Positions 1 through 64,000 of a stretch of 64,000 bases of DNA are shown piece after piece (within the stretch, counting starts at the first letter, position 1; the number at the start of each line of letters is the position of its first letter). The stretch lies in contig NZ_CADFEN010000002.1 of the NCBI RefSeq assembly GCF_902833145.1, positions 248,001 through 312,000 of the forward strand. Reading direction: 5' to 3'. A program made the position numbers and the translations under genes. Below the pieces are notes generated by a model. That model saw only the letters and a program-made list of their open reading frames with translations, ran no database searches and had not been told where the DNA came from. Source of the DNA: Burkholderia sp. BCC0506 (GTDB lineage Bacteria; Pseudomonadota; Gammaproteobacteria; Burkholderiales; Burkholderiaceae).

Positions 1-1
1 G

Positions 2-412
2 TTCGAGTCGATCCGCGACGGCAATCTGCTCGGCGAGGGGTTGGGCAGCTTCGGCGGCCCGGCGTCGGTGAAATTTTCGTCGCCGCTCTACCCGCTTTAT
101 CACTTCGACTGGTACGGGCTTGGCGGGCTGCTGAAGACCACCGATACGTTCTATCCGCACCTGTTCGTCGAGATGGGCGTGTTCGGCGCGATCGCGTGGC
201 TCGTGTTCGTGTTGGCTTACGGACAGGCGCGGCGCAAGCCGACCGTCTGGTTCTACATCGTCGGCGCGTTCTGTTTCGACAACATCTTCTCGATGGCGTT
301 TGTGTCGCCGTCTTACGTATTTTCCGCACTGCTGGCCATGTACGCGTTCTCGTGGGGGCGGCCGGGAGCCGGCCGCGCATCTCGCCATGGCGCGGTGGAG
401 GTTCGCTCATGA
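2..412 (+). CDS. Wzy-like polysaccharide polymerase / O-antigen ligase family protein, C-terminal part (cut by window edge)
   Basis: The open frame enters from the left edge, so the true start lies outside. The visible 136 residues read FESIRDGNLLGEGLGSFGGP and then hydrophobic stretches, ending in a short basic tail. The GSFGGPAS loop, the DTFYPHLFVEMGVFG segment and two C-terminal membrane helices are typical of the end of Wzy/WaaL polymerases, inner-membrane proteins that join undecaprenyl-linked repeat units. Its stop overlaps the start of the next glycosyltransferase in an ATGA, so it is part of a polysaccharide operon. The exact polymer cannot be told from this fragment. Confidence 0.75.
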   Translation, partial: FESIRDGNLLGEGLGSFGGPASVKFSSPLYPLYHFDWYGLGGLLKTTDTFYPHLFVEMGVFGAIAWLVFVLAYGQARRKPTVWFYIVGAFCFDNIFSMAFVSPSYVFSALLAMYAFSWGRPGAGRASRHGAVEVRS

Positions 413-1425
413 AAATTCTCGTCGTCACGAACATGTATCTCGGCAGTAACCATGCGAGCCCGTGGCAAGGCGTGTTCGTGACCGAGCAGGTCGAGGCGCT
501 GCGGCGTTCGGATACCTGCACGGTCGACGTGCTCGTCATCGAAGGATATCGCGACAAGCGCGAATATCTGCGATCGATCGGGCGCGTCTGGAAGGCGGCG
601 CGCGCGGGCCGATACGACATCGTGCACTACCACTTCGGCCTGAGCGCGTGCTCCGCGCCGCTGGTTCGCCTGCTTACGCGAGCGCGCGTCGTCATCACGT
701 TCCATGGCACCGACATCCTCGGCCCGCTGTGGATGCGGGCCGTGTCGAAAACGATGGCCTGTTTCGCGCACGCGTGCATTGGCGTGAGCGCGCAGATTTC
801 ATCGCGTTTGACGCGGATGTGCCGGCGCTGCGAGACGATTCCGTGCGCGGTCGACGAGACGGTATTCGTCGAGCAGCGCGACGATGCGGGCGCTGATTCC
901 GCGTTGCCGATCGTCGTGTTCCCGTCCTCCCCGCAGCGTCCGGAAAAGAACTATCCGCTGTTTGCGCAAGTGTTGCGGCAGTTGTCGCAGCAGCATGGCA
1001 TCCGCGTGCAGGAACGGCATATCGACGGTCTGGATCGCAGCGAGGTGCGCGAGCTGCTGGCGCGTGCCGCGTGCCTGCTGATGACGTCGACTCGCGAAGG
1101 GTCGCCGCAATCGGTCAAGGAGGCGATGGCGGTCAATTTGCCGGTGGTATCGGTCGATGTCGGCAACGTGCGGCAACTGCTCGACGGCGTGTCGCCCGGC
1201 ATGGTCGTGTTCGACCACGACGCGGGCTGGCTGACGAACGAGCTTGCGGATGTGTTGAAGGCCGGCACGCGATCCAACGGTCGCGAGCGGCTTGCGGCGC
1301 TCGGGTACTTCTCCGCCGATGTGTCCACGAAGTTGCAGGCGCTGTATGCATCGCTTTGCCGGCCGCCGCGATTCGCCCGCGTGGCACCGGCTACCGAAAA
1401 ACAGGACAACGAGGCCATGCAATGA
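409..1425 (+). CDS. glycosyltransferase family 4 (GT-B fold)
   Basis: 338 residues starting MKILVVTNMYLG, with the ATG chosen because it overlaps the preceding stop (ATGA). The N-terminal Rossmann half has the donor/acceptor pattern SPWQGVFVTEQVEAL, and a HFHG-like HYHFG and TFHGTD follow. The C-terminal half carries the GT4 nucleotide-sugar signature, seen as TSTREGSPQSVKEAMA with its E-x7-E spacing. It should add one sugar to a lipid-linked repeat unit at the cytoplasmic face of the inner membrane. The next gene starts inside its stop codon, so the two are translationally coupled. Sugar specificity cannot be read from the sequence. Confidence 0.88.
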   Translation: MKILVVTNMYLGSNHASPWQGVFVTEQVEALRRSDTCTVDVLVIEGYRDKREYLRSIGRVWKAARAGRYDIVHYHFGLSACSAPLVRLLTRARVVITFHGTDILGPLWMRAVSKTMACFAHACIGVSAQISSRLTRMCRRCETIPCAVDETVFVEQRDDAGADSALPIVVFPSSPQRPEKNYPLFAQVLRQLSQQHGIRVQERHIDGLDRSEVRELLARAACLLMTSTREGSPQSVKEAMAVNLPVVSVDVGNVRQLLDGVSPGMVVFDHDAGWLTNELADVLKAGTRSNGRERLAALGYFSADVSTKLQALYASLCRPPRFARVAPATEKQDNEAMQ

Positions 1426-2186
1426 ACCAGGCCGAATTCTTTTCATGCCCGATCCACCTGATGTCGATGAACGAGACGGTCGACTGGATCGACGCGCGGG
1501 TCGAGAAGCGGGAATTCACGCAGCACGTAGTCGTCAACGTCGCGAAGCTCGTTCACCTGCAGCGCGACGCAGCGCTCGCCGCGTCGGTTCGCGCATGCGA
1601 CATCGTCAACGTCGACGGCATGGGCGTGGTCTGGGGGGCGCGGCTGCTCGGCATCCCGGTGCCGGAGCGTGTCGCGGGCGTGGATCTGTTCCATCGGCTG
1701 CTGGCACTGGCCGATGCGAAAGGGCTGCCGGTCTATCTGCTCGGCGCGACGCAGGAAGTCGTCGAACAGGTCGTCGCGGTGGCGACGGCGCGCTATCCGC
1801 GGCTGCCGATCGCGGGATATCACCACGGCTATTTCTGGGACGACGAACAGGCGGTCGTGGACGACATCCGTCGCTCGGGTGCACGAATGCTGTTCGTCGC
1901 GATCACGTCGCCGCGCAAGGAGAATTTCATCAATCGATGGAAAGCGCAGTTGGGCGTCGATTTCGTGATGGGCGTGGGCGGGACGTTCGACGTGGTGGCG
2001 GGGAAGGTGAAGCGTGCGCCGCTATGGATGCAGCGCAGCGGCCTCGAATGGGCGTTCCGCGTGATCCAGGAGCCGGGGCGGATGTGGAGGCGCTATCTGT
2101 CGACCAACAGCCGCTTCGTGGCGATGCTCGCGGGTGCGTACGTGTCTCGATTGTTTCGGCGCAAGGGAAGGGGCGATGCGCAGTAG
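1422..2186 (+). CDS. WecG/TagA/CpsF family glycosyltransferase
   Basis: 254 residues, usual length for the family. Starts MNQAEFFSCPIHL at an ATG overlapping the upstream TGA. The family hallmarks are visible in order: VVNVAKLV near residue 35, the catalytic-region DIVNVDGMGVVWGARLLG near 60-77, ERVAGVDLF, YLLGAT, and VGGTFDVVAGKVKRAP followed by GLEWAFRVIQEPGRMWRRY near the C-terminus. These enzymes transfer a UDP-activated sugar onto an undecaprenyl-linked acceptor at the membrane. It overlaps the downstream lyase-like gene by 11 bases. Within the exopolysaccharide operon it probably adds an early or middle sugar. Confidence 0.92.
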   Translation: MNQAEFFSCPIHLMSMNETVDWIDARVEKREFTQHVVVNVAKLVHLQRDAALAASVRACDIVNVDGMGVVWGARLLGIPVPERVAGVDLFHRLLALADAKGLPVYLLGATQEVVEQVVAVATARYPRLPIAGYHHGYFWDDEQAVVDDIRRSGARMLFVAITSPRKENFINRWKAQLGVDFVMGVGGTFDVVAGKVKRAPLWMQRSGLEWAFRVIQEPGRMWRRYLSTNSRFVAMLAGAYVSRLFRRKGRGDAQ

Positions 2187-2946
2187 ATTCGTCGTCGCCG
2201 CATGCATGCTGGTCGTATCGGTTTGCCACGCGAGCCCGTCGGGCGGCGCGCATGAGCAAACGCGTTTCTATCGGTCGGACTGGGCGCGCGGTATCGATCC
2301 GCGGCTTCGTCTGCAGGAACCGGCGCCGTACAACGTCACGACCGGCGAATTGCCGGGGATTCGCGGCACGCTGCTGAAGGTATCGATGAACCGCTCGCAG
2401 GATTTCAGCGAGGTGGCGAGCGGAACGCCGCGTTCGGAGGTCAGTTTTTTCCCGGTGTTTCGCTTCGTGAACGGCCTCTACTACGAAGTGCGCTGGTCGA
2501 CCGTGATTCCCGCCGACTACCGGTTCGATTCCAGACAGCCGGAACTCGTTGCCCAGTTGCATCAGGGCGGCAACGACGGGTCGCCGCCGTTCGCGTTGCT
2601 GCTGAACAACGGGAAATATGAAGTCGACGTACGCGGCGCGCCGGGCACGCCGGGCCAGTCGTTCGCGTTCGGCGACCCGTCGGCGGACCGCGGACGACCG
2701 GTCTCGTGGGTGCTGCGGTATCGGCCCGACGATCGCGGCGTCGATGCGCTGACCGATGTTTTCCGGAACGGGGAGCGCGTCGTGCATGTGACGGGCGTAC
2801 CGAACGCGTTCCCGAACGACCAACGGGCCTACTTCAAGCTTGGCCTCTACAAATGGTGGTGGAAGACCCGGCCGTCCGATGTGACCGAGCGGACAATGTA
2901 TTACGGCGACATCGAAATGAAGGTATTGCCCCAGTCGGCCGAGTGA
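2176..2946 (+). CDS. secreted polysaccharide-lyase-like protein (heparin lyase I-like fold)
   Basis: 256 residues from ATG 2176, which lies inside the end of the upstream gene. A clear signal peptide (MRSRFVVAACMLVVSVCHA) is followed by a mature domain with SEVSFFPVFRFVNGLYYEVRW, ELVAQLHQGG, PVSWVLRYRPD and YFKLGLYKWWWK, features of the beta-jelly-roll polysaccharide lyase family that resembles heparin lyase I. As the last gene of the operon it may trim or release the polymer in the periplasm. I infer this from family and context; no substrate can be assigned. A strong hairpin follows the gene. Confidence 0.75.
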   Translation: MRSRFVVAACMLVVSVCHASPSGGAHEQTRFYRSDWARGIDPRLRLQEPAPYNVTTGELPGIRGTLLKVSMNRSQDFSEVASGTPRSEVSFFPVFRFVNGLYYEVRWSTVIPADYRFDSRQPELVAQLHQGGNDGSPPFALLLNNGKYEVDVRGAPGTPGQSFAFGDPSADRGRPVSWVLRYRPDDRGVDALTDVFRNGERVVHVTGVPNAFPNDQRAYFKLGLYKWWWKTRPSDVTERTMYYGDIEMKVLPQSAE

Positions 2947-2994
2947 GGCGCGTGGCGCCGGGCGCATGTCGCGCATGCACCCGCGCCACCTCAC
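2943..2994. terminator. bidirectional hairpin between convergent genes
   Basis: GTGAGG (2943-2948) and GTGGCGC (2952-2958) pair with GCGCCAC (2983-2989) and CCTCAC (2989-2994), giving a long GC-rich stem between the polysaccharide operon and the convergent acdS. There is no clear U-tract, so the terminator role is inferred from position and stem strength. It overlaps the acdS stop codon. Confidence 0.45.
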
Positions 2995-4007
2995 CCCTCC
3001 CCAAGAATCCCGTGGTACGCGCTCAACGCCGGCACCCCGCCCAAGTGCGCATACAACACCTTCGACCCCGGCTCGAATTCTCCGCGCCGCACCTTGTCGA
3101 TCATCCCGTGCATCGATTTCCCTTCATAGACGGGATCGGTCAGCATGCCCTCCAGCCGCGCGCACAGCCGAATCGCCTCGAGCGTGCCTTCGCTCGGCAA
3201 GCCGTACTCGGGGCCGCCGTAGCGCGTATCGAGGATCACGTCCTGTTCGGTGATCGCGCGCCCGAGATCCACCAGCTCGGCCGTATGGCGCGCGATCCGC
3301 GTGATCTGCGCATGCGTCTTTTCCGGCGTCGCCGATGCGTCGATGCCGATCACGCGGTCCGCGCGCCCGTCGGCCGCGAAGCCGACGACCATCCCCGCCT
3401 GCGTGCTGCCCGTCACGGAGCAGACCACGACGTAGTCGAACTTGAAGCCGAGTTGCGCTTCCTGCGCGCGCACTTCTTCCGCGAAGCCGACGAACCCGAG
3501 CCCGCCGAGCGGATGCTCGGAGCAGCCGGCCGGAATCGGATACGGCTTGCCGCCCGCCTCCCGCACGCTCTCCATCGCTTCTTGCCAACTGCGGCGAATG
3601 CCGATGTCGAAGCCGTCGGCGACGAGCCGCACGTCGGCGCCCATCATCCGCGACAGCTGGATGTTGCCGACGCGGTCGTACACCGGATCTTCATAGTTGA
3701 CCCAGTGCTCCTGCACGAGCACGCACTTCATCCCGAGATGCGCGGCGACGGCCGCGACCTGGCGCGTCTGGTTCGACTGCACGCCGCCGATCGACACGAG
3801 CGTATCCGCGCCCTGCGCGAGCGCGTCGGGCACGAGGTATTCGAGCTTGCGCGTCTTGTTGCCGCCGAACGCGAGGCCGCTGTTGCAGTCCTCGCGCTTC
3901 GCATACAGCTCGACCTTGCCGCCGAGGTGTTCGCTCAAGCGCTTGAGCGGCTGGATCGGCGTCGGGCCGAACGTGAGCGGATAACGGGGGAAGCGTTGCA
4001 GATTCAT
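2991..4007 (-). CDS. acdS: 1-aminocyclopropane-1-carboxylate deaminase
   Basis: 338 residues, exactly the family length. The PLP enzyme cleaves ACC, the ethylene precursor of plants, to 2-oxobutyrate and ammonia in the cytoplasm. Catalytic residues fall at the standard numbers: K51 in FGGNKTRK, S78 in [10 protein letters not shown]294 and E295 in DPVYEGKS, and L322 in AHLGG. E295 with L322 separates true ACC deaminases from D-cysteine desulfhydrases, which carry other residues there. Start is the ATG at 4007. It is divergent from an Lrp-type regulator, the arrangement known for acdR-acdS. The enzyme is typical of plant-associated Burkholderia. Confidence 0.97.
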
Positions 4008-4203
4008 CGGCGGGGGCTCCGGAGGGGGTGAACAAAAAAGGGGAAATCGATCGCTTGGGCGCGGCAAGCCGTGCGCCGCTGAGAAAAAATGATAGGCAGA
4101 AGCGCGGGAAATGAGCTTGCGAAATGAATGGCGGTGGCCTACGTTATCGACGATATGAACGAGAATTAAACAATTTCGATTCGTCGACGAGGAGGTTAGC
4201 GCA

Positions 4204-4704
4204 ATGAAATTAGATCGCGGCAGCGTATCGCAGGCCGACGCCGCACCGGCGCTCGACCGCATCGACCGCGCGATCCTGCGGCAACTGCAGCAGGACGCGT
4301 CGATCTCGAACGTGAGCCTCGCGGCGAAAGTGAAGCTGAGCGCGCCGGCGTGCCTGCGGCGCGTCGAGCGGCTGAAGGAAATGGGGCTGATCCGCGGGAT
4401 CGTCGCGCTGCTCGACCCGAAGCCGCTCGGCGCCGGCATGCTGGTCGTGATCGGCTTCGTGCTCGATCGCTCGACGCCGGAAACGTTCGCCGCGTTCGAG
4501 AAGGCCGCGCAGAAGGTGTCGGGGTGCGTCGAATGCCATGTCGTGACCGGCGAGTTCGACTATTTCATGCTGGTGCGCACGCGCGACAACGACAGTTTCA
4601 ATCGGTTGCACGCCGAACAGCTGCTGTATCTGCCGGGTGTGCGGCAGGTGCGGTCGTTCATGGTGCTCAAGGAGATTCTTTCGACGCACGCGCTGCCGCT
4701 GTAA
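4204..4704 (+). CDS. acdR: Lrp/AsnC family regulator of ACC deaminase
   Basis: 166 residues. An N-terminal helix-turn-helix ([20 protein letters not shown] and the following [21 protein letters not shown]) precedes a RAM/AsnC ligand domain ending in [11 protein letters not shown] strong GAGGAGG ribosome site precedes the ATG. It lies divergent to acdS across 196 bases, which must contain the acdS control region. Lrp-type AcdR is known in other Proteobacteria to switch acdS on in response to ACC. The role here is inferred from this arrangement. The intergenic region contains short dyads (TATCGACGATA, TCGTCGACGA) that could be Lrp contact sites. Confidence 0.9.
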
Positions 4705-4936
4705 GCGAGCCTGTCCGGCGAACGCGCGCCGGGCAAGTGCATTGCCCGTCCGTTTGCCGACGAAACCGTGACAGTCTCCCGACGCCGCCGAAAGGAACCG
4801 AACGAAACGCGCGCACGCGCGTCGCACGTTCACGACGCGGTATGAACCGATCGCGTATGCTCGTTCCGTCGGCGGCGCGAGCCTGCCGCCGGAGCCGGTT
4901 CATGCATGTGACGACCCATCAACGAGCGAGGACATC

Positions 4937-6658
4937 ATGGCAAGACAGACGATGGCGGAATACCTGGCGAAGACGCTGGCGGCAGCGGGCGTCGAGCGCA
5001 TCTGGGGCGTGACGGGCGACAGCCTGAACGGCCTGTCGTTCAGCCTGAGCCAGATCGGCTCGATCCGCTGGATGCACACGCGGCACGAGGAAAGCGCGGC
5101 GTTCGCGGCCGGCGCCGATGCGGCGTCGACCGGGCGGCTCGCGGTGTGCGCGGGCAGTTGCGGCCCCGGCAACCTGCACCTGATCAACGGGCTGTACGAC
5201 TGCCATCGCAATCACCAGCCGGTGCTCGCGATCGCCGCGCATATTCCGTCGACCGAGATCGGCCTCGGCTACTTCCAGGAAACCCATCCGCAGGAGCTGT
5301 TCCGCGAGTGCAGCCACTTCGCCGAGCTCGTGACGAACGCATCGCAATTTCCGCGCGTGCTGGCGCGCGCGATGCGCACCGCGATCGAGGCGCGCGGCGT
5401 GGCGGTGATCGTGCTGCCCGGCGACATCGCACTCGGCGACGGCCCCGACGAGGCGCCGGCGTGGAGCGAATCGTCGCCGCCGTCGATCCTGCCGGCCGAC
5501 GCCGATCTCGACCGGCTCGCGGCGCTGCTCAACGGGTCGGACGCGGTCACGCTGCTGTGCGGCAGCGGCACGCAGGGCGCGCACGACGAAGTGGTCGCGC
5601 TGGCCGACACGCTCGGCGCGCCGGTCGTGCATGCGCTGCGCGGCAAGCAGTTCGTCGAATGGGACAACCCGTTCGACGTCGGGATGACGGGGCTGATCGG
5701 CTTCAGCTCCGGCTATCACGCGATGGAATCGTGCGACACGCTGCTGATGCTCGGCACGGATTTCCCGTACCGGCCGTTCTATCCGACGAACGCGAAGATC
5801 GCGCAGATCGACTGGAAGGGCTCGCAGCTCGGCCATCGCGCGCCGCTCGCGCTGGGGCTGGTGGGCACCGTGAAGGAAACGATCGCGGCGTTGCTGCCGC
5901 GCTTGACGCGCAAGACGCAGCGCCGCTTCCTCGAGAATGCGCTGAAGCACTACGCGGCCGCGCGCAAGGGGCTCGACGATCTCGCGGTGGCCGAGCCGCC
6001 GGGCCGCGCGATCCATCCGCAGTACCTGACGAAGATCGTCGACGAAGTCGCGGCGGAGGATGCGATCTTCACGGCCGACGTCGGCACGCCGACGCTGTGG
6101 GCCGCGCGCTACCTGACGATGAACGGCAAGCGGCAATTGCACGGCTCGTTCAATCACGGCTCGATGGCGAACGCGATGCCGCAGGCGCTCGGCGCGCAGG
6201 GCGCGCATCCGGGACGGCAGGTCGTGTCGCTGTCGGGCGACGGCGGGCTGTCGATGCTGCTCGGCGATCTGCTGAGCGCCCGCCAGCTCAAGCTGCCGAT
6301 CAAGGTCGTCGTGTACAACAACAGCCTGCTCGGCTTCGTGTCGATGGAGCTGAAGGCGGCCGGCTATCTCGACACGAACGTCGACCTGAGCCCGACCGAC
6401 TTCGCGGCGATCGCGAAGGGCGCCGGGATCTTCAGCGTGCGCGTCGAGCATTCGGAGAACGTCGAGCACGCGTTGCGCACGGCGTTCGAGCATGACGGGC
6501 CGGCGGTGGTGGACGTCGTCACGTCGAAGTACGAGCTCGCGATGCCGCCGAAGATCGAGCTCGCGCATGCGAAGGGTTTCAGCCTGTTCATGCTGCGCGC
6601 GATTCTCAGCGGGCGTGGCGACGAGATCGTCGAACTCGCGAGAACCAACTTGCGCTGA
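4937..6658 (+). CDS. poxB: ubiquinone-dependent pyruvate dehydrogenase (pyruvate oxidase type)
   Basis: 573 residues, within one residue of E. coli PoxB. This peripheral membrane flavoprotein converts pyruvate to acetate and CO2 and passes electrons to ubiquinone. The thiamine diphosphate active-site glutamate lies in [13 protein letters not shown]. The cofactor-binding GDG...NN motif is seen as [13 protein letters not shown] followed by [12 protein letters not shown]. The central FAD domain includes [14 protein letters not shown]. The ATG at 4937 follows GAGCGAGGA. It stands alone, with 232 bases upstream and a long gap downstream. Confidence 0.93.
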
Positions 6659-7069
6659 GGGCATGTCGTGCGCCGTGCAGCGAACATGGCGCACGGTTCA
6701 CGGCTCCGGCAACGTCGCTGTGTCGCGCACGGGTTCGACGAACCACCTCGACGCGGCCGACGAACGACGGTTCGCGGGCGAGAGACGCGGCGTGTCGAAG
6801 TCCCGCCCCCCATTTCGGCCGCCGTGGCGCTGGGCCGGCGAGCCCGCCGCGATCGGGATGGCGCGCTGCAGCAAATCCGGCGTGCCGGCGAGCGCTGTCC
6901 CGCGCACGTGCTGCGGTGCGTCGATCGCTGACCGAAACTCGGCGGCCGATCGGGCACGAATTGTCAGCGGAATCAGGGTCAATCTTCACGTCGCCTTAAG
7001 TTTGCGTTTCCTAGAATCGATTGACCGCCGCGCGCCCTGCGGCGGACCGATTCGCCCAGGAGGATGCGC
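6659..7069. other. 411-base gap before the methyltransferase
   Basis: No gene is supported here. The open frames are short, conflict on both strands and have no family resemblance. The last 60 bases hold a TAGAAT hexamer (7012-7017), a plausible -10 for the following short ORF and methyltransferase, with CTTAAG at 6995-7000 just upstream. No good -35 is visible, which suggests an activator-dependent promoter. Confidence 0.5.
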
Positions 7070-7159
7070 ATGAACGTTGCCCGTGTCGCCGTAGCCCTGT
7101 CCCGTGCGGTCGTCGGCGCGCCGCCGCCGGCCGCGCAAGCGCCGGAGGCCCGCCCATGA
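7070..7159 (+). CDS. 29-residue upstream ORF coupled to the methyltransferase
   Basis: An ATG at 7070 preceded by AGGAGG at ideal spacing opens a frame MNVARVAVALSRAVVGAPPP and so on, ending in a TGA that overlaps the methyltransferase ATG (ATGA at 7156-7159). This ribosome site is the best one in the region, and the methyltransferase start has no good one of its own. The short frame therefore probably serves to bring ribosomes to the downstream start by coupling. The peptide is Ala/Pro/Val-rich and resembles nothing I know. It may have no function beyond coupling. Confidence 0.5.
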   Translation: MNVARVAVALSRAVVGAPPPAAQAPEARP

Positions 7160-7746
7160 CGTGGCCGAACGCGTGGCGTGTCTCGGCACTGTTCGTGCGC
7201 GAGTGGGTCGGCCGGCCGGCCGCGGTGGGCGCGTTGTGCCCGAGTTCGCGGCATCTGGCGCGCGAGATGGCCGACGCGGTGCCGGACGGCGACGGGCTCG
7301 TCGTCGAGCTCGGCGGCGGCACCGGCGCGATCACCGCGGCGCTGCTCGAACGCGGTGTCGCGCCGCGGCGCCTCGTCGTGGTCGAACGCTCGCCGGCGTT
7401 CGTGCAGCATCTGCGGCGACGCTTTCCCGGTATCTCGATCGTCGCGGGCGACGCGCGGCGGCTCGAGCGGCTGCTGCCGCCGGACGCCACGGTCGACGCG
7501 ATCGTGTCGTGCCTGCCGTTGCGCACGCTGCCGCGCGAGGACGTGACGGCGATCGTCGGTCAATGTCATCGCGTGCTGTCGGCCGACGGCGTGATGATCC
7601 AGTTCACGTATGACCTGCGCCCACCCGGGCGTCATCCGCTCGGCGATTCGGCATTCATTGCCAGCGGCAGTCGGATCGTCTGGGCCAATCTTCCGCCGGC
7701 GCGTATCGTGACCGTGCGCTGCTGCGCCGCGGAATACGCCGGCTGA
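7156..7746 (+). CDS. class I SAM-dependent methyltransferase (phospholipid N-methyltransferase-like)
   Basis: 196 residues from ATG 7156. The SAM-binding motif I is clear (LVVELGGGTGAITAALLERG), followed by an acidic strand end in VVVERSPAF and VDAIVSCLPLRTLP in the post-I region. The N-terminal FVREWVGRPAAVGALCPSSR matches the opening of the PmtA/rRNA dimethylase-like lipid methyltransferases, where the 'GAxxPSS' segment is common. A phosphatidylethanolamine-type lipid is a likely substrate, but this is inference. Translation is probably coupled to the 29-codon ORF upstream. Confidence 0.8.
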   Translation: MTWPNAWRVSALFVREWVGRPAAVGALCPSSRHLAREMADAVPDGDGLVVELGGGTGAITAALLERGVAPRRLVVVERSPAFVQHLRRRFPGISIVAGDARRLERLLPPDATVDAIVSCLPLRTLPREDVTAIVGQCHRVLSADGVMIQFTYDLRPPGRHPLGDSAFIASGSRIVWANLPPARIVTVRCCAAEYAG

Positions 7747-7804
7747 GCTCGGTCGTGCGGGGCCTCCGGCCGCGGGGCGCCGTCGCATTTTGTCAGCAGA
7801 GAAG

Positions 7805-8110
7805 CTAGACGCGCGCGCTATCCATCGCGTGCGCCGCAGGCCGCGATGCAATCCGCTTGATGAAGCGATCGAGCGGCGTCGCATAGCCGCGCGCGATGAT
7901 CGCCTTGCGCCTGCCGACAGCGCCAGATCCGCGACGAGCAGCGCCAGCCTGGTGTCGCCTTGCGTGGCGGGCGGCGGCCAGAACGTGCGCGACGTGCCGA
8001 GCACGATCAGATGGAACAGGTACAGTTCGTAGCTGAGCCGGCCGCTCCAGCGCAGCGAGTGGAAAGCGCCCGGCATATCGCCGCGGACCGTGCGGGCCGA
8101 GTCCGCCGAA
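7805..8110 (-). pseudogene. acyltransferase 3 family remnant (C-terminal part, frameshifted)
   Basis: Read on the minus strand, one frame encodes WSGRLSYELYLFHLIVLG and LALLVADLALSAG, the last two membrane helices typical of OafA/NodX-like acyltransferases. Near 7905 the frame breaks. The downstream frame then continues with IIARGYATPLDRFIKR and IASRPAAHAMDSARV before a stop at 7805. Together they match the natural end of such a protein, so an insertion or deletion separates them. No N-terminal two-thirds is present upstream. The locus is a decayed remnant. Confidence 0.65.
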
Positions 8111-8316
8111 CGGCTGATCTGGCGTCGAAGTGATTGTCCGTCTTGCCCCGCCTTACGCCCCGTTGAATGTGGGCAGTGCTACGCGACCACGGCGCGGTCG
8201 TGGATGGTCGACGGCGGATGTGCGTGTCGCTCGAGGCACTCGTCTCACGCGGTACCCGCGACGCAGGCGATACCGCAAGCGCGACGTCCGGGGCGCGATC
8301 CCGACGCGCGCATGCC

Positions 8317-8351
8317 TTTTTTTGCACGGCCGCGCCGTTTTTTTGCACGGC
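8317..8351 (+). repeat. two direct copies of TTTTTTTGCACGGC, 21 bases apart
   Basis: The 14-base unit occurs at 8317-8330 and 8338-8351, two helical turns apart centre to centre, and each copy contains a TTGCAC that could act as a -35. They lie 64 bases upstream of the next gene start. Binding sites for a regulator or duplicated promoter elements are both possible. Confidence 0.5.
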
Positions 8352-8414
8352 GTTTATACCGCCTCTTCTAAGCTGAGGGCGTGTCGAACAGCCCAGACGG
8401 TTTCCGTCCGCGCC

Positions 8415-8765
8415 ATGACCTTCATTCATCCCTTTCCCGCGTTCGATGTCGGCGCACGCCGGTTGTGCGCCGCCACATCGGGCAGCGTCGTGCCGTTCCC
8501 GCCGCACCCGCGCCCGCGCCTGCAACTGCCCGTCACGCTGACGGCCGACTCCGCCGCCGCGCACGCGCGGCTCGCCGCGTTGCTGCATTCCCCGCTCGGC
8601 GTGTATGTCGTCCGCGCCCGCACCGTGCGCAACGTGATCCACGTGCACTTCGACATCGCCCCGGAAGACCTGGATTTCACGCTGCACACGCTGATCGCGC
8701 AGCAAGTCGACGCTGTGATCGGGCCGATCGCGCGCCAATTGCAGCGCCGGGCGGGCGGGCGCTGA
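8415..8765 (+). CDS. hypothetical protein (116 residues)
   Basis: The ATG at 8415 is chosen over earlier in-frame starts, because the upstream part (from 8130) has low-complexity Arg-rich coding that looks non-coding. The protein runs MTFIHPFPAFDVGARR to QLQRRAGGR. It has a Pro-rich segment (VVPFPPHPRPRLQLPV) and then a compact alpha/beta part with VIHVHFDIAPEDLDFTLHTL. No signal peptide, membrane helix or known motif is evident. Codon use matches its neighbours. It sits between an acyltransferase remnant and another unknown gene, so context gives no function. Confidence 0.6.
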   Translation: MTFIHPFPAFDVGARRLCAATSGSVVPFPPHPRPRLQLPVTLTADSAAAHARLAALLHSPLGVYVVRARTVRNVIHVHFDIAPEDLDFTLHTLIAQQVDAVIGPIARQLQRRAGGR

Positions 8766-8893
8766 GTCGGGAACGCCGATTGCTTGGCTCATCCGCCGCC
8801 GATTCGCCGGGCGCCGTGCTGTCCGCCGGCCGGTGAGGGCGGTCGTTTGTGCGCTGCGTCGAACGCGGCGCTACCCCTGAACAGGGAGGGCCC

Positions 8894-9460
8894 ATGTACC
8901 TTACGGAAGAAGTACGTATCGCGCGCCCGGCTGCCCGTCGCGCGCATGCCGGGGCGTTGCCGTCGGGCAGGCAGCTTGCCCGGCAGTTGATGGTGACGGT
9001 TCGCGCGGCGGACGTGCTGCTGCGCCAGGCGATCCGCGTGCCCGATCGCCACCAGTGGTCGGTCGACGCCGAACGCGTCGATGCGGCCGGCGGGCCGCTT
9101 ACCGCGTGGGATTCCCACGTGACGTTCCGCGTCGTCAAGGCGTTCGCACCGGCGCTCGATGCGGATGCGCGTGCGGCCGACCCCGATCAAGCGGCGGTCG
9201 AGATTCGATTGTTTCTTCCCGAACAGGCTTACGTGGCCGAGCGGCGCATCGGCATCTTCGGCCGGCGGCACGGCCAGCGCTTCAGCGCGACGCTGTCGGT
9301 CACGGCCGGCTCGCAGTGGGGCGGCCGGCGCAGCGAGCACGTGCCGCCGGCAGGGCGCCACGTGCACGGCGACACGCTGGAAGCGCTCGTCGATACGGTG
9401 GCCGGCATCGTCAACGCGGCGTTGCGCGTGTCCGGGCATGGCGCGACCGGCCACGGCTGA
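8894..9460 (+). CDS. hypothetical protein (188 residues)
   Basis: The ATG at 8894 follows CAGGGAGGG. The protein begins MYLTEEVRIARPAARR and has a mixed alpha/beta pattern with VTVRAADVLLRQAIRVPDRH, VEIRLFLPEQAYVAERRIGIF and a final helix TLEALVDTVAGIVNAALRV. There is no signal peptide or membrane segment. The HVTFRVVKAF and RFSATLSVTAGSQWG stretches look like beta strands of a small globular domain. I do not recognise the family. It converges with a LysR gene 24 bases downstream. Confidence 0.6.
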   Translation: MYLTEEVRIARPAARRAHAGALPSGRQLARQLMVTVRAADVLLRQAIRVPDRHQWSVDAERVDAAGGPLTAWDSHVTFRVVKAFAPALDADARAADPDQAAVEIRLFLPEQAYVAERRIGIFGRRHGQRFSATLSVTAGSQWGGRRSEHVPPAGRHVHGDTLEALVDTVAGIVNAALRVSGHGATGHG

Positions 9461-9483
9461 CGCGGCGGCGCGCGACCGCGGGC

Positions 9484-10359
9484 TCACACGTCGCCGGTCT
9501 GCCCGGTCTGCCGTTGCAGGTCTTCCATCAATTGTTCCGCGAGGAAGTCGCACGGCGGCCGTTTCGACTTGGTGCTGCGCGCGAGGATCAGCTCGAGCGG
9601 CGGCAGGTCGGGCAGCCCGTGCGAGCGGCCGAGCATCGACAGTTGCGCGGGAATCGCGCAGCGGGCGAGCGGCGCGACCGCGAGGCCGGCCTCGACCATG
9701 CTGAGCAGCCCGAGCAGGCTCGGGCTTTCATACGACGTGCGGTACGGTACTTTCGCGCGTTCGAGGCTGCGGATCGCGTTCTCGCGCGCGACGCTGCCCG
9801 GCATGAACACCGCGATCGGCAGCGGCCGTTCTTCCCAGACGCGCGGCCCATTCGTCATCGCGGCCCACGCCATCGGCTCGTGGCGGATGAAGTCGCCCGA
9901 CAGCCCCTTGATACGCGTGCCGCACACGAGATCGACGGTGCCCTCCTTGATCAGCGGCGCGAGCGCGCTGCTCGGCAGCCCCATCACCTGGATCTCGACC
10001 TTCGGGTAGGTCGCGGAGAATTTTTTCAGGACCGACGGCAGCAGCGACGACGCATAGTCGTCCGGCACGCCGATCACGACCTTGCCGGTCACTTCCGGCC
10101 GCACCACGGCCGCCCATGCCTCGTCGCGCAGCGCCAGCATTCGTCTGGCGAATCCCAGCAGCACCTCGCCCTCGCGCGTCAGCACGATGCTGCGCGGCTT
10201 GCGCACGAACAGCGGCCGGCCGATCGCGTCCTCCAGGCTCTTGATCTGCATGCTCACGGCCGACTGCGAGCGGTTCACGGCCTCGGCCGCGCGGGTCATG
10301 TTGCCGGTTTCCGCGACGGCGACGACGGTGGCCAGCACGTCGTGATCGAGCATCTTCAT
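9484..10359 (-). CDS. LysR family transcriptional regulator
   Basis: 291 residues. The N-terminal winged helix-turn-helix is clear (LATVVAVAETGNMTRAAEAV, then SQSAVSMQIKSLEDAIGRPL), followed by the periplasmic-binding-protein-like effector domain with GKVVIGVPDDYASSLLP and SPSLLGLLSMVEAGLAVAPL. It is divergent to the DUF3422 gene, whose start lies 161 bases away. LysR proteins usually control the divergent neighbour, so DUF3422 is a candidate target, though this is inference. No effector can be assigned. Confidence 0.92.
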   Translation of the reverse strand: MKMLDHDVLATVVAVAETGNMTRAAEAVNRSQSAVSMQIKSLEDAIGRPLFVRKPRSIVLTREGEVLLGFARRMLALRDEAWAAVVRPEVTGKVVIGVPDDYASSLLPSVLKKFSATYPKVEIQVMGLPSSALAPLIKEGTVDLVCGTRIKGLSGDFIRHEPMAWAAMTNGPRVWEERPLPIAVFMPGSVARENAIRSLERAKVPYRTSYESPSLLGLLSMVEAGLAVAPLARCAIPAQLSMLGRSHGLPDLPPLELILARSTKSKRPPCDFLAEQLMEDLQRQTGQTGDV

Positions 10360-10520
10360 CGGTATCAGGAAAACTGAACGTAACGATCAGTATTATGCGT
10401 TTTTATTGTTGCTGTGTGTCTGCCATAGTGCGATCACGCTGGCGTTTCGCCCGAGGGTGGCGCGGCGTTCACGCCGTTGACCCGGCATGCAGCACCGAAC
10501 AAGGAAAGCGTGGTGTATCG

Positions 10521-11840
10521 ATGATCGACCATCCGTTGCGCGCCGCACTGGCCGCGGAATTGCATGCCCGGCCGTTCCTGCGGCTCGCCGAAGCCGTGTC
10601 GCTCACGCATTACGCGATCTATGCGGACGGCCAGCCCGACATCCACGAAACGCTGCTGCACGCGCTGTGCCGCGAGACGGGCATCGACGCCCCGCACGAC
10701 GGCGCGACGCACTACGCGGTGCAGTCGCCGTGCGGCTGGCACCTGAAGTGGGAGCGTCACACCGAATTCTCGACCTTCACGTTCGTCGCGCCGCGTCGCG
10801 ACACCGGCTATTTCGACGATCTCGCGATCGCCGGCATTCCGGCCGCGTGGTTCGCGCGGCTGGCCGGCATCCGCTTCGTCGCGGTGCGGATGGAGCTGCT
10901 GTCGGGCGACGCGGCGCGGCGCGTGTGCGGCGACCTGCGGCGCTGGATCGACGGGCCCGCGCTCGTCGGCAGCCACGTGCTCGGCGGCGGCAAGGTGTTC
11001 TGCGACTGGCACGTGCGCGACGACGGCTTCATGCGTTTTCTCGTCGTCGACGAGGATTTCCGCGAGGAGCAGGGCGGCCGCCTGTTGCAGCGCCTGTATG
11101 AAATCGAGACGTACCGGATGATGGCGCTGCTCGCGCTGCCGGTCGCGCGCCGGATGAGCCGCGAACTCGACGAGATCCATGCGGCGCTGCACGCGTTGAT
11201 GCAGCGGATGGATGCGGGCGGCGCCGACGGCGATGACGCAGCGTTGCTCGTCAAGCTCACGCATCTCGCGGTGCGGGTCGAATCGTTGTCGGGATCGGGG
11301 GCGCGCTTCAGCGCGTCGCGCGCATACGAAAAGCTCGTGCTGGCGCGCATCCAGGAGTTGCGCGAGGAGCGTATCGAAGGGATGCCGACGATCGCCGAAT
11401 TCATGGAGCGGCGTTTCGCGCCGGCGATGGAAACGTGCCGCAGCGTGTGGGCGCGCCACGAACAGATCGCCGCGCGCATCGCACGGGCGGTCGACCTGCT
11501 GCGCACGCGCGTGAACCTCGCGCAGGAAAAGGACGTGACGCGCCTGCTGGCCGGCATGGAGCGTACGGCGCGCAACCAGCTGCATTTGCAGCACGCGGTC
11601 GAAGGGCTGTCGGTGGCCGCGATTTCGTACTACGTGCTGTCGCTCGCGACGGCGGCGTTCAAGGCGCTGCACGTGATGAACCTGCCGGTCGATCCCGAAC
11701 TGGCGGAAGGGCTGCTGATCGCGCCGGTCGTGTTCGCGGTGATCCACATCACGCGGCGCACGCGCGCGCAGCTTGCGCGGACCGAAGCGGCGCATGACGG
11801 CGCCCCCGTGCATGCGGCGCCGTTGAAGCAGGCCGGCTAG
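10521..11840 (+). CDS. DUF3422 family membrane-anchored protein
   Basis: 439 residues from ATG 10521. An earlier in-frame start at 10395 would add 42 Cys- and Arg-rich residues that look non-coding. The family opening MIDHPLRAALAAELHARPF is clear. So are HTEFSTFTFVAP, a predicted coiled-coil segment around RMSRELDEIHAALHALMQRM, and two C-terminal membrane helices (VEGLSVAAISYYVLSLATAA and LAEGLLIAPVVFAVIHI). DUF3422 proteins are widespread in Burkholderiales and rhizobia with no established function. The soluble part should face the cytoplasm. It is followed 34 bases on by a 66-codon gene with a good ribosome site, possibly co-transcribed. Confidence 0.85.
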   Translation: MIDHPLRAALAAELHARPFLRLAEAVSLTHYAIYADGQPDIHETLLHALCRETGIDAPHDGATHYAVQSPCGWHLKWERHTEFSTFTFVAPRRDTGYFDDLAIAGIPAAWFARLAGIRFVAVRMELLSGDAARRVCGDLRRWIDGPALVGSHVLGGGKVFCDWHVRDDGFMRFLVVDEDFREEQGGRLLQRLYEIETYRMMALLALPVARRMSRELDEIHAALHALMQRMDAGGADGDDAALLVKLTHLAVRVESLSGSGARFSASRAYEKLVLARIQELREERIEGMPTIAEFMERRFAPAMETCRSVWARHEQIAARIARAVDLLRTRVNLAQEKDVTRLLAGMERTARNQLHLQHAVEGLSVAAISYYVLSLATAAFKALHVMNLPVDPELAEGLLIAPVVFAVIHITRRTRAQLARTEAAHDGAPVHAAPLKQAG

Positions 11841-11874
11841 CACATCGACGACATATCCAGGCAAAGGAGTGGAG

Positions 11875-12075
11875 ATGACTTTCATGCAAACGCAATCTGA
11901 ATCCTTCGGTGGCCTCGACGCCTTCGACGAACCGGCGCGGGAAGAAACCGGCGCGCCGGAACCGGTGCGCGCGACCTCGTATCATGCCGTGCTGCTGGAG
12001 CCGACGACGTCGCTCGTCGGCGGCACGATCGATCGGCCCGAGGTCGCTGCCGTGGCGATCCTCGGGTACAACTGA
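11875..12075 (+). CDS. 66-residue peptide with a Gly-Gly motif, function unknown
   Basis: The ATG at 11875 is preceded by AAAGGAGTGGAG. The acidic N-terminal half (ESFGGLDAFDEPAREETGAP) leads to TTSLVGG and then a 16-residue tail, TIDRPEVAAVAILGYN. A double glycine before a short neutral tail resembles the leader/core break of small exported peptides, but no peptidase, transporter or maturase gene is next to it, so this is only a resemblance. It follows DUF3422 closely and may be in one transcript. Codon use is like its neighbours. Confidence 0.6.
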   Translation: MTFMQTQSESFGGLDAFDEPAREETGAPEPVRATSYHAVLLEPTTSLVGGTIDRPEVAAVAILGYN

Positions 12076-12183
12076 CGCGCGTTCCGTTCGCTGTGATCGT
12101 TGCGAGCTGACGCGCTATAGTCGTGCGATATCCGCCGCGTGTAGTGCGCAGCCGGCGGCCGATCCACGTACGCGTTCACCTCG

Positions 12184-12618
12184 ATGACAGCCCTTCCCGA
12201 CGTTACCCTTCAACTGACCGACACCGAGCAGCCCGCCGCTCGAGACTTCATCAGCCGCAAGCTCGGCGAATTCAACCATGCGATGACGGGGCGCGCCGAT
12301 GCGGCCGCGCTCGACGTCTACGTGACCGATCCCGCGACCGGCGAGGTGTTGGGCGGCCTCACCGGCCGCACGTCGCTCGGGCTGTTCTTCATCGACCTGT
12401 TCTATCTGCCCGAATCGCTGCGCGGCGGCGGCTTCGGCAGCCGGCTGCTGCGCGAGGCCGAAGCGGAAGCGAAGCGGCGCGGTTGCGCGCGTGCGGTGCT
12501 GTACACGATCTCGTTCCAGGCGCCCGACTTCTATCGGAAGCACGGGTACGAGACGTTCGGCGAAGTGCCGTGCGAGCCGGAAGGCGCGGCGCGCGTGTTC
12601 ATGGTGAAGGTGCTTTGA
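12184..12618 (+). CDS. GNAT family N-acetyltransferase
   Basis: 144 residues. The acetyl-CoA-binding motif A is LPESLRGGGFGSRLLREAEA (the RGxGxGxxLL pattern), preceded by the acceptor strand LFFIDLFYLP and followed by ARAVLYTISFQAPDFYRKHG and YETFGEV, the usual C-terminal 'fYxkhGFe' segment. It transfers acetyl from acetyl-CoA to an amine in the cytoplasm; the substrate is unknown. It converges with a LysR gene. Confidence 0.88.
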   Translation: MTALPDVTLQLTDTEQPAARDFISRKLGEFNHAMTGRADAAALDVYVTDPATGEVLGGLTGRTSLGLFFIDLFYLPESLRGGGFGSRLLREAEAEAKRRGCARAVLYTISFQAPDFYRKHGYETFGEVPCEPEGAARVFMVKVL

Positions 12619-12679
12619 GCGGCAACGGCCCGTTTCCTGACATCTCGTGACACGCCGATGGCGGCGTATCGCTCGCGGC

Positions 12680-13576
12680 TCACCGCCCGGGCGCCGCACG
12701 CTCGACGATCATGTCGTACAGCGCCCGCGCCGCGGGCGACAGTTGCGCGTGCCTGCGCGTGACGAGCACGAGCGTGCGCGACACCGACGGCTCGACGAGT
12801 TCGATCGTGCGGATCATCGGATACGCGTTCTTCTGGATCGCGAGCTTCGGCACGACCGCCGCGCCGAGCCCTTCCGCGACGAGCCCGAGCGCCGTCGAAC
12901 TGCGCTGCACCTCGTAGAACGAATGCAGCGACACGCCGCTCGTCTTCAGCGCGCCTTCGAGCAGCCCGCGATTGCCGCTCACTTCGCCGGCGAAGATCAG
13001 CGGATGCGGCTGCAGCGCCGCCCAGCGGATGCGCCGCCGCTTCGCGAGCGGATGATCGTCGCGGCACACGAGCACGTAAGGGTCATGGGCGAGCGGCATG
13101 CTGACGAGTTCCGGGTGCTGATCGCCGGCGATGCCGATGCCGAATTCGGCTTCGCGCCGCAGCACGGCCTGCAACACCGACGCCGACGCGTGATCGAGAA
13201 TCTTCACGCGATCGTGCGGCCGATGGTCGGAGAAGGCGCGCAGGATGCGCGGCAGGTACTGCACGCCGACCGTCGGCACGCACGCGATCGTGACGTCGCC
13301 GCGCTGGCTCAGGCCCGTCTCGCGGATTTCGGTCAGCGCGTCGGACAGTTCGTTCAGCAGCCGGCGCGCCTGCGGCAGGAAACGCCGGCCGATCTCGGTC
13401 AGCGTGGTGCGGCGCGTCGTGCGCTCGACCAGCGCGACGCCGAGATACGCTTCGAGCTTGCGCAGCCGCTGCGTGATCGCCGTTTGCGTGACGTGCAGCG
13501 TATCGGCTGCTTGCCTGAAGCTGCCGCCGTCGGCGATCGCGACGAAAGCCTGGACACCGAGCGTATCGATCTTCAT
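12680..13576 (-). CDS. LysR family transcriptional regulator
   Basis: 298 residues. The helix-turn-helix is ADGGSFRQAADTLHVTQTAI and TQRLRKLEAYLGVALVERTT. The effector domain has GDVTIACVPTVGVQYLPRIL and STALGLVAEGLGAAVVPKLA. It is divergent to the trans-aconitate methyltransferase gene with 137 bases between, where it probably binds its own promoter. The T/ITQRLRKLE pattern resembles ArgP-type LysR proteins, but the rest does not allow an assignment. Confidence 0.92.
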   Translation of the reverse strand: MKIDTLGVQAFVAIADGGSFRQAADTLHVTQTAITQRLRKLEAYLGVALVERTTRRTTLTEIGRRFLPQARRLLNELSDALTEIRETGLSQRGDVTIACVPTVGVQYLPRILRAFSDHRPHDRVKILDHASASVLQAVLRREAEFGIGIAGDQHPELVSMPLAHDPYVLVCRDDHPLAKRRRIRWAALQPHPLIFAGEVSGNRGLLEGALKTSGVSLHSFYEVQRSSTALGLVAEGLGAAVVPKLAIQKNAYPMIRTIELVEPSVSRTLVLVTRRHAQLSPAARALYDMIVERAAPGR

Positions 13577-13713
13577 TAGAATTTTGAATCAATCACGATA
13601 TTAAATTCATTTTACTGAAGGTCGGGTGCAGTCGCAGAATGCGCTGCATCGGCGGCCCGCTGCCTCCCTGCCGGGATGCCCGGAAGCTGCCCACGCCGAC
13701 AAGGAGATCTATC

Positions 13714-14499
13714 GTGACGACCCCGCTCGATCAATATGCGACCCAGTACGTGCAGTTCGAGGACGAACGGACCAGGCCGGTGCGCGACCTGCTGGCCGCC
13801 GTGCCGAAGACGCCGATCCATACCGCGATCGATATCGGCTGCGGGCCGGGCAATTCGACGGAAGCGCTGATCGCGCGCGCGCCGGACGCGACGATCCACG
13901 GGATCGATGCGTCGGCGGACATGATCGCGGCCGCGCGCAAGCGCCTGCCGGCGCTGCGTTTCTACCTGGCCGACGTGTCCACCTGGGACGATCCGGGCGG
14001 CTACGACCTGATCCTGTCGAATGCGGTGCTGCAATGGGTGCCGGCACACGACACGCTGTTCCCGAAGCTGGTCGGCCGCCTCGCGCCGGGCGGCCATCTC
14101 GCGGTGCAGATGCCCGACAACCTCGACGAACCCGCGCACCGGCTGATGCGCGAAGTCGCCGCGGCCGGGCCGTGGGCCGACAAGCTGAAAGGCGCGGCGC
14201 GCACCGAGCGATTCGATGCGCGCTATTACCACGCGCTGCTGGCGCCGCTCTGTTCGCGCGTGGACGTGTGGCGCACGACCTATTACCACCCACTGCGCGG
14301 CGGCACGGATGCGGTCGTCGAATGGTTCAAGGGCAGCGCGCTGCGGCCGTTCCTCACGGCGCTCGACGCGGCCGAACAGCGCGCGTTCCTCGCGCGCTAT
14401 CGCGACGCGCTGGCCGGGCCGAGTGGCTATCCGGTGCAGGACGACGGGACGGTGCTGTTGCCGTTCCCGCGCCTGTTCGTCGTGGCGACGCGCAAGTAA
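13714..14499 (+). CDS. tam: trans-aconitate 2-methyltransferase
   Basis: 261 residues from GTG 13714, chosen because AAGGAG lies seven bases upstream; E. coli Tam is 252. The cytoplasmic enzyme methylates trans-aconitate, an aconitase inhibitor that forms spontaneously, using SAM. Motif I is AIDIGCGPGNSTEALIARAP, followed by HGIDASADMIAAARKRLP, DLILSNAVLQWVPAH and the family's GGHLAVQMPDNLDEPAHRLM. The C-terminus has TTYYHPLRGGTDAVVEWFKG, typical of Tam. It is divergent from a LysR regulator. Confidence 0.93.
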   Translation: MTTPLDQYATQYVQFEDERTRPVRDLLAAVPKTPIHTAIDIGCGPGNSTEALIARAPDATIHGIDASADMIAAARKRLPALRFYLADVSTWDDPGGYDLILSNAVLQWVPAHDTLFPKLVGRLAPGGHLAVQMPDNLDEPAHRLMREVAAAGPWADKLKGAARTERFDARYYHALLAPLCSRVDVWRTTYYHPLRGGTDAVVEWFKGSALRPFLTALDAAEQRAFLARYRDALAGPSGYPVQDDGTVLLPFPRLFVVATRK

Positions 14500-14540
14500 C
14501 GCGGCAACGGCACCGCATTGACGCGACGGATGGCGGCGCG

Positions 14541-15131
14541 TCAGCGCGCCGGCTGTACCGATGCCGGGTCGACCGTGCGGCTTCGCGCGGTCTGGCCGTC
14601 GCGCAGGTTCTTGTACCAGAACAGCGCGACTTCCCCGGCGTTCTCGCCGTCGGCGTACAGGAGGCGGTCGTGGCCGCCGAGCGCGAAGCCCGCGCGTGCG
14701 TACGTCGAGCAGGCCGCGACGTTGTTCGTCTGTGTTTCGAGCCGCATGAAACCGAACCCGTGGCTGCGTGCCCACGCTTGCGCGGCCGCCAGCAAGAGCT
14801 GCCCGATACCCTGGCGCCGGCAGACGCGGTCGACGGCCAGCTCCGCGATCTCGGCCATGCCGTTCCAGCTTTCCTCGATCGCGACGAATCCGGCCAGCCG
14901 CTCGCCGGCCGTCGCGCGAAAGAGCGCCGTCCGGCCCGACGCTGCGCTCGCCCGGCCGGCCGGATCGAAGCCGTAGTCCTTGCGCCGCGCCGGCAGCGCG
15001 CGCAGATCGAGCAAGTCCTGATACGGCGCGTTCAATTCCCACGCGATGTCGAACGAGAAATCGCATCCGTCCAGTTCGTCGGCGGCAAGCGCGATCGCCG
15101 GTTCGATGCTGATGTGTTCGGCTCGGTCCAT
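14541..15131 (-). CDS. GNAT acetyltransferase of the streptothricin acetyltransferase (Sat) type
   Basis: 196 residues from ATG 15131. The core ELAVDRVCRRQGIGQLLLAA is the acetyl-CoA motif. LETQTNNVAACSTYARAGFA followed by LGGHDRLLY and then EVALFWYKNL matches the diagnostic end of SatA-like streptothricin N-acetyltransferases. Whether it acts on streptothricin is not certain, because chromosomal Burkholderia members of this branch have not all been tested. It lies just downstream of a LuxR gene on the same strand (34-base gap) and may share its transcript. Confidence 0.8.
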   Translation of the reverse strand: MDRAEHISIEPAIALAADELDGCDFSFDIAWELNAPYQDLLDLRALPARRKDYGFDPAGRASAASGRTALFRATAGERLAGFVAIEESWNGMAEIAELAVDRVCRRQGIGQLLLAAAQAWARSHGFGFMRLETQTNNVAACSTYARAGFALGGHDRLLYADGENAGEVALFWYKNLRDGQTARSRTVDPASVQPAR

Positions 15132-15165
15132 AGGTCGGTGTCCTGTCTTCGGGGGGATGGCGCGG

Positions 15166-16032
15166 TCAACCGGGCGTCGTCGAACGGTCCGTTTGCGGCA
15201 GGGCGGCAGCCGCCGAACCCCACGCGGCAAGCTCGCGCTTCGTGCGCACGCCGAGCTTCGCAAATGCGCGCTTCACGTACGACTCGGCCGACGTGACCCG
15301 CACACCGAGAATCCCGGCGGTTTCCGGCACGGTCTTGCCCAACAGCAGGTGCTTGCAGGTTTCGTATTCGCGCTTCGACAGCTTCATGCCGTCGGCCGCG
15401 AGCCGCGCGTCGAATTGCCGGAGCGGATGGACGTCGGGTGTCGGATGGGCGACGCGCCGCGCGGCAGTGGTCGACGCATGCAGTTCGAGCAGCGGAAACA
15501 GCATGTCGCTGATGCTGCGGAAGCGGTTCATCTCGGCGAGCGTGAACGGCGGCCGGTCGCGGCCGCGCTCCAGCGCGATCGAATGCTGCGAATGGCGCGT
15601 GCCGCGTGCGAGCACGCATTCATGTCCGATATGCACGTCGTCGAACAGCCGCTGGCGGAATTCGCCGGGCGGGATCGCCGCGATGTCGCGCACGACGAGC
15701 ATCGTGCCCGCCTTGCCGCGCAGCCCCGCGAACAGCGGGTCGCTGTCGAGAAAGCGCTCGTAGTAGAGCGTCATCACGTCGGCGATTTCGGCGGTTTCGG
15801 TACCGATGCCGCTGCTGCCGATCCATTCGCAGCGGAAGCCGGTCGGCATCGTCGCGTCGGCGCGCGAGCGCTCGACGTGCGCGACGTCGAGCGGCACGAC
15901 ATCGTTCAGCAGTTGCGTGAGGCGCGGCACGAAGTGCGGCGTGCCGACCGTCTCGATCAGCTCGCCCAATGCCTTGAACGACACGTTGAAGCGGTCGGCG
16001 TCGGGGTGAAAGGGGTTCACGTCGAGCGGCAT
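15166..16032 (-). CDS. LuxR-type helix-turn-helix regulator
   Basis: 288 residues from ATG 16032. The C-terminal LuxR/GerE DNA-binding domain is clear: LSKREYETCKHLLLGKTVPE, TAGILGVRVTSAESYVKRAF and AKLGVRTKRELAAWG. The N-terminal 200 residues are not an autoinducer-binding domain that I can recognise and carry no receiver aspartate, so it is a LuxR of unknown input. It precedes the Sat-type acetyltransferase on the same strand. Confidence 0.87.
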   Translation of the reverse strand: MPLDVNPFHPDADRFNVSFKALGELIETVGTPHFVPRLTQLLNDVVPLDVAHVERSRADATMPTGFRCEWIGSSGIGTETAEIADVMTLYYERFLDSDPLFAGLRGKAGTMLVVRDIAAIPPGEFRQRLFDDVHIGHECVLARGTRHSQHSIALERGRDRPPFTLAEMNRFRSISDMLFPLLELHASTTAARRVAHPTPDVHPLRQFDARLAADGMKLSKREYETCKHLLLGKTVPETAGILGVRVTSAESYVKRAFAKLGVRTKRELAAWGSAAAALPQTDRSTTPG

Positions 16033-16274
16033 GCGGGTCCCCGGTGAAAAGCGGCGCGATTGTAGCGATCGACGCACGCAACGTCATTAGGGGGAAACAC
16101 CGTCGATCGTCATGCCGACCCGTTTGCCCCGCAAAACAGCGCTTGCCCCCTGAAGCGGAGCATACCGGGGTAGTGTAAACGCGTCACTTCGTCCGCGCTT
16201 TTGTCGATCGGCAGACGAGCGATTCCGATGGCTGCACTGCGACGTTCGGCTTCGACGTGCCGTCCATGTGAAAC

Positions 16275-17666
16275 TCAGGCGTCGATGCGCTCGACCTTGC
16301 CGACGAGCAGCCCGTACGACAGGCTGCCCGCGAGCGCCATCGCGGCGATGTAGGTGATCGCGTGCGAGAAGTCCGCGCCGTCGACCAGCAGCCCGATCAC
16401 GATCGGCGTCGCGATCGCGGCGAGGTTGCCCACCAGGTTGAACACGCCGCCCGTGAGGCCGATGAGTCGCGCCGGTGCGAGCCCCGACACGAGCGACCAC
16501 GTGATCGATGCAAAGCCGTTGCCGAAGAACGCGATCGTCATGAACGCGATCACCCAGCCCGTGGACGTCACGTAGTTCGCGCCGATGATGCAGGTCGAGA
16601 TCAGCAGCCCCGAGATGATCGGCAGCTTGCGCGCGAAGCCCTGCGATGCGCCGCGCCGCATCAGCCAGTCCGACAGCACGCCCGAGCACAGCACGCCGAC
16701 GAACGCGGCAAGGAACGGCAGCGACGCGAGGAAGCCCGACTTGATGAAGTCCATCCCGCGATATTTGACGAGGTAGGTCGGGAACCACGTGAGGAAGAAC
16801 CACAGCGTCGAGTTCAGCGCGAACTGGCCGAGGTAGATACCCCACAGCTTGCGCCGCCCGAGCACGACGCCGAGATCGCGCCACGTCGACGGCGCGCGCT
16901 CGCTGCGCGCCGCGAGGCGGTCCTCGAGATCGACGAGCCCGCCGCCGTCGCGGATCAGCGCGATTTCGGCCGCATTGACGCCGCGCAACGCGCGCGGCTC
17001 GCGATACACCGCATACCAGATCGCGGCCCACGCGATGCCGGCGAGACCGGTCGCGACGAATACCATGTGCCAGCCGAGATGCACCTGCAGCCACGCGAGC
17101 ACCGGCGTGAGGAACGCGAGGCCGACGAACTGGCCCGACGTGTAGCCGCCGATCGCGCTTGCGCGTTCGCGGGTCGGGAACCACGTCGTCACCACGCGGT
17201 TGTTGATCGGGTAGGCCGGCGCTTCGAGCGCGCCGACCGCCAGGCGCAGCACGATCAGCCCGACGAACGAGCCGGCGAAACCGAGCAGCAGCGTCGCGGC
17301 CGACCACAGCGCGAGCGCACCCGCATACAGCACGCGCGGCGACACCTTGTCGACGAGCCAGCCGCCCGGAATCTGCATCAGCGCATAGGTCCAGCCGAAC
17401 GCGGAGAACACGAGGCCCGCGCGGACCGGATCGATGTTCAGTTCCTTGAACAGCTCCGGCGCCGCGATCGACAGGTTGCTGCGGTCGAGATAGTTGATCA
17501 CGACGGTCACGAACAGCAGCGCGAGGATCAGCAGCCGCTTGCGGCTCGGCGGCGTGGTGGCGGTCGCTGTCGCGCGGGCGGCGGATCGGGATTCGGGTAA
17601 GGCGCCGGGGTGCGCGGATGGCCGCTCCGGCGGGTTGGCATGGGTGCGTGACGCGGATTGGGCCAC
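16275..17666 (-). CDS. MFS transporter, anion:cation symporter (ACS) family
   Basis: 463 residues. The start is a GTG at 17666 with AGGAGACGACC in front. A polar 40-residue N-terminus leads to about twelve membrane helices. The ACS family signature INYLDRSNLSIAAPELFKEL is at helix 1, with GWTYALMQIPGGWLVDKVSP in helix 2 and ALEAPAYPINNRVVTTWFP after it. These are the patterns of GudP/GarP/ExuT-like carriers of sugar acids and related organic anions. The substrate is unknown, because no catabolic gene lies next to it. Confidence 0.9.
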   Translation of the reverse strand: MAQSASRTHANPPERPSAHPGALPESRSAARATATATTPPSRKRLLILALLFVTVVINYLDRSNLSIAAPELFKELNIDPVRAGLVFSAFGWTYALMQIPGGWLVDKVSPRVLYAGALALWSAATLLLGFAGSFVGLIVLRLAVGALEAPAYPINNRVVTTWFPTRERASAIGGYTSGQFVGLAFLTPVLAWLQVHLGWHMVFVATGLAGIAWAAIWYAVYREPRALRGVNAAEIALIRDGGGLVDLEDRLAARSERAPSTWRDLGVVLGRRKLWGIYLGQFALNSTLWFFLTWFPTYLVKYRGMDFIKSGFLASLPFLAAFVGVLCSGVLSDWLMRRGASQGFARKLPIISGLLISTCIIGANYVTSTGWVIAFMTIAFFGNGFASITWSLVSGLAPARLIGLTGGVFNLVGNLAAIATPIVIGLLVDGADFSHAITYIAAMALAGSLSYGLLVGKVERIDA

Positions 17667-17849
17667 GGTCGTCTCCTGTGTTCTATGTTCCGGCCGGCGC
17701 TCGCGAACGAGGCGGCCGAATCGAATGGCGTTGGGGCGAACGTTAGAGCCGTGGCGCGGCGTGCGTCAACATTTGGGCAGGCATCCCTATTAATGGGACG
17801 TCTTGCGTTCAGTATGTGGGACAGGGCGACGAAGGCAGCGCATCCTGCA

Positions 17850-18713
17850 TCAGTCGGCCATCGCCTCCTTCGTGCTGACCCAGCCCTGCACGGCGCCGGC
17901 GCGCGGGTTGCGATATCGCACCTTCAACCACTGAAAATCGTCGCTCGCATCGATCAGCTCCACCTTGTCGCCCGCGACGACGTAGCGGCGCGTGGGCGCA
18001 GCACGCATCGCATCGTGCAGCGGCAGGCGCGCCGGGCGTACCTTGAACGCGACCGTGCCGCCGTCATGACCCTGCGGGCGGCGCGACACGCGCTTGCCGT
18101 GCTCGTCATAGGTGAGCAGCATCGACGACGGGCCCGATTCGCCGTCGAGCAGATCGCGCAGGTCGTCGGGGACCGCTTCGCTGGTTTGATACAGATACAT
18201 CCTGCCGGTGCCGTCGAAACGGTACGCATCGGTGTACCAGATCGGGCCACCGCGACACGAGCTGTACAGCGTGCGCGCTTTCGGCTTCGCTTCGACGTTG
18301 ATCAGCGCGTCGCAATTGCCGTGGGGCCCGTCGCCCGCCGGCATCTTCAGCGGCTCGAACCGCTGGCGCGCGGCGTCGTACAGGTAGATGCCGTATTGCT
18401 CGTTGACCATGCCGAGCATCGCGCGCATCGCGAGATCGCGACGACCGTCGAAGTTGTAGTCGTCGGTCGCGAGGTGATAGCGGCCTTCCTCGTCGGCGGC
18501 CGTGACGTCGAGCGTCTGCGTTTTTCCGCTCGGCAGGAAACGGACCGTGACGTGCGCGCCGTTCGCGCGCTCGACGCGGGCCGTGACGGTGTCGTCGACC
18601 TTGAACTCGAGCAGCGGCTTGGCCGCGTGCGCGGCGGGTGCGATCGACGCACACGTGGCGAACAGCAGCGCGGCGACACGGGGAAGCGGGCGGAATCGCG
18701 GGGAGCGCGTCAT
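17850..18713 (-). CDS. exported XAC2610-like protein with C-terminal SH3-like segment
   Basis: 287 residues. The signal peptide ends AAHA near residue 30. The middle contains FG-GAP-like calcium-binding text DDYNFDGRRDLAMRAMLGMV (D-x-N-x-D-x-x-x-D), as in XAC2610-type proteins, one of which is an immunity protein to a type IV-secreted lysozyme in Xanthomonas. The last 60 residues (GDKVELIDASDDFQWLKVRY and the following GWVSTKEAM) look like a bacterial SH3 domain. No cognate effector lies beside it. It probably acts in the periplasm. Confidence 0.65.
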   Translation of the reverse strand: MTRSPRFRPLPRVAALLFATCASIAPAAHAAKPLLEFKVDDTVTARVERANGAHVTVRFLPSGKTQTLDVTAADEEGRYHLATDDYNFDGRRDLAMRAMLGMVNEQYGIYLYDAARQRFEPLKMPAGDGPHGNCDALINVEAKPKARTLYSSCRGGPIWYTDAYRFDGTGRMYLYQTSEAVPDDLRDLLDGESGPSSMLLTYDEHGKRVSRRPQGHDGGTVAFKVRPARLPLHDAMRAAPTRRYVVAGDKVELIDASDDFQWLKVRYRNPRAGAVQGWVSTKEAMAD

Positions 18714-18753
18714 GAGCGGGCGTCGTGGCGAAGGAAAACGGGTGGGCGACCGG

Positions 18754-19122
18754 TCAGCGCGGCGTGCTGTCGTCGCGATAGCCGCTCTTGCCGACGAAGA
18801 TCTCCTTCAGCGCGGCGCGCAGCGTGACCGGATCGTACTGGCCGGGCGCGAGATGGATCACGTAGCGCGTCTGGCCGTCGAGACGCGCGGCGATGCCCGG
18901 TTCGATCTCGACGTCGATCGTGTCGTCAGTCAGCCGCACCGACAGATCCTTGACGCGCAGGTTGATCTGGTCGCGCACCATCACTTCGATCAGCGTGTCG
19001 TCCGGAAAGCGCGACAACGCGAAGCAATAGTCCTGCTCCGCATCGTGACAGTAGATGTTGGCGAAGCTTTCGTCGTCGTCGATGTCGGACGTGGCCGCGC
19101 CGACGGTAGCGTGAAGTTCCAT
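18754..19122 (-). CDS. hypothetical protein (122 residues)
   Basis: MELHATVGAATSDIDDDESF begins an acidic, all-beta-looking protein with NIYCHDAEQDYCFALSRFPD, LIEVMVRDQINLRVKDLSVR and RYVIHLAPGQYDPVTLRAAL. No signal peptide or membrane helix is present. It lies between the XAC2610-like gene and the HxlR gene on the same strand, with gaps of 40 and 22 bases, so the three may form one transcript. I do not recognise a family. Confidence 0.65.
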   Translation of the reverse strand: MELHATVGAATSDIDDDESFANIYCHDAEQDYCFALSRFPDDTLIEVMVRDQINLRVKDLSVRLTDDTIDVEIEPGIAARLDGQTRYVIHLAPGQYDPVTLRAALKEIFVGKSGYRDDSTPR

Positions 19123-19144
19123 GAATGTCGTTCCTGCTGAAGGG

Positions 19145-19525
19145 TTAGGGGCGGGCGTGCATCGTGGTTTCGCTCGCAGCCGCGGTGTCGGGCGTCGCGT
19201 CGGCCCGCGCGTCGCGCGCCTTCAGCCACAGCCCGAATTCGCGCATCACGTCGACCACCGGCCGCAGCCGGTCGCCGTCCGCGGTCAGATCGTACTCGAC
19301 GCGCACCGGCACTTCCGGATAGACGGTGCGCCGCACGAGCCCGGCGTCTTCCAGTGCGCGCAGGTCGAGCGTCAGCATGCGTTGCGAGATGCCCGGCATG
19401 TCGCGCCGCAGGTCGCTGAAGCGGCGCGGGCCGTCGAGCAGATACGACACCAGCAGCAGCCGCCAGCGGCCGCCGAGCAGGCGCATCGCTTCTTCAACGG
19501 AACATCCTGTCGCACTCGTTTTCAT
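19145..19525 (-). CDS. HxlR family transcriptional regulator
   Basis: 126 residues. The winged helix is the family type: CSVEEAMRLLGGRWRLLLVS, then LLDGPRRFSDLRRDMPGISQ, RMLTLDLRALEDAGLVRRTV and VEYDLTADGDRLRPVVDVM. HxlR/YodB regulators sense thiol-reactive electrophiles through a Cys near the N-terminus, and a Cys is present at residue 8. It is divergent to a glutathione S-transferase gene across 136 bases, a common pairing for electrophile detoxification. Control of the GST is inferred. Confidence 0.92.
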   Translation of the reverse strand: MKTSATGCSVEEAMRLLGGRWRLLLVSYLLDGPRRFSDLRRDMPGISQRMLTLDLRALEDAGLVRRTVYPEVPVRVEYDLTADGDRLRPVVDVMREFGLWLKARDARADATPDTAAASETTMHARP

Positions 19526-19661
19526 CGTGCCGAATCCTGGTCGGTAAATTTTTTGTGACTACGGCACAAACGACTGCCGTCTTCTCAGCGCCGCGCCGAT
19601 GCGAGATATTAGCGCCCGCGTCGCGGCGAATCGATACATGGACAACCCACGAAGGAAACGC

Positions 19662-20300
19662 ATGAAGCTCTATCACGCTCCCGGCAGCTGTTCGCAGGCG
19701 ATCTGCATCGTATTGCGCGAAAGCGATATCGACGCCGAGATCGTCAAGGTCGACGCGCGCAGGCATGTCGTCGAGGATGGCCGCGATTACTACGACGTGA
19801 CCGAACTCGGCTACGTGCCGCTGCTCGAACTCGACGATGGCACGATGCTGCGCGAAGGGCCGGTGATCGCGCAGTATCTCGCGGACCAGCGTCCGGAAGC
19901 CGCGCTCGCGCCCGCTTATGGCACGCTCGCGCGCTACCGGCTGATGGAATGGCTGAACTTTCTCGGCACCGAGATCCACAAGGGCTTCATTCCGCTGTTG
20001 TATGCGGTGCAGGCGGGGAAGTACGTCGAACCCGTGCGGCGGAAGCTCGACGGCCGCTTCGCGTGGATTGACCGCCAGCTCGACGGCAACACTTTCCTGA
20101 CGGGCGACACGTTCACCGTCGCCGATGCGTACCTGTTCGCGCTGACCGGCTGGGGAAAGGCCGACTGGATGCGCTCGGTGTACAACGCGGATATCGACCT
20201 GAGCCGGCATGCGCATCTGCGTGCGTGGTACGAGCGGGTGCGGGAGCGGCCGGCCGTGCGGCAGGTGTTGCAGGCCGATGCGCGGCCGAACGCGGCCTGA
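19662..20300 (+). CDS. glutathione S-transferase (beta class)
   Basis: 212 residues from ATG 19662. The thioredoxin-like N-terminal domain starts MKLYHAPGSCSQAICIVLRE, with Cys10 at the place used by beta-class GSTs, and VPLLELDDGTMLREGPVIAQ holds the glutathione-binding cis-Pro and Glu-Gly. The helical C-domain ends with FTVADAYLFALTGW. It conjugates glutathione to electrophiles in the cytoplasm. It is divergent to an HxlR regulator and converges with the exchanger gene only five bases on. Confidence 0.92.
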   Translation: MKLYHAPGSCSQAICIVLRESDIDAEIVKVDARRHVVEDGRDYYDVTELGYVPLLELDDGTMLREGPVIAQYLADQRPEAALAPAYGTLARYRLMEWLNFLGTEIHKGFIPLLYAVQAGKYVEPVRRKLDGRFAWIDRQLDGNTFLTGDTFTVADAYLFALTGWGKADWMRSVYNADIDLSRHAHLRAWYERVRERPAVRQVLQADARPNAA

Positions 20301-20305
20301 CCCAT

Positions 20306-21316
20306 TCAGCGCGCCAGCGTCAGCGCCAGATACCCCGCATAACCCGCGCCGTTCGCGAGCAACGCCCAGGTCGCGAGCCCGCGCGTGCGCGCATGGATGC
20401 GCAGCCAGGCCGCCGCCGCGAGCGTGATGACCACGCCGGTCAGCACCTCGGGGCGCGGCTCCCACGGCGTCAGCATGATGCCGATCGCCGGCAGCAGCGT
20501 GCCCTGGAACACCATCGCGCCGGTGATGTTGCCGAACGCGAGCGTGTCCTTCCCGCGGCGGATCCACAGCACGCTGTTGACCTTTTCCGGCAGTTCCGTC
20601 GCGATCGGCACGATGATCAGCGACAGCAGCAGCGCCGACACGCCGAGCGCGTGCGATACGCCTTCCACGCCGTGAATGAAGCCTTTCGCCCCGCCGACCA
20701 GCAGCGCGACGCCGATCAGCAGTTGCAGCACGATCGTCGCCAGGGTGGTGGGCAGGCCGACGCGCGACAGGAACATCGCGTGCGGCGCCTCGGTGCCGTG
20801 TCCGGCATCGACGAGCCCGGTCGACGCGCGGAACGTCATCACGACGTACATCACGTAGAGACCGACCAGCATCGCGGCGAGCAGCGCACGCACGGCCCAG
20901 TTGTGATGCGGGACGAACATCGCGACGGTCGCCAGCGAGAACGCGGCGAGGAACGTGTTCATGTCGCGCACGAAGCCCGTGCGTTCGGGCGTGATCGTGC
21001 CGCGCAGCCCGCGCGAGCGGATCACGGCGAGCGTCATCAGGAACGTGGTGAGCGTCGCGAGCATCAGCGGCGCGCCGAGAATCGCGCCGACGCCGATCTC
21101 CTCGTTGACGGCCCGATTCGACGTGCCGCCGGCCAGCGCGAGCAGCGGCACCATCGTTTCGGGCAGCGCGGTGCCGACGGCCGCGAACAGCGAGCCGGTC
21201 ACGCCTTCGGAAATCTTCAGGCGTTCGCCGAGATGCTCGAGCGCATTGGTGAAGACTTCGGCCGCGACGAGGATGACGACCAGCATGAACGCGAGTTCGA
21301 CAAACATGAAGGTCAT
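20306..21316 (-). CDS. sodium/calcium exchanger family (CaCA) membrane protein
   Basis: 336 residues from ATG 21316, preceded by GCGGAGGTG. About ten membrane helices carry two inverted alpha-repeats: GSLFAAVGTALPETMVPLLA in the first half and IIVPIATELPEKVNSVLWIR in the second. The GTALPE/ATELPE motifs hold the ion-binding acidic residues. It should exchange a divalent cation for Na+ or H+ across the inner membrane. A CsoR-family metal-response unit lies upstream on the other strand, 352 bases away, but no link is shown. Confidence 0.88.
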   Translation of the reverse strand: MTFMFVELAFMLVVILVAAEVFTNALEHLGERLKISEGVTGSLFAAVGTALPETMVPLLALAGGTSNRAVNEEIGVGAILGAPLMLATLTTFLMTLAVIRSRGLRGTITPERTGFVRDMNTFLAAFSLATVAMFVPHHNWAVRALLAAMLVGLYVMYVVMTFRASTGLVDAGHGTEAPHAMFLSRVGLPTTLATIVLQLLIGVALLVGGAKGFIHGVEGVSHALGVSALLLSLIIVPIATELPEKVNSVLWIRRGKDTLAFGNITGAMVFQGTLLPAIGIMLTPWEPRPEVLTGVVITLAAAAWLRIHARTRGLATWALLANGAGYAGYLALTLAR

Positions 21317-21520
21317 GCGGCACCTCCGCGGGCAGCGGCGGCGTGGGACAGGCGAGCGGGGACGAACATGGGGGCTCCGTGGTCGGACGCTGACGAACCA
21401 TGACACATCCGCCGCCGTCCGACCAGGAACGACGCGACGTGCCGATGGTCTCGCCAAGCCGTTCAGGCCGAACGCGCCACGGCCGCAGGCCGAGTGTGTT
21501 GACGCGTTCGCTTTCCGGGG

Positions 21521-21561
21521 GACGGAAAGCAGGCTACTCCCCAAAGACGGAAAGCAGTCTA
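21521..21561. repeat. 16-base direct repeat
   Basis: GACGGAAAGCAGGCTA (21521-21536) recurs as GACGGAAAGCAGTCTA (21546-21561), 15 of 16 bases alike, with a 25-base period. It lies between the divergent exchanger and dmeR genes. It could be a pair of protein-binding sites or a local duplication. Confidence 0.5.
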
Positions 21562-21598
21562 GCCGAGCGGTTTTCCTTCGACAAGCCTTCGTCTCGAC

Positions 21599-21657
21599 AA
21601 TATACCCCTCCTCCCTATAGGGTCGGCCTGTTGGAGATATACTCCCCTACCCTATAC
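21599..21657 (+). promoter_or_regulatory. two candidate DmeR (RcnR/CsoR-type) operators
   Basis: Two similar sites stand just upstream of dmeR: ATATACCCCTCCTCCCTATA within 21600-21619, and ATATACTCCCCTACCCTATA at 21637-21656. Each has a C-tract flanked by AT(A) and TATA half-sites, as in RcnR and DmeR operators, which have a G/C-tract flanked by short AT inverted repeats. The downstream one overlaps the likely start region, 12 bases before the dmeR ATG, so binding would block transcription or initiation. The sites are seen directly; the binding protein is inferred. Confidence 0.7.
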
Positions 21658-21668
21658 AGGAGCCATCG

Positions 21669-21944
21669 ATGAGCCATACCGTTCGCGAAAAACAGAAGCT
21701 GCTGAACCGCGTGCGCCGTATCAAGGGACAGGTCGAAGCGATCGAGCGCGCGCTGGAAGAAGAGCGCGGCTGCAACGACGTGCTGCAACTGATCACGAGC
21801 TGCCGCGGCGCGACGAACGGGCTGCTGGCCGTCGTGCTGGAAGACCACATCCGGTCGCATCTCGTCGATGCCGACACGCCCGACGCCCACGAGGGCAGCG
21901 CGACCGAGCAGCTCATCGAGGTCGTCCACAGCTATTTCAAGTAA
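21669..21944 (+). CDS. dmeR: metal-sensing repressor of the RcnR/DmeR (CsoR) family
   Basis: 91 residues, all-helical family. The metal-site residues of RcnR are all at their usual numbers: His3 (MSHTV), Cys35 (RGCND), His60 (LEDHI) and His64 (RSHLV). This H-C-H-H set matches Ni/Co sensing, whereas FrmR formaldehyde sensors lack His3/His64. The protein dissociates from DNA when metal binds. It is followed 12 bases on by a CDF exporter and preceded by two C-tract operators, the dmeRF arrangement known in rhizobia. Confidence 0.9.
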   Translation: MSHTVREKQKLLNRVRRIKGQVEAIERALEEERGCNDVLQLITSCRGATNGLLAVVLEDHIRSHLVDADTPDAHEGSATEQLIEVVHSYFK

Positions 21945-21956
21945 GCGGATCGAAAC

Positions 21957-22979
21957 ATGAACGAATTCAACGGCACGGCGCCCGGCGGCGTGCACAGTCA
22001 CGCGTTTCTGGGCGCCGCACACGCGCGCAACGAGCGCAAGACGTGGATGGTCATCGGCCTGTGCACGGCGATGATGATCGCCGAGATCGTCGGCGGCACG
22101 CTGTTCGGGTCGCTCGCGCTCGTCGCCGACGGGCTGCACATGTCGACGCACGCGGGCGCGATGCTGATCGCCGCGCTGGCCTATACATATGCGCGGCGGC
22201 ACGCCGACGATCCGCGCTTCGTGTTCGGCACCGGCAAGCTCGGCGACCTCGCCGGCTTCACGAGCGCGATCGTGCTGGCGATGATTGCGTTGCTGATCGG
22301 CTATGAGGCGGTCGCGCGCCTGTTGGCGCCGGTGCCGATTCGCTTCGACGAAGCGATTCCGATCGCCGTGCTGGGGCTCGCCGTGAATCTCGCCAGCGTG
22401 TGGCTGCTGAGCGGCGATCACCATCATGGGCATGGGCACGGACACGGGCATCATCACGCGCATGGGCACGACCGCCACCATCATGAGCACGACCACGACG
22501 ACGCGCACCACGCGCATCATGATCACGGTTCGCACTCGGCCGCGCATCGCGACCACAACATCCGCTCGGCCTACGTTCACGTGATCGCCGACGCGGCCGT
22601 GTCGGTGCTGGCGATCGTCGGCCTGCTGCTCGCGCGCGCGTTCGGATGGCTCTGGATGGACCCGCTCGCGGGTATCGTCGGCGCGCTGGTGATCGCCAAC
22701 TGGGCGTACGGGCTGATGCGCGACACGGGCGGGATCCTGCTCGACCTCAACGTCGATCGCAAGCTGACGGACAACGTGCGCCGCGCGATCGAGGCGCTCG
22801 GCGACCACGTCAACGACCTCCATGTGTGGCGCGTGGGCCCCGGCCACATGAGTGCGATCGTGTCGGTCGTATCGGCCGACACCGCGCGCGATGCGCGTTT
22901 CTACCATGCGCTGCTCGCGGGCTTCGACGGCATGTCGCACGTGACCGTCGAAGTGCTGGCACCCGCGAAGGCGGCCTGA
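21957..22979 (+). CDS. dmeF: CDF family Co/Ni exporter
   Basis: 340 residues. Six membrane helices carry the two CDF metal motifs: VADGLHMSTHAGAM in helix 2 and SAYVHVIADAAVSVLAIVG in helix 5. The long cytoplasmic loop between helices 4 and 5 is extremely His-rich (about residues 158-203, mostly His with Gly, Asp and Ala), as in DmeF proteins. It should expel cobalt and nickel by proton antiport across the inner membrane. It is co-transcribed with dmeR, which should repress it in the absence of metal. Confidence 0.92.
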   Translation: MNEFNGTAPGGVHSHAFLGAAHARNERKTWMVIGLCTAMMIAEIVGGTLFGSLALVADGLHMSTHAGAMLIAALAYTYARRHADDPRFVFGTGKLGDLAGFTSAIVLAMIALLIGYEAVARLLAPVPIRFDEAIPIAVLGLAVNLASVWLLSGDHHHGHGHGHGHHHAHGHDRHHHEHDHDDAHHAHHDHGSHSAAHRDHNIRSAYVHVIADAAVSVLAIVGLLLARAFGWLWMDPLAGIVGALVIANWAYGLMRDTGGILLDLNVDRKLTDNVRRAIEALGDHVNDLHVWRVGPGHMSAIVSVVSADTARDARFYHALLAGFDGMSHVTVEVLAPAKAA

Positions 22980-22981
22980 TC

Positions 22982-23167
22982 GTGGCCGTGAAATCGCCGT
23001 GTATCGACCTGTGCGCGTTCGACGGCCGCACGGGCTTTTGTGTCGGCTGCCTGCGTACGCGCGACGAGGCGCGCGACTGGAAGAAGCTGACCGACCATCG
23101 CCGGCACCAGATACTCAACGATCGCCCGCGCCGGCAGGCGAAGCTCCGGCGCGACACGCCGGAATAG
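22982..23167 (+). CDS. DUF1289 family protein
   Basis: 61 residues from GTG 22982, two bases after the dmeF stop; a second GTG at 22988 is possible. The family pattern is complete: SPCIDLCAFDGRTGFCVGCL followed by RTRDEARDW, giving four cysteines likely to bind a metal, then a basic tail. DUF1289 proteins are small and have no proven function. The tight spacing after dmeF suggests translational coupling and the same transcript, so it may respond to metal too. Confidence 0.85.
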   Translation: MAVKSPCIDLCAFDGRTGFCVGCLRTRDEARDWKKLTDHRRHQILNDRPRRQAKLRRDTPE

Positions 23168-23259
23168 CGAGCGCGCTTCCCGCAGCCTGTGATCAGGGTC
23201 ACGGCGTGCGGTAGCATCACAGGCATTCAGCGTCAGGATTCCTGAACCCGGAGCGCCCC

Positions 23260-24468
23260 ATGCAGACCGACTCGTCGACCCGCATTCTTCGCCAGATTCC
23301 GCGCAGCGTGTGGGTGCTCGGCTGTGTCAGCCTGCTGATGGACGTGTCGTCCGAAATCATCCATAGCCTGTTGCCGATGTTCCTGATGGCGGGGCTCGGT
23401 GCGAGCGCGACGACGATCGGCCTGATCGAGGGGATCGCCGAGGCGACGTCGCCGGTCGTCAAGGTGTTCTCCGGCACGCTGAGCGACCACCTGCGCAATC
23501 GCAAATGGCTCGCGGTGGCCGGCTACGCGCTCGGCGCGCTCAGCAAGCCGTTGTTCGCGATCGCGCCGACGATCGGCGTCGTGGTGACCGCGCGAATCGT
23601 CGACCGCGTCGGCAAGGGGATTCGCGGCGCGCCGCGCGATGCGCTCGTCGCCGACGTCACGCCCGTTCACCTGCGTGGCGCCGCGTACGGGTTGCGCCAG
23701 TCGCTCGACACGGTGGGCGCGTTCCTCGGGCCGCTGCTGGCCGTCGCCATCATGCTCGCGTGGCGCGACGATTTCCGCCTGGCATTCTGGTTGGCCGTGA
23801 TCCCCGGCGTGCTGGCCGTCGCGCTGCTCGCGTTCGGCATCGACGAACCGGCGCGTGCGCCGGGCGAGAAGCGCGTGAACCCGATCCGCCGCGAGGTCGT
23901 CGCGCAACTCGGCGCCCGCTACTGGTGGGTCGTGGCCGTGGGCGGCGTGTTCGCGCTGGCGCGTTTCAGCGAGGCGTTCCTGGTGCTGCGCGCGATGGGC
24001 AGCGGCGTGCCCGTCGCGCTCGTGCCGCTCGTGATGGTCGCGATGAACGTCGTGTACGCGCTATCGGCTTACCCGTTCGGCAAGCTCGCCGATACGACGA
24101 GCCACACGAAGCTGATGGTGGTCGGGCTCGGCCTGCTGATCGCGGCCGACATCGTGCTCGCGCACGGCGCGCGCTGGCCGACCGTGCTCGTCGGCGTCGC
24201 GCTGTGGGGTCTCCATATGGGGATGACGCAAGGGCTGCTCGCGACGATGGTCGCACATGCCGCGCCGGCCGAACTGAGAGGAACGGCGTTCGGCGTGTTC
24301 AACCTGATCAGCGGCATCGTGACGCTCGTGTCGAGCGTCGTCGCGGGTGCCCTGTGGGATCGGGCGGGCGCCGCGGCCACGTTCTACGCGGGGGCCGCAT
24401 TCAGCGCGGCGACCATCGCGCTGCTCGTGTGCGTTCGCACGTCGTTCGGCACCCTGCAGGATCGCTAG
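23260..24468 (+). CDS. MFS transporter
   Basis: 402 residues, about twelve membrane helices. The pattern DVSSEIIHSLLPMFLMAGLG near the N-terminus, GIAEATSPVVKVFSGTLSDH in the helix 2-3 loop and RIVDRVGKGIRGAPRDALVA in helix 4 to the next loop are typical of a branch of MFS proteins often annotated as drug- or metabolite-type permeases of unknown substrate. The ATG at 23260 has GGAGCG in front. Upstream lies a 92-base gap after DUF1289. Confidence 0.88.
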   Translation: MQTDSSTRILRQIPRSVWVLGCVSLLMDVSSEIIHSLLPMFLMAGLGASATTIGLIEGIAEATSPVVKVFSGTLSDHLRNRKWLAVAGYALGALSKPLFAIAPTIGVVVTARIVDRVGKGIRGAPRDALVADVTPVHLRGAAYGLRQSLDTVGAFLGPLLAVAIMLAWRDDFRLAFWLAVIPGVLAVALLAFGIDEPARAPGEKRVNPIRREVVAQLGARYWWVVAVGGVFALARFSEAFLVLRAMGSGVPVALVPLVMVAMNVVYALSAYPFGKLADTTSHTKLMVVGLGLLIAADIVLAHGARWPTVLVGVALWGLHMGMTQGLLATMVAHAAPAELRGTAFGVFNLISGIVTLVSSVVAGALWDRAGAAATFYAGAAFSAATIALLVCVRTSFGTLQDR

Positions 24469-24858
24469 CGCCGAACGCGGCGGCGCATGCGTGGCCGTTC
24501 GTGCCGCGCGGAAAGTGGAGCGCGGACGTCGTGCGCCCGTCGCGGCTCGCAACCTCCACCTTGCCGCGATATCGGCAGGCGCGTCGAAGCGGTTCGGCAC
24601 GGTGCTGCGGATCGACGCGGTCGTGCTCGGCGGCGTGCTGATGGTGGCGGCCGTGCTCGTGTCGCGCGCGCTGCCGCGGACCGTGTAGCGCGGCGGATTT
24701 TCGTCGAACGATTCTCTCGGCGATTTCAAAGTCGAACCGTGCGACGCATGGCGATCACGGCGCGATGACCGCAATTACATCGGCCTGTCTGCCGATTACC
24801 AAAAACTGTCATCGAGCGCCGCTAAGCTTTCGCCACCCTCACAACCGGGATTCCCGTC
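24469..24858. other. 390-base gap with a possible 28-residue membrane peptide
   Basis: No convincing gene. A frame from GTG 24602 to the stop at 24688 would encode MLRIDAVVLGGVLMVAAVLV and a short Arg tail, a single hydrophobic helix. It lacks a ribosome site, so it is either the tail of a decayed membrane gene or chance. The exeM-like promoter region is at the right end. Confidence 0.4.
24806..24828 (+). promoter_or_regulatory. possible PhoB-type promoter for the secreted nuclease
   Basis: CTGTCAT (24806-24812) is the consensus Pho half-site. It lies ten bases before TAAGCT (24823-24828), a plausible -10, which is the spacing of PhoB-activated promoters. The upstream half-site is poor (a CTGTC occurs at 24785 but out of register), so this is a candidate only. 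Phosphate-starvation control would suit a DNA-scavenging nuclease. Confidence 0.35.
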
Positions 24859-26673
24859 ATGCGCTCGACAATCCGCCTGTTTGCCCCGCTATTGCTGCTC
24901 CCGACGCTCGCAGCGCCGGTATTCGCCGCCACCGCCGCACCCGTGAGCGCCAACTGCGGCGGCAGCACGACGCCGATCGCGGATATCCAGGGGGCGGGCG
25001 CGCCGTCGCCGCTCGCGGGCCAGAACGCGTCGATCGAAGCCGTCGTCACCGCCGATTTCGGCGGCGCGGACGGCTTCGGCGGCTTCTTCGTCCAGCAGGC
25101 CGACGCGCAGCGCCGCAATCAGCCGGGCGTATCCGAAGGCCTGTTCGTCTATGCGCCGAAAGCACGCGCGAAGGCCGGCGATCTCGTGCACGTGACGGGC
25201 AAGGTCGAGGAGAAATACGGGCAGACGCAGCTCACGCTATCGGGCGCGATTGCGGTGTGCGCGAACGGCCAGACGGTCACGCCCGCGACGCTCACGCTGC
25301 CGGTCGACAGCCCGAACGCGTTCGCCGCGTACGAAGGGATGCTCGTGCGCCTGCCGCAGACGCTGAGCGTCACCGACAACTACGAACTCGGCCGCTACGG
25401 CAGCGTGATGCTGAGCAACGGCCGCCTGCGTACGCCGACGAGCGTCGTGCCGCCGGCGCAAGCGCAGACGCAGATCGACGCGAACGCGCGCAACCGCCTG
25501 ATCCTCGACGACGGCTCGAACAAGCAGAACCCGGTAACCGTGCCGTATCCGGCGCCCGGTCTGTCGGCCGCGAACACGCTGCGTGCGGGCTATACCGTGC
25601 GCGACGTCGAAGGCGTGCTCGAAGTGCGTTACGGCGCATGGCGCGTGCAGCCGTTGCCCGGCGCGGCCGCGCCGGCGTTCGACGCGCGTCCGAACCCGCG
25701 TACGAACGCACCGGCGCGCGATCCGAAGTCGAACCTGCGCGTCGCGTCGTTCAACGTGCTGAACTACTTCAACGGCAACGGGCTCGGCGGCGGCTTCGAC
25801 GATCCGAACAACCGCGGCGCGAAGACCTTCCAGGAATTCCAGCGCCAGGAAGCGAAGATCGTGAGCGCGCTGAAGGCGATCGACGCCGATGTGATCGGCC
25901 TGATGGAAATCCAGAACAACGGCTACGGCGAACTGAGCGCGGTGCGCCAGCTCGCGGCGAAGCTCGGCAGTCAGTGGCGCGTGGTCGATCCGGGCACGTC
26001 GCGGCTCGGCGGCGACGCGATCGCGGTCGCGATGATCTACGACAGCCGCAAGGTCGAGCCGGTCGGGCGCGCGGCGACGCTCGCGATCGACGACAAGAAC
26101 CGCCAGCCGCTCGCGCAGTCGTTCCGGCTGGTCGGCGGCAACAAGCAGGCGCTGACGGTGGCCGTGAACCACCTGAAGTCGAAGAACTGCCCGGACGCCG
26201 CGAACGACGATCTCGACCAAGGCGATGGCCAGGGCTGCTGGAACCCGACGCGCACGCGCGCGGCGGCGAAGGTGGCCGACTGGCTCGCGGGCAATCCGAC
26301 GGGCATCAAGAGCCAGGGCGTGCTGCTGATCGGCGATTTCAACAGCTACACGTACGAAGACCCGATCCGCACGCTCGAATCGCGCGGCTACCGCAACCTC
26401 GTCGCGCGCTGGATCGGTGCGAACGCGTACAGCTACGTGTACAACGGCGAAGCCGGCTATCTCGACCACGCACTGGCGACGCTGCCGCTCGCATCGCACG
26501 TGAAGGCCGTGCACGAATGGCACATCAACGCGGACGAGCCGGTCGCGCTGCAGTACACGCTCGCCTACAAGTCGGCCGAGCAGCAGAAGACGTTCTACGC
26601 GCCGGATGCGTATCGTTCGTCGGATCACGATCCGGTGCTGATCGATATCGCGCTGCCGGGCGGCGGGAAGTAA
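24859..26673 (+). CDS. ExeM/NucH family extracellular endonuclease
   Basis: 604 residues. The signal peptide ends with PVFAA near residue 24. An OB-fold-like domain (residues about 35-130; ADFGGADGFGGFFVQQADAQ and VHVTGKVEEKYGQTQLTLSG) is followed by the endonuclease/exonuclease/phosphatase domain: RVASFNVLNYFNGNG near 294, GLMEIQNNGYGE with the metal-binding Glu, VAVNHLKSKNC, LLIGDFNSYTYEDPI and a final SSDHDPVLI. This set is complete, so the nuclease should be active. ExeM-type enzymes degrade extracellular DNA outside the cell. It lacks the LTD and C-terminal anchor domains of longer ExeM forms. Confidence 0.9.
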   Translation: MRSTIRLFAPLLLLPTLAAPVFAATAAPVSANCGGSTTPIADIQGAGAPSPLAGQNASIEAVVTADFGGADGFGGFFVQQADAQRRNQPGVSEGLFVYAPKARAKAGDLVHVTGKVEEKYGQTQLTLSGAIAVCANGQTVTPATLTLPVDSPNAFAAYEGMLVRLPQTLSVTDNYELGRYGSVMLSNGRLRTPTSVVPPAQAQTQIDANARNRLILDDGSNKQNPVTVPYPAPGLSAANTLRAGYTVRDVEGVLEVRYGAWRVQPLPGAAAPAFDARPNPRTNAPARDPKSNLRVASFNVLNYFNGNGLGGGFDDPNNRGAKTFQEFQRQEAKIVSALKAIDADVIGLMEIQNNGYGELSAVRQLAAKLGSQWRVVDPGTSRLGGDAIAVAMIYDSRKVEPVGRAATLAIDDKNRQPLAQSFRLVGGNKQALTVAVNHLKSKNCPDAANDDLDQGDGQGCWNPTRTRAAAKVADWLAGNPTGIKSQGVLLIGDFNSYTYEDPIRTLESRGYRNLVARWIGANAYSYVYNGEAGYLDHALATLPLASHVKAVHEWHINADEPVALQYTLAYKSAEQQKTFYAPDAYRSSDHDPVLIDIALPGGGK

Positions 26674-26894
26674 TCGTGGCGTGAGTCTGTGCGACGGGCG
26701 CGATGGGCGGCAATGCCGTGCGTCGCCGCCCGTTCCGGAAAGCCGTTCGAATATCGGGTAAATAATTCCGTTAATAATTAATCGAATCGGTATTTTATGG
26801 ATGATGCAGTGCACATCACTACTTCGATTGAAGTGCAATTGAAGTGAAACGAATCATCGAAGGGCGTGCGCATGCTGTCGCATCGCCCTAATCG

Positions 26895-27041
26895 ATGGAC
26901 GATAATAAAATTGAAAGAGTAGACCTGTCGATCCGACGGCCGGATCAGCTCTATGCCAATGCAGGAGAGGCTTCCGTGTTATGCGAAAAAATTAAAATAT
27001 TCGATGCGGCATTGCCGATAGATATCGCCTTTCACGAATAA
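26895..27041 (+). CDS. 48-residue small ORF in AT-rich DNA
   Basis: ATG 26895 to TAA 27041 encodes MDDNKIERVDLSIRRPDQLY and then ANAGEASVLCEKIKIFDAAL to HE. The amino-acid mix looks like a real soluble protein and the codon use is AT-rich, unlike its neighbours. There is no strong ribosome site. A hairpin sits right after the stop. It may be a true small gene of foreign origin or chance; I know no family. Confidence 0.35.
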   Translation: MDDNKIERVDLSIRRPDQLYANAGEASVLCEKIKIFDAALPIDIAFHE

Positions 27042-27096
27042 TCCCGCTTTCTTTCAAAATCCAGACACTGTCCGCCCTTCGCATCATTGCGGGATT
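27040..27096 (+). terminator. long-loop hairpin with following T-tract
   Basis: AATCCCGC (27040-27047) pairs with GCGGGATT (27089-27096), with a 41-base loop, followed by TTTAAT. It begins at the stop codon of the small ORF. The long loop makes simple intrinsic termination uncertain. Confidence 0.35.
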
Positions 27097-27374
27097 TTTA
27101 ATATCCGAATGATCTTTGACAACGCGGCGCAGCACCGCCTATTTTTGTCATGTCGTAAATTTCGGTAATACAAAAAGTTGGCCAAACTGCAGGGGGCGCG
27201 TCCGAGCACCATTCTCGCCAGCAGTTTGCTGTGTTCTGTATCAAGTTCAGTCTCCGAGTAGTCCCATCCCCAACCGCCGATAGCCGACCGTGCAACGCGA
27301 GTGGCGGGTCGGCCTGCGCGTGCCGCAGGCGTTGGCGGCCTTTGTGACGCGGTATCCGAAGCCAAAGGAAAGAG

Positions 27375-29222
27375 ATGAAACCAGACAGGAGCAGTACCGG
27401 CAGCCGCCGTGTTCGTCGCGGCCGGCTGGCCGGGCTAGGCGCATTGACCACCATGACACTGGTACTCGCGGCGTGCGGCGGCGACGATTCGTCGTCCGTC
27501 GGCGCGTCGAGCCTCGCTCAGGCCACGGCGAGCCAGCAGGCCAGCGCGCAGGCGGCCGGCACCCAGACGCCGGCGGCCAACCAGCCGTACGTCGACCCGG
27601 TCGCATACTCGATGAACGCGACCGACGGCCTCGCGCCGTCGCAGGTGTCCGAGAAGGCGGCCGTCATGCACTACCAGTGGAAAGGCGGTGACAAGACGAT
27701 CGACTACACGACGACCACCGGTCACCTGACCGCGCAGGACGCGAACGGCAATCCGGAGGCGTCGATGTCGTATGTCGCGTACACCGCGCCCAGCACGAAC
27801 GGCAAGCCGCGCCCGGTCACGTTCGTCTATAACGGCGGGCCCGGCTCGTCGTCGATCTGGCTGCGGCTCGGCTCGTTCGCGCCGACCCGCGTGGCCACGC
27901 CCGATCCGCTGTTCGGCAACAACTGGCCGAACTATCCGCTCGTCGACAACGCGGACAGCCTGATCGACACCACCGACCTCGTGTTCATCGACCCGCCCGG
28001 CACCGGGTTGTCGGAAGCCGTGTTGCCGAACACCAACCAGAAGTACTGGGGTTCCGACGCGGACGTGAACATCATGCGCGACTTCATCCAGCGCTACCTG
28101 AACGTCAACGGCCGCGGCGCGTCCCCGATCTACCTGTACGGCGAATCGTACGGCACGCCGCGTACCGACATGCTCGCGCTCGCGCTCGAATCGGCCGGCG
28201 TGCACCTGACGGGCATCGTGCTGCAGTCGTCGATCCTGAACTACTTCGCGGATGCGGTCGAAGCGGTGGCGATCACGCAGTCGACCGAAGGGCTGCTGCT
28301 CGACACCGATACGGTGGCCGGCTATCTGCCCGGCTACGCGGCGGTCGCCGCATACTTCAACCAGGTGTCGCCGGCGCCGGTGAACCAGGATCTGTACGCA
28401 CTGCAGACGGAACTGTTCACGACGCTGATCTACAACCAGCTGCAGAAGTACTCGCAGTCGTGGGTGTTGAGCCAGCTCGGCATTCCGGACGCGCTCGGCA
28501 CGCCGGTGTTCCCGAGCGATGCGACGCTCAGGCTGTGGTCGATTCCGTCGAGCCTCACGCAGCAGGCGCTGCGCGGCTACTTCAACGCGAATCCGTTCGG
28601 CACGAGCCTGCTGCCCGGCACGACGATCGGCCGGTACGACGGGCGCGTGTCGTTGCCGAACTCGGACCCGCGGCTGCAGAACGACGGCGATCCGTCCGAC
28701 ATCCTGATCTCGCAGCCGTTCACGAACGCGCTCGCGACGCAGATGCCGGACTACCTCGGCTATACGGCGCCGAACGCGACGTACCTGCCGCTGAACGACA
28801 ACATCATCGGCGTCTGGGATTTCTCGCACGACGGCCAGCCGATGCCGGACACGATCCCCGATCTGCTCGGCGCGCTGCAGCTCAACCCGAAGCTTCGCGT
28901 GCTCGCGGAGAACGGCTACCACGATCTCGCGACGCCGTTCTTCAACACGGAGAAGCAGCTCGCGCGGCTGCAGACGGTGAAGGGCCTGAATCCGAAGCTG
29001 CAGGTGAACTTCTTCCAGGGCGGACACATGACTTACCTGGACGACGTCGCCCGTCCGCTGATGAAGCGGGATCTGCAGACGTTCTACAAGGGCGCGCGGA
29101 TTCCGACGGCGCTGACGCTGCGCATGTTGCCGCCGCCGTGGCCGGATGAAAACCCGCCCGGCGTGCCGACCGGCAGCGTCCCCGGGGCGACGGCCGCGAC
29201 GACGCTGGCGGCAGCGCCTTGA
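27375..29222 (+). CDS. S10 family serine carboxypeptidase-like lipoprotein
   Basis: 615 residues. A twin-Arg-like basic N-terminus precedes a lipobox LVLAAC (Cys about residue 34), followed by a Ser/Ala/Gln-rich linker. The alpha/beta-hydrolase has the S10 marks: VTFVYNGGPGSSSIWLRLGS (oxyanion region), IYLYGESYGTPR with the nucleophile Ser, ENGYHDLATPFFNTEKQLAR with the catalytic Asp, and FFQGGHMTYLDD with the catalytic His. It is probably anchored outside the inner membrane or on the outer membrane and cleaves C-terminal residues of peptides. A small EF-hand protein follows. Confidence 0.88.
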   Translation: MKPDRSSTGSRRVRRGRLAGLGALTTMTLVLAACGGDDSSSVGASSLAQATASQQASAQAAGTQTPAANQPYVDPVAYSMNATDGLAPSQVSEKAAVMHYQWKGGDKTIDYTTTTGHLTAQDANGNPEASMSYVAYTAPSTNGKPRPVTFVYNGGPGSSSIWLRLGSFAPTRVATPDPLFGNNWPNYPLVDNADSLIDTTDLVFIDPPGTGLSEAVLPNTNQKYWGSDADVNIMRDFIQRYLNVNGRGASPIYLYGESYGTPRTDMLALALESAGVHLTGIVLQSSILNYFADAVEAVAITQSTEGLLLDTDTVAGYLPGYAAVAAYFNQVSPAPVNQDLYALQTELFTTLIYNQLQKYSQSWVLSQLGIPDALGTPVFPSDATLRLWSIPSSLTQQALRGYFNANPFGTSLLPGTTIGRYDGRVSLPNSDPRLQNDGDPSDILISQPFTNALATQMPDYLGYTAPNATYLPLNDNIIGVWDFSHDGQPMPDTIPDLLGALQLNPKLRVLAENGYHDLATPFFNTEKQLARLQTVKGLNPKLQVNFFQGGHMTYLDDVARPLMKRDLQTFYKGARIPTALTLRMLPPPWPDENPPGVPTGSVPGATAATTLAAAP

Positions 29223-29265
29223 GCGACGGGCGCCCCGTCAGAGGAACCCTCTCTTCATCCATTGA

Positions 29266-29697
29266 ATGCGAGCGATCATGTCCCTAATCCAATTGATGCG
29301 GCGTATGTCTCCGTTGATCGTGCTCGGTGCCGTGATGAGCAGTGCCTACGCGTTGCCGCCGCAGGCGGTGGCGCCGGTGAAGCTGCCGCACGGCGGGCGC
29401 GGTGTCGACGGTCCGTTCTTTCCGGCCACGCGGGCGGCGCCGGTGTTGCCGTCGACCGGCGCGACGTTGCAGCAGCAGGCGCAACAGCGCGTCGACGCGC
29501 GGCTCGGCGGCAATACCGTGCTGAGCAACGGCGCGGCCGTGACGAAGGCGCAGGCGCAGAGCAGCGGGCTCGGCTTCGTGTCGAAGCACTTCGACGAGAT
29601 CGACACGAAGCACACCGGCCGCGTGACGCTGAGCGATGTACGGCAGTTCATCCGGCAGCGGCAGGTGCAGGCGCAGCAGGAACAGCAGGACGAGTGA
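29266..29697 (+). CDS. exported EF-hand-like protein
   Basis: 143 residues from ATG 29266; ATG 29278 is an alternative. A signal peptide (MRRMSPLIVLGAVMSSAYA) precedes a Gln/Ala-rich mature part. Near the C-terminus FDEIDTKHTGRVTLSDVRQF reads as a single EF-hand-like loop (D-x-D-x-K/T-G-x-V-x-x-x-D). It lies 43 bases after the S10 peptidase and may be co-transcribed. It could be a periplasmic calcium-binding partner. The function is unknown. Confidence 0.75.
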   Translation: MRAIMSLIQLMRRMSPLIVLGAVMSSAYALPPQAVAPVKLPHGGRGVDGPFFPATRAAPVLPSTGATLQQQAQQRVDARLGGNTVLSNGAAVTKAQAQSSGLGFVSKHFDEIDTKHTGRVTLSDVRQFIRQRQVQAQQEQQDE

Positions 29698-29875
29698 CGT
29701 AGCAGGGCAGGGCGGCGGCCGGTGCGGCTTTCCATCGCACCGGCCGCCCGTCGCGTTGATTTCAGCCACGCCGCGAGCCGAGGATCGGGACAGGACGCCT
29801 CGCGACTCGGTAGGCTCGGCGGCCCATTCCATCCCGTCCCAATCGCGGATCGACGCCTGAGCGCGCGGTGTTCGG

Positions 29876-30955
29876 CTACGGCGCGATCACCGTCATCCTG
29901 AACGGCCCGCCGTTCTCCGCCGCATGCGCGACCGCGTCGTTCGCGTCGTCGAGCGCGAAGACCGTCACGTCGAATTGCCCGAGATCGAGCAGCCCGCCGC
30001 GCACGAGCCCGGCCAGCAGCGTCACGGCTTCCGTCGGATACATCCATTTGCCGCGCAGCGTGATGTCGTTGCGCATGATCCACGGATACGGCAGATCGAG
30101 CCCGGCGCCGCCGAGCATGCCGACGCCGCCCATCAGCACCACGCGGCCGTACGGACGCACGGCCATCACGGCCGCACGCACTATCGTGGCCGGTACCGAC
30201 GGCGGCATCAGGTCGATCACGCAGTCGATCGTCCCCGGCGCCGCCTGCTGCATGCGGGTGCGGTCCGCGGTTTCGTCGCCGGTCAGCTCGACCGTGCGCA
30301 CGCGGTTCCCGAAGCGGCGTTCGAGATCCGCGAGCACGCGCGCATTGCGGCCGGGCGCGACCACGCATTGCGCGCCCATCGCCAGCGCCACCGCGATGCA
30401 CGCGCTGCCGAAATTGCCGGTCGCGCCGCTGACGAGCAGGATTTCGCCGGCGCGCAGGTCGGACGCAAGCAGGCCGCCGTACGGCACGAGCAGCGTATTG
30501 AGTGCACACCAGCGCGCGGCGTCGCCCGGCGCGATCGCGCCGATGCGCACCGCGTTCTCGGTCGGCACGCGTAGCCGCTCGGCGAACGGGCCGTCGTGAA
30601 AGTAGCGCTGCAACTGCTTGCCGCCTTCGCCGCGCGCGCTCCAGCCCTGCAGCACGATGTCGGGCATCCGCGCATCGTCGCGCGAGCGCACGGTCGGGTC
30701 GCAGAACACCCAGTCGCCCGGCTGCAACCGCGTCGCGTCGGGGCCGGTTTGCCGGACCCGGCCGATCGCGCCGCAACCGGGCACCATCGGCAGCTCGATC
30801 GGATAGCGGCGCTCGCCGTTGAACACTTCCCGTGCATAGGACAGAACCGGCGTCGCGACGACATCCACGATGACTTCGCCGGTGCCGAGCACCGGGTCCG
30901 GCATTGTTTCGATCGCGAGCGGCCTGCCGAGCGACTTCAGAATCGCAGCTTTCAT
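29876..30955 (-). CDS. medium-chain (MDR) oxidoreductase, apparently zinc-independent
   Basis: 359 residues from ATG 30955. It is of alcohol dehydrogenase/quinone oxidoreductase type. The N-terminal GroES-like domain starts MKAAILKSLGRPLAIETMPD, and the Rossmann nucleotide motif is LLVSGATGNFGSACIAVALA. The usual GHE zinc-ligand motif is replaced by VPGCGAIGRV and the catalytic Cys of zinc ADHs is absent, so a quinone-oxidoreductase-like NADPH enzyme is more likely than a zinc dehydrogenase. Divergent from an XRE-family regulator, 110 bases apart, which probably controls it. Confidence 0.85.
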   Translation of the reverse strand: MKAAILKSLGRPLAIETMPDPVLGTGEVIVDVVATPVLSYAREVFNGERRYPIELPMVPGCGAIGRVRQTGPDATRLQPGDWVFCDPTVRSRDDARMPDIVLQGWSARGEGGKQLQRYFHDGPFAERLRVPTENAVRIGAIAPGDAARWCALNTLLVPYGGLLASDLRAGEILLVSGATGNFGSACIAVALAMGAQCVVAPGRNARVLADLERRFGNRVRTVELTGDETADRTRMQQAAPGTIDCVIDLMPPSVPATIVRAAVMAVRPYGRVVLMGGVGMLGGAGLDLPYPWIMRNDITLRGKWMYPTEAVTLLAGLVRGGLLDLGQFDVTVFALDDANDAVAHAAENGGPFRMTVIAP

Positions 30956-31065
30956 GACGCTTCCTGAGAGGGAGGGACGCGTCGATTCTGGCAGGCTTAG
31001 AATCGCCAACAAGGCCTGGCGCGAGCCCAGGATTGGCCGATACCACCCTGCCCGGAGCGAACCCG

Positions 31066-31857
31066 ATGACCGTCACCACGCGAACCCCGTTCGGCGATTT
31101 CCTGCGTTCGCGGCGCAAGAAACTGCGCCCGGATGCCGTCGGCCTGCACGACGGCCCGCGCCGGCGCACGCCGGGCCTGCGGCGCGAGGAGGTGGCGGAA
31201 CTGGCGGGCATCGGCGTCGACTGGTACGTGCGGCTCGAACAGGGGCGCGACGTAAGCCCGTCGGATGCGACGCTCGATGCGCTGGCGCGCGCGTTGCGGC
31301 TCGACAAGGTCGAAGCCGCGCATCTGCGCATGCTCGCGCGGCGCGATGCATTACGTGCGTTCGTGCCGGAGCGCGTGCCGCCGACCATCGCGCGGCTCGT
31401 CGCGCATCTTCAGCAGCCAGCGTACGTGACGGGCCGGCGTTGGGACATCCTCGCGTGGAATGCGGCCGCGGCCGAGCTGCTCGGCTTCGACCGGCTGGCG
31501 CCGGCCGATCGCAACATCCTCGTCTACATGTTCGTCGAGCCGCATGCGCGCGCGCTGTTCGCCGCGAGCTGGGCCGACGAGGCGCGCCGGATGATCGCGC
31601 TGTTTCGCACGAACCACGATCTCTACGCGAGCGATCCGGCGTTCGTCGAACTGGTCGCGCGCTTGCGCGCCGGCAGCGCCGAGTTCGCGCAATGGTGGGA
31701 TGCGCACGACGTGCGCAGCGGCGTGTCGGGCGAGAAGGTGCTCGTGCATGCGCAACGCGGCACGCAGCGCTACGAGTACGCGACGTTTCAGGCGAACGAC
31801 GATCCCGCGCTGAAGCTCGCGATCTATACGCCGGTGAACGGCGATGAAGGGGCGTGA
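31066..31857 (+). CDS. XRE-family regulator with MmyB-like ligand domain
   Basis: 263 residues from ATG 31066, with CGGAGCGA in front; an earlier ATG at 31033 is less likely. The N-terminal helix-turn-helix reads GLRREEVAELAGIGVDWYVR and LEQGRDVSPSDATLDALARA. The C-terminal MmyB/'LTP' domain has RWDILAWNAAAAELLGFDRL and a DARRMI-like helix. Such regulators often control a divergent oxidoreductase, as here. The inducer is unknown. Confidence 0.9.
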   Translation: MTVTTRTPFGDFLRSRRKKLRPDAVGLHDGPRRRTPGLRREEVAELAGIGVDWYVRLEQGRDVSPSDATLDALARALRLDKVEAAHLRMLARRDALRAFVPERVPPTIARLVAHLQQPAYVTGRRWDILAWNAAAAELLGFDRLAPADRNILVYMFVEPHARALFAASWADEARRMIALFRTNHDLYASDPAFVELVARLRAGSAEFAQWWDAHDVRSGVSGEKVLVHAQRGTQRYEYATFQANDDPALKLAIYTPVNGDEGA

Positions 31858-31950
31858 TGCGGTTGTGATCGCCGCCGCCCGGCGGACACGCAGCGAAGCA
31901 TCGGCTTCATGCGTGAACGCAGCGGGCAGGCGTCGTGGCGGAGGGGCGCC

Positions 31951-33429
31951 TCAGGCCGTCCGTCGTTCGGACAGCCGATTCCACAGCATGCCGGAGCGGC
32001 TGCCGCTGCGGCAATACGCGAGCACCGGCTTCGGCAGCGCGTCGACCAGTGCGCCGAACGCGTCGACTTCCGCGTCGCCGATGCGGTCGCGCTCGACCGG
32101 CAGGTAGCGCGCGTCCATGCCGAGTTCGCGCGCGGCAGCGGCGATCTCCTCGAACGTCGGCTGGTCGTCGCCTTCGCCATCCGGCCGGTTGCAGATCACC
32201 GCGCGGAAGCCCGCGTTGCGGATCGCCTTCAGGTCGGCCGGCGTGATCTGCCGCGACGCGGTGAAGCCGGTCGCCACCGCGGCCCGGCATTGCTCGATCG
32301 CCCGCGCGAAACAGGCGATCGCGAAGTCGACGTCCTGTTCGGTCGTGAAACGTCCGAAACTGATGCGCACGGTGCGGCCGGCTGCTTCCGCATCGAGGCC
32401 GATCGCGGTCAGCACGTGGGACGGTGCGCCGCTCATCGAATTGCATGCGGACGTCGATGACACGGCGAGCGCTTCGCCGAGCATGGACGGGAAGAAGCCC
32501 GGCGCATGCACCGTCAGGCTCAGCGTGTGCGGGATGCGGCGGGCGGCGGGCGCGTTCTGCGTGATGTCGCCGAGCGCGAACAGCGCGTCGGTCAGCCGCG
32601 CACCGAGCGCCGCGATCCGCGCGGCTTCGCTGTCGAGTTTTTCCGCGGCGAGTTCGCATGCGACGCCCATGCCGACGATCTGATGCGTGGCGAGCGTGCC
32701 CGAGCGCAACCCGCGCTCGTGGCCGCCGCCGTGAATCTGCGGCGCGATCCGGCTGGCGATCTCGCGGCGGACGAACAGTGCGCCGATACCCTTCGGGCCG
32801 TACACCTTGTGGGCGGACATCGACATCAGGTCGATGCCGAGCGCGCGCACGTCGATCGGCGTCTTGCCGAGCGCCTGCGCGGCGTCGACGTGCAGCAGCG
32901 CGCCGGCGGCATGCACGATGCGGGCGATCGCGCCGATGTCGGTCAGCGTGCCGATTTCGTTGTTCACGAGCATCAGCGACACGAGGCCGGTGTCGGGGCC
33001 GATCGCGGCCGCCACTGCGTCGGCGGTGATTTCGCCGTGGGCGTCGGGCGTCAGGAAGGTGACCTGCATGCCGTGCTTCGACAGGTTCGCCATCGTGTCG
33101 AGAATGGCCTTGTGTTCGAGGCGGCTCGTGATCAGGTGGCGCTTGCCGGTCGCGTTTTCCGCATAGCCCTTCAGCGCGAGGTTGTTCGATTCGGTGGCGC
33201 CGGACGTCCAGACGATCTCGTCGGCGTGCGCGCCGATCAGTGCGGCGACCTGCGCACGGGCATGCTCGACCTTGTCTTTCGCGAGCCGGCCGGCCGCGTG
33301 CGAACTGGATGCGGGGTTGCCGAAGATGCCGTCGAAGCCGAGGCAGGCCGTCATCGCTTCGATCACGCGGGGATCGGCCGGGGTGGTGGCTGCGTAGTCG
33401 AGGTAGTGCAGCGCGGTGGTATCGCTCAT
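31951..33429 (-). CDS. cysteine desulfurase fused to a C-terminal DUF442 (TIGR01244-like) domain
   Basis: 492 residues. Residues 1-380 are an IscS/NifS-type PLP enzyme with EHKA, SMSAHKVYGPKG holding PLP Lys208, GGGHERGLRSGT, and the sulfur-carrying Cys329 in SSTSACNSMSG. From about 385 a second domain ends with AYCRSGSRSGMLWN (Cys473, Arg478), the rhodanese/phosphatase-like loop of DUF442 proteins. The start is ATG 33429; earlier starts lie in AT-rich non-coding text. The enzyme would take sulfur from cysteine and could hand it to the fused Cys473 domain. The transfer step is inference. Confidence 0.9.
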   Translation of the reverse strand: MSDTTALHYLDYAATTPADPRVIEAMTACLGFDGIFGNPASSSHAAGRLAKDKVEHARAQVAALIGAHADEIVWTSGATESNNLALKGYAENATGKRHLITSRLEHKAILDTMANLSKHGMQVTFLTPDAHGEITADAVAAAIGPDTGLVSLMLVNNEIGTLTDIGAIARIVHAAGALLHVDAAQALGKTPIDVRALGIDLMSMSAHKVYGPKGIGALFVRREIASRIAPQIHGGGHERGLRSGTLATHQIVGMGVACELAAEKLDSEAARIAALGARLTDALFALGDITQNAPAARRIPHTLSLTVHAPGFFPSMLGEALAVSSTSACNSMSGAPSHVLTAIGLDAEAAGRTVRISFGRFTTEQDVDFAIACFARAIEQCRAAVATGFTASRQITPADLKAIRNAGFRAVICNRPDGEGDDQPTFEEIAAAARELGMDARYLPVERDRIGDAEVDAFGALVDALPKPVLAYCRSGSRSGMLWNRLSERRTA

Positions 33430-33596
33430 GTCCGTCTCTTGCTGATTGCGTAGTGACGGAAATGATACGGGGGACAGAAGGGAAAAAGGATCCAAAATTG
33501 GTTGGCGATTCGGACCGAAGTGGAATTTCGTTTTCCCTTGGTATTGGATGGTGGAATTATCTTCTACATGGATTCGCCCGGCCAGAATCGTCGCGA

Positions 33597-33929
33597 TCAC
33601 GTCGTCGGATCAGGGCCGGACTGGGTCGATAACCGGTGTGCATCCCGCACCCATGCCAGCAGCGCTTGCTCGTACTTCGACGGAATCGTGACCGTGAGCG
33701 TCGTGAAGCGAGCGGCGTTGCACGGCAGTTCCAGATAGCGTCGCCAGGCTTTTCGTACAAGTTGCGACATCGCGGAGTGCGTCATGCCGAGTTCGGCGGC
33801 CAGCGCCCGTTGTGATCTGCCCTTCACGAAAATCTCATGCAAGGCCCACTGGTTCAGCGGCTTGATCCGCGTATCCTGCATCCGCAACAGCCGGAACTGT
33901 TCGGCGGTCATGCGTCGGGTCGTCGGCAT
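33597..33929 (-). CDS. KorA/TrfB-like DNA-binding protein
   Basis: 110 residues. TAEQFRLLRMQDTRI, KGRSQRALAAELGMTHSAMS and QLVRKAWRRYLE match KorA/TrfB, the global repressor of IncP plasmids, including its helix-turn-helix. Its start directly abuts the PAAR gene stop (TGA then ATG), so it is last in the vgrG operon. It may repress this operon or act elsewhere. The resemblance to a plasmid protein supports transfer of the cassette. Confidence 0.8.
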   Translation of the reverse strand: MPTTRRMTAEQFRLLRMQDTRIKPLNQWALHEIFVKGRSQRALAAELGMTHSAMSQLVRKAWRRYLELPCNAARFTTLTVTIPSKYEQALLAWVRDAHRLSTQSGPDPTT

Positions 33930-34187
33930 TCAGACTCGCCCCGAATGTTGAAGTGACGAGATCAATTCCGCGCCGCACGAAGTCTTGTGGCCGTCGAACG
34001 CGGCGGACTGGCCTTCGATGTCGAAGGCGGGGTCGCCTTCGGCAATCGTGCCAGCACCATGAATCGGACACGAGCACGCGTCGCCGATACGAGCGACCGC
34101 GCGCCCCATCACCGTGCTTTTCCGGGCGCCGGATTCGACCCGGCCGCCGTGGGTATGCGTATCGTCTACCCGAATAATTCCCCGCAT
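33930..34187 (-). CDS. PAAR domain protein (T6SS spike tip)
   Basis: 85 residues. The PAAR fold is seen in MRGIIRVDDTHTHGGRVESG, ARIGDACSCPIHGAGTIAEG, AFDIEGQSAAFDGHKTSCGA: repeated Gly turns and the His/Cys residues that hold the zinc at the tip. It caps the VgrG trimer and helps carry effectors. It has no extra C-terminal toxin domain. It lies downstream of the tla3-like gene with 72 bases between. Confidence 0.88.
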   Translation of the reverse strand: MRGIIRVDDTHTHGGRVESGARKSTVMGRAVARIGDACSCPIHGAGTIAEGDPAFDIEGQSAAFDGHKTSCGAELISSLQHSGRV

Positions 34188-34259
34188 GGGATTCCGTCCT
34201 CCAAAAGGGTTGACGCGGCGATCACGCTCGGATGAAGCAATCTGCCGCGCCGGTGTGCA

Positions 34260-35741
34260 TCACCATGAATAGCCTTGCATGCCGTAATTCGTGTCGTGTC
34301 GGCGGCCCCACCACGGCAGGTAGGCGTTGTTGCCGCCGCGCGCGCGGAACCAGTCCTTGTCGGGATCGATCGGCGTGAGCTTCGACGGCGGCAGGACGAC
34401 GACCGCGACAGGGTGATCCGGATCGGTCGTGCCGGCGACGAGTGCATTGCCGCCGAAGTGATTGATCCGGCCGATGGCGAGCGCGACGTCGGTCAATGCG
34501 CTGCCGGTTCCCATGTCGCCGAGTAGGGCGGCCGTGTTGAATGTCTGCTTGCGGTGGTCGTATTCGGGGAGGGTTTCGGTCAAGGTCTGTGCGAGCACGG
34601 CAAGACGTGACGAGGATGCGTCGCTGCCCTTACCTGCGTCGTGGACGATGTAGTTGAGGTCAGGGACCGCGATGCCTGCATTGCGTGCCGCTTGGTCGAT
34701 GGTCGCCTTCCACGCCTGCACGGAGCGGGTCGTGCCGACCTTCTGCGGAAAATCATGCGTGTTGCCGGTTGCGGCCTTGCCGATCCAGGCAAGCGGTTCG
34801 CGCTCAGTGTTGAACGTTGGGCCAGCGAGGAACAGCACGACAAGGTTCTCGTTGATCTGCGCGTCCGTGGGCGGGAAGTTGGGTGCGTCCCAGTTCACTA
34901 CCCAGACGCTCTTGTCAGGGTTCGCCTGTAAGTAGTCCAAGGCTTTGTTCAGCGATGTGAATCCGGCGTTGGCACTGCCTTGCGTGATTTGCACATCGGG
35001 AAGTGCGTTGTTGCTCCACATCGTCGCGAAATGTGGATTGCCGATCGAGAACGTCTTTCGAATCGAGTCCTGCAAATAGCTTTGCGATTCGGCTGCGTCA
35101 AGTCGTTCCGGAATTGCAAGTTCGACACGGATTCCAGCCAACTCGCGCCAGTTGTTTTTATTGTCTGGATTAACAGTATAGAAATACCTAGGATTGGACG
35201 CATAGCGCGATCGAAGCAGTAAAGGGAACTCAAACATGTACTTGCGATAGAACCCTCTAAACGTTTCTGCGCCTTCGTTGCCGTATGCGATACCAGCTAC
35301 CGACTGGAGCGTCGTAAAGGACTTCGGATCGGTCCGCACCATGTCGTCGTTCTTGTTCGGAGACGCGAGTCCTTGCGTCCACAGCAGTTGCCATTCGGTC
35401 GGGTAGTCCATGCGTTGCAACGGATTCAACCAAATCAGGCCAACAACCTGAGCAATAAATGGCTTCACCGGCTCTTCTGAGGTTTGTGTCGCACGTGCTA
35501 CTGGCTCAGGGGTGGGTGCGGAATGTGCCGAACGCATCATGGCGGTGGTGAACACAAACACCACAAGAGCCACTAGGCTGGGTACGACGACAAATCGTTT
35601 CATCCAATCTCCCATTTCCAATTGTGTCGGGTCCGGTTGTTCTACGTGCGCCATCAGCGAGGCCATGAGTACGGCCGCGATCAACCAAGAGGCCACTGAA
35701 ACGGCAACACGTCGCGGCCATTTAGCGATCAGCGCCTTCAT
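34260..35741 (-). CDS. type VI lipase adapter Tla3-like (DUF2875) membrane protein
   Basis: 493 residues. Two N-terminal membrane helices (VAVSVASWLIAAVLMASLMA; FVVVPSLVALVVFVFTTAMM) are followed by a large domain with DYPTEWQLLWTQGLASPN, NPRYFYTVNPDNKNNWRELA and QINENLVVLFLAGPTFNTER. In Pseudomonas aeruginosa a DUF2875 protein, Tla3, lies beside the lipase Tle3 and helps load it on VgrG2b. The gene order and coupled start (ATGA overlap with tle3) fit that. An alternative is that it is the immunity protein. Exact family membership should be checked. Confidence 0.6.
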   Translation of the reverse strand: MKALIAKWPRRVAVSVASWLIAAVLMASLMAHVEQPDPTQLEMGDWMKRFVVVPSLVALVVFVFTTAMMRSAHSAPTPEPVARATQTSEEPVKPFIAQVVGLIWLNPLQRMDYPTEWQLLWTQGLASPNKNDDMVRTDPKSFTTLQSVAGIAYGNEGAETFRGFYRKYMFEFPLLLRSRYASNPRYFYTVNPDNKNNWRELAGIRVELAIPERLDAAESQSYLQDSIRKTFSIGNPHFATMWSNNALPDVQITQGSANAGFTSLNKALDYLQANPDKSVWVVNWDAPNFPPTDAQINENLVVLFLAGPTFNTEREPLAWIGKAATGNTHDFPQKVGTTRSVQAWKATIDQAARNAGIAVPDLNYIVHDAGKGSDASSSRLAVLAQTLTETLPEYDHRKQTFNTAALLGDMGTGSALTDVALAIGRINHFGGNALVAGTTDPDHPVAVVVLPPSKLTPIDPDKDWFRARGGNNAYLPWWGRRHDTNYGMQGYSW

Positions 35742-38050
35742 ATCGCTCCCCCGATCTTCAAATAGAGCTGATCTTCACGCTCATCTACGATCAAGGCCGG
35801 CATCCTACCTTCGCTTTTCTCGTCATGTACCCACTCATCCATAGGTAGATCGTCAAGTTCGCCGCGTGCGAAATAGTCGTAGTACTTTCTATTAGGATAA
35901 TATTCAGGGATGCCTTTTCCCATCCGCCAATCGGCTTCAATCCGTAGCGCTTTCATTTGCTCGGGCGTCAGATAGCAAACCCCGATCGCCACATCGTACG
36001 CAAGCGCCTTTTTGGCATGCTCCGGATTGGTCATCGTCGTGGAGTGATTCGTCGGGCTGTTGGTCGAGCCACGATCGAGCCAATCCACAATCTGTCTATC
36101 GCGCCATTCCTTGTAGCCCTCCGGCATTTCGCTCTTGCCGTCCTCGCCGATCACGTGGCCATCACCATCGAGCCATTCCGTATTCAGCGTTCGCCGCGCC
36201 TCCATACGCATCAACGCACGATCCTCATAACGCTGTCCGGCTTCGCTCTCCGCTGTCCCTTGCGCGACACTGTCCGCGTTCTTCGCCTCGTACTGATCGT
36301 AAGGATCGTCCGCGCGCTTGTCTGCCTCGCTCTTGCTTGCGTCTCGCCACGCGGCCGGCGGATCGTTGCCTTCGTTGAAGTCGCTTTTCGCATTGCCGTC
36401 CTTCGTTTCGATGGGCTTGCCGAACCGCAACGCTTGCGGCGCGAACGGTTCGTCGAGTGCCGGCGCGTCCGCCACCACGGTCCAGCCCTCCGGCGGAAGG
36501 GCGTTCACGCGGAACATATTCAATGCCGAGCTGATCTGGGTCACGAAAAACATGATCGGCGCGGATGCAAGCGTGGCCGCCACGCCGAATACGGACTCAT
36601 TTCCCTTGAGTGCACCGATGAGATTGAACTTGGCCGGCGGCGAAGGCGGATACCAGAATCCCGGCGTCTTTCCCTTTTGCCGATGCCGCCAGTCATCTTC
36701 CCAATACCGATAGCGCTCCTGCACGCCAACCTGGAAGCCGGAGGCAAAGACGCGCTGCGTCAGCACGCCGGGGACGCCGATATCGTTCAACTCGTTCTTG
36801 TCGATGCCGCGCCAGCCGATGCCTTGAACCGTGACCGCCGAAATCACCTGATCGTGCGGACAGCAATACGCGGTGACGCGACCATATGTCGATTCGTTCA
36901 GGCCGTGGCGAGCCCGATCCTCTTGTGCCGCATAAGACCGCCCGCTGGTCGGTGATACCCGCTCGTTGGCCATGTCTTCATCAATCTTGCCGGCGGGCAA
37001 TTCGTAGGCCTTGCGTGTGCCGATGATCGACAGAAACTTGCCGAACGTTTTCGTGCGGGCGGCGTAGGTCTGCCGTCCGCGACGACCGCTGCCGTCCCTG
37101 GTCGCGCGTTGCGACCAAGCATCCATGAACGTATCGGACGGATTCGGGCCGTCTGCGCGCGCAAGGCTGTACGGCGCATTCGCCAGTACGTAGGCATCCG
37201 CCACGCAATGCCCGCTACGTCCCCACGGATCTTCGACATCGGGCAGTGCATCGCCGAAGAACGCGGCCGTCAGGCCCACGATGTTGCCCTGGCTATGGCA
37301 TACGACGGTAATCGGCACGTCGGCCTGCATGCGGCGAATCGATTCGATCAACCTCGCAAGTCGCAACGCCGCGAGCACGCCATACGCACGGGGCGGCGCG
37401 CGATACAGCGGCCGGTTGGTCGGGTTGATCCCCTGGACGGTCAACCACCCGGCGGCGCGGTCGTCGAGGCCGCCATGCCAGAGGTCGGGCAGGCTCGCGC
37501 AGCCGTTCGTGAACGGACCGCCGCCCCAATAGTCCTTCTCGTTCAGGAAAATCTTGTCGCCATACTCTTTCAACTCTGCGGCGGTTGCCCGATAGCCCCA
37601 TCGGAAATGAATGACGGGAGAGAAGGACGGGTCGGATCTGATGTAGTTGCCGGACCAAAGCTTCGGATTCAGAAATCCGTCCGGCGTCACGCTTTCCGTG
37701 TACTTCGCGGGCACCAGTTGACCTGCGTCGATGCCGCGATACTTCAGCTGATCATCAAGCCGGCCGAGCCGGCGATTCAGGCCATCGCACAATCCCTGCT
37801 CGGCGGCTTCGAACCATTCACCCTCGGAGTTCACGCCATGCACGAAGATGACGACACCAGGCAACGGCATTTGCTTGATGCAGATCAGCCGGGTGTCTTT
37901 CGTCCACATCGAGACCCCGTCGCTCCGGCCGACGACGATCCGAGGTGGCTCCGGGCGCGGCGCAGCCGCGTCGGGCACGTCGGCCTTCGCGGCGTGCTCG
38001 TTGGTGCGTGCGTCCTCTTCCGGCCGAGGATCGAGAGATGAATCAATCAT
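35738..38050 (-). CDS. tle3: T6SS lipase effector Tle3 (alpha/beta hydrolase, DUF3274-type)
   Basis: 770 residues from ATG 38050, chosen for GGAG in front; an ATG at 38077 overlaps the vgrG stop. The hydrolase core has GVVIFVHGVNSEGEWF (about 66-80) and ITVVCHSQGNIVG with nucleophile Ser253, in a C-H-S-Q-G variant of the GxSxG elbow. Tle3 lipases are injected by the T6SS and attack membrane lipids of competitors. It is flanked by vgrG and a Tla3-like partner, the known setting. A hydrophobic region (FGVAATLASAPIMFFVTQIS) is present in the middle. Confidence 0.88.
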   Translation of the reverse strand: MIDSSLDPRPEEDARTNEHAAKADVPDAAAPRPEPPRIVVGRSDGVSMWTKDTRLICIKQMPLPGVVIFVHGVNSEGEWFEAAEQGLCDGLNRRLGRLDDQLKYRGIDAGQLVPAKYTESVTPDGFLNPKLWSGNYIRSDPSFSPVIHFRWGYRATAAELKEYGDKIFLNEKDYWGGGPFTNGCASLPDLWHGGLDDRAAGWLTVQGINPTNRPLYRAPPRAYGVLAALRLARLIESIRRMQADVPITVVCHSQGNIVGLTAAFFGDALPDVEDPWGRSGHCVADAYVLANAPYSLARADGPNPSDTFMDAWSQRATRDGSGRRGRQTYAARTKTFGKFLSIIGTRKAYELPAGKIDEDMANERVSPTSGRSYAAQEDRARHGLNESTYGRVTAYCCPHDQVISAVTVQGIGWRGIDKNELNDIGVPGVLTQRVFASGFQVGVQERYRYWEDDWRHRQKGKTPGFWYPPSPPAKFNLIGALKGNESVFGVAATLASAPIMFFVTQISSALNMFRVNALPPEGWTVVADAPALDEPFAPQALRFGKPIETKDGNAKSDFNEGNDPPAAWRDASKSEADKRADDPYDQYEAKNADSVAQGTAESEAGQRYEDRALMRMEARRTLNTEWLDGDGHVIGEDGKSEMPEGYKEWRDRQIVDWLDRGSTNSPTNHSTTMTNPEHAKKALAYDVAIGVCYLTPEQMKALRIEADWRMGKGIPEYYPNRKYYDYFARGELDDLPMDEWVHDEKSEGRMPALIVDEREDQLYLKIGGAI

Positions 38051-38069
38051 CCGGACTCCTGCGCTTGCT

Positions 38070-40832
38070 TTAAACATTTTTCTTGATGAACTGCACCGCC
38101 AGCCTCTCGAACCGGTCGGTATCGACCGCCGGCAGTTCCCCGGCCGAGTCGGTCGTCAAACTCGACAGCGTTCCCGATGCCTTTTCAATCTGTCCTTCGA
38201 ACCCCGGCGCCGCGTTACCGTCCGTTGGCCGAATCAGCTTCGGGACGCGGCCTAGCGTACGTCGATCGAAGGTCGGCAGATCGACGCTCATGCTGGCGGG
38301 GCCATCCCACGCATGACCATCGGATTTCACGGTGAACTTGCCGGGGCATCCCAGTTCGATATCGGTCCCGTGCAGCTTCAGATACGCGCCGCCGGACGTG
38401 ACGAATACGACTTCATCGCTTGCCGTGCCGGCAAGCCTGCCGTCGGCCGCGGTCAACTGGATGTTTTTGCCGGACTCGATTTGCGTGTCGTCGTTCTGCG
38501 ATTGCAGGGCCACTTTCCCCTGATGCGCGATCGCCGATACACCGTCGCCGTGCGCGAACATCGCGACGCCATGCCCGGCATGCAGATTGATTCGCTCGCC
38601 GCTCGTGATTTGCATGTGTTGCTGCGCGATCTGATCGATGTTCTCGCCCGCATACGTGACGTGCGTTTTCGGCGTGACGTTCAGCGACCCGGCTTGCGCG
38701 CCGAACGCCATGAACGCGGATGCGTCGCCGGTGGCGCCGGATGCCGATCCGCCGGGTTTCCAGTGACGGAATGCGTTGGCGATGTTGTCCTGGCCGGCCG
38801 TGTCGGCGAATTGCCCGCCGTGCTGGCCGGCGCGATCGCCGAGCGACTTGAACAGCGCCATGCATTGATCGAGCAAGCGGATCAATTCGTCGCGATCGAG
38901 CTGGCCGCCGGTTGCGCGCGTACGCGCATAGGTCGTCAACAGCATGCCTTGGGCGGCGCGCAACGCCGCAGCGGCATCGGTGCGCAGCTCCGCGCCTTCG
39001 CCCCGATCGTTCCCGTGCCCGTCCACGCGCGGCTGCGTCAGGTAGCCGAGATTCAACTGGCTATGCGCATGTTCGCTTGCCAACTGCGCGGAGATCTGCG
39101 ACGGCGTATCGTCCAGGCGAAGCTGGTTGTGCCGGCGGCCCCTGACTTCCCGCGTCTTGATCCCGGACACGTAGCGATTGCCCGGAAGCGCGCCGGTATT
39201 GCTGAAAGTCGCGGGCGGGTTCGCGCCGTTGCTCAACACGCCGATGATCACCAGACGGTCCGGATCGCCCGACAGGTTCCCCAGCAAGACCTCCATGCCG
39301 ACACGCGGCAGGAACAGCGCACCGAAGCATTCGCCCGCGAGACTAGCCACGACGCGAAGCGGTGCGCTGTCGCCGGCCAGGCCGTTCGTTCCGGCGCCTT
39401 GCGCGTGAGCATGGTCGGCCGGATCCAGCCCGTGAATCAGCACACGCACGCGGCCGGCCTTGTCGCAAAACACCTCTTCGCCCTGCGTGCCGACGATCGT
39501 CCCGGTCAGCAGGTGAACCGGCGGCACGTCGATCGCCGGATCGTAGGCAGGCTTGAGCGGCACGCCGCGTTGCACGCACGTGAAACTGTTCTCGTAGCGC
39601 GTGTCCGTTGATTCCGATGCATCGGGCGGCGGGGTGGTTGGCGAGAGGTTGCGACTTGCCGCGAACAGCCCGCTCGCGCGGCCCGACAGGTCTGTCGGCA
39701 GGTTGTTCCAGATGACGTGTCGAATCGACGTGACGACGAACCGACGGCGATCGATCGACTTCATGTCCAGTTCGGGGTCGCCCGCCAGCGTGAACCCGTG
39801 TCCCACCAGCATGTCGCGCACGGTGCCGATGCCTTCGAAGCGCGCGGCTTCGAATTGATGGGCCAGCATCCGGTCGTGCGCGATGCGCGCGTGATCGTTC
39901 CACGAGTCGCCGACGTGCGGGATGTCGATCGCGACGTCGGTCAGCAGGCGCGCAAGATCGTTCCCCGACTCGCCCTGATCGATGCCGGTGACGCCCTCGA
40001 AGTCGTCCATGCGAGCGGTCTTGTAATCCCACGACGGGCGGCGGACCTTGCCGGGCGACAGGCGCTGGTCGTACGCAAAGAGGGTGACGGTGTCACGTTG
40101 CTCGACGCCGGCGTCGCGCGGGTGAAGGCGGACGATACCGGCCGGCGCGTCCGGCAGACGATGCGGATCATCGCAGAACACGAGCGTGTGAATCGGCCGC
40201 TCATCGGCCGCGCCGCGTCTTCCGTCGACCGGGGCGGCCTTCGCAAAGACCGTGATGCCTTCCCGGCGCAGCAGCCGCCGGATGAAGCGTGCGTCGGATT
40301 CGTTGACCTGCCGTGTCAGCTCGCGTGCCGGATACCGATCGGCCTGCAACGTCGACAGGTCGAAATCGAACGCGCGTGCGAATGCGGGGCTACGCTGTTT
40401 CCACTCGTTCATCAGCGTCGCCAGAATGTCCGGCACGCTGCGCGAGCGGAACAGGCGGGCATTCGTGCGACGGTCCATCAGTGAAAGGGCGTCGCACACA
40501 TGCAGCTGATAGACAGTCAATTCGCCGTCGGATTGACCGGTTCGCACTTCGTGCACGATCGCATTGATGGCCCGGATGTCGCCCCGATCGGTCGTCAGCC
40601 GGACCGATACGGGCAAGCCGAGAAACAGCGCAGGCGACAGATGATCGTAGGTCGACACGCAGGTCAGTTGCCCTTCGATGCCCGACATCAGCCCCTCGTG
40701 GATATCGGCGTGATGGAGCGCCAACAGATGGCCGACCGCGCGTTGCGCTTGCCCGAAATGAAGGGAGACTGGACGCTTGTTCAGGTCGACCAGACCCGAC
40801 GCAAAGTTTCGCAAAGTTGCTGCTATCGACAT
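38070..40832 (-). CDS. vgrG: T6SS spike protein VgrG with DUF2345 extension
   Basis: 920 residues. The N-terminal gp27-like part is clear (GLMSGIEGQLTCVSTYDHLS; ESDARFIRRLLRREGITVFA), followed by the gp5-like OB region (VHLLTGTIVGTQGEEVFCDK; LFLPRVGMEVLLGNLSGDPD) and a beta-helix/DUF2345 C-terminal part with ENIDQIAQQHMQITSGERIN. It trimerises to form the needle tip and carries Tle3 and PAAR cargo. No toxic enzyme domain is fused. It is the first gene of a five-gene minus-strand operon. Confidence 0.95.
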   Translation of the reverse strand: MSIAATLRNFASGLVDLNKRPVSLHFGQAQRAVGHLLALHHADIHEGLMSGIEGQLTCVSTYDHLSPALFLGLPVSVRLTTDRGDIRAINAIVHEVRTGQSDGELTVYQLHVCDALSLMDRRTNARLFRSRSVPDILATLMNEWKQRSPAFARAFDFDLSTLQADRYPARELTRQVNESDARFIRRLLRREGITVFAKAAPVDGRRGAADERPIHTLVFCDDPHRLPDAPAGIVRLHPRDAGVEQRDTVTLFAYDQRLSPGKVRRPSWDYKTARMDDFEGVTGIDQGESGNDLARLLTDVAIDIPHVGDSWNDHARIAHDRMLAHQFEAARFEGIGTVRDMLVGHGFTLAGDPELDMKSIDRRRFVVTSIRHVIWNNLPTDLSGRASGLFAASRNLSPTTPPPDASESTDTRYENSFTCVQRGVPLKPAYDPAIDVPPVHLLTGTIVGTQGEEVFCDKAGRVRVLIHGLDPADHAHAQGAGTNGLAGDSAPLRVVASLAGECFGALFLPRVGMEVLLGNLSGDPDRLVIIGVLSNGANPPATFSNTGALPGNRYVSGIKTREVRGRRHNQLRLDDTPSQISAQLASEHAHSQLNLGYLTQPRVDGHGNDRGEGAELRTDAAAALRAAQGMLLTTYARTRATGGQLDRDELIRLLDQCMALFKSLGDRAGQHGGQFADTAGQDNIANAFRHWKPGGSASGATGDASAFMAFGAQAGSLNVTPKTHVTYAGENIDQIAQQHMQITSGERINLHAGHGVAMFAHGDGVSAIAHQGKVALQSQNDDTQIESGKNIQLTAADGRLAGTASDEVVFVTSGGAYLKLHGTDIELGCPGKFTVKSDGHAWDGPASMSVDLPTFDRRTLGRVPKLIRPTDGNAAPGFEGQIEKASGTLSSLTTDSAGELPAVDTDRFERLAVQFIKKNV

Positions 40833-40849
40833 AACGACAATCTCGTTAT
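40831..40849 (-). promoter_or_regulatory. hairpin over the vgrG start codon and ribosome site
   Basis: ATAACGA (40831-40837) and TCGTTAT (40843-40849) form a seven-base stem with a five-base loop. In the vgrG mRNA the stem includes the first two bases of the ATG, and the only Shine-Dalgarno-like bases (GAGA) lie in the stem and loop. It would mask translation initiation. On the plus strand the same hairpin is followed by six Ts and could be a terminator instead. Confidence 0.5.
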
Positions 40850-41050
40850 TTTTTGTTCCGGATTCGGATGGATTCGAATCCGCCTCTCAGGGCGGTAATG
40901 CGACGGCGCTTGGAATTTCGGTGCGAAGAATAGCAAGCTATTTCTAGCTTTGATCGATATTTTTATTTTGAGATTTTGAAAAAATCATTTTGAAACAATG
41001 GTTAATGATTGTTTGCTTCGAGTTGATTTTTGTTTCGATAAGGATATGTC

Positions 41051-41170
41051 GAGTCGAATATTCTGAATTGGTATTTGTCATGACTCGTTTTCCCATATCG
41101 TTGACGTAGGGATTTTTTTGGTTCGGACATGATTGAACTGGAAGTGGAAAATTCAGAATTGTCCCGACTC
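41051..41170. repeat. 120-base unit with interrupted terminal inverted repeats
   Basis: GAGTCG (41051-41056) plus ATTCTGAATT (41060-41069) are mirrored by AATTCAGAAT (41150-41159) plus CGACTC (41165-41170). The unit could be a small non-autonomous mobile element or a large RNA hairpin. No target-site duplication is evident. Confidence 0.4.
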
Positions 41171-41175
41171 AAAAT

Positions 41176-41276
41176 GAGCAGCGGTACGTCACGCCATTGA
41201 AACCGGTGCGAGCGGGCTTGCGCACTGGCGCGCGATGTGCACCCCCGCGGAGTAAATTCGATGGGTGCCGCTGCTC
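41176..41276. repeat. 101-base unit bounded by a nine-base inverted repeat
   Basis: GAGCAGCGG (41176-41184) is mirrored by CCGCTGCTC (41268-41276). It begins six bases after the preceding inverted-repeat unit ends. Confidence 0.35.
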
Positions 41277-41467
41277 GCTTTCCATCGGTTGTTGTCGCCG
41301 AGGCAACACGGTAGTGTTGTGTTGGCCATTGACGTGCCGCCGGGCCGACAAGGCCCCTATGACGAGGCGTGCCGGCATCGGCGGATTTCAAGCGGCGGGT
41401 GCGTTGCCGATCATTCCACCCTATAGTGCTCGTCGTTGATCGATCCGAAAGCAATCGGGGGTTCGTC

Positions 41468-42283
41468 TTGTTTCACCGGAAATTCAAACTGGGTTGTTCG
41501 CGCTTCGCGTGCATCGTCGCCTTGACGACGATGCTGGCGCCCGTCGCGGCGCATGCGGAGGGGGAAGCCGTCGACGGCACGACGCCCGTCGCGTCGGCTG
41601 TCGATCACGACACGTCCCCGGCGCGACCGATTGCTGGCGACGATCCGGTTGCCATCCGCGACGCGCTGCAGAAGGTGCACGTCGGCACGCTGTCACCTTC
41701 GTTGCGCGATCGCGTTCGCGGTGCGGTCTCCGGTGCCGTCGGCCGGCACGGCCCGACGAATCCCGACCTTGCGGCCGTCGGTCTGGACCGTGACGTGACG
41801 TTCGTGGTGCCGGTGCGCTATGGGCTGAGATACCGGTCGCGGCGGCAGCTGCTGACGCTGGATGTCGACCTGTTCGATGCGGAGCGCGACGACCGGGCTG
41901 GCATCCTGCTCCACAAGGTGACGACGGGGCCGCGAGGGCGCGGGCTCGTGATTGCACCGGAAGCGAAGGCAAAAGGGTACGTCCAGCGCGTCGACATCAT
42001 CGAACTCGAGGCCGGACAAGGCAAAAAGACCACGGTTCGGAGCCGCATGCGGCTTTCGCCCGCCGAGTACGCGCAAACGCATGGCGACTTCGCACTCGTT
42101 TTTTCCGGGCGCCTGGTTCGGCCTTACCTGACCGAACAAACCGAACATGCCGACCCGAGTATCGAGGAGCCGACGGATATTTCGACGAGGATCTCCACGT
42201 TGCACATCGATCTTCGCGACATCTGGCTGGTGAGTCCGTCGAGCGGCGTCGTGGTGTCGAAGAAGTTGCGGTTGTCGAAGTAG
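41468..42283 (+). CDS. exported hypothetical protein
   Basis: 271 residues if it starts at TTG 41468. I chose this because a GGGGG ribosome site precedes it, TATAGT (41422-41427) looks like its -10, and it gives a proper signal peptide (MFHRKFKLGCSRFACIVALT to AAHA). The mature part has VTFVVPVRYGLRYRSRRQLL, TLDVDLFDAERDDRAGILLH and DFALVFSGRLVRPYLTEQTE, looking like a beta-rich periplasmic protein. I know no family. It stands just beyond the T6SS cassette. Confidence 0.65.
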   Translation: MFHRKFKLGCSRFACIVALTTMLAPVAAHAEGEAVDGTTPVASAVDHDTSPARPIAGDDPVAIRDALQKVHVGTLSPSLRDRVRGAVSGAVGRHGPTNPDLAAVGLDRDVTFVVPVRYGLRYRSRRQLLTLDVDLFDAERDDRAGILLHKVTTGPRGRGLVIAPEAKAKGYVQRVDIIELEAGQGKKTTVRSRMRLSPAEYAQTHGDFALVFSGRLVRPYLTEQTEHADPSIEEPTDISTRISTLHIDLRDIWLVSPSSGVVVSKKLRLSK

Positions 42284-42509
42284 CGGGTTTCGGCGGGCGG
42301 GTCGTGCAGGCGCGCGGAGCGGAAAGGGCTGGATCAGCGAAGCCATCCGCCCGACGAACCGCTTTCCGGGGCGGCTCGTTCGCCATCGGTGGCGATGCGA
42401 TCACCAAAGTCGGTCCTGTCCTTGGACGATATTTTTCCTGGTAAGTGAGCGGTAAGTCGACTGGTCCTACAGTAGCCCCCGTTTCGACCCTCGACTCCAG
42501 GAAACGATT

Positions 42510-43325
42510 GTGAAAATTGCCGCTCGCCGCGCACGCCGCTTATGGCTGATTGCCGCTTCATTTGCACTTTCCTCTGCGTCCGCGTGGGCGGACGAGGGCA
42601 TGAATCCGCCCGACCTCGACAATACGGGCCTGACCATCCTCAACCACGCGACCAACGTCACGCATTGGGGCTTGGGCGCCGGCGTCGGCTTCGAGCCGTC
42701 GGCCTACCGGGGCGACGGCACCCGCGTATTGCCTTTTCCGCTGATCTACTTCGACAACAAATGGGTGCAGGCCATCGGCACCACGGTCGATCTGAAAATC
42801 GGCAGCTGGAGCGGTATCAATGTCGCGCTTCGTGGCCAGTTCTCGCTCTTCGACGGATACAAGGGCTCCGACGCGCCGATCCTGAACGGCATGGAAAACC
42901 GCAAGGGCGCGTTGTGGTACGGCCCGGCACTGTCATGGAACACCGGCTTCGGCACGTTGTCGGGCAGTTTCCTGCTCGGCGGAAACAAGGGCGAGCGCGC
43001 GAAGATCGGCTTCGAGAAGGCGTTCGCCCTCGGCGCATTCTCGGTCACGCCACACGTCGGCGCGGAATGGCTGAGCAACAAATACGTCGACTACTATTAC
43101 GGCGTGCGACCATCGGAAGCGCGTGCCTGGCGCGCCGCCTACAACGCGGGTTCGGCCGTGAACGTGTCGGCCGGCACCCGTTTCGACTACCGGCTGACGA
43201 AGCAGCAGACGATGTTCGTGGACGTGGGCGTGTCGCGTCTCGGCGACGGCATCACCGACAGTCCGCTCGTCGGAAGACGGATCGTTCCCGAGGCCCGGAT
43301 CGGCTACATGTATCGGTTCAAGTGA
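42510..43325 (+). CDS. MipA/OmpV family outer-membrane protein
   Basis: 271 residues from GTG 42510, with CAGGAAA in front. A signal peptide ends ASAWA. The mature beta-barrel has GLGAGVGFEPSAYRGDGTRV, PFPLIYFDNKWVQAIGTTVD, GALWYGPALSWNTGFGTLSG and ends ARIGYMYRFK with the terminal aromatic residue of outer-membrane barrels. MipA is a scaffold between lytic transglycosylase and synthase in E. coli, but most members lack a proven role. It directly precedes a two-component system, which may regulate it. Confidence 0.9.
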   Translation: MKIAARRARRLWLIAASFALSSASAWADEGMNPPDLDNTGLTILNHATNVTHWGLGAGVGFEPSAYRGDGTRVLPFPLIYFDNKWVQAIGTTVDLKIGSWSGINVALRGQFSLFDGYKGSDAPILNGMENRKGALWYGPALSWNTGFGTLSGSFLLGGNKGERAKIGFEKAFALGAFSVTPHVGAEWLSNKYVDYYYGVRPSEARAWRAAYNAGSAVNVSAGTRFDYRLTKQQTMFVDVGVSRLGDGITDSPLVGRRIVPEARIGYMYRFK

Positions 43326-43333
43326 GTGCGAGC

Positions 43334-44008
43334 ATGCCAAGAGTGGCGATTGTCGAGGATCACGAGCGCCTGGCCGGCCTGTTGTCCCAGGCGTTGGCCG
43401 CGGCGGGAATCGAATCCGATCGGTTCGGCAATGCCCGGGAAGCCGCCTACGGCATCGACCGGGCCGATTACGCGCTGCTGATCGTCGACCGCGGATTGCC
43501 CGACGGAGACGGTCTGGCATTCTTGCGGTCGCTGCGCGCGGCAGGCCGCATGATGCCTTGCCTGATGCTGACGGCACGCGATGCGCTGCATGACCGCATC
43601 GAAGGACTCGAAAGCGGCGCCGACGACTATGTGACCAAGCCGTTCGAAATGAGCGAACTCGTCGCGCGCGTCCGCACGTTGATGCGGCGTCCGGTGCTCC
43701 TCACGACGCTCGTCGCATCGTTCGCGGACGTGACCGTGGACCCGCCCCAGCGCACGATGCGCTGTGGCGACCGGACGGTGCTGCTGGCGCCGGCCGAGCT
43801 GCAGGTCATGCTCTGCCTGATCGAGGCGGCGGGCCGGACCGTCCGGCATGCGGTACTCGAGCATGCCGCATGGGGGCTCGCGGAGGCGGTCACGCCGAAC
43901 GCGCTCGAGGTGACCGTGCACCGCTTGCGCAAGAAACTGACGGCGATCGGCGCGACGATGCGGCTCACCAATATCCGCGGCGCCGGCTTTGCGCTGCGGG
44001 ACGTGTGA
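43334..44008 (+). CDS. OmpR/PhoB-family response regulator
   Basis: 224 residues from ATG 43334. The receiver domain starts MPRVAIVEDHERLAGLLSQA, with phosphoacceptor Asp52 in LLIVDRGLPDGDG, Thr in MLTARD and Lys in VTKPFEMSELVARVRTLMRR. The C-terminal winged helix has LLAPAELQVMLCLIEAAGRT, ALEVTVHRLRKKL and NIRGAGFALRDV. It is followed 50 bases on by the sensor kinase. Confidence 0.95.
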   Translation: MPRVAIVEDHERLAGLLSQALAAAGIESDRFGNAREAAYGIDRADYALLIVDRGLPDGDGLAFLRSLRAAGRMMPCLMLTARDALHDRIEGLESGADDYVTKPFEMSELVARVRTLMRRPVLLTTLVASFADVTVDPPQRTMRCGDRTVLLAPAELQVMLCLIEAAGRTVRHAVLEHAAWGLAEAVTPNALEVTVHRLRKKLTAIGATMRLTNIRGAGFALRDV

Positions 44009-44058
44009 CGATGATTCGCCGCGTTTCGCCCGTTGCCGCTTCCCGGTAAAAAGACGTC

Positions 44059-45411
44059 ATGTTCCGTCATTGGATCCTGCGCCTGTCGACACGTCTGTGG
44101 GTGACCAACGTCGTCGCGTTCGCCGTCAGCCTGGCGTTGTTGTCCGCGCTTTCCGTGTATTTTCTGGATCGATATCCCGACTTCCTGGGACGGCGCCAGC
44201 AGATGGAGAGCATCCGTCATATCGTGGCCGGGATGCATTTCGATGCGGCCGGGCGCCCGGCATCCGTGCGACTGGGCGAGCACCCGGCGGCGATGTTCCG
44301 GCTCTTGCCGGCCGACGTGAAGTATCGCGTGCTCGATGCGACGGGGAAGGTGTTGCTGGCGTCGGTGCCTTCGGGCGAGGACCGACCGTGGCTGACGGAG
44401 GACCTCGCGACGGTGGCAGGCAAGGTGCTGCCCGCGACGATCGACGGCAAGGCGTATGCGGTCGCGACGCAGCGCGCGTCGAACGGTAGCGTCGTCTATT
44501 ACGTGCAGGAGGCGCAAAGCAGGCAACTCGTCGATGCGCTCGTCAGGACGCGGATCGATCCGATACCGAAGACCATCGCTTACGTGCTCGTCATTGCGAC
44601 CGTCATTTTCGGACTGACGTTGCCATTGACGATCAGCCATGTGCTGAAGCCGTTGCGGGAAGTATCGCGTGCCGCGCGGGAAATCGAGCCACGCAACCTG
44701 AAAACGCGGCTGTCGCCGGCCGGGATTCCCACCGAGATCAAGCCGCTGATCGATGCGTTCAACGACGCGCTGACCCGGCTCGAGAACGGCTTCGCGGTTC
44801 AGCAGCAGTTTCTGGCCGACGCCGCGCACGAGTTGCAGACACCGCTCACGCTGGTCAGAGGGCAGATCGAGTTGCAACCGGACATCAGCCAGAAGGCGCT
44901 TTTGCTTCGCGAGATCGATCTGATGGCCCGGCAGGTCAAGCAACTGCTGCATCTGGCCGAAGTCAGCGAAGCGCAGAACTTCAGCTTCGGCGACGTGAGC
45001 GGCGCCGAGGTCACGCGAGACGTCGTGAGCTTGCTGGCCGGCAAGGCCGATGCGAAGCAGGTGACGCTGCATATCGAAGCGCGCGACGCCGCGGCGCCCA
45101 TACGGGCGGACAGCGGGGCGCTCTTCATCCTGCTCAAGAACCTTCTCGAGAATGCGATCAACGCGTCGCCGCCGGGCGGTGTCGTCGTGCTGACCGTGCT
45201 CGATGCGGCGATTCATGTTGAAGACGAAGGGCCCGGTATTCGGCGGGAACATCTGCCGCTGCTGTTCGACCGATACTGGCGGGCGCCGGATTCGCGGTAT
45301 GACGGTGCGGGCCTCGGGCTGGCCATCTGCAGGGAGATTGCCGACGCCCATCAATGGAACCTGACGGTCGATGTGCTGATGACGGGAACGCGGTTCAGTG
45401 TGTGGTTTTAG
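44059..45411 (+). CDS. sensor histidine kinase
   Basis: 450 residues. Two membrane helices (about 15-36 and 172-196) bracket a periplasmic sensor of about 135 residues. A HAMP-like linker follows (LTISHVLKPLREVSRAAREI). The HisKA box is FLADAAHELQTPLTLVRGQI with His257. The ATPase domain has LLKNLLENAINASPPGGVV (N box), VEDEGPGIRREHLPLLFDRY (G1/F) and GAGLGLAICREIADAHQWNL (G2). It phosphorylates the preceding regulator. The signal is unknown. Confidence 0.95.
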   Translation: MFRHWILRLSTRLWVTNVVAFAVSLALLSALSVYFLDRYPDFLGRRQQMESIRHIVAGMHFDAAGRPASVRLGEHPAAMFRLLPADVKYRVLDATGKVLLASVPSGEDRPWLTEDLATVAGKVLPATIDGKAYAVATQRASNGSVVYYVQEAQSRQLVDALVRTRIDPIPKTIAYVLVIATVIFGLTLPLTISHVLKPLREVSRAAREIEPRNLKTRLSPAGIPTEIKPLIDAFNDALTRLENGFAVQQQFLADAAHELQTPLTLVRGQIELQPDISQKALLLREIDLMARQVKQLLHLAEVSEAQNFSFGDVSGAEVTRDVVSLLAGKADAKQVTLHIEARDAAAPIRADSGALFILLKNLLENAINASPPGGVVVLTVLDAAIHVEDEGPGIRREHLPLLFDRYWRAPDSRYDGAGLGLAICREIADAHQWNLTVDVLMTGTRFSVWF

Positions 45412-45713
45412 TCGGTGCGGCTGGTTGTTGTGACGTGGCCGGGATCTCCGCCGTACAAGGGCCGGATCGAAGGCTGCGTCCGGTCGAATCGTGGCTTTTC
45501 GGGGTGACTTGTTCGGCTTGAGGTTTTCGGTATAATGAATCCACGTTCGGAATGTCGAACGTAAGAATTCAAGCATCCAGAGTCGGGTTTCCCGACGCCA
45601 ACCTGCCCTCCCGGGCAAGGTGGACGCCCTCGAGGCGATGCGGCCGATTGACGGCAACGAAACGGGAGCAGCATGGCGCGCACCGGTTCGATCACCATTC
45701 ATCCGGAGCAACC
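45412..45713 (+). promoter_or_regulatory. promoter and structured leader of the following gene
   Basis: TTGTTC (45509-45514), 16 bases, then a perfect TATAAT (45531-45536) form a strong sigma70 promoter. An exact dyad ACGTTCG(6)CGAACGT lies at 45543-45562, around the expected start of transcription. Downstream, GTCGGG-TTT-CCCGAC (45582-45596) and TGCCC-TCCC-GGGCA (45604-45617) are consecutive hairpins within a leader of about 170 bases. I match none of these with a known riboswitch class. An in-frame ATG at 45552 could give an N-terminally extended protein. Confidence 0.6.
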
Positions 45714-46067
45714 ATGAGCCAAGTTTCCTCCGCTTCCTGCCCGACCGTCTGTGAAGACTGGTCGCATTTTCTTCCCGGTTTTACGTTGACGCATACGGTT
45801 CATCTCGTTTCGAGACGGAATCCGGGCATCGTGTCGACCGCGGCTGCCGTGCTCGAAGGTGAAACGGCGACGGTCGACCGGTGGGCCATCACCCGCTGTG
45901 GCGACGTTCTCGAACAAAAGATCGTGCTCGGTGAAATGACGGAAGGGCAAGCTGTTCGGCTGCGTGAGCGGCTTGCCGCGCTGGACGGGGTGCTGCGAAC
46001 CAGGGTGGAGCATCATTTCGTTCGGCGCGGTTCGGCGGCCGGACATGCGTCGGAGGGGAGCCATTAG
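45714..46067 (+). CDS. hypothetical protein (117 residues)
   Basis: ATG 45714 follows CCGGAGCAACC. The protein runs MSQVSSASCPTVCEDWSHFL, PGFTLTHTVHLVSRRNPGIV, ending HASEGSH. The middle (DRWAITRCGDVLEQKIVLGE, AVRLRERLAALDGVLRTRVE) suggests a small alpha/beta domain. No signal peptide. Its strong promoter and structured leader suggest high or regulated expression. No family recognised. An upstream in-frame ATG at 45552 would give 171 residues. Confidence 0.65.
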   Translation: MSQVSSASCPTVCEDWSHFLPGFTLTHTVHLVSRRNPGIVSTAAAVLEGETATVDRWAITRCGDVLEQKIVLGEMTEGQAVRLRERLAALDGVLRTRVEHHFVRRGSAAGHASEGSH

Positions 46068-46254
46068 ACGATGCGTGCGCGTCGTCGGTGTACCGGGTGA
46101 TACGTATGAAGCTGGACTCGGCCAAACCGACGGAATCAGTTCGTCTGCTTCGGTCCGGCCATGAGCGGTCAGTCAGCGAGGTAGTAGGAATTGGCGAAAG
46201 TTTTGATCCGAAGTATCGTTGTAGCGCGCTTCTCCATCATCCTGACCTCCGCCT

Positions 46255-46746
46255 ATGTCACCATCTGTCGATGAACTTCTCGCACTTGATGTACTGACGT
46301 TACGTGAGCACACCGAGCGAGCCGGCGACGCCTTCGACGCAGACGAGCACCGGGCGAAATTGTGCAAATCCCTGGAGATCGGTGAGGTGTGCTACGTGCG
46401 CCGGGACGGCGAACTCGTGGCTTATGCAATGCTTCGGCAGGAAGCGGGAGCGTGCTGGTTCGTTGGTGCATTTGGCATGCATCCCTTGCATCGGACGTAC
46501 ACCGTGGTAAATGAACTGTTGGCGAAGATTGCCGCACTGGCGAGCGAACGACGGATTGGTGAGCTGCGAAGCCATGTCTATAAGACCAACCGGTTGTCTA
46601 TCGCTTTCCATCGCAAGCTTGGGTTTCTGGTGACGCGTGAGAACGAAAAGGCCGTCGAATTCTCCACCACGGTGGATGAACTGGCCACGAAATCGGCGGT
46701 ACGGCGTGCTGCCGCCCGGGCTGTATTCCGTTCGCAGTCGCAATGA
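46255..46746 (+). CDS. GNAT-like N-acetyltransferase
   Basis: 163 residues. CYVRRDGELVAYAMLRQEAG and WFVGAFGMHPLHRTYTVVNE fill the acetyl-CoA strand region, and SHVYKTNRLSIAFHRKLGFL gives the GNAT 'N-x-x-x-x-F-x-x-x-LGF' end. Motif A (Q/RxxGxG/A) is poor, so activity is uncertain. The ATG at 46255 has only a weak ribosome site. The tail (AAARAVFRSQSQ) looks ragged. GC content begins to fall here. Confidence 0.7.
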   Translation: MSPSVDELLALDVLTLREHTERAGDAFDADEHRAKLCKSLEIGEVCYVRRDGELVAYAMLRQEAGACWFVGAFGMHPLHRTYTVVNELLAKIAALASERRIGELRSHVYKTNRLSIAFHRKLGFLVTRENEKAVEFSTTVDELATKSAVRRAAARAVFRSQSQ

Positions 46747-47399
46747 CAAGCGAGTGCCCCCGAGTACCCGAACAACTGCCGCTAAGCTTCGAGTATCAGG
46801 AGCGGACGTTGCTACTTTCATGAGGGGGCATTCGGACCATGCGACTGTCTTGCGTGGGGCAGCAGCGGTTATCGACACCACCTTCTTTCCGAGTCAGCGT
46901 CGGGTCGATCTCGGGCTTGATGAACTGACGGCCAAGCAAACTCAGACTGGATCGGTCGCTGACGGAGAGATCAGATCTTGCCTTACGCAGGTGTGCCGAG
47001 GTACATTAATTCTGGTTACGCGTCACCGCTGGTTTTGGTTACGTCCGAACTCTCTCGGCAAATCAATGGCTTGCGTGGCCGACCCGACGATGTCAAATCG
47101 TACGTATGTTTGCGTGACCGCCGTCAACATCCGAACACTCGCTTTTCTAACAGTTTCGGTTACGTACGTTGCCTGTAGGACCCGCACTGGCGCTTCCCTT
47201 ATGGCCCATGTCCAATGAGCGCGCGAGCGTTATAGGTGCAGCCCGAAGTGACCGGGACGCGAGAGAATCGCGCCGACCGCAAGTACTGCCATCGTGACCG
47301 GCTAATCGTGTCGGTGCACTTGCGGCAGGCGACGAGCAACCACGTCGAGAGGCCTCATCGTGAAACGGAGGCTTCTCCTGCGGAACGCCAGACCAACTG
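46747..47399. other. 653-base non-coding stretch at the left edge of the accessory region
   Basis: No supported gene. The frames here have low-quality amino-acid mixes on both strands. I see no tRNA, attachment site or transposase text. It may be a graveyard of older insertions. A short hairpin, GGAGG-CTTCTCC, is near 47367. Confidence 0.45.
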
Positions 47400-48398
47400 T
47401 TAGGCAGCTTCGCTGGTACCTCTTCTTGCCCTGCGGAGCTGGTCGGTTCCTCTGCCGCTACGCGAATCACGAACCCGATAGAAATCATACCCAAGCATGA
47501 AAAGCGACGCCTCCAGCCTACGAAGCCCATCAGGTCCTGCGCACCATTCCGCACCGGCTTTATCACGTGCGTCAGAAAGAATCCAGTTGGCCCAGACGTT
47601 CACTCGGGCCCAGGATTTGGAACCGTAGCATCCGCCATACAGCTTGCTAAACTGGTGTCCGCCAGTGGACGGGTCGCGCAGCGTGCGGCCTCCATCACCG
47701 TTGGCCCACAGGAACTGGAGCTTCTCCGGAACGCCTGCAAAGTGGGACAGGGAGGCCAGGTATCGTTGCACGAGGAACCCAAGGGCGGCCCCAACGCGAC
47801 CATCGTAAATAATGTGATTGGGAAGTGCCAGCGCGTAGTACTTCGTCCAGCCGGCATTCATTCGCGGCGAGTGGGTGTGGCGGCTCTCACTGCCGCCGAA
47901 AGCCTCAATGTTCGGATTGTCTCCGCTCAATGCTTCTCGCCCCATGCGCAGGACATGGGGGAGGGCTTGTTCCTGTTGCTTTGCCCAACTCATATTTGCG
48001 GCGTACGCGCGACGTTTTTCCCCAAAGCCCCACTTCATCACTTCGTGACATGCCGCTTCGGCGAGCTTGTGCGCACGCGAGCTATTCTCGCCCTCAATGG
48101 CTTCCTTGATTTTCTGGCTGACTGCGCTGAGCGCAAGCATGTTGCCCTCAAAATCCTTTCGGTTCCACCAATACATATCAAAAAGGCTTTCAAGACTTTC
48201 GGCGCGCACCACGTAGACCGAACCACCACCATTCCGGTAGTCGTGGTAGCCACCCGGGAACTTGTCTTCAAAGCCATCATAAAGTTGATTTCTGGAAAAT
48301 CCGATGGAAAGCCCGAGGGACTTGCCCTGGATGACGCCGGCCAGGAAGGCGACGAAATCCTGAACGTCTTTATCTTCGAGGTAGTCAGTACGGTTCAC
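47400..48398 (-). CDS. hypothetical protein in the left arm of the SIR2/WYL module
   Basis: 332 residues; the first codon is GTG at 48398. The protein starts MNRTDYLEDKDVQDFVAFLA, has GGSVYVVRAESLESLFDMYW, AHKLAEAACHEVMKWGFGEK, NAGWTKYYALALPNHIIYDG (about residues 180-200) and AALGFLVQRYLASLSHFAGV, then ends with an Arg-rich tail. No signal peptide, membrane helix or catalytic motif is recognised. It is mostly alpha-helical. It lies after SIR2 on the same strand with a 112-base gap, so probably last in the WYL-SIR2 arm. Confidence 0.7.
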   Translation of the reverse strand: MNRTDYLEDKDVQDFVAFLAGVIQGKSLGLSIGFSRNQLYDGFEDKFPGGYHDYRNGGGSVYVVRAESLESLFDMYWWNRKDFEGNMLALSAVSQKIKEAIEGENSSRAHKLAEAACHEVMKWGFGEKRRAYAANMSWAKQQEQALPHVLRMGREALSGDNPNIEAFGGSESRHTHSPRMNAGWTKYYALALPNHIIYDGRVGAALGFLVQRYLASLSHFAGVPEKLQFLWANGDGGRTLRDPSTGGHQFSKLYGGCYGSKSWARVNVWANWILSDARDKAGAEWCAGPDGLRRLEASLFMLGYDFYRVRDSRSGRGTDQLRRARRGTSEAA

Positions 48399-48510
48399 GA
48401 CAGTTCAGCTCTTGGTAGAAGTCGGTTCGAGCCAGCAATGGGGGCTCGCATTTTGCACAAAGGCCCATTCTCGTTAACGGAAAAGTCGACGGTTACTGAA
48501 GGGAAAATGC

Positions 48511-49338
48511 TCATGCTTGTCGGCGGAGTTCATTGTCGATTTGTTGCAGTGCGTCTCGCGCCGCGCATGCCACTCCTACTCCGACTGCAATCGGTATCGC
48601 TGATTCCCGTGGGTTGATGCGGATGACACGAGGGCCATGCCTTTCACTAAATCGCCTCACGGTCGGTATTGCTCGGCCAGCGCCCACCTCGACCACTATC
48701 CGGCGCTGGCCGCGTTTGAACCAGGATGCGAACTGGTTTTCCTGCCTTTCCGCGTGCTTCTCCACCCATTGCGAGTCTCCGAACATAAGAATGTTCGGCC
48801 TCGCGAGACCTCCGCAATGTGGACACCTCGGCATTTCGTTCTCGAGCAGACATGTCGTTTCGTTGACGACCGGCATGAAGTCGTTAGCAGACCACGTCTC
48901 ATCGATGCAAGCCTCGACGCATTGAAGCCGGTGGATGGTGCCGTGGCATTCCACAATGTGCTGTTCATCGAATCCTGCCTTCTGGAACTGGCCGTCGACG
49001 TTGCTGGTGAACACGAAAGCGCCGTGCTTCATCGCCGACGCCCACCTGAGCAGAATGCCAAAGCCGGCATGAGGAACGGTCGCGCGATAAAGCGCGAGGC
49101 GGTGACCATAGAATCCCCAGCTCAGGCGCGGATTGCTCGCAAAGCCCGCGGGGTTGGCGATGTCCTCAAACGAAAATCCATAGTGGCGCAGCGCCGGGTA
49201 TGCACGCCAGAAGCCTTCCGTTCCCCGGAAGTCGGGTAGCCCGGAATCCACCCCCATGCCAGCGCCTGCGGTGATGAGCAGGCCGTCCGCATCGCGAATC
49301 CACGCCGCCGCCCGTCTGATTGCAATTTCGTGTTCCAC
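48511..49338 (-). CDS. SIR2-family NAD-dependent protein (first copy)
   Basis: 275 residues from GTG 49338. NAD-binding text is ITAGAGMGVDSGLPDFRGTE; the ribose-binding loop is FTSNVDGQFQKAG; the catalytic His is in VECHGTIHRLQC. Cysteines in that segment and in MPRCPHCGGLARPN supply the zinc ribbon, followed by RPNILMFGD. This is a complete deacylase-type sirtuin. It lies 41 bases after the WYL gene on the same strand. It differs from the second SIR2 in sequence, so it is not a recent duplicate. It could deacylate proteins or consume NAD; the sequence favours the former. Confidence 0.9.
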   Translation of the reverse strand: MEHEIAIRRAAAWIRDADGLLITAGAGMGVDSGLPDFRGTEGFWRAYPALRHYGFSFEDIANPAGFASNPRLSWGFYGHRLALYRATVPHAGFGILLRWASAMKHGAFVFTSNVDGQFQKAGFDEQHIVECHGTIHRLQCVEACIDETWSANDFMPVVNETTCLLENEMPRCPHCGGLARPNILMFGDSQWVEKHAERQENQFASWFKRGQRRIVVEVGAGRAIPTVRRFSERHGPRVIRINPRESAIPIAVGVGVACAARDALQQIDNELRRQA

Positions 49339-49379
49339 TCACTACCCCGATTACGCTGTTTAGTTTGCCGATGTGCCGC

Positions 49380-50444
49380 TCACGTAGTGGTGACGTAACG
49401 CTTCGCCAGTGCAGCCGCCTCGCGAGCGAATTCGTCGCGGAGTACGGCCGGTGCCAGAATCTCCACTGCAGCGCCGAGGGAACGAAGCCACCATCGTAGC
49501 TTGACGCTCGGGACCACCGTTCCTGTCACCTTTATCCGGCCATCGGGCAGCGGCGTATGTCGCTGGTCCTCCGACATGCGCCGCTCCCCAAGTCGCTTCG
49601 CCTCGGGCGGCTCTAGCGCGAGCTCCAGTACGACAGGCGGCTCCGGAAGAAAGTCGAACACCTGCTCCTTTTCAATCGTCGCCTTCAGGTTGAAATCCCG
49701 TGGGTACGCAAACGCTGTTCCGGAATCGACCGCAGAAATACAACGGTCCAGTCGATACATAATTCGAAGCCAGTTTGGCTTGCCTTCCTCGGGGCGTGGC
49801 GGGTGGTCCGGACTCTGGGCGACCATGTACATGAGGCCGGCTGATTCGACAAGTGCGAGCGGCCAGAGCCGTTTCGGCTTGATGTCTTCATCGCTTATCT
49901 CCTTGTAGGCCGGCCGATACCGAACAATGAGTTCGCGCTCGAAGAACGTCGCAGTCACAACCGTCTGGAAGACTTCTGGGTCGATGGGCGGCCGCCCCAG
50001 CAGATAGGTCGGCTCCACTGAACCAATCTTGTATACCCACGCCCGATACAGCCGGCTGTCTTCCCCGTCTTGCGAAAGACGGGTATCGGCGGCCTTGAAC
50101 AGTGGCTCGATGTCCATGGTGACCGCTGCGGGCAGCTTGTCCGCCACGAAGCGCCGGAGCGCGTGGAATGCTACCGCCTCCGAGGCGCTCATCAGGTTGG
50201 CCATCTGGTTGGCACCCTGCAACCACGATTGGCGCTGCCATAGAAGCTGCTGCCCGTCCATCGTGCACAACACAAGCCTTTCGCGCTCAAGCCGAGCAAG
50301 GCGGCGTCGAACCTGCCGCGGATAGTCGACCTGGTGGCCCCGGTCGGTCAGTAGTTGGATAACCCGTGAAGTGGGCATCCACGAGTCCGATTCCCTGTCC
50401 GTAGGCAGGATTCGAAGAATCGCTTCATCAAGGCTGGAGGTCAT
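49380..50444 (-). CDS. WYL-domain transcriptional regulator
   Basis: 354 residues. An N-terminal winged helix (SRVIQLLTDRGHQVDYPRQV, RRRLARLERERLVLC) leads to a WYL domain with FFERELIVRYRPAYKE and LWPLALVESAGLMYMVAQ, where the W-Y-L triad is altered to M-Y-M, and a C-terminal WCX-like part ending AGAAVEILAPAVLRDEFARE. Such proteins (BrxR, CapW) repress phage-defence operons and sense nucleic-acid ligands. It is placed between two divergent arms and 124 bases from the nucleotidase gene, with a palindrome between. Its role as switch of both arms is inferred. Confidence 0.88.
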   Translation of the reverse strand: MTSSLDEAILRILPTDRESDSWMPTSRVIQLLTDRGHQVDYPRQVRRRLARLERERLVLCTMDGQQLLWQRQSWLQGANQMANLMSASEAVAFHALRRFVADKLPAAVTMDIEPLFKAADTRLSQDGEDSRLYRAWVYKIGSVEPTYLLGRPPIDPEVFQTVVTATFFERELIVRYRPAYKEISDEDIKPKRLWPLALVESAGLMYMVAQSPDHPPRPEEGKPNWLRIMYRLDRCISAVDSGTAFAYPRDFNLKATIEKEQVFDFLPEPPVVLELALEPPEAKRLGERRMSEDQRHTPLPDGRIKVTGTVVPSVKLRWWLRSLGAAVEILAPAVLRDEFAREAAALAKRYVTTT

Positions 50445-50511
50445 CGGTCTGTGCGTCGTTCAACGGTGCGTGAGTCAGCTTTCTGGCTTGTCATGATTCT
50501 ACGAGAGGACT

Positions 50512-50528
50512 GGGACACTTTTTGTCCC
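50512..50528. promoter_or_regulatory. candidate WYL-regulator operator (perfect inverted repeat)
   Basis: GGGACA (50512-50517), CTTTT, TGTCCC (50523-50528) is a perfect six-base dyad in the short region between the divergent WYL and nucleotidase genes. It is the only clear dyad there. TTGTCA at 50488 is a possible -35 for the right arm, though the matching -10 is weak. Binding by the WYL protein is inferred from position. Confidence 0.45.
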
Positions 50529-50568
50529 TTGTGCCCCTCATCATTGTCTCCAGCCACAGGAGAGACCT

Positions 50569-51477
50569 ATGACTTCGACTACAAAAATCACCATCGCCGT
50601 TTCGGCCCGGGCGCTGTTCGACTTTGAGGCAGAAAATCAGCTGTTTCAGGAAGACGACCCATCGGCGTATTGTGCGCTTCAGGCCACGCGCCTGGACGTC
50701 CCGGCGAGCCCGGGCGTGGCCTTCCCACTGGTGCGAAAGCTCCTCGCCTTCAATAGCGGCGGGAACAACGACGTCGAGGTTGCCATCCTGTCGCGTAACG
50801 ACCCGGTTACGGGGCTGCGGGTGTTCACATCGGCCCGCCATCATGGGCTGGCAATCAGCCGAGCCATTTTTACTAGCGGTGCAAAGCCCCACCGCTACCT
50901 TGCGCCGCTTGAGGCAAACCTGTTCCTTTCTGCTCATGCGCCGGACGTCAGAGAAGCGATGTCGGCAGGATTTCCCGCAGCCCGGGTCTACCCGGTTTCA
51001 GGTTTGGTTACCGCCCAGAATGACGGGGAACTGCGCATCGCGTTCGACGGAGACTCAGTCCTTTTCAGTGACGAGGCCGAGCGTGTTTTCAAAGAGCGGC
51101 AGTTGCTGGAGTTCAATGCGCACGAGGTGCGTCACGCGCGTTCGCCATTACCTGCCGGTCCGCTGAAGCCATTCCTTGCCGCCCTGTGCGCACTTCGAAG
51201 CCAGCGCCGGTCGGTCGTACAGGTGCGCGTGGCGCTGGTCACAGCCCGCAGTGCGCCGGCGCATGAGCGGGCGATTCGCACGCTGATGGCGTGGGGCGTC
51301 GCGGTCGACGAGGCTATGTTTCTCGGCGGCAAGGATAAGACGGCCTTTCTCGCGGAATTTAGGCCTGACATCTTCTTCGACGACCACGTGCGCAACTGCG
51401 AAGCAGCTTCGCAACTCGTAGCGACCGGGCACGTGCCGTATGGCATCAACAATGAATGCCGGCCGGTTCTTCATTGA
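50569..51477 (+). CDS. 5'-nucleotidase (cytosolic 5'-nucleotidase I-like, PF06189 type)
   Basis: 302 residues; AGGAGAG precedes the ATG. N-terminal VAFPLVRKLLAFNSGGNNDV and VEVAILSRNDPVTGLRVFTS are family segments. HAD-type motifs follow: RIAFDGDSVLFSDEAERVF (nucleophile loop), VRVALVTARSAPAHERAIRT, GGKDKTAFL (Lys) and PDIFFDD. The enzyme should hydrolyse a nucleoside monophosphate such as AMP. It heads the right arm of the WYL-centred module. Nucleotide removal in a setting with two NAD-using proteins is notable, though no link is proven. Confidence 0.85.
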   Translation: MTSTTKITIAVSARALFDFEAENQLFQEDDPSAYCALQATRLDVPASPGVAFPLVRKLLAFNSGGNNDVEVAILSRNDPVTGLRVFTSARHHGLAISRAIFTSGAKPHRYLAPLEANLFLSAHAPDVREAMSAGFPAARVYPVSGLVTAQNDGELRIAFDGDSVLFSDEAERVFKERQLLEFNAHEVRHARSPLPAGPLKPFLAALCALRSQRRSVVQVRVALVTARSAPAHERAIRTLMAWGVAVDEAMFLGGKDKTAFLAEFRPDIFFDDHVRNCEAASQLVATGHVPYGINNECRPVLH

Positions 51478-51490
51478 GCGAGTGCCTGCG

Positions 51491-51877
51491 ATGAACCGGG
51501 AATTCGAAGACGCTCTGATGGCGAGCTATCCGGCAATCTACCGCTCCCTGAAGCCGCGCTTTTCCGGCTGTTGCCTGTTCGAGTGCGACGATGGCTGGTA
51601 TCGCATCATCGACGAGTTGTCGCGCAAGCTCGAAGTGGAATCGTGGAGGTCGCATCTGGTCGCGATTGAAGTGCGGGAGAAGCTGGGCAGTCTGCGTTTT
51701 CGTCTGCGCGGCGACATAACAGACGCCGTGAATAACTGGCTTACCGAAGCTGCAAGGTTGAGCCAGAGCACTTGCGAGCGGTGTGGTCAGCCAGGGACGC
51801 TGCGCGGGCATGAGGACGGCCAGGTAAGGACGCTCTGCCCAACCTGTGCCGCGGCGATGGGCTACGTCGTCGAATGA
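51491..51877 (+). CDS. hypothetical protein with C-terminal zinc ribbon
   Basis: 128 residues from ATG 51491, 14 bases after the nucleotidase; ATG 51452 would give a longer form. It starts MNREFEDALMASYPAIYRSL. The C-terminal STCERCGQPGTLRGH and VRTLCPTCAAAMGY hold two CxxC pairs, a probable zinc ribbon. The earlier part, FECDDGWYRIIDELSRKLEV and VREKLGSLRFRLRGD, is a small domain seen in uncharacterised proteins. Function unknown. Confidence 0.7.
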   Translation: MNREFEDALMASYPAIYRSLKPRFSGCCLFECDDGWYRIIDELSRKLEVESWRSHLVAIEVREKLGSLRFRLRGDITDAVNNWLTEAARLSQSTCERCGQPGTLRGHEDGQVRTLCPTCAAAMGYVVE

Positions 51878-51922
51878 CGTCGCCGCGACAAAACTTTCTC
51901 CCAACGACACGGATGAAATGCC

Positions 51923-52330
51923 ATGCCGCAACTCATCGAACACATTGATGCAATCGCCCGAAAACTTCAGCGGGACGTGCTCTATCTCGAATTCATGAAA
52001 GCGCAACGTCCTCGCCGCGCGGACTACCGGGGTCTGGATAGCCGCTTGCGCATCGTGCAATGGCTCGATAGCGAAGGTATCCGGTGGCGCGAGTGCGGGC
52101 AGGTTGCCTCCGGGACAGTCGTGCGTTCGTATGCCGGGGAGATTTTCATCGACGTGCCGTTCGACGAAACAGACAGTCAGTACCGAACGGTTCAGGCATT
52201 TCTCGAGTATCCAGACGGCGCGATGCGCTTCGACGACGTCCGGTTCTATGTCGTCACGCTGCAGGACGCCATGAAGAACGTGCATCACGATGAGCCCGGA
52301 TTCTGGGACCGCTGGGCCGACAACTTCTAA
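51923..52330 (+). CDS. hypothetical protein (135 residues)
   Basis: MPQLIEHIDAIARKLQRDVL starts an alpha/beta protein with IVQWLDSEGIRWRECGQVAS, SYAGEIFIDVPFDETDSQYR and EYPDGAMRFDDVRFYVVTLQ. Acidic overall, no membrane helix or signal peptide. It lies between two other small genes in the right arm with gaps of 45 and 26 bases. No family is recognised. Confidence 0.7.
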   Translation: MPQLIEHIDAIARKLQRDVLYLEFMKAQRPRRADYRGLDSRLRIVQWLDSEGIRWRECGQVASGTVVRSYAGEIFIDVPFDETDSQYRTVQAFLEYPDGAMRFDDVRFYVVTLQDAMKNVHHDEPGFWDRWADNF

Positions 52331-52356
52331 TCAGCAAGACAACAGAGGGGGGCGTT

Positions 52357-52563
52357 GTGAGCACAATCTATATTCGTGACGGTTCGTCGAGGATTATTGG
52401 CCGTATCCAGACCGGCAGCCAGGGGAAACAGTTCGCCTACGTGGGCGGCAGAATGGTTGGAATCTACAATCCACAACTGGACAAGACATTCGATTCCAGG
52501 CTGCACGTGTTCGGAAACGGAAATCAGTTGATGGCTTTGGTCCGTTGCGATGAAAACGATTAA
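52357..52563 (+). CDS. small hypothetical protein (68 residues)
   Basis: GTG 52357 is preceded by CAGAGGGGGG. The sequence STIYIRDGSSRIIGRIQTGS, FAYVGGRMVGIYNPQLDKTF and HVFGNGNQLMALV has three short strand-turn units of the type G-R-x-x-G and G-N-x-L that recur in small beta proteins of plasmids and islands. It overlaps the next frame by 14 bases. Function unknown. Confidence 0.65.
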   Translation: MSTIYIRDGSSRIIGRIQTGSQGKQFAYVGGRMVGIYNPQLDKTFDSRLHVFGNGNQLMALVRCDEND

Positions 52564-52984
52564 CGTCGTTGAGCCAACGCGCTCTTGTGCGCTAAAGTCA
52601 CAATTGGACCACCGTACTGCCATGCGAATACCTACCCGAGAAAGCTGGGCGCGAGAACGCCCCGATACATTGGCGTTTTGCAAAGGGTACCTGCCAATAA
52701 CACCGCGGAGGTTCTACAAATACACTTGGCAGATATGGACACCCGACTGCGAGCTTGAGAGCCGCGAGTTCTTGCATTATGCGCCGCGCATGTCGACCGC
52801 TGAATTTATTGCTCGCTACGAGGAGATGTCGAACGCCGGGCTGCCAGGATGGATATATCGTCACGACCGCCCGCTAGAAGGTCCCGGGACGCCTTTCGAT
52901 AGAAACCACCCGAAATGGAAAGCCGTGGAATTCGCTCCGTCATGGGATGACGACCCGGCCCCCATCTGGAACGGACACAAGTGA
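52550..52984 (+). CDS. hypothetical protein (144 residues)
   Basis: ATG 52550 overlaps the preceding gene end; ATG 52622 is an alternative that would drop 24 residues and start MRIPTRESWARERPDTLAFC. It has RRFYKYTWQIWTPDCELESR, REFLHYAPRMSTAEFIARYE and a tail with many Trp, Asp and Pro (DDDPAPIWNGHK). No known motif is evident. Last of four small genes before the second SIR2 gene. Confidence 0.6.
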   Translation: MKTINVVEPTRSCALKSQLDHRTAMRIPTRESWARERPDTLAFCKGYLPITPRRFYKYTWQIWTPDCELESREFLHYAPRMSTAEFIARYEEMSNAGLPGWIYRHDRPLEGPGTPFDRNHPKWKAVEFAPSWDDDPAPIWNGHK

Positions 52985-53082
52985 AATCGGGGCGTAGACG
53001 CCGGGGCTCGGCAACGGGCACCGATACTTGGCCTCAGTACGTTCGAAAAAGAATCGATGCATTCCCCGTCGGAGGATGAACG

Positions 53083-53829
53083 GTGTCATCTGCACAGCAC
53101 TTCACTGGTCCGCGCCTGTATGTGTTTTCAGGAGCAGGGCTGTCCGCCGAGAGCGGCATTCCAACATTCCGTACCGGCGGCGGTATCTGGAGTCGGGAGA
53201 GCATCGACGAGGTTTGCAACTTTCTAACCTGGCGCCGTAACCGGGAAGCGGTATTCCGCTTTTACAACCAGAGAATCGCCGAGAAACGGGACGCGCGACC
53301 GAACGATGCACATCGGATTCTCGCTGCCTGGCAGAGCCTGTGGGGACCTGAGCGGGTTCGACTTATCACACAGAACATCGACGATTTGCTCGAGCAGGCA
53401 GGCGCGCAGCAGGTCACCCACCTTCACGGTGACATGCATTCAATGCTTTGCACGTCGTGCGACCTCCGCTTCCCTAAGAGCGGTGAAGAGTATCGCCTCG
53501 ATACCGCCTGCCCTCGATGCGGGACAGCAGAAACGGTCAAACCAGGTGTGGTGTTCTTCCAGGAAGCGGCACCGGAATACGTGAAGCTGCATCGCATGCA
53601 ACTTGAGATGACTGGCAATGATGTATTCATCGCGATTGGGACCGCGTTTCAGGTCGTTTCGCCGGAAGCGATGCTGCCACGCGAGCGATGGCGCCGGCAC
53701 GAGAGGAGCTTTTTGGTGGACCCAGAACCGCATCGAGCGGAGTTTTTCGGATGCGTGGAACAAGAATCTGCGACGGTGGGTTTGCGCAACCTCGAAAGTC
53801 GAGTTCATGCGTTGATGACCACGCGATGA
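53083..53829 (+). CDS. SIR2-family NAD-dependent deacylase, CobB type (second copy)
   Basis: 248 residues from GTG 53083, which has GGAGG at seven bases; a nearby ATG is out of frame. The NAD site is VFSGAGLSAESGIPTFRTGG, the ribose loop ITQNIDDLLEQAG, and the catalytic His is in THLHGDMH. Zinc cysteines are in CTSCDLRF and CPRCG, followed by KPGVVFF. This is a full class III deacylase. It is 40 bases upstream of the AddB-like nuclease gene and in line with it. It is only distantly like the first SIR2 copy. Confidence 0.92.
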   Translation: MSSAQHFTGPRLYVFSGAGLSAESGIPTFRTGGGIWSRESIDEVCNFLTWRRNREAVFRFYNQRIAEKRDARPNDAHRILAAWQSLWGPERVRLITQNIDDLLEQAGAQQVTHLHGDMHSMLCTSCDLRFPKSGEEYRLDTACPRCGTAETVKPGVVFFQEAAPEYVKLHRMQLEMTGNDVFIAIGTAFQVVSPEAMLPRERWRRHERSFLVDPEPHRAEFFGCVEQESATVGLRNLESRVHALMTTR

Positions 53830-53869
53830 TACGCATTGCCTTCAAGACCTGCCTTACTCGAGACTACTC

Positions 53870-56488
53870 ATGCATGTCACTCTTGGACTGAAACTCGACA
53901 GCCGACTGGGGCCTTGCAATCATGACACCCTGGACCAGCCTGTCGTCGGCCCCCTGGGCCTGCTCGGGCTTCTTGAAACCTGGCTTGGGCTGAGCCGCCC
54001 GGAGGTAAGCACGGCGCAGCGCGTCACGAGCTATCTCGGCAATTTGCGCAAGCAAGCGGTGCCGAGCCGGTTCTACAGTCATTCGCTTCAGGCGGATAGC
54101 GTCGGCACCAGCGCCAAACTTCTTTCCTGGCGCGACGATTGGCGCCTCGGAGGTTGGGACGGCACAGCACCCGCAGGCAGTCCGCGAAGGTTGGTGGAGA
54201 TGGCGGAGGTCGAGCAGATTGCTAATGGCAACATTCCACCCGGACAAGCGGAGCGCCTCGCTGCGGTCCTTGTAGCGCTCGAAACCGGGCGGACGCCAAT
54301 CGAATCCGTGCGGCTTGTCGACCCGCTGGACAGCTTCCCGCGCGCCTGGCGCGGAGTTCTCGCCCGCCTGCCTGAAGTCAGGGCTTGGGAGCCGGAGCCT
54401 CAAGGTGAAGGATTGCTTCGTGAACTTCAGAAAAGTGCACTCGAGGCAGTTACGAGGGGGGAGCTTCGTCCCCTCGTCAACCCGATTGCCGACGGCAGTA
54501 TCGTGTTTGTTCAGTCATCGACCCGAGAGGCTGCTGAGCATTGGCTCAGTGCATATTGCCGCCAAACGCCAGCAGACCGGCTTCTGGTGTGCGAGTCAGA
54601 CGGTGATTCGGTCGACGCAACGATGATGGCGACGGGTGGCGCCAGCAGTGGCTTTCGCCGCGTCAGCAGCCTGCGTCCTGCCTTACAGGCCCTTGGCCTG
54701 GCACTTGAAATGTGCTGGGCCCCGGTTGATGTCGGACGCCTCGTCGAGTTTCTTTCTCATCCCATTGGCCCTTTCCCGCGGAAGGCACGCGTTCGGCTCG
54801 CGAAGGCTGTCGCGGAGCAACCGGGTATCGGAGGCGGTGCATGGGAATCAGCGAAGCAGGAAATCCACGGCACCGAAAACGGCGAAGCCATACTTGAGGA
54901 CATCGCTTTCTGGCTTGAGGGCGAGCGCTGGAATCGCGATGCCGGCGCACCCGTCGATGCGCTTCTGGCGCGGGTCGAGAAGCTGGCCGATGCCCTGCGC
55001 AAAAGGCTCGCGGACGATGGTCTGTTGAACTCGACGCTCGGCGCGGCGATAGAGCAGTGCTCGGCAGTTCGGGACGGTCTGCTTGAATTGAAAAGCCAGG
55101 GCGCGCCCGCCATCGCACCGCGCATGGTTGAACAGCTTCTTGAGCACGCAACGCCAATGAGTGCCGGAAACCCTTTTGCGCCGGCGCAGGTAGGCTGCCT
55201 TCGGGCCGAGTCGGACGCCGCGGCCTGCATCGATTCTGCCGACGAGGTCATCTGGTGGATGCCATCGACGCCGCAGTTGCCGCTACCGCTTGAATGGACG
55301 AAGTCGGAAGTCGCGATACTCCGGGACCTCGGCGTGGAGGTGCGCGACCCGCAGAGCGAACTGGAGCTATTGTCCCGGCAGTGGCTGCGCCCACTGCTCG
55401 TCGCGAGGCGCCGGTTTATTATGGTTTTGCCGCCGCCTGGCGCGGAGGAGCATCCTGTTCGGCAACTGCTGCTGAAACTTTGGCCAGACCTGAAGGAGCA
55501 CCGCGTCAACCTTGATGCGCAGGTTTCGAACGGGTTTGTTGGGACGCTCGCGGAGAACGTCACGCGCACGGCGTTGCCTCCAGCGCCTCAGTCGCTCGAA
55601 CTCTGTGAGCCGATTACAGTACCGACGACGGACCAGTCATACACGTCCATGTCGGAGCTATTCAACGCGCCCGCACTCTACGCGTTCAAGCGCATCGCAC
55701 GCATGCGCCCGGCCTCGATACTTGAGGCACGGGATGGCAACAATCTCCTGGGCACGCTCGCGCATCGTGTTTTCGAGAAGCTATTTCAGCAGGCGGACAG
55801 CCTGAGCTGGAGCGACGAGCAGGCGGTTGCATGGTTCCGGGACAACGTTGATTCCCTCCTTCGGACTGAGGGTGCCATCTTGCTGATGCACGGTGCCGGG
55901 GTCAGTCTGCAACGATTCAGGAGCGTATGCGAGCATGCAATCCGTTCGATGATGCGCCATCTGCGCGCCGCGAAGGCTACCCGTGTCCATACCGAGCTGC
56001 CTGTCACGGGTAAGCTCGGCGACGTGTCGCTTATCGGCAAAATCGACCTCGTCGTCGAACTGGCTGGTGGCCCAGCTGTAGCACTGGATATGAAATGGCG
56101 CGGCGACAAGCATTACGCGGACGCACTGCACGACGGGCAGCATCTCCAGCTAGCACTCTATTCGTCGCTGTACCAGCAGCAAGCCGGCGTCGCGCCGGCG
56201 GCGCTGGGTTATTTCATTCTGGAGACTGGCGCGATGTACGTCAGTGCCCCCGACGTCATCCCGACTGCACAGGTTCGGACACCACCTCCGACTGCAACCG
56301 CAGGTCTCATTGAGCAGGCCAGGGCAAGTTGGTCCTGGCGCGCCAATCAATGGGCTGAAGGCCACATCGATGTCGTTCCAGTTGGCGGCGGGGAAGATTT
56401 CAACGGACCTGAGGGCACACTGCCGGTGAACGGGCCGAATGCGTGGGATAAGGACTATATGGTACTGCTCGGGGGATGGGAGCAATGA
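53870..56488 (+). CDS. AddB-like PD-(D/E)XK exonuclease
   Basis: 872 residues. The first 600 are an inactivated-helicase-like scaffold (for example LVEFLSHPIGPFPRKARVRL). The C-terminal nuclease has the RecB/AddB order: LLGTLAHRVFEKLF with His632, then HTELPV (Glu709), GKIDLVVEL (Asp726), ALDMKWRG (Asp740-x-Lys742) and GQHLQLALYSSLYQQQ (Gln757/760). All catalytic residues are present. It is shorter than housekeeping AddB and lacks an obvious iron-sulfur Cys set. Its stop overlaps the helicase start, so the two form a complex by inference from AddAB. Confidence 0.85.
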   Translation: MHVTLGLKLDSRLGPCNHDTLDQPVVGPLGLLGLLETWLGLSRPEVSTAQRVTSYLGNLRKQAVPSRFYSHSLQADSVGTSAKLLSWRDDWRLGGWDGTAPAGSPRRLVEMAEVEQIANGNIPPGQAERLAAVLVALETGRTPIESVRLVDPLDSFPRAWRGVLARLPEVRAWEPEPQGEGLLRELQKSALEAVTRGELRPLVNPIADGSIVFVQSSTREAAEHWLSAYCRQTPADRLLVCESDGDSVDATMMATGGASSGFRRVSSLRPALQALGLALEMCWAPVDVGRLVEFLSHPIGPFPRKARVRLAKAVAEQPGIGGGAWESAKQEIHGTENGEAILEDIAFWLEGERWNRDAGAPVDALLARVEKLADALRKRLADDGLLNSTLGAAIEQCSAVRDGLLELKSQGAPAIAPRMVEQLLEHATPMSAGNPFAPAQVGCLRAESDAAACIDSADEVIWWMPSTPQLPLPLEWTKSEVAILRDLGVEVRDPQSELELLSRQWLRPLLVARRRFIMVLPPPGAEEHPVRQLLLKLWPDLKEHRVNLDAQVSNGFVGTLAENVTRTALPPAPQSLELCEPITVPTTDQSYTSMSELFNAPALYAFKRIARMRPASILEARDGNNLLGTLAHRVFEKLFQQADSLSWSDEQAVAWFRDNVDSLLRTEGAILLMHGAGVSLQRFRSVCEHAIRSMMRHLRAAKATRVHTELPVTGKLGDVSLIGKIDLVVELAGGPAVALDMKWRGDKHYADALHDGQHLQLALYSSLYQQQAGVAPAALGYFILETGAMYVSAPDVIPTAQVRTPPPTATAGLIEQARASWSWRANQWAEGHIDVVPVGGGEDFNGPEGTLPVNGPNAWDKDYMVLLGGWEQ

Positions 56489-59400
56489 ACAACATCGAAT
56501 TCATCAGCGCAGGTGCGGGCAGTGGTAAAACCTACAAGCTCACGGAGACGCTCGCCGAGGCACTCGAGTCAGGCGAAGCACGGCCGCACGCCGTCCTCGC
56601 GACAACCTTCACGGTCAAAGCTGCAACGGAGCTGCGCGAGCGCGCGCGCGCATGGCTCTTGAACAAAGGCGCAATCGGGCTCGCTACTGCTATCGGCCAG
56701 GCAAGGCTCGGAACAGTCAATAGCGTATGCGGCCAGTTGCTGAAGCGCTTCTGCTTCGAGATAGGTCTATCCCCGGACCAGACCGTCTTGAGTGAAGGTC
56801 AGGCCAAGCGCCTGCTGGCGACGTCACTAGCAGAGACGCTCGACGACGCCGGGCGGGAAAAGCTGGTAATGCTCACCACCAGGTTTGGCATCGACCATGC
56901 GGAATGGTCAGCGCAGATTGAGGATGTAGTGAACGCCGCTCGGAATAACGATATTTCGGCGGACGAGTTGCGAAAAATGGGCCATCGGAATGCCGACCTG
57001 ATGCTGGCGAATTGGCCCACTCCCTCCGTAAGCAGCGACCCAACGGGAGAACTCGTTGTCGCCTTGACGAAGGCACTGACGGACGTATCGTTGCATATTG
57101 CAACGGCTGAGGCCGCGGGCGGGAATGTCGCGCAGAACCTTCGGAATGGTCACAAGGAGCTGGAGCGCCTCGAGCGGTGCTTTCGGGAGGGGCGTTGGAG
57201 CTGGCCAGACTGGATTGCGGCTTGCACGCTGAACGCCGGTGCCGTAGTGCGCGCGGCTATCACCCCTGTTTCGGAAGCCGCACAGGCGCACGAATCGCAT
57301 CCTGGATTCCATGCGGATGTGCGCTCCTATCTAGAACTGGTGTTCGAACTGGCCGCCATGACGCTCGACACCTATGCCGAAGCCAAGCGTGCGATGGGTG
57401 CGGCTGACTTTGGCGACCAGGAAGTTCTGCTGCTTGAGGTTATCCGCAAGAACGAGGATGTTCGCCAAGCGTTGGCCGATGAGCTCGACCTTGTGATGGT
57501 CGACGAATTCCAGGACACCAGCCCGCTACAGCTCGCGCTTTTCGTGGAACTCGCCAAACTGGCCAAGCGCTCTGTCTGGGTTGGAGACCCGAAGCAGGCC
57601 ATTTACGGATTCCGGGGCACCGATGCCCGGCTCATTGCAGGCATTCTCGCGGCTGTTGAGGGTTGGGGCGGGAAGCTGGGCGCTCCGCTGACTACCTCCC
57701 GACGCTCAACGCCGTCGCTGGTCTCTCTCACAAATGCGGTATTTGGCTCTGCGTTCCTTCCGGAACTGCAGCCGGAACAGGTGCACCTGCAACCATCGAG
57801 GAATGACATTGCAGGGCAACCGGCGTTATTCCACTGGAACTTCGAAAGCAAAAACAACGAGTCCGACTACCTCGCGTTGGGGCAGGCAGTCAGCGAACTG
57901 CTTCAATCGGAGTTGAAGGTCGTTGACCGGCACACCCAGCAGGAACGCCCTGTTCGACCGGGTGATATAGCGGTCCTTTGCCGCAAGAACGACCAGGTTG
58001 AACTTGCGGTAACTTCACTGACGCAATGGGGCGTACCGTCCGCGAGTCCGAGAGCCGGACTTCTTGGTACGCCCGAAGCTATTTTTGTTCTTGCGTGTCT
58101 TCGACGCTTGCTCGACGCAGGGGACACGGTCGCGTCCGCGCTTATTTTGTCCCTCGCTGATGGCATTCCTGCGCAGGAGTGGCTCGGGGACCGGCTCGAG
58201 TACCTCTCCCGGGAAGATGCAAGCCCTTCGCGGTGGAAAGCTGAGGGGGACGATGCGCATCCGCTACTTGCCCGTCTGGAGAAGTTGCGAGCAAGCCTCG
58301 CTGCTCTTACCCCGCGGGAGGCGCTGCGACTCGCCAAAGCCGAGTCACACGTTGCCCATGTTGCAAGCCAATGGTCGAGTTCTCCCCAACAAGCGAGGAC
58401 TCGAATCGCCAACGTGGAAGCCTTGATGGACCTCGGCACCGCTTATGAGGACGAGTGCATCGCCGCCAGACGTCCGGCAACCGTTAGCGGGCTGCTGCTT
58501 TGGCTTGGCACACTTGCTGACGACCTGGCCGACGACCGTGCCGCGACCGCCGACGATGCCGTCAGCGTGATGACACACCATGGAGCAAAGGGGCTTGAGT
58601 GGCCGGTCGTCATTCTGACGTCCCTCGGAACGGCAGCGAGAAGTGCGCTGTGGGGCGTTCGTGCGCGTACCGACGGCGAGTTCAATCCCGAGCGCCCACT
58701 TGAAAATCGCTTCGTGCACTTCTGGCCGAGGTCATGGGGCAAGCGGACTCAGTCGCAGTCAGCCACCAATGCTGAGCAAAGCGCTATCGGCCAGAGGATG
58801 GCGGTGGATGCGCTTGCCGAGAACAAGCGGTTGCTCTATGTCAGCATGACACGTGCACGCGACGTAAGCGTTGTTGTGACTTGCCAGCGGAGTCGGAGCA
58901 TCAACAGAGACTGGGTGGATGAGGTCGAGGCAGGTGACCTGCTGTTCGGCGATACAGGTCCAGTCGTGCTGCCAGATGCGCGGACTCTTCTCCGAAAAGC
59001 TGGAGTCTGGAAAGTCACCGAAATGGGCGCGCCACCAGCACCGCACGAATCGACATGTAGCTGGTACGTGGCGGCGCGCGTTAGCGATGCTCCGCCTCTC
59101 TGGTATCGACCGAGCGATGCCGAAGGTGGTCTATACCAAGTCGTGACATCAGAGCCGGTCGGCGTACGCATCGCAATCACCGCCAGCGTCGAAATGGACG
59201 TACTCGGAAACGCGATGCACCTCTGTATCGCACGCGCTGGTGTAACAGGAAGTGTGCAAGACGCTGATGTCGAGCGAATCCTCAGTATCTGGGGAGTGGC
59301 GCACGCAGTCGACAAGACCGCTGTCATCGCCCAGCTACAAGCGTTCTTCGAGTGGCAGCAACAGCACTGGCCGGGGAGCACGATTCGCGTCGAGGTGCCT

Positions 59401-59661
59401 GTCGAGGCCAATCGCCCGGATGGAACGCGACTGCGAGGTCGTATCGATATGCTGCTGGATACGCCTGACGGATGGGTCCTCATAGACCACAAGTCGAATC
59501 CCGGTGGCACTAGGCATGATGACGCACTCGCGCGGGAGCACGGCCCACAGCTATCCGCGTATGCTCATGCCATCGAGCAATGCACGGGGAGAGCCGTCAA
59601 GGAGCGATGGCTTTACTTGCCGGTTTCCGGTCGTGCTTTGCAGTTACAATCGGCTGCGTAG
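56485..59661 (+). CDS. AddA/RecB-like UvrD-family helicase with C-terminal nuclease
   Basis: 1058 residues from ATG 56485 (ATGA overlap with the nuclease gene; GGGAGC in front). Superfamily I motifs: Walker A SAGAGSGKTYKL (10-16), DEFQDTSPLQ (Asp340-Glu341), GDPKQAIYGFRGTDA near 372, VSVMTHHGAKGLEWPVVIL (motif V region) and LLYVSMTRARD (motif VI). The C-terminal PD-(D/E)XK nuclease has GRIDML (Asp988), LIDHKSNPGG (Asp1001-x-Lys1003) and SAYAHAIEQ. So it carries both helicase and nuclease, like AddA. It should unwind and cut DNA ends with the upstream partner. Confidence 0.9.
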   Translation: MNNIEFISAGAGSGKTYKLTETLAEALESGEARPHAVLATTFTVKAATELRERARAWLLNKGAIGLATAIGQARLGTVNSVCGQLLKRFCFEIGLSPDQTVLSEGQAKRLLATSLAETLDDAGREKLVMLTTRFGIDHAEWSAQIEDVVNAARNNDISADELRKMGHRNADLMLANWPTPSVSSDPTGELVVALTKALTDVSLHIATAEAAGGNVAQNLRNGHKELERLERCFREGRWSWPDWIAACTLNAGAVVRAAITPVSEAAQAHESHPGFHADVRSYLELVFELAAMTLDTYAEAKRAMGAADFGDQEVLLLEVIRKNEDVRQALADELDLVMVDEFQDTSPLQLALFVELAKLAKRSVWVGDPKQAIYGFRGTDARLIAGILAAVEGWGGKLGAPLTTSRRSTPSLVSLTNAVFGSAFLPELQPEQVHLQPSRNDIAGQPALFHWNFESKNNESDYLALGQAVSELLQSELKVVDRHTQQERPVRPGDIAVLCRKNDQVELAVTSLTQWGVPSASPRAGLLGTPEAIFVLACLRRLLDAGDTVASALILSLADGIPAQEWLGDRLEYLSREDASPSRWKAEGDDAHPLLARLEKLRASLAALTPREALRLAKAESHVAHVASQWSSSPQQARTRIANVEALMDLGTAYEDECIAARRPATVSGLLLWLGTLADDLADDRAATADDAVSVMTHHGAKGLEWPVVILTSLGTAARSALWGVRARTDGEFNPERPLENRFVHFWPRSWGKRTQSQSATNAEQSAIGQRMAVDALAENKRLLYVSMTRARDVSVVVTCQRSRSINRDWVDEVEAGDLLFGDTGPVVLPDARTLLRKAGVWKVTEMGAPPAPHESTCSWYVAARVSDAPPLWYRPSDAEGGLYQVVTSEPVGVRIAITASVEMDVLGNAMHLCIARAGVTGSVQDADVERILSIWGVAHAVDKTAVIAQLQAFFEWQQQHWPGSTIRVEVPVEANRPDGTRLRGRIDMLLDTPDGWVLIDHKSNPGGTRHDDALAREHGPQLSAYAHAIEQCTGRAVKERWLYLPVSGRALQLQSAA

Positions 59662-59908
59662 TGCTGCCACGTCGTTCTCGGTTGAGCTCCATGAATATCT
59701 TGTGGCGAGCTATCCTACGGCTTAGGCGAACAGTAAAACTTCAATCAGGGATGGCGCCGGCGCGGCAACCCGTTGCGCTGGCACACATCATTTAGACATC
59801 GTTTGGCACCTAACCGTTCGGTCTAGGTGCAAGCTATGATTGAAAAGGTTGCAGCTTTCATAATAACCGGCACTAGAGAACGGACACGTCACGACTTCGG
59901 GGTAACAA

Positions 59909-61996
59909 TTGGCATTTTCGTCTGCGGAACTACAAAGACTCGGTGACCTGCTAGCGGGTTATCACTTCCACATCCCGGACTACCAGCGCGGTTTCGCTTG
60001 GGGCGAAGCGCAGCTGGAAGCCTTGTGGAACGACCTTCACGTCACCGTGTCCTCCCAAGCCAAAGAACACTTCACCGGCGTTGTACTGCTGCGCCAGCTG
60101 AATGAAGACAACGCGACGCTGCAGTCGGTGGAGCTAATTGACGGCCAGCAGCGAGTCATTAGCGCTATGACGCTTGCCAGTGCGCTCGCCCGACGCGCAA
60201 GCGCATCGGAGGGCGAGAGCCAACGCGCTGCGAGGCATGATTTCAAAGTAAGCTTTCTTGACAACGCCGAATTGCAGACCTACTTCAATTTCTGGACGTT
60301 GAATGACGAAAATGCGGCCGCCCGTGTCGGCCCCGACTGCTCCAGTTACGCCGCCAACCTCAAGAATGCCGCGCAATATTTCAGAAAGCGCGCCGCTGAA
60401 CTACCGGATGCCTTTCACGCGCGCCAGTATCTGGATGTCCTGCTCGACCGATTCCGGTTGTTCGTGCTCGATGCGCACCCGGATTTCGACATTCACGTTG
60501 CATTTGAGACGCTGAATAACCGCGGCAAGAAGCTTTCAACGCTCGAATTACTAAAAAACCGGCTGATTTACCTGACCAACGTGTTGCCCTCCCGGGACGC
60601 CGAGGTCGACGTCAGCACCGACGAGCCACATCTGAACGGCAGAGCGCTACGCGAACAGGTTCATCTCGCCTGGAAAGGCATCTATACGTCCCTTGGCCGC
60701 AGTCCGGCCACACAGAACCACGACGACGAATTTCTCCGCGCGCACGCAGTTGCCTATTTCGGCGAAGTCAAGGACGCAGACTGGCTCGATAATGTCTTGC
60801 TGAATGAGACCTTTACGGCGAAGAACAAGTCGTTGGCGCTCGAAGACGTGTCCGCATATATCCGCAATCTCGAACAAGCAGCGGTTTGGTGGTCTCACGT
60901 GCACGAGACCAAACTGATGCCCACAACGCATCAGTTACACCTGGAGCGTATTGCACGCATTGGCCACGCCTATTTCAAGCCGCTCCTCCTGGCCGCCTAC
61001 ATGCGGGCCACTGCGCTCAACTCTGAGGCGCTTGGGGAGCCTCGCGCATACGAAGCGGACATTAAGCCTGTCGCAGGGCTTCTCGAGCAGGTCGAGCGCT
61101 TTATCGTACTGGTGCTCAACTTGTCGGGGCGAGCGAGTCACCTCGGTCGGTCGCATATGAACCGGATGGCGCACTCACTCCTGCGCCCAGACTCGTTCGA
61201 CTGCCCTTGGAAGGATAAGGGCTTGCCTACGATGCCTGCAGACGACGCCATCGCGTTTGCGAAGAGCTATGTGAAGGCCTATATCGATAACGAGGAGGTT
61301 GGCGACTCCTGGTCTGACCCGCGCTTTGAGTGGGTGGGCGCGTATTCCGCTGCTGATGTACAGCGGCAGGTAGCGGCCCGACTCAGGGAGGGCACCGGTT
61401 ACTACAGGTGGCCATTTGCCCGGCTCCTCCTGCTCGAATACGAAGAGGCCCGGCGTGAGGCGGGCAACAAACCCATTGCGCTTGAATGGCCGTGGGACGA
61501 ATTCAGTTTCGATAAGACGGTAGAGCACATCTTCCCGCAGACGCCTGACGAGGACGGTTACTGGGATAGAGCCATCCCCATCGATGGCCGCGCCAAAGCC
61601 CTGAGAAAGGCCGTGGTCCACTCACTCGGTAACCTGATGCTTCTGTCGAACAAGGTGAATTCGAGCGTCTCAAACCTGCCATTCCGGGCAAAAGGCGGTA
61701 CTAACAGCAAGCTTATGTCCTACGAGGTCGGCAGCCACTCGGAAACCCAGGTGGCACAAGTTTTTCGCGGGCGTGACTGGACTGTTGCGTGTATTGCTGC
61801 CCGCGGCATCGCCATGCTCAAGTTTGCGGAGGAGCGCTGGTCATTCAGATTGACCGAGGCGCCAGACAACTACAGCACATATCTCCCGTACCTGTTTGGG
61901 GACAAAGCTGACGCAGTTTACGCAGGGGAGGCAAGCAATGGCCGGCAGGTTGACGGTCGTGCCCTCAACGCGCTGGTGGACGCTTTGCTTGGGTAA
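59909..61996 (+). CDS. GmrSD-type DUF262/DUF1524 protein (type IV restriction)
   Basis: 695 residues from TTG 59909. N-terminal DUF262 has FHIPDYQRGFAWGEAQLEAL (residues 22-41) and VELIDGQQR (78-82), the ParB-like NTPase/binding motifs. The C-terminal DUF1524 HNH nuclease has TVEHIFPQTP (His540) and HSLGNLMLLSNKVNSSVSNL. Fused DUF262-DUF1524 proteins such as GmrSD and BrxU cut DNA with modified bases. It lies 247 bases after the helicase, in the same direction but likely with its own promoter. A strong terminator follows 255 bases on. Confidence 0.9.
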   Translation: MAFSSAELQRLGDLLAGYHFHIPDYQRGFAWGEAQLEALWNDLHVTVSSQAKEHFTGVVLLRQLNEDNATLQSVELIDGQQRVISAMTLASALARRASASEGESQRAARHDFKVSFLDNAELQTYFNFWTLNDENAAARVGPDCSSYAANLKNAAQYFRKRAAELPDAFHARQYLDVLLDRFRLFVLDAHPDFDIHVAFETLNNRGKKLSTLELLKNRLIYLTNVLPSRDAEVDVSTDEPHLNGRALREQVHLAWKGIYTSLGRSPATQNHDDEFLRAHAVAYFGEVKDADWLDNVLLNETFTAKNKSLALEDVSAYIRNLEQAAVWWSHVHETKLMPTTHQLHLERIARIGHAYFKPLLLAAYMRATALNSEALGEPRAYEADIKPVAGLLEQVERFIVLVLNLSGRASHLGRSHMNRMAHSLLRPDSFDCPWKDKGLPTMPADDAIAFAKSYVKAYIDNEEVGDSWSDPRFEWVGAYSAADVQRQVAARLREGTGYYRWPFARLLLLEYEEARREAGNKPIALEWPWDEFSFDKTVEHIFPQTPDEDGYWDRAIPIDGRAKALRKAVVHSLGNLMLLSNKVNSSVSNLPFRAKGGTNSKLMSYEVGSHSETQVAQVFRGRDWTVACIAARGIAMLKFAEERWSFRLTEAPDNYSTYLPYLFGDKADAVYAGEASNGRQVDGRALNALVDALLG

Positions 61997-62251
61997 ACGG
62001 CTTGCGCGGACTCAGCTTGAACCAGCATAGGCGGGCCAACCAATAATTTTGTGACAAGGTTCGCTCGCCATAGACCTATCGGTGAAGCCGGCTTGGCAGC
62101 TTCATTGCACACCGGCATTACAGTTTGGGCCCTCCTCCACCAGCCGTCCTTCCCCAGTGGGTTCGGAATAGGCGGCGAAACTCGGCTACCTCTGGCGTCT
62201 GTTCGAACTCGTCGGTAGTACTCGCGGCCGGATAAGCCGGCTTCGCCAACC

Positions 62252-62278
62252 AAAAGCCTCGTCCGGCGCCGGGCTTTT
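62252..62278. terminator. bidirectional intrinsic terminator
   Basis: AAAAGCC (62252-62258) pairs with GGCTTTT (62272-62278), with a palindromic CCGGCGCCGG inside the loop region and six Ts after it. It stands between the convergent DUF262 gene and the unknown gene at 62292, and can stop both. Confidence 0.8.
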
Positions 62279-62291
62279 TTGTGCGCGCCTC

Positions 62292-63821
62292 TCAGAACTC
62301 AAGCACGCGCCCGCTTCTGAGATGTGCGCGCACTTCGGCGCCGCTCTCAAAGGCGAGTTGCTTTCCGAACGCTTGCGCGATGCCCTCTAGTCCTTCACGG
62401 ATACTCTCGCCACGTAAGGTAGCTTCCGCGATGCTGTCGAAGGCGGTCTTGAGCTGTGTGCGTTTCTCGAGAAAGAACTGGTCGAATACAGCGTTCATTT
62501 GAAGGCAATACTCGTTGTGCTGCGCGATGATGCGTGCACAATACTCTTGAGTTCGCTTGCGCTGCTCGTTCGAGAGCTCGAGGTCCCGCACGGACTTCTG
62601 CAGCGCTGAATGCATGCTGCCGCTCAGCATCGAAGTGACCATGCCACCTACGAAGCCACCCACGACTGTGCCGATACCGGGGGCAATGAACGTGCCGACG
62701 ACGGCTCCGAAGTTTGACCCGGTGAGCGACACTGCGAGCGTTGTCCCCTCGCGGCTAATCTGACTCACGAGTTGCTCAGGCGTGATTTTCCCGGTGATTA
62801 CGTCAAGTATGGATTTGCCGAGTACGGTGGACGCCTGGACAATCATCGCAGGCGTGCTCCCCTTGCCAAGATTGCGCAGGACCTGTCCGTTGGCTGCTTG
62901 TAGTGCTCCTCCGAGAGTCGCCGTCATCGCCCCGGTGGCATACGCCATTACCGCGGCGCGGCCCGTGTCTGTGAGGATGTCGATAGAAGCATCGCCAACG
63001 GACTTCTCTCCATTGAAAACGTCGTAGCCGTTCCTCAAAAGGCTGATGCCGCCGCCAATGGCTGCGGCCGTTTGACCTGCCTCGACACCGGCTTTGTGTG
63101 CAATGCGCAACGCATCCTTACCGACGCTCAGGGTAGGGGACTTGCGCGCCTCCATGGCGTCTGTCGTTGACACCTCGCCCTTTACGGCTCGTTGGCGAGC
63201 GTCCTTGATGCGATTGATTTCAGCCTGCTTCTCGGCGGCAAGATTCGATTTGCCCTGCTTGGTCAGTGCGTTGACCTGCTCCTCGAGGTTCGCTTGCTGC
63301 TTGTCCCAGTCTCGCATGATGGCTTCGAACTGGTCTGGCGGCAGGACGAGTTTTGCCGTCTTGTATTTGTCGTAGTTCTTCCCGAAGTGGTCCTGATACT
63401 TCTCGATTTTCTTGTGGACCTTCATCTGGGCACCGCCGACGAATTGCCCGTCAGGGCCAAGAACGGCCGCGCCAGTATCGACGTCGACTTCCACGTAGTC
63501 GTAGACCTGGTGATTAACCTGATTCAAGTCATCCGTACGGGCAATTCGCGTCTTGTTGCCGGCAATAATGTTCTCGGCGTTGGCTCGCGCGACCTGCTTC
63601 ACCTCTGCTGAAAAGCCGGCTTGCTGGTGATAGTTGGTATCCGGGTCCGTAATCTTGAAGTTCGAAATCCGGAGCAGGTCCTCGAGAGAAGCGAAATGCT
63701 GGGCGCTCGCCATCGCGAACCGTTGTATCTGGAGCGTAGCGGCGAAGCTAACCTCGCGTTCGAAGTTTACAGCAGCCTCGTCGCGGGTTCTTTTGCTATC
63801 TGTGGGCATTGAGTCCATCAT
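62292..63821 (-). CDS. hypothetical protein with glycine-zipper membrane segment
   Basis: 509 residues from ATG 63821. It begins MMDSMPTDSKRTRDEAAVNF; a mostly helical N-terminal half with a charged segment (QQANLEEQVNALTKQGKSNL), then a Gly/Ala-rich hydrophobic middle (AGQTAAAIGGGISLLRNGYD; VMAYATGAMTATLGGALQAA) and a glycine zipper (GTFIAPGIGTVVGGFVGGMV). Helical C-terminal part. Such glycine-zipper regions occur in pore or membrane-disturbing proteins. It overlaps the upstream gene (ATGA), so the two are a coupled pair. No family recognised. Confidence 0.75.
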   Translation of the reverse strand: MMDSMPTDSKRTRDEAAVNFEREVSFAATLQIQRFAMASAQHFASLEDLLRISNFKITDPDTNYHQQAGFSAEVKQVARANAENIIAGNKTRIARTDDLNQVNHQVYDYVEVDVDTGAAVLGPDGQFVGGAQMKVHKKIEKYQDHFGKNYDKYKTAKLVLPPDQFEAIMRDWDKQQANLEEQVNALTKQGKSNLAAEKQAEINRIKDARQRAVKGEVSTTDAMEARKSPTLSVGKDALRIAHKAGVEAGQTAAAIGGGISLLRNGYDVFNGEKSVGDASIDILTDTGRAAVMAYATGAMTATLGGALQAANGQVLRNLGKGSTPAMIVQASTVLGKSILDVITGKITPEQLVSQISREGTTLAVSLTGSNFGAVVGTFIAPGIGTVVGGFVGGMVTSMLSGSMHSALQKSVRDLELSNEQRKRTQEYCARIIAQHNEYCLQMNAVFDQFFLEKRTQLKTAFDSIAEATLRGESIREGLEGIAQAFGKQLAFESGAEVRAHLRSGRVLEF

Positions 63822-64000
63822 GCGGCCATCCTGCGCTGCAGTTCGCCGACTTCCGCATTTTGGCCGTGCAGTTTTTCGATGACGCCGGCCATGAGCGCTC
63901 CTTCGCCGTCGAGCAGTGGCGTATCCAGAACGGCTAGCAGCAACGTGCAGGCGTTGCTTCCGTCCTCGAGCACGGGGTCGAGTGTCGCGGTTTCTGTGGT
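63818..64000 (-). CDS. C-terminal end of a hypothetical protein (cut by window edge)
   Basis: 60 residues are visible, TTETATLDPVLEDGSNACTL followed by LLAVLDTPLLDGEGALMAGV and IEKLHGQNAEVGELQRRMAA, ending at TGA 63820-63818. The frame is open to the edge, so the start lies outside. The TGA overlaps the next ATG. Nothing in the visible part identifies the function, but the coupling suggests that its product works with the glycine-zipper protein. Confidence 0.55.
   Translation of the reverse strand, partial: TTETATLDPVLEDGSNACTLLLAVLDTPLLDGEGALMAGVIEKLHGQNAEVGELQRRMAA

Follow-up and report, generated by a model that had tools for sequence, protein, structure and literature searches.

A WYL-centred gene set in Burkholderia with two sirtuins and an AddAB-like pair, possibly an accessory module whose DNA-end machine can be exchanged

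The window is the whole stretch of DNA analysed, 64,000 nt from Burkholderia sp. BCC0506 (NZ_CADFEN010000002.1, 248,001-312,000), and the locus lies at window positions 47400-59661. All named genes were found as open reading frames by an ORF and translation check. The WYL/WCX transcription regulator C (49380..50444, minus strand, 354 aa) is divergent from the 5'-nucleotidase D (50569..51477, plus strand). Leftward of C, also on the minus strand, are the SIR2-family deacylase-like B (48511..49338, 275 aa) and gene A (47400..48398, 332 aa). Rightward of D, on the plus strand, are the small unknown genes E (51440..51877, 145 aa), F (51923..52330, 135 aa) and G (52550..52984, 144 aa), the second SIR2-family deacylase-like H (53083..53829, 248 aa), the AddB-like PD-(D/E)XK nuclease I (53870..56488, 872 aa), and the AddA/RecB-like UvrD helicase J with a C-terminal PD-(D/E)XK domain (56476..59661, 1061 aa). 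This two-arm layout agrees with the original prediction, except that four small unknown genes had been counted before the second SIR2 gene and there are three.

Both B and H match PF02146 (1.8e-21 and 1.1e-36). A motif scan showed that the GAG, G[IL]P[TD]FR, T[QS]NxD and HG motifs are kept in both proteins; H has two C-x2-C pairs, and B has one pair plus other cysteines. The best solved relatives are SIRT5 for B (E 3e-19) and 4twi for H (E 1.1e-33). The NAD-binding and catalytic motifs and the zinc cysteines place both sequences in the sirtuin deacylase family. SIR2-based defence systems include ThsA, Dsr, SIR2-HerA, and SPARSA. B and H share the SIR2 fold with these systems; however, they match PF02146 and deacylases, and a search for defence NADase SIR2 proteins among the PADLOC protein models returned 0 families at E 0.01. 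Judged from their sequences, B and H look like deacylases rather than defence NADases. NAD/nucleotide chemistry joined to DNA-end processing had been suggested for the locus. The link of two sirtuins with DNA-end processing was supported, whereas the NAD hint is weakened, since B and H retain the motifs of sirtuins and, among solved proteins, match protein deacylases best.

The pair I-J has an AddAB-like composition, a UvrD helicase with a C-terminal PD-(D/E)XK domain (J; PF00580 1.9e-45, PF12705 4.6e-11) and an adjacent PD-(D/E)XK partner (I; PF12705 1.2e-16). The motif scan found GAGSGKT and DEFQD in J, and it found no G-x-G-[KS] motif in I. The likeness to AddAB and RecBCD lies in these helicase and nuclease domains; the differences are that J scored far under the cutoffs of the TIGR AddA/RecB models (160, 146 and 143 bits against 708, 861 and 696) and that the own genome has RecC elsewhere. 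J was rejected as an AddA orthologue on its scores with TIGR02785 (160.4 of 707.65 bits) and TIGR02784 (145.6 of 860.75). Gabija has a similar UvrD-type helicase, and many GajB models match J; however, GajB models pick up the RecB of another locus (L093) as well. Gabija, defined by GajA adjoining GajB, was also rejected, as the other nine proteins gave no GajA match and none was listed for J, for which 25 of 50 matched families were covered.

Among the matches listed, those of J are mostly GajB, and I matches PADLOC DruK (4e-9). A, B, E, F, G and H had no match to PADLOC protein models, and no multi-gene PADLOC system was evident with the protein models alone, applied without system rules. As to a match with a curated defence list, D alone matched the PADLOC candidate PDC-S08 (8.1e-124; PF06189 1.9e-114). 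D is common on its own elsewhere, and it is truncated in two loci with I-J (L066 and L143).

Gene A belongs to a family without assignment. K186 and D199 are invariant, and a weak HhH DNA-glycosylase-like or DUF2419-like fold might be present. Its reading frame is closed by an in-frame stop at 332 aa; the two closest relatives are longer (446 and 434 aa), and the C-terminal tail is also absent in two other relatives (open frames of 335 and 324 aa). A, F and G gave no Pfam match at E 0.1, and E only a sub-cutoff one. Relatives of E are present in L002, L003, L004, L005 and L066 (62-90%) and in L136 (40%), those of G in L066 (88%), L004 (72%), L169 (51%) and L097 (37%), and those of F, which aligned with each other, in the RecBCD loci L088, L137, L149 and L150. 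No relative of A or F was found in viral contigs. Excerpts of two reports describe base excision against phage DNA by DNA glycosylases, Brig1 (PMC11078745) and a 5hmC glycosylase (PMC13160076). If A is a glycosylase, base excision might be a likeness to these defences; the difference is that the fold match of A is weak.

C has a WCX match above the cutoff (3e-12) and a PADLOC WYL match (5.5e-21); its Pfam WYL match is below the cutoff (0.053), and no Pfam HTH match was found at E 0.1. It also matches five distinct PDB sequences (E 3.6e-5 to 1.1e-4), one of which includes 8tpk, titled as a C. crescentus DriD-ssDNA-DNA complex. The similarity to DriD is weak and confined to the C-terminal half. 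In the excerpts of its report, DriD is an ssDNA-stimulated WYL activator; its site, ATACGAC(N7)GTCGTAT, overlaps the -35 at a fixed distance from the -10 in a bidirectional promoter, and recJ and a damage endonuclease are under its control (PMC12340889).

The promoter region between C and D contains the palindrome GGGACACTTTTTGTCCC (50512..50528), an exact GGGACA-N5-TGTCCC and the sole exact site in the window. It occupies the -35 position of both promoters, each of which has an imperfect -10 hexamer at a constant distance; DriD promoters are arranged likewise. The proposed -10 of the C promoter is TAGAAT (50496..50501, minus strand), and that of the D promoter is CATCAT (50539..50544, plus strand); both are 21.5 bp from the palindrome centre, and the former is the same in relatives. 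Likenesses to the Caulobacter DriD regulon thus include a WYL/WCX regulator, a GAC-N7-GTC palindrome at -35, a bidirectional promoter and, by the same excerpts, DNA nucleases under control (PMC12340889). The differences are the weak match of C to DriD and the accessory nature of the locus genes, with sirtuins and helicase-nucleases. By this geometry and the motif data below, the palindrome is proposed as the operator that C would bind, probably as an activator, and by analogy with DriD C may sense ssDNA.

The original prediction had pointed to WYL proteins as known repressors of phage-defence operons. BrxR, in the excerpts of its report, represses defence genes via inverted repeats that lie downstream of the -10 (PMC9122601). 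C might likewise be a WYL regulator that silences both arms through an inverted repeat until infection; but the palindrome here is at -35 on both sides, as in DriD promoters, a geometry which suits activation. The repressor role of C is less likely than activation because of this promoter geometry, and we regard it as rather improbable.

After the motif had been noticed between C and D, it was counted in loci that had been collected for other purposes; these are a non-random sample in which related species are treated separately. In these 2.70 Mb of loci, GGACA-N5-TGTCC occurs at 35 distinct sites at spacing 5, as compared with 0-6 sites for any one of 12 other spacings. Six of 38 motif sites are C|D promoters, and many of the 38 (35 sites listed) are without an adjacent C gene. 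At the 21.5 bp offset, a hexamer matching TATAAT at four or more of six positions was found on at least one side in 24/32 non-C|D sites; at 46 other offsets the mean was 0.83 sites and the maximum 3. The own genome as a whole has two motif sites, one being the C|D site. Ten genomes contain 43 sites, a moderate excess over the 25 for the pattern read backwards. Clusters of at least three sites, near several of these systems, occur in 4/10 genomes, those for which clustering p-values were simulated; for example, 5 of the 9 sites in G065 lie inside 32 kb. In the remaining six, a single site lies near a system, except in G002, where there is none and no system is known. With up to one mismatch, no other motif was found in 47000-64000 besides the C|D site, near I-J in L084, L144, L145 and L146, or in those parts of L136, L082 and L142 that were scanned.

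The full gene set was found in the window, L004 and L066, and a decayed set in L143. A, B, C and F also recur with an accessory RecBCD in one row, complete in two genomes and partial in three. L149 and L150 contain the same-strand row B'-RecC-RecB-RecD-A-F-B-C-NERD helicase; L093 has a row of this type that lacks F, and in the row of L137 both A and the second B are missing. In L088/L089 the row is RecC-RecB-RecD-A-F-B, and C lies some 2 kb upstream of it. C also adjoins SbcC/SbcD-like genes in L175 and shares a cluster with such genes in L097, where the label was assigned in this analysis from Metallophos and AAA_27. Since RecBCD accompanies A, B, C and F in these rows, and SbcCD-like genes accompany C, the set resembles an accessory module whose DNA-end machine can be exchanged.

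Some loci suggest a looser relationship, in which a WYL-sirtuin-A unit, a 5'-nucleotidase and an AddAB-like pair would be separate defence-island neighbours with only a hotspot and a borrowed promoter in common. In four of the nine Burkholderiaceae genomes with J (G885, G992, G980 and G1069, the last seen only on a 9.6-kb contig), I-J stands without the other genes close by, and C is absent from G885, G992 and G980 at E 1e-15. A and F are each found alone in some loci, A is missing in L137 and L143, B is interrupted or partial in L002, L005 and L149, and the right-hand genes differ in L002 and L003. Moreover, I-J adjoins unrelated defence systems, Wadjet in two loci, Shango in one, and GmrSD in the window and L004. 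Two findings speak against mere neighbourhood: the order of A, B, C and F is conserved where they recur with RecBCD, and in G951 C|D-F-G is found near I-J, though rearranged. The neighbour explanation is possible but somewhat doubtful. Since D, I-J, A and F are each found apart in other places, the ten genes are not obligatory. Of the predicted unity of the arms, the part that stands is the recurrence of left-arm A, B and C with right-arm F in RecBCD rows; several genes live apart elsewhere, but the core keeps its company and order. The analysis likewise supports a WYL-centred locus that links two sirtuins with DNA-end processing and lies in surroundings of the defence type.

The RecC surroundings served as a control. 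Forty RecC relatives were found and contexts were examined for 15 (14 and G048); among the 14 fetched, the module was present in the two closest. In the other 12, none of these four module genes (A, B, C, F) was found at E 1e-4 in the stretch fetched, which stops at or before the RecD end in L153, L154 and L155 and shows 2.5 kb past RecD in L157. One set of loci covers at most 10 kb per side, many reaching contig ends. The motif stands before recC in some of these module-less loci, exactly in L153 and L157 and with one mismatch in L154 and L155. This would fit a DNA repair or recombination programme for break repair or replicon upkeep rather than phage defence, with a damage-induced, sirtuin-tuned extra RecBCD, AddAB or SbcCD. 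The machines are of the classic end-repair type, and DriD controls recJ and a damage endonuclease in the excerpts noted above (PMC12340889). However, the genes are patchy and rare (J in 9/398 genomes, A in 10/399; the J and RecC surveys scored at most two first-look candidates per genome, the A survey at most four and one further survey at most 11), and I-J has defence neighbours. In addition, 15/15 genomes tested have their own RecC and two of these have two, a second RecC being present in both checked genomes (G048 and G065) of the five with RecBCD rows. A pure repair role is considered unlikely.

The gene set, its recurrence with different machines, the motif spacing and clustering, and the promoter geometry are direct observations, and the recurrence suggests a common, so far undescribed DNA-defence or repair programme. 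The preferred explanation is that a WYL-controlled accessory module (C, B, the glycosylase-like A and F, plus D, E, G and H in the window version) travels in Burkholderiaceae with a varying DNA-end machine, here I-J. Phage attack or DNA breakage would yield single-stranded DNA, which the WYL domain of C would sense in a DriD-like manner; C on 50512-50528 would then activate the weak promoters on both sides. I-J may unwind DNA ends and degrade or resect them, and A might work on DNA bases, giving lesions or ends to I-J. The sirtuins could deacylate partner or host proteins and so set the activity, and D may trim the degradation nucleotides. We give this explanation close to an even chance, slightly reduced because 3/12 controls lack the downstream side and because of the backward-pattern counts. 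An undescribed immunity class, in which a DriD-like ssDNA-sensing WYL activator commands a local regulon of sirtuins, a glycosylase-like enzyme and an interchangeable spare machine (AddAB-like, RecBCD or SbcCD-like), seems rather improbable; in it, invading DNA would receive lesions and be broken down, and sirtuin deacylation would either license the machine or hold it back.

If the explanation is true, spare RecBCD, AddAB or SbcCD machines are used as inducible accessory weapons, and protein-deacylating, not NAD-wasting, sirtuins gain a role in the immunity or repair of bacteria. The regulon could also be mapped in other genomes by searching for a simple promoter signature, GGACA-N5-TGTCC and a -10 at 21.5 bp from it. 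The gene set is rare and comes from Burkholderia relatives, and several of its accessory genes recur by a different DNA-degrading machine. The GC content is 0.60 in 47400-59661, as compared with 0.67 for the window's first 33 kb.

Ten genes, A to J, lie within 47400-59661 of the window, in the layout of the original prediction, and were annotated with Pfam, PADLOC and NCBIfam. The 5'-nucleotidase is followed by three small unknown proteins, instead of the predicted four, before the second sirtuin is reached. The left arm, on the minus strand, consists of A (unknown), B (SIR2) and C (WYL regulator), and the right arm, on the plus strand, of D (5'-nucleotidase), E, F and G (unknown), H (SIR2), I (AddB-like) and J (AddA-like). 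Motif scans showed GAGSGKT and DEFQD in J and a nuclease motif in I; G-x-G-[KS] was not found in I by the same scan. Since the NCBIfam score of J is far under the TIGR cutoffs for AddA and RecB, J is classed, by its sequence, as AddA-like and not as AddA. The only RecC of this genome is located elsewhere. Protein A of the window stops short of its two nearest relatives, both of which are tailed; the tail is also absent from two others. Directly right of J lies a GmrSD-type restriction enzyme (59909-61996, plus strand; PF03235 3.5e-27, PF07510 3.5e-13), and a 65% relative of it was found left of the module in the related locus L004. Tn7-like TnsD (6.6e-15) and TniQ (6.9e-8) genes occur about 13 kb right of J (L163, 8428-11401; G000:C2), beyond the window, and are a possible carrier element. 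Elsewhere in the window, a T6SS Tle3 phospholipase effector (1.5e-95) adjoins VgrG (9e-66; 35738-40832, minus strand).

D is common, and the search for it recovered 71 loci; among these, a strong C relative was seen adjoining D only in L002, L003, L004, L005 and L066, and weaker or more distant C relatives occur in L006, L007 and L027. C adjoining D was later found in L143 and L169 too. The full A-J set is present in L004 and in L066, where D is truncated; L143 carries a decayed version that lacks A, and L002 and L003 have different genes on the right side. J is present in 9 of 398 Burkholderiaceae genomes. C and more of the set lie near J in five of these (the window genome, G046, G1019, G968 and G951), and the other four are without C and the rest nearby, one of them on a 9.6-kb contig. 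In G951 the divergent C|D pair with F and G (C|D-F-G) adjoins I-J, with its orientation changed.

Distant A relatives (about 23-30% identity) led to a second architecture, in which the set genes lie beside an accessory RecBCD (five cases). The order in L149 and L150 is B'-RecC-RecB-RecD-A-F-B-C-NERD helicase, with B of L149 in two overlapping pieces. L093 keeps this order minus F in the row, and an F relative is close by on the opposite strand; L137, on a Paraburkholderia replicon, is without A and the second B and has RecC in two pieces. The row in L088/L089 reads RecC-RecB-RecD-A-F-B, and C sits some 2 kb upstream of it; a dynamin-like GTPase gene pair lies between C and D there (L089, 6142-10055; Burkholderia sp. 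Bp8963). Two sirtuin genes are found in three of the five versions, and a second RecC is present in both genomes checked among them (G048 and G065). Surroundings were fetched for 14 further RecC relatives: the two closest (L149, L150) carry the module, and no A, B, C or F appeared around the other 12; in three of the 12 the DNA stops at or before the RecD end.

C also lies directly beside SbcC/SbcD-like genes in L175 and some 9 kb from such genes, in one cluster, in L097. L126 has a row of a weakly C-like gene (26%), F and A. An insert between recC and recB of a distant low-GC gammaproteobacterium (L142, 6733-13398) includes F and a B-like sirtuin; this defence-like insert has SIR2 and F by similarity, and a methyltransferase and a WYL-like protein by eye only. 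Taken together, these cases make A, B, C and F a recurring accessory set that spans both arms. The unity of the arms, predicted from layout, is thus supported in part: these four genes recur together, whereas I-J also occurs on Variovorax and rhizobial plasmids without the rest of the set and adjoining a WYL gene or ThiF-type genes, A is solitary in several genomes, F is solitary on several plasmids, and D, A or B is absent or broken in several copies. Among the plasmid relatives (L084, L085, L086), I-J is divergent from the WYL gene in Variovorax, and the ThiF-type genes are near it in Bradyrhizobium and Rhizobium.

The palindrome GGGACACTTTTTGTCCC lies between C and D (50512-50528) and is the sole window match at no more than two mismatches. 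Shuffled windows yield about two such matches, and therefore the single site alone proves nothing. Across a set of fetched loci (2.70 Mb), the core GGACA-N5-TGTCC has 35 distinct sites at spacing 5, while twelve other spacings each give 0-6. In ten whole genomes the count per genome ranges from 1 to 9 and sums to 43, versus 25 for the backwards-read pattern. Sites cluster within 40 kb in four of the ten: G065 (5/9), G1001 (4/6), G048 (3/6) and G051 (3/5), with simulated p of 0, 0, 0.001 and 0.001, respectively (20,000 draws, these four genomes only). One site is near the system in each of G000, G046, G1019, G871 and G951; G002, without the system, has a single site.

Outside the C|D promoters, a TATAAT-like hexamer (at least 4/6) stands 21.5 bp from the palindrome centre at 27 of 64 half-sites, versus an average of 0.85 and a maximum of 3 at other offsets; it is found on at least one side in 24 of 32 sites. 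The window C|D promoter has it on both sides. In four RecBCD versions a site precedes F by 47-50 bp (exact in L088 and L149, one mismatch in L137 and L150). In four loci that lack the C|D part, no such site turned up ahead of I-J. Sites also precede recC in two RecBCD loci without the module (exact, at 9845 in L153 and 11915 in L157), in a genus where C relatives occur elsewhere in several genomes, some with internal stops. An orphan protein, 71% identical between two Paraburkholderia species, is encoded in two motif-bearing regions (L097, 5732-6811; L007, 5284-6141).

The place and clustering of the sites suggest that C binds the motif. The published promoter geometry of DriD, a WYL activator that needs ssDNA, matches this motif/-10 geometry (PMC12340889). 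Among solved structures, the sequence relatives of C amount to only five distinct WYL or DeoR-type sequences; one of these covers an entry whose title names DriD.

Defence is preferred to plain repair as the role of the set. The reasons are its scarcity and patchy spread across genomes, the presence of a native RecC in every one of the 15 genomes tested, and the neighbours of I-J: Wadjet genes in G951 and G992, Shango genes in G980, and GmrSD in the window, with GmrSD close to the module in L004 as well. Some known defence proteins are DNA glycosylases (PMC11078745, PMC13160076). The parts of the set are of known kinds. A literature search by title or abstract start, with most subscription journals outside its coverage, found no description of the gene combination; this combination and its shared promoter signature appear to be new.
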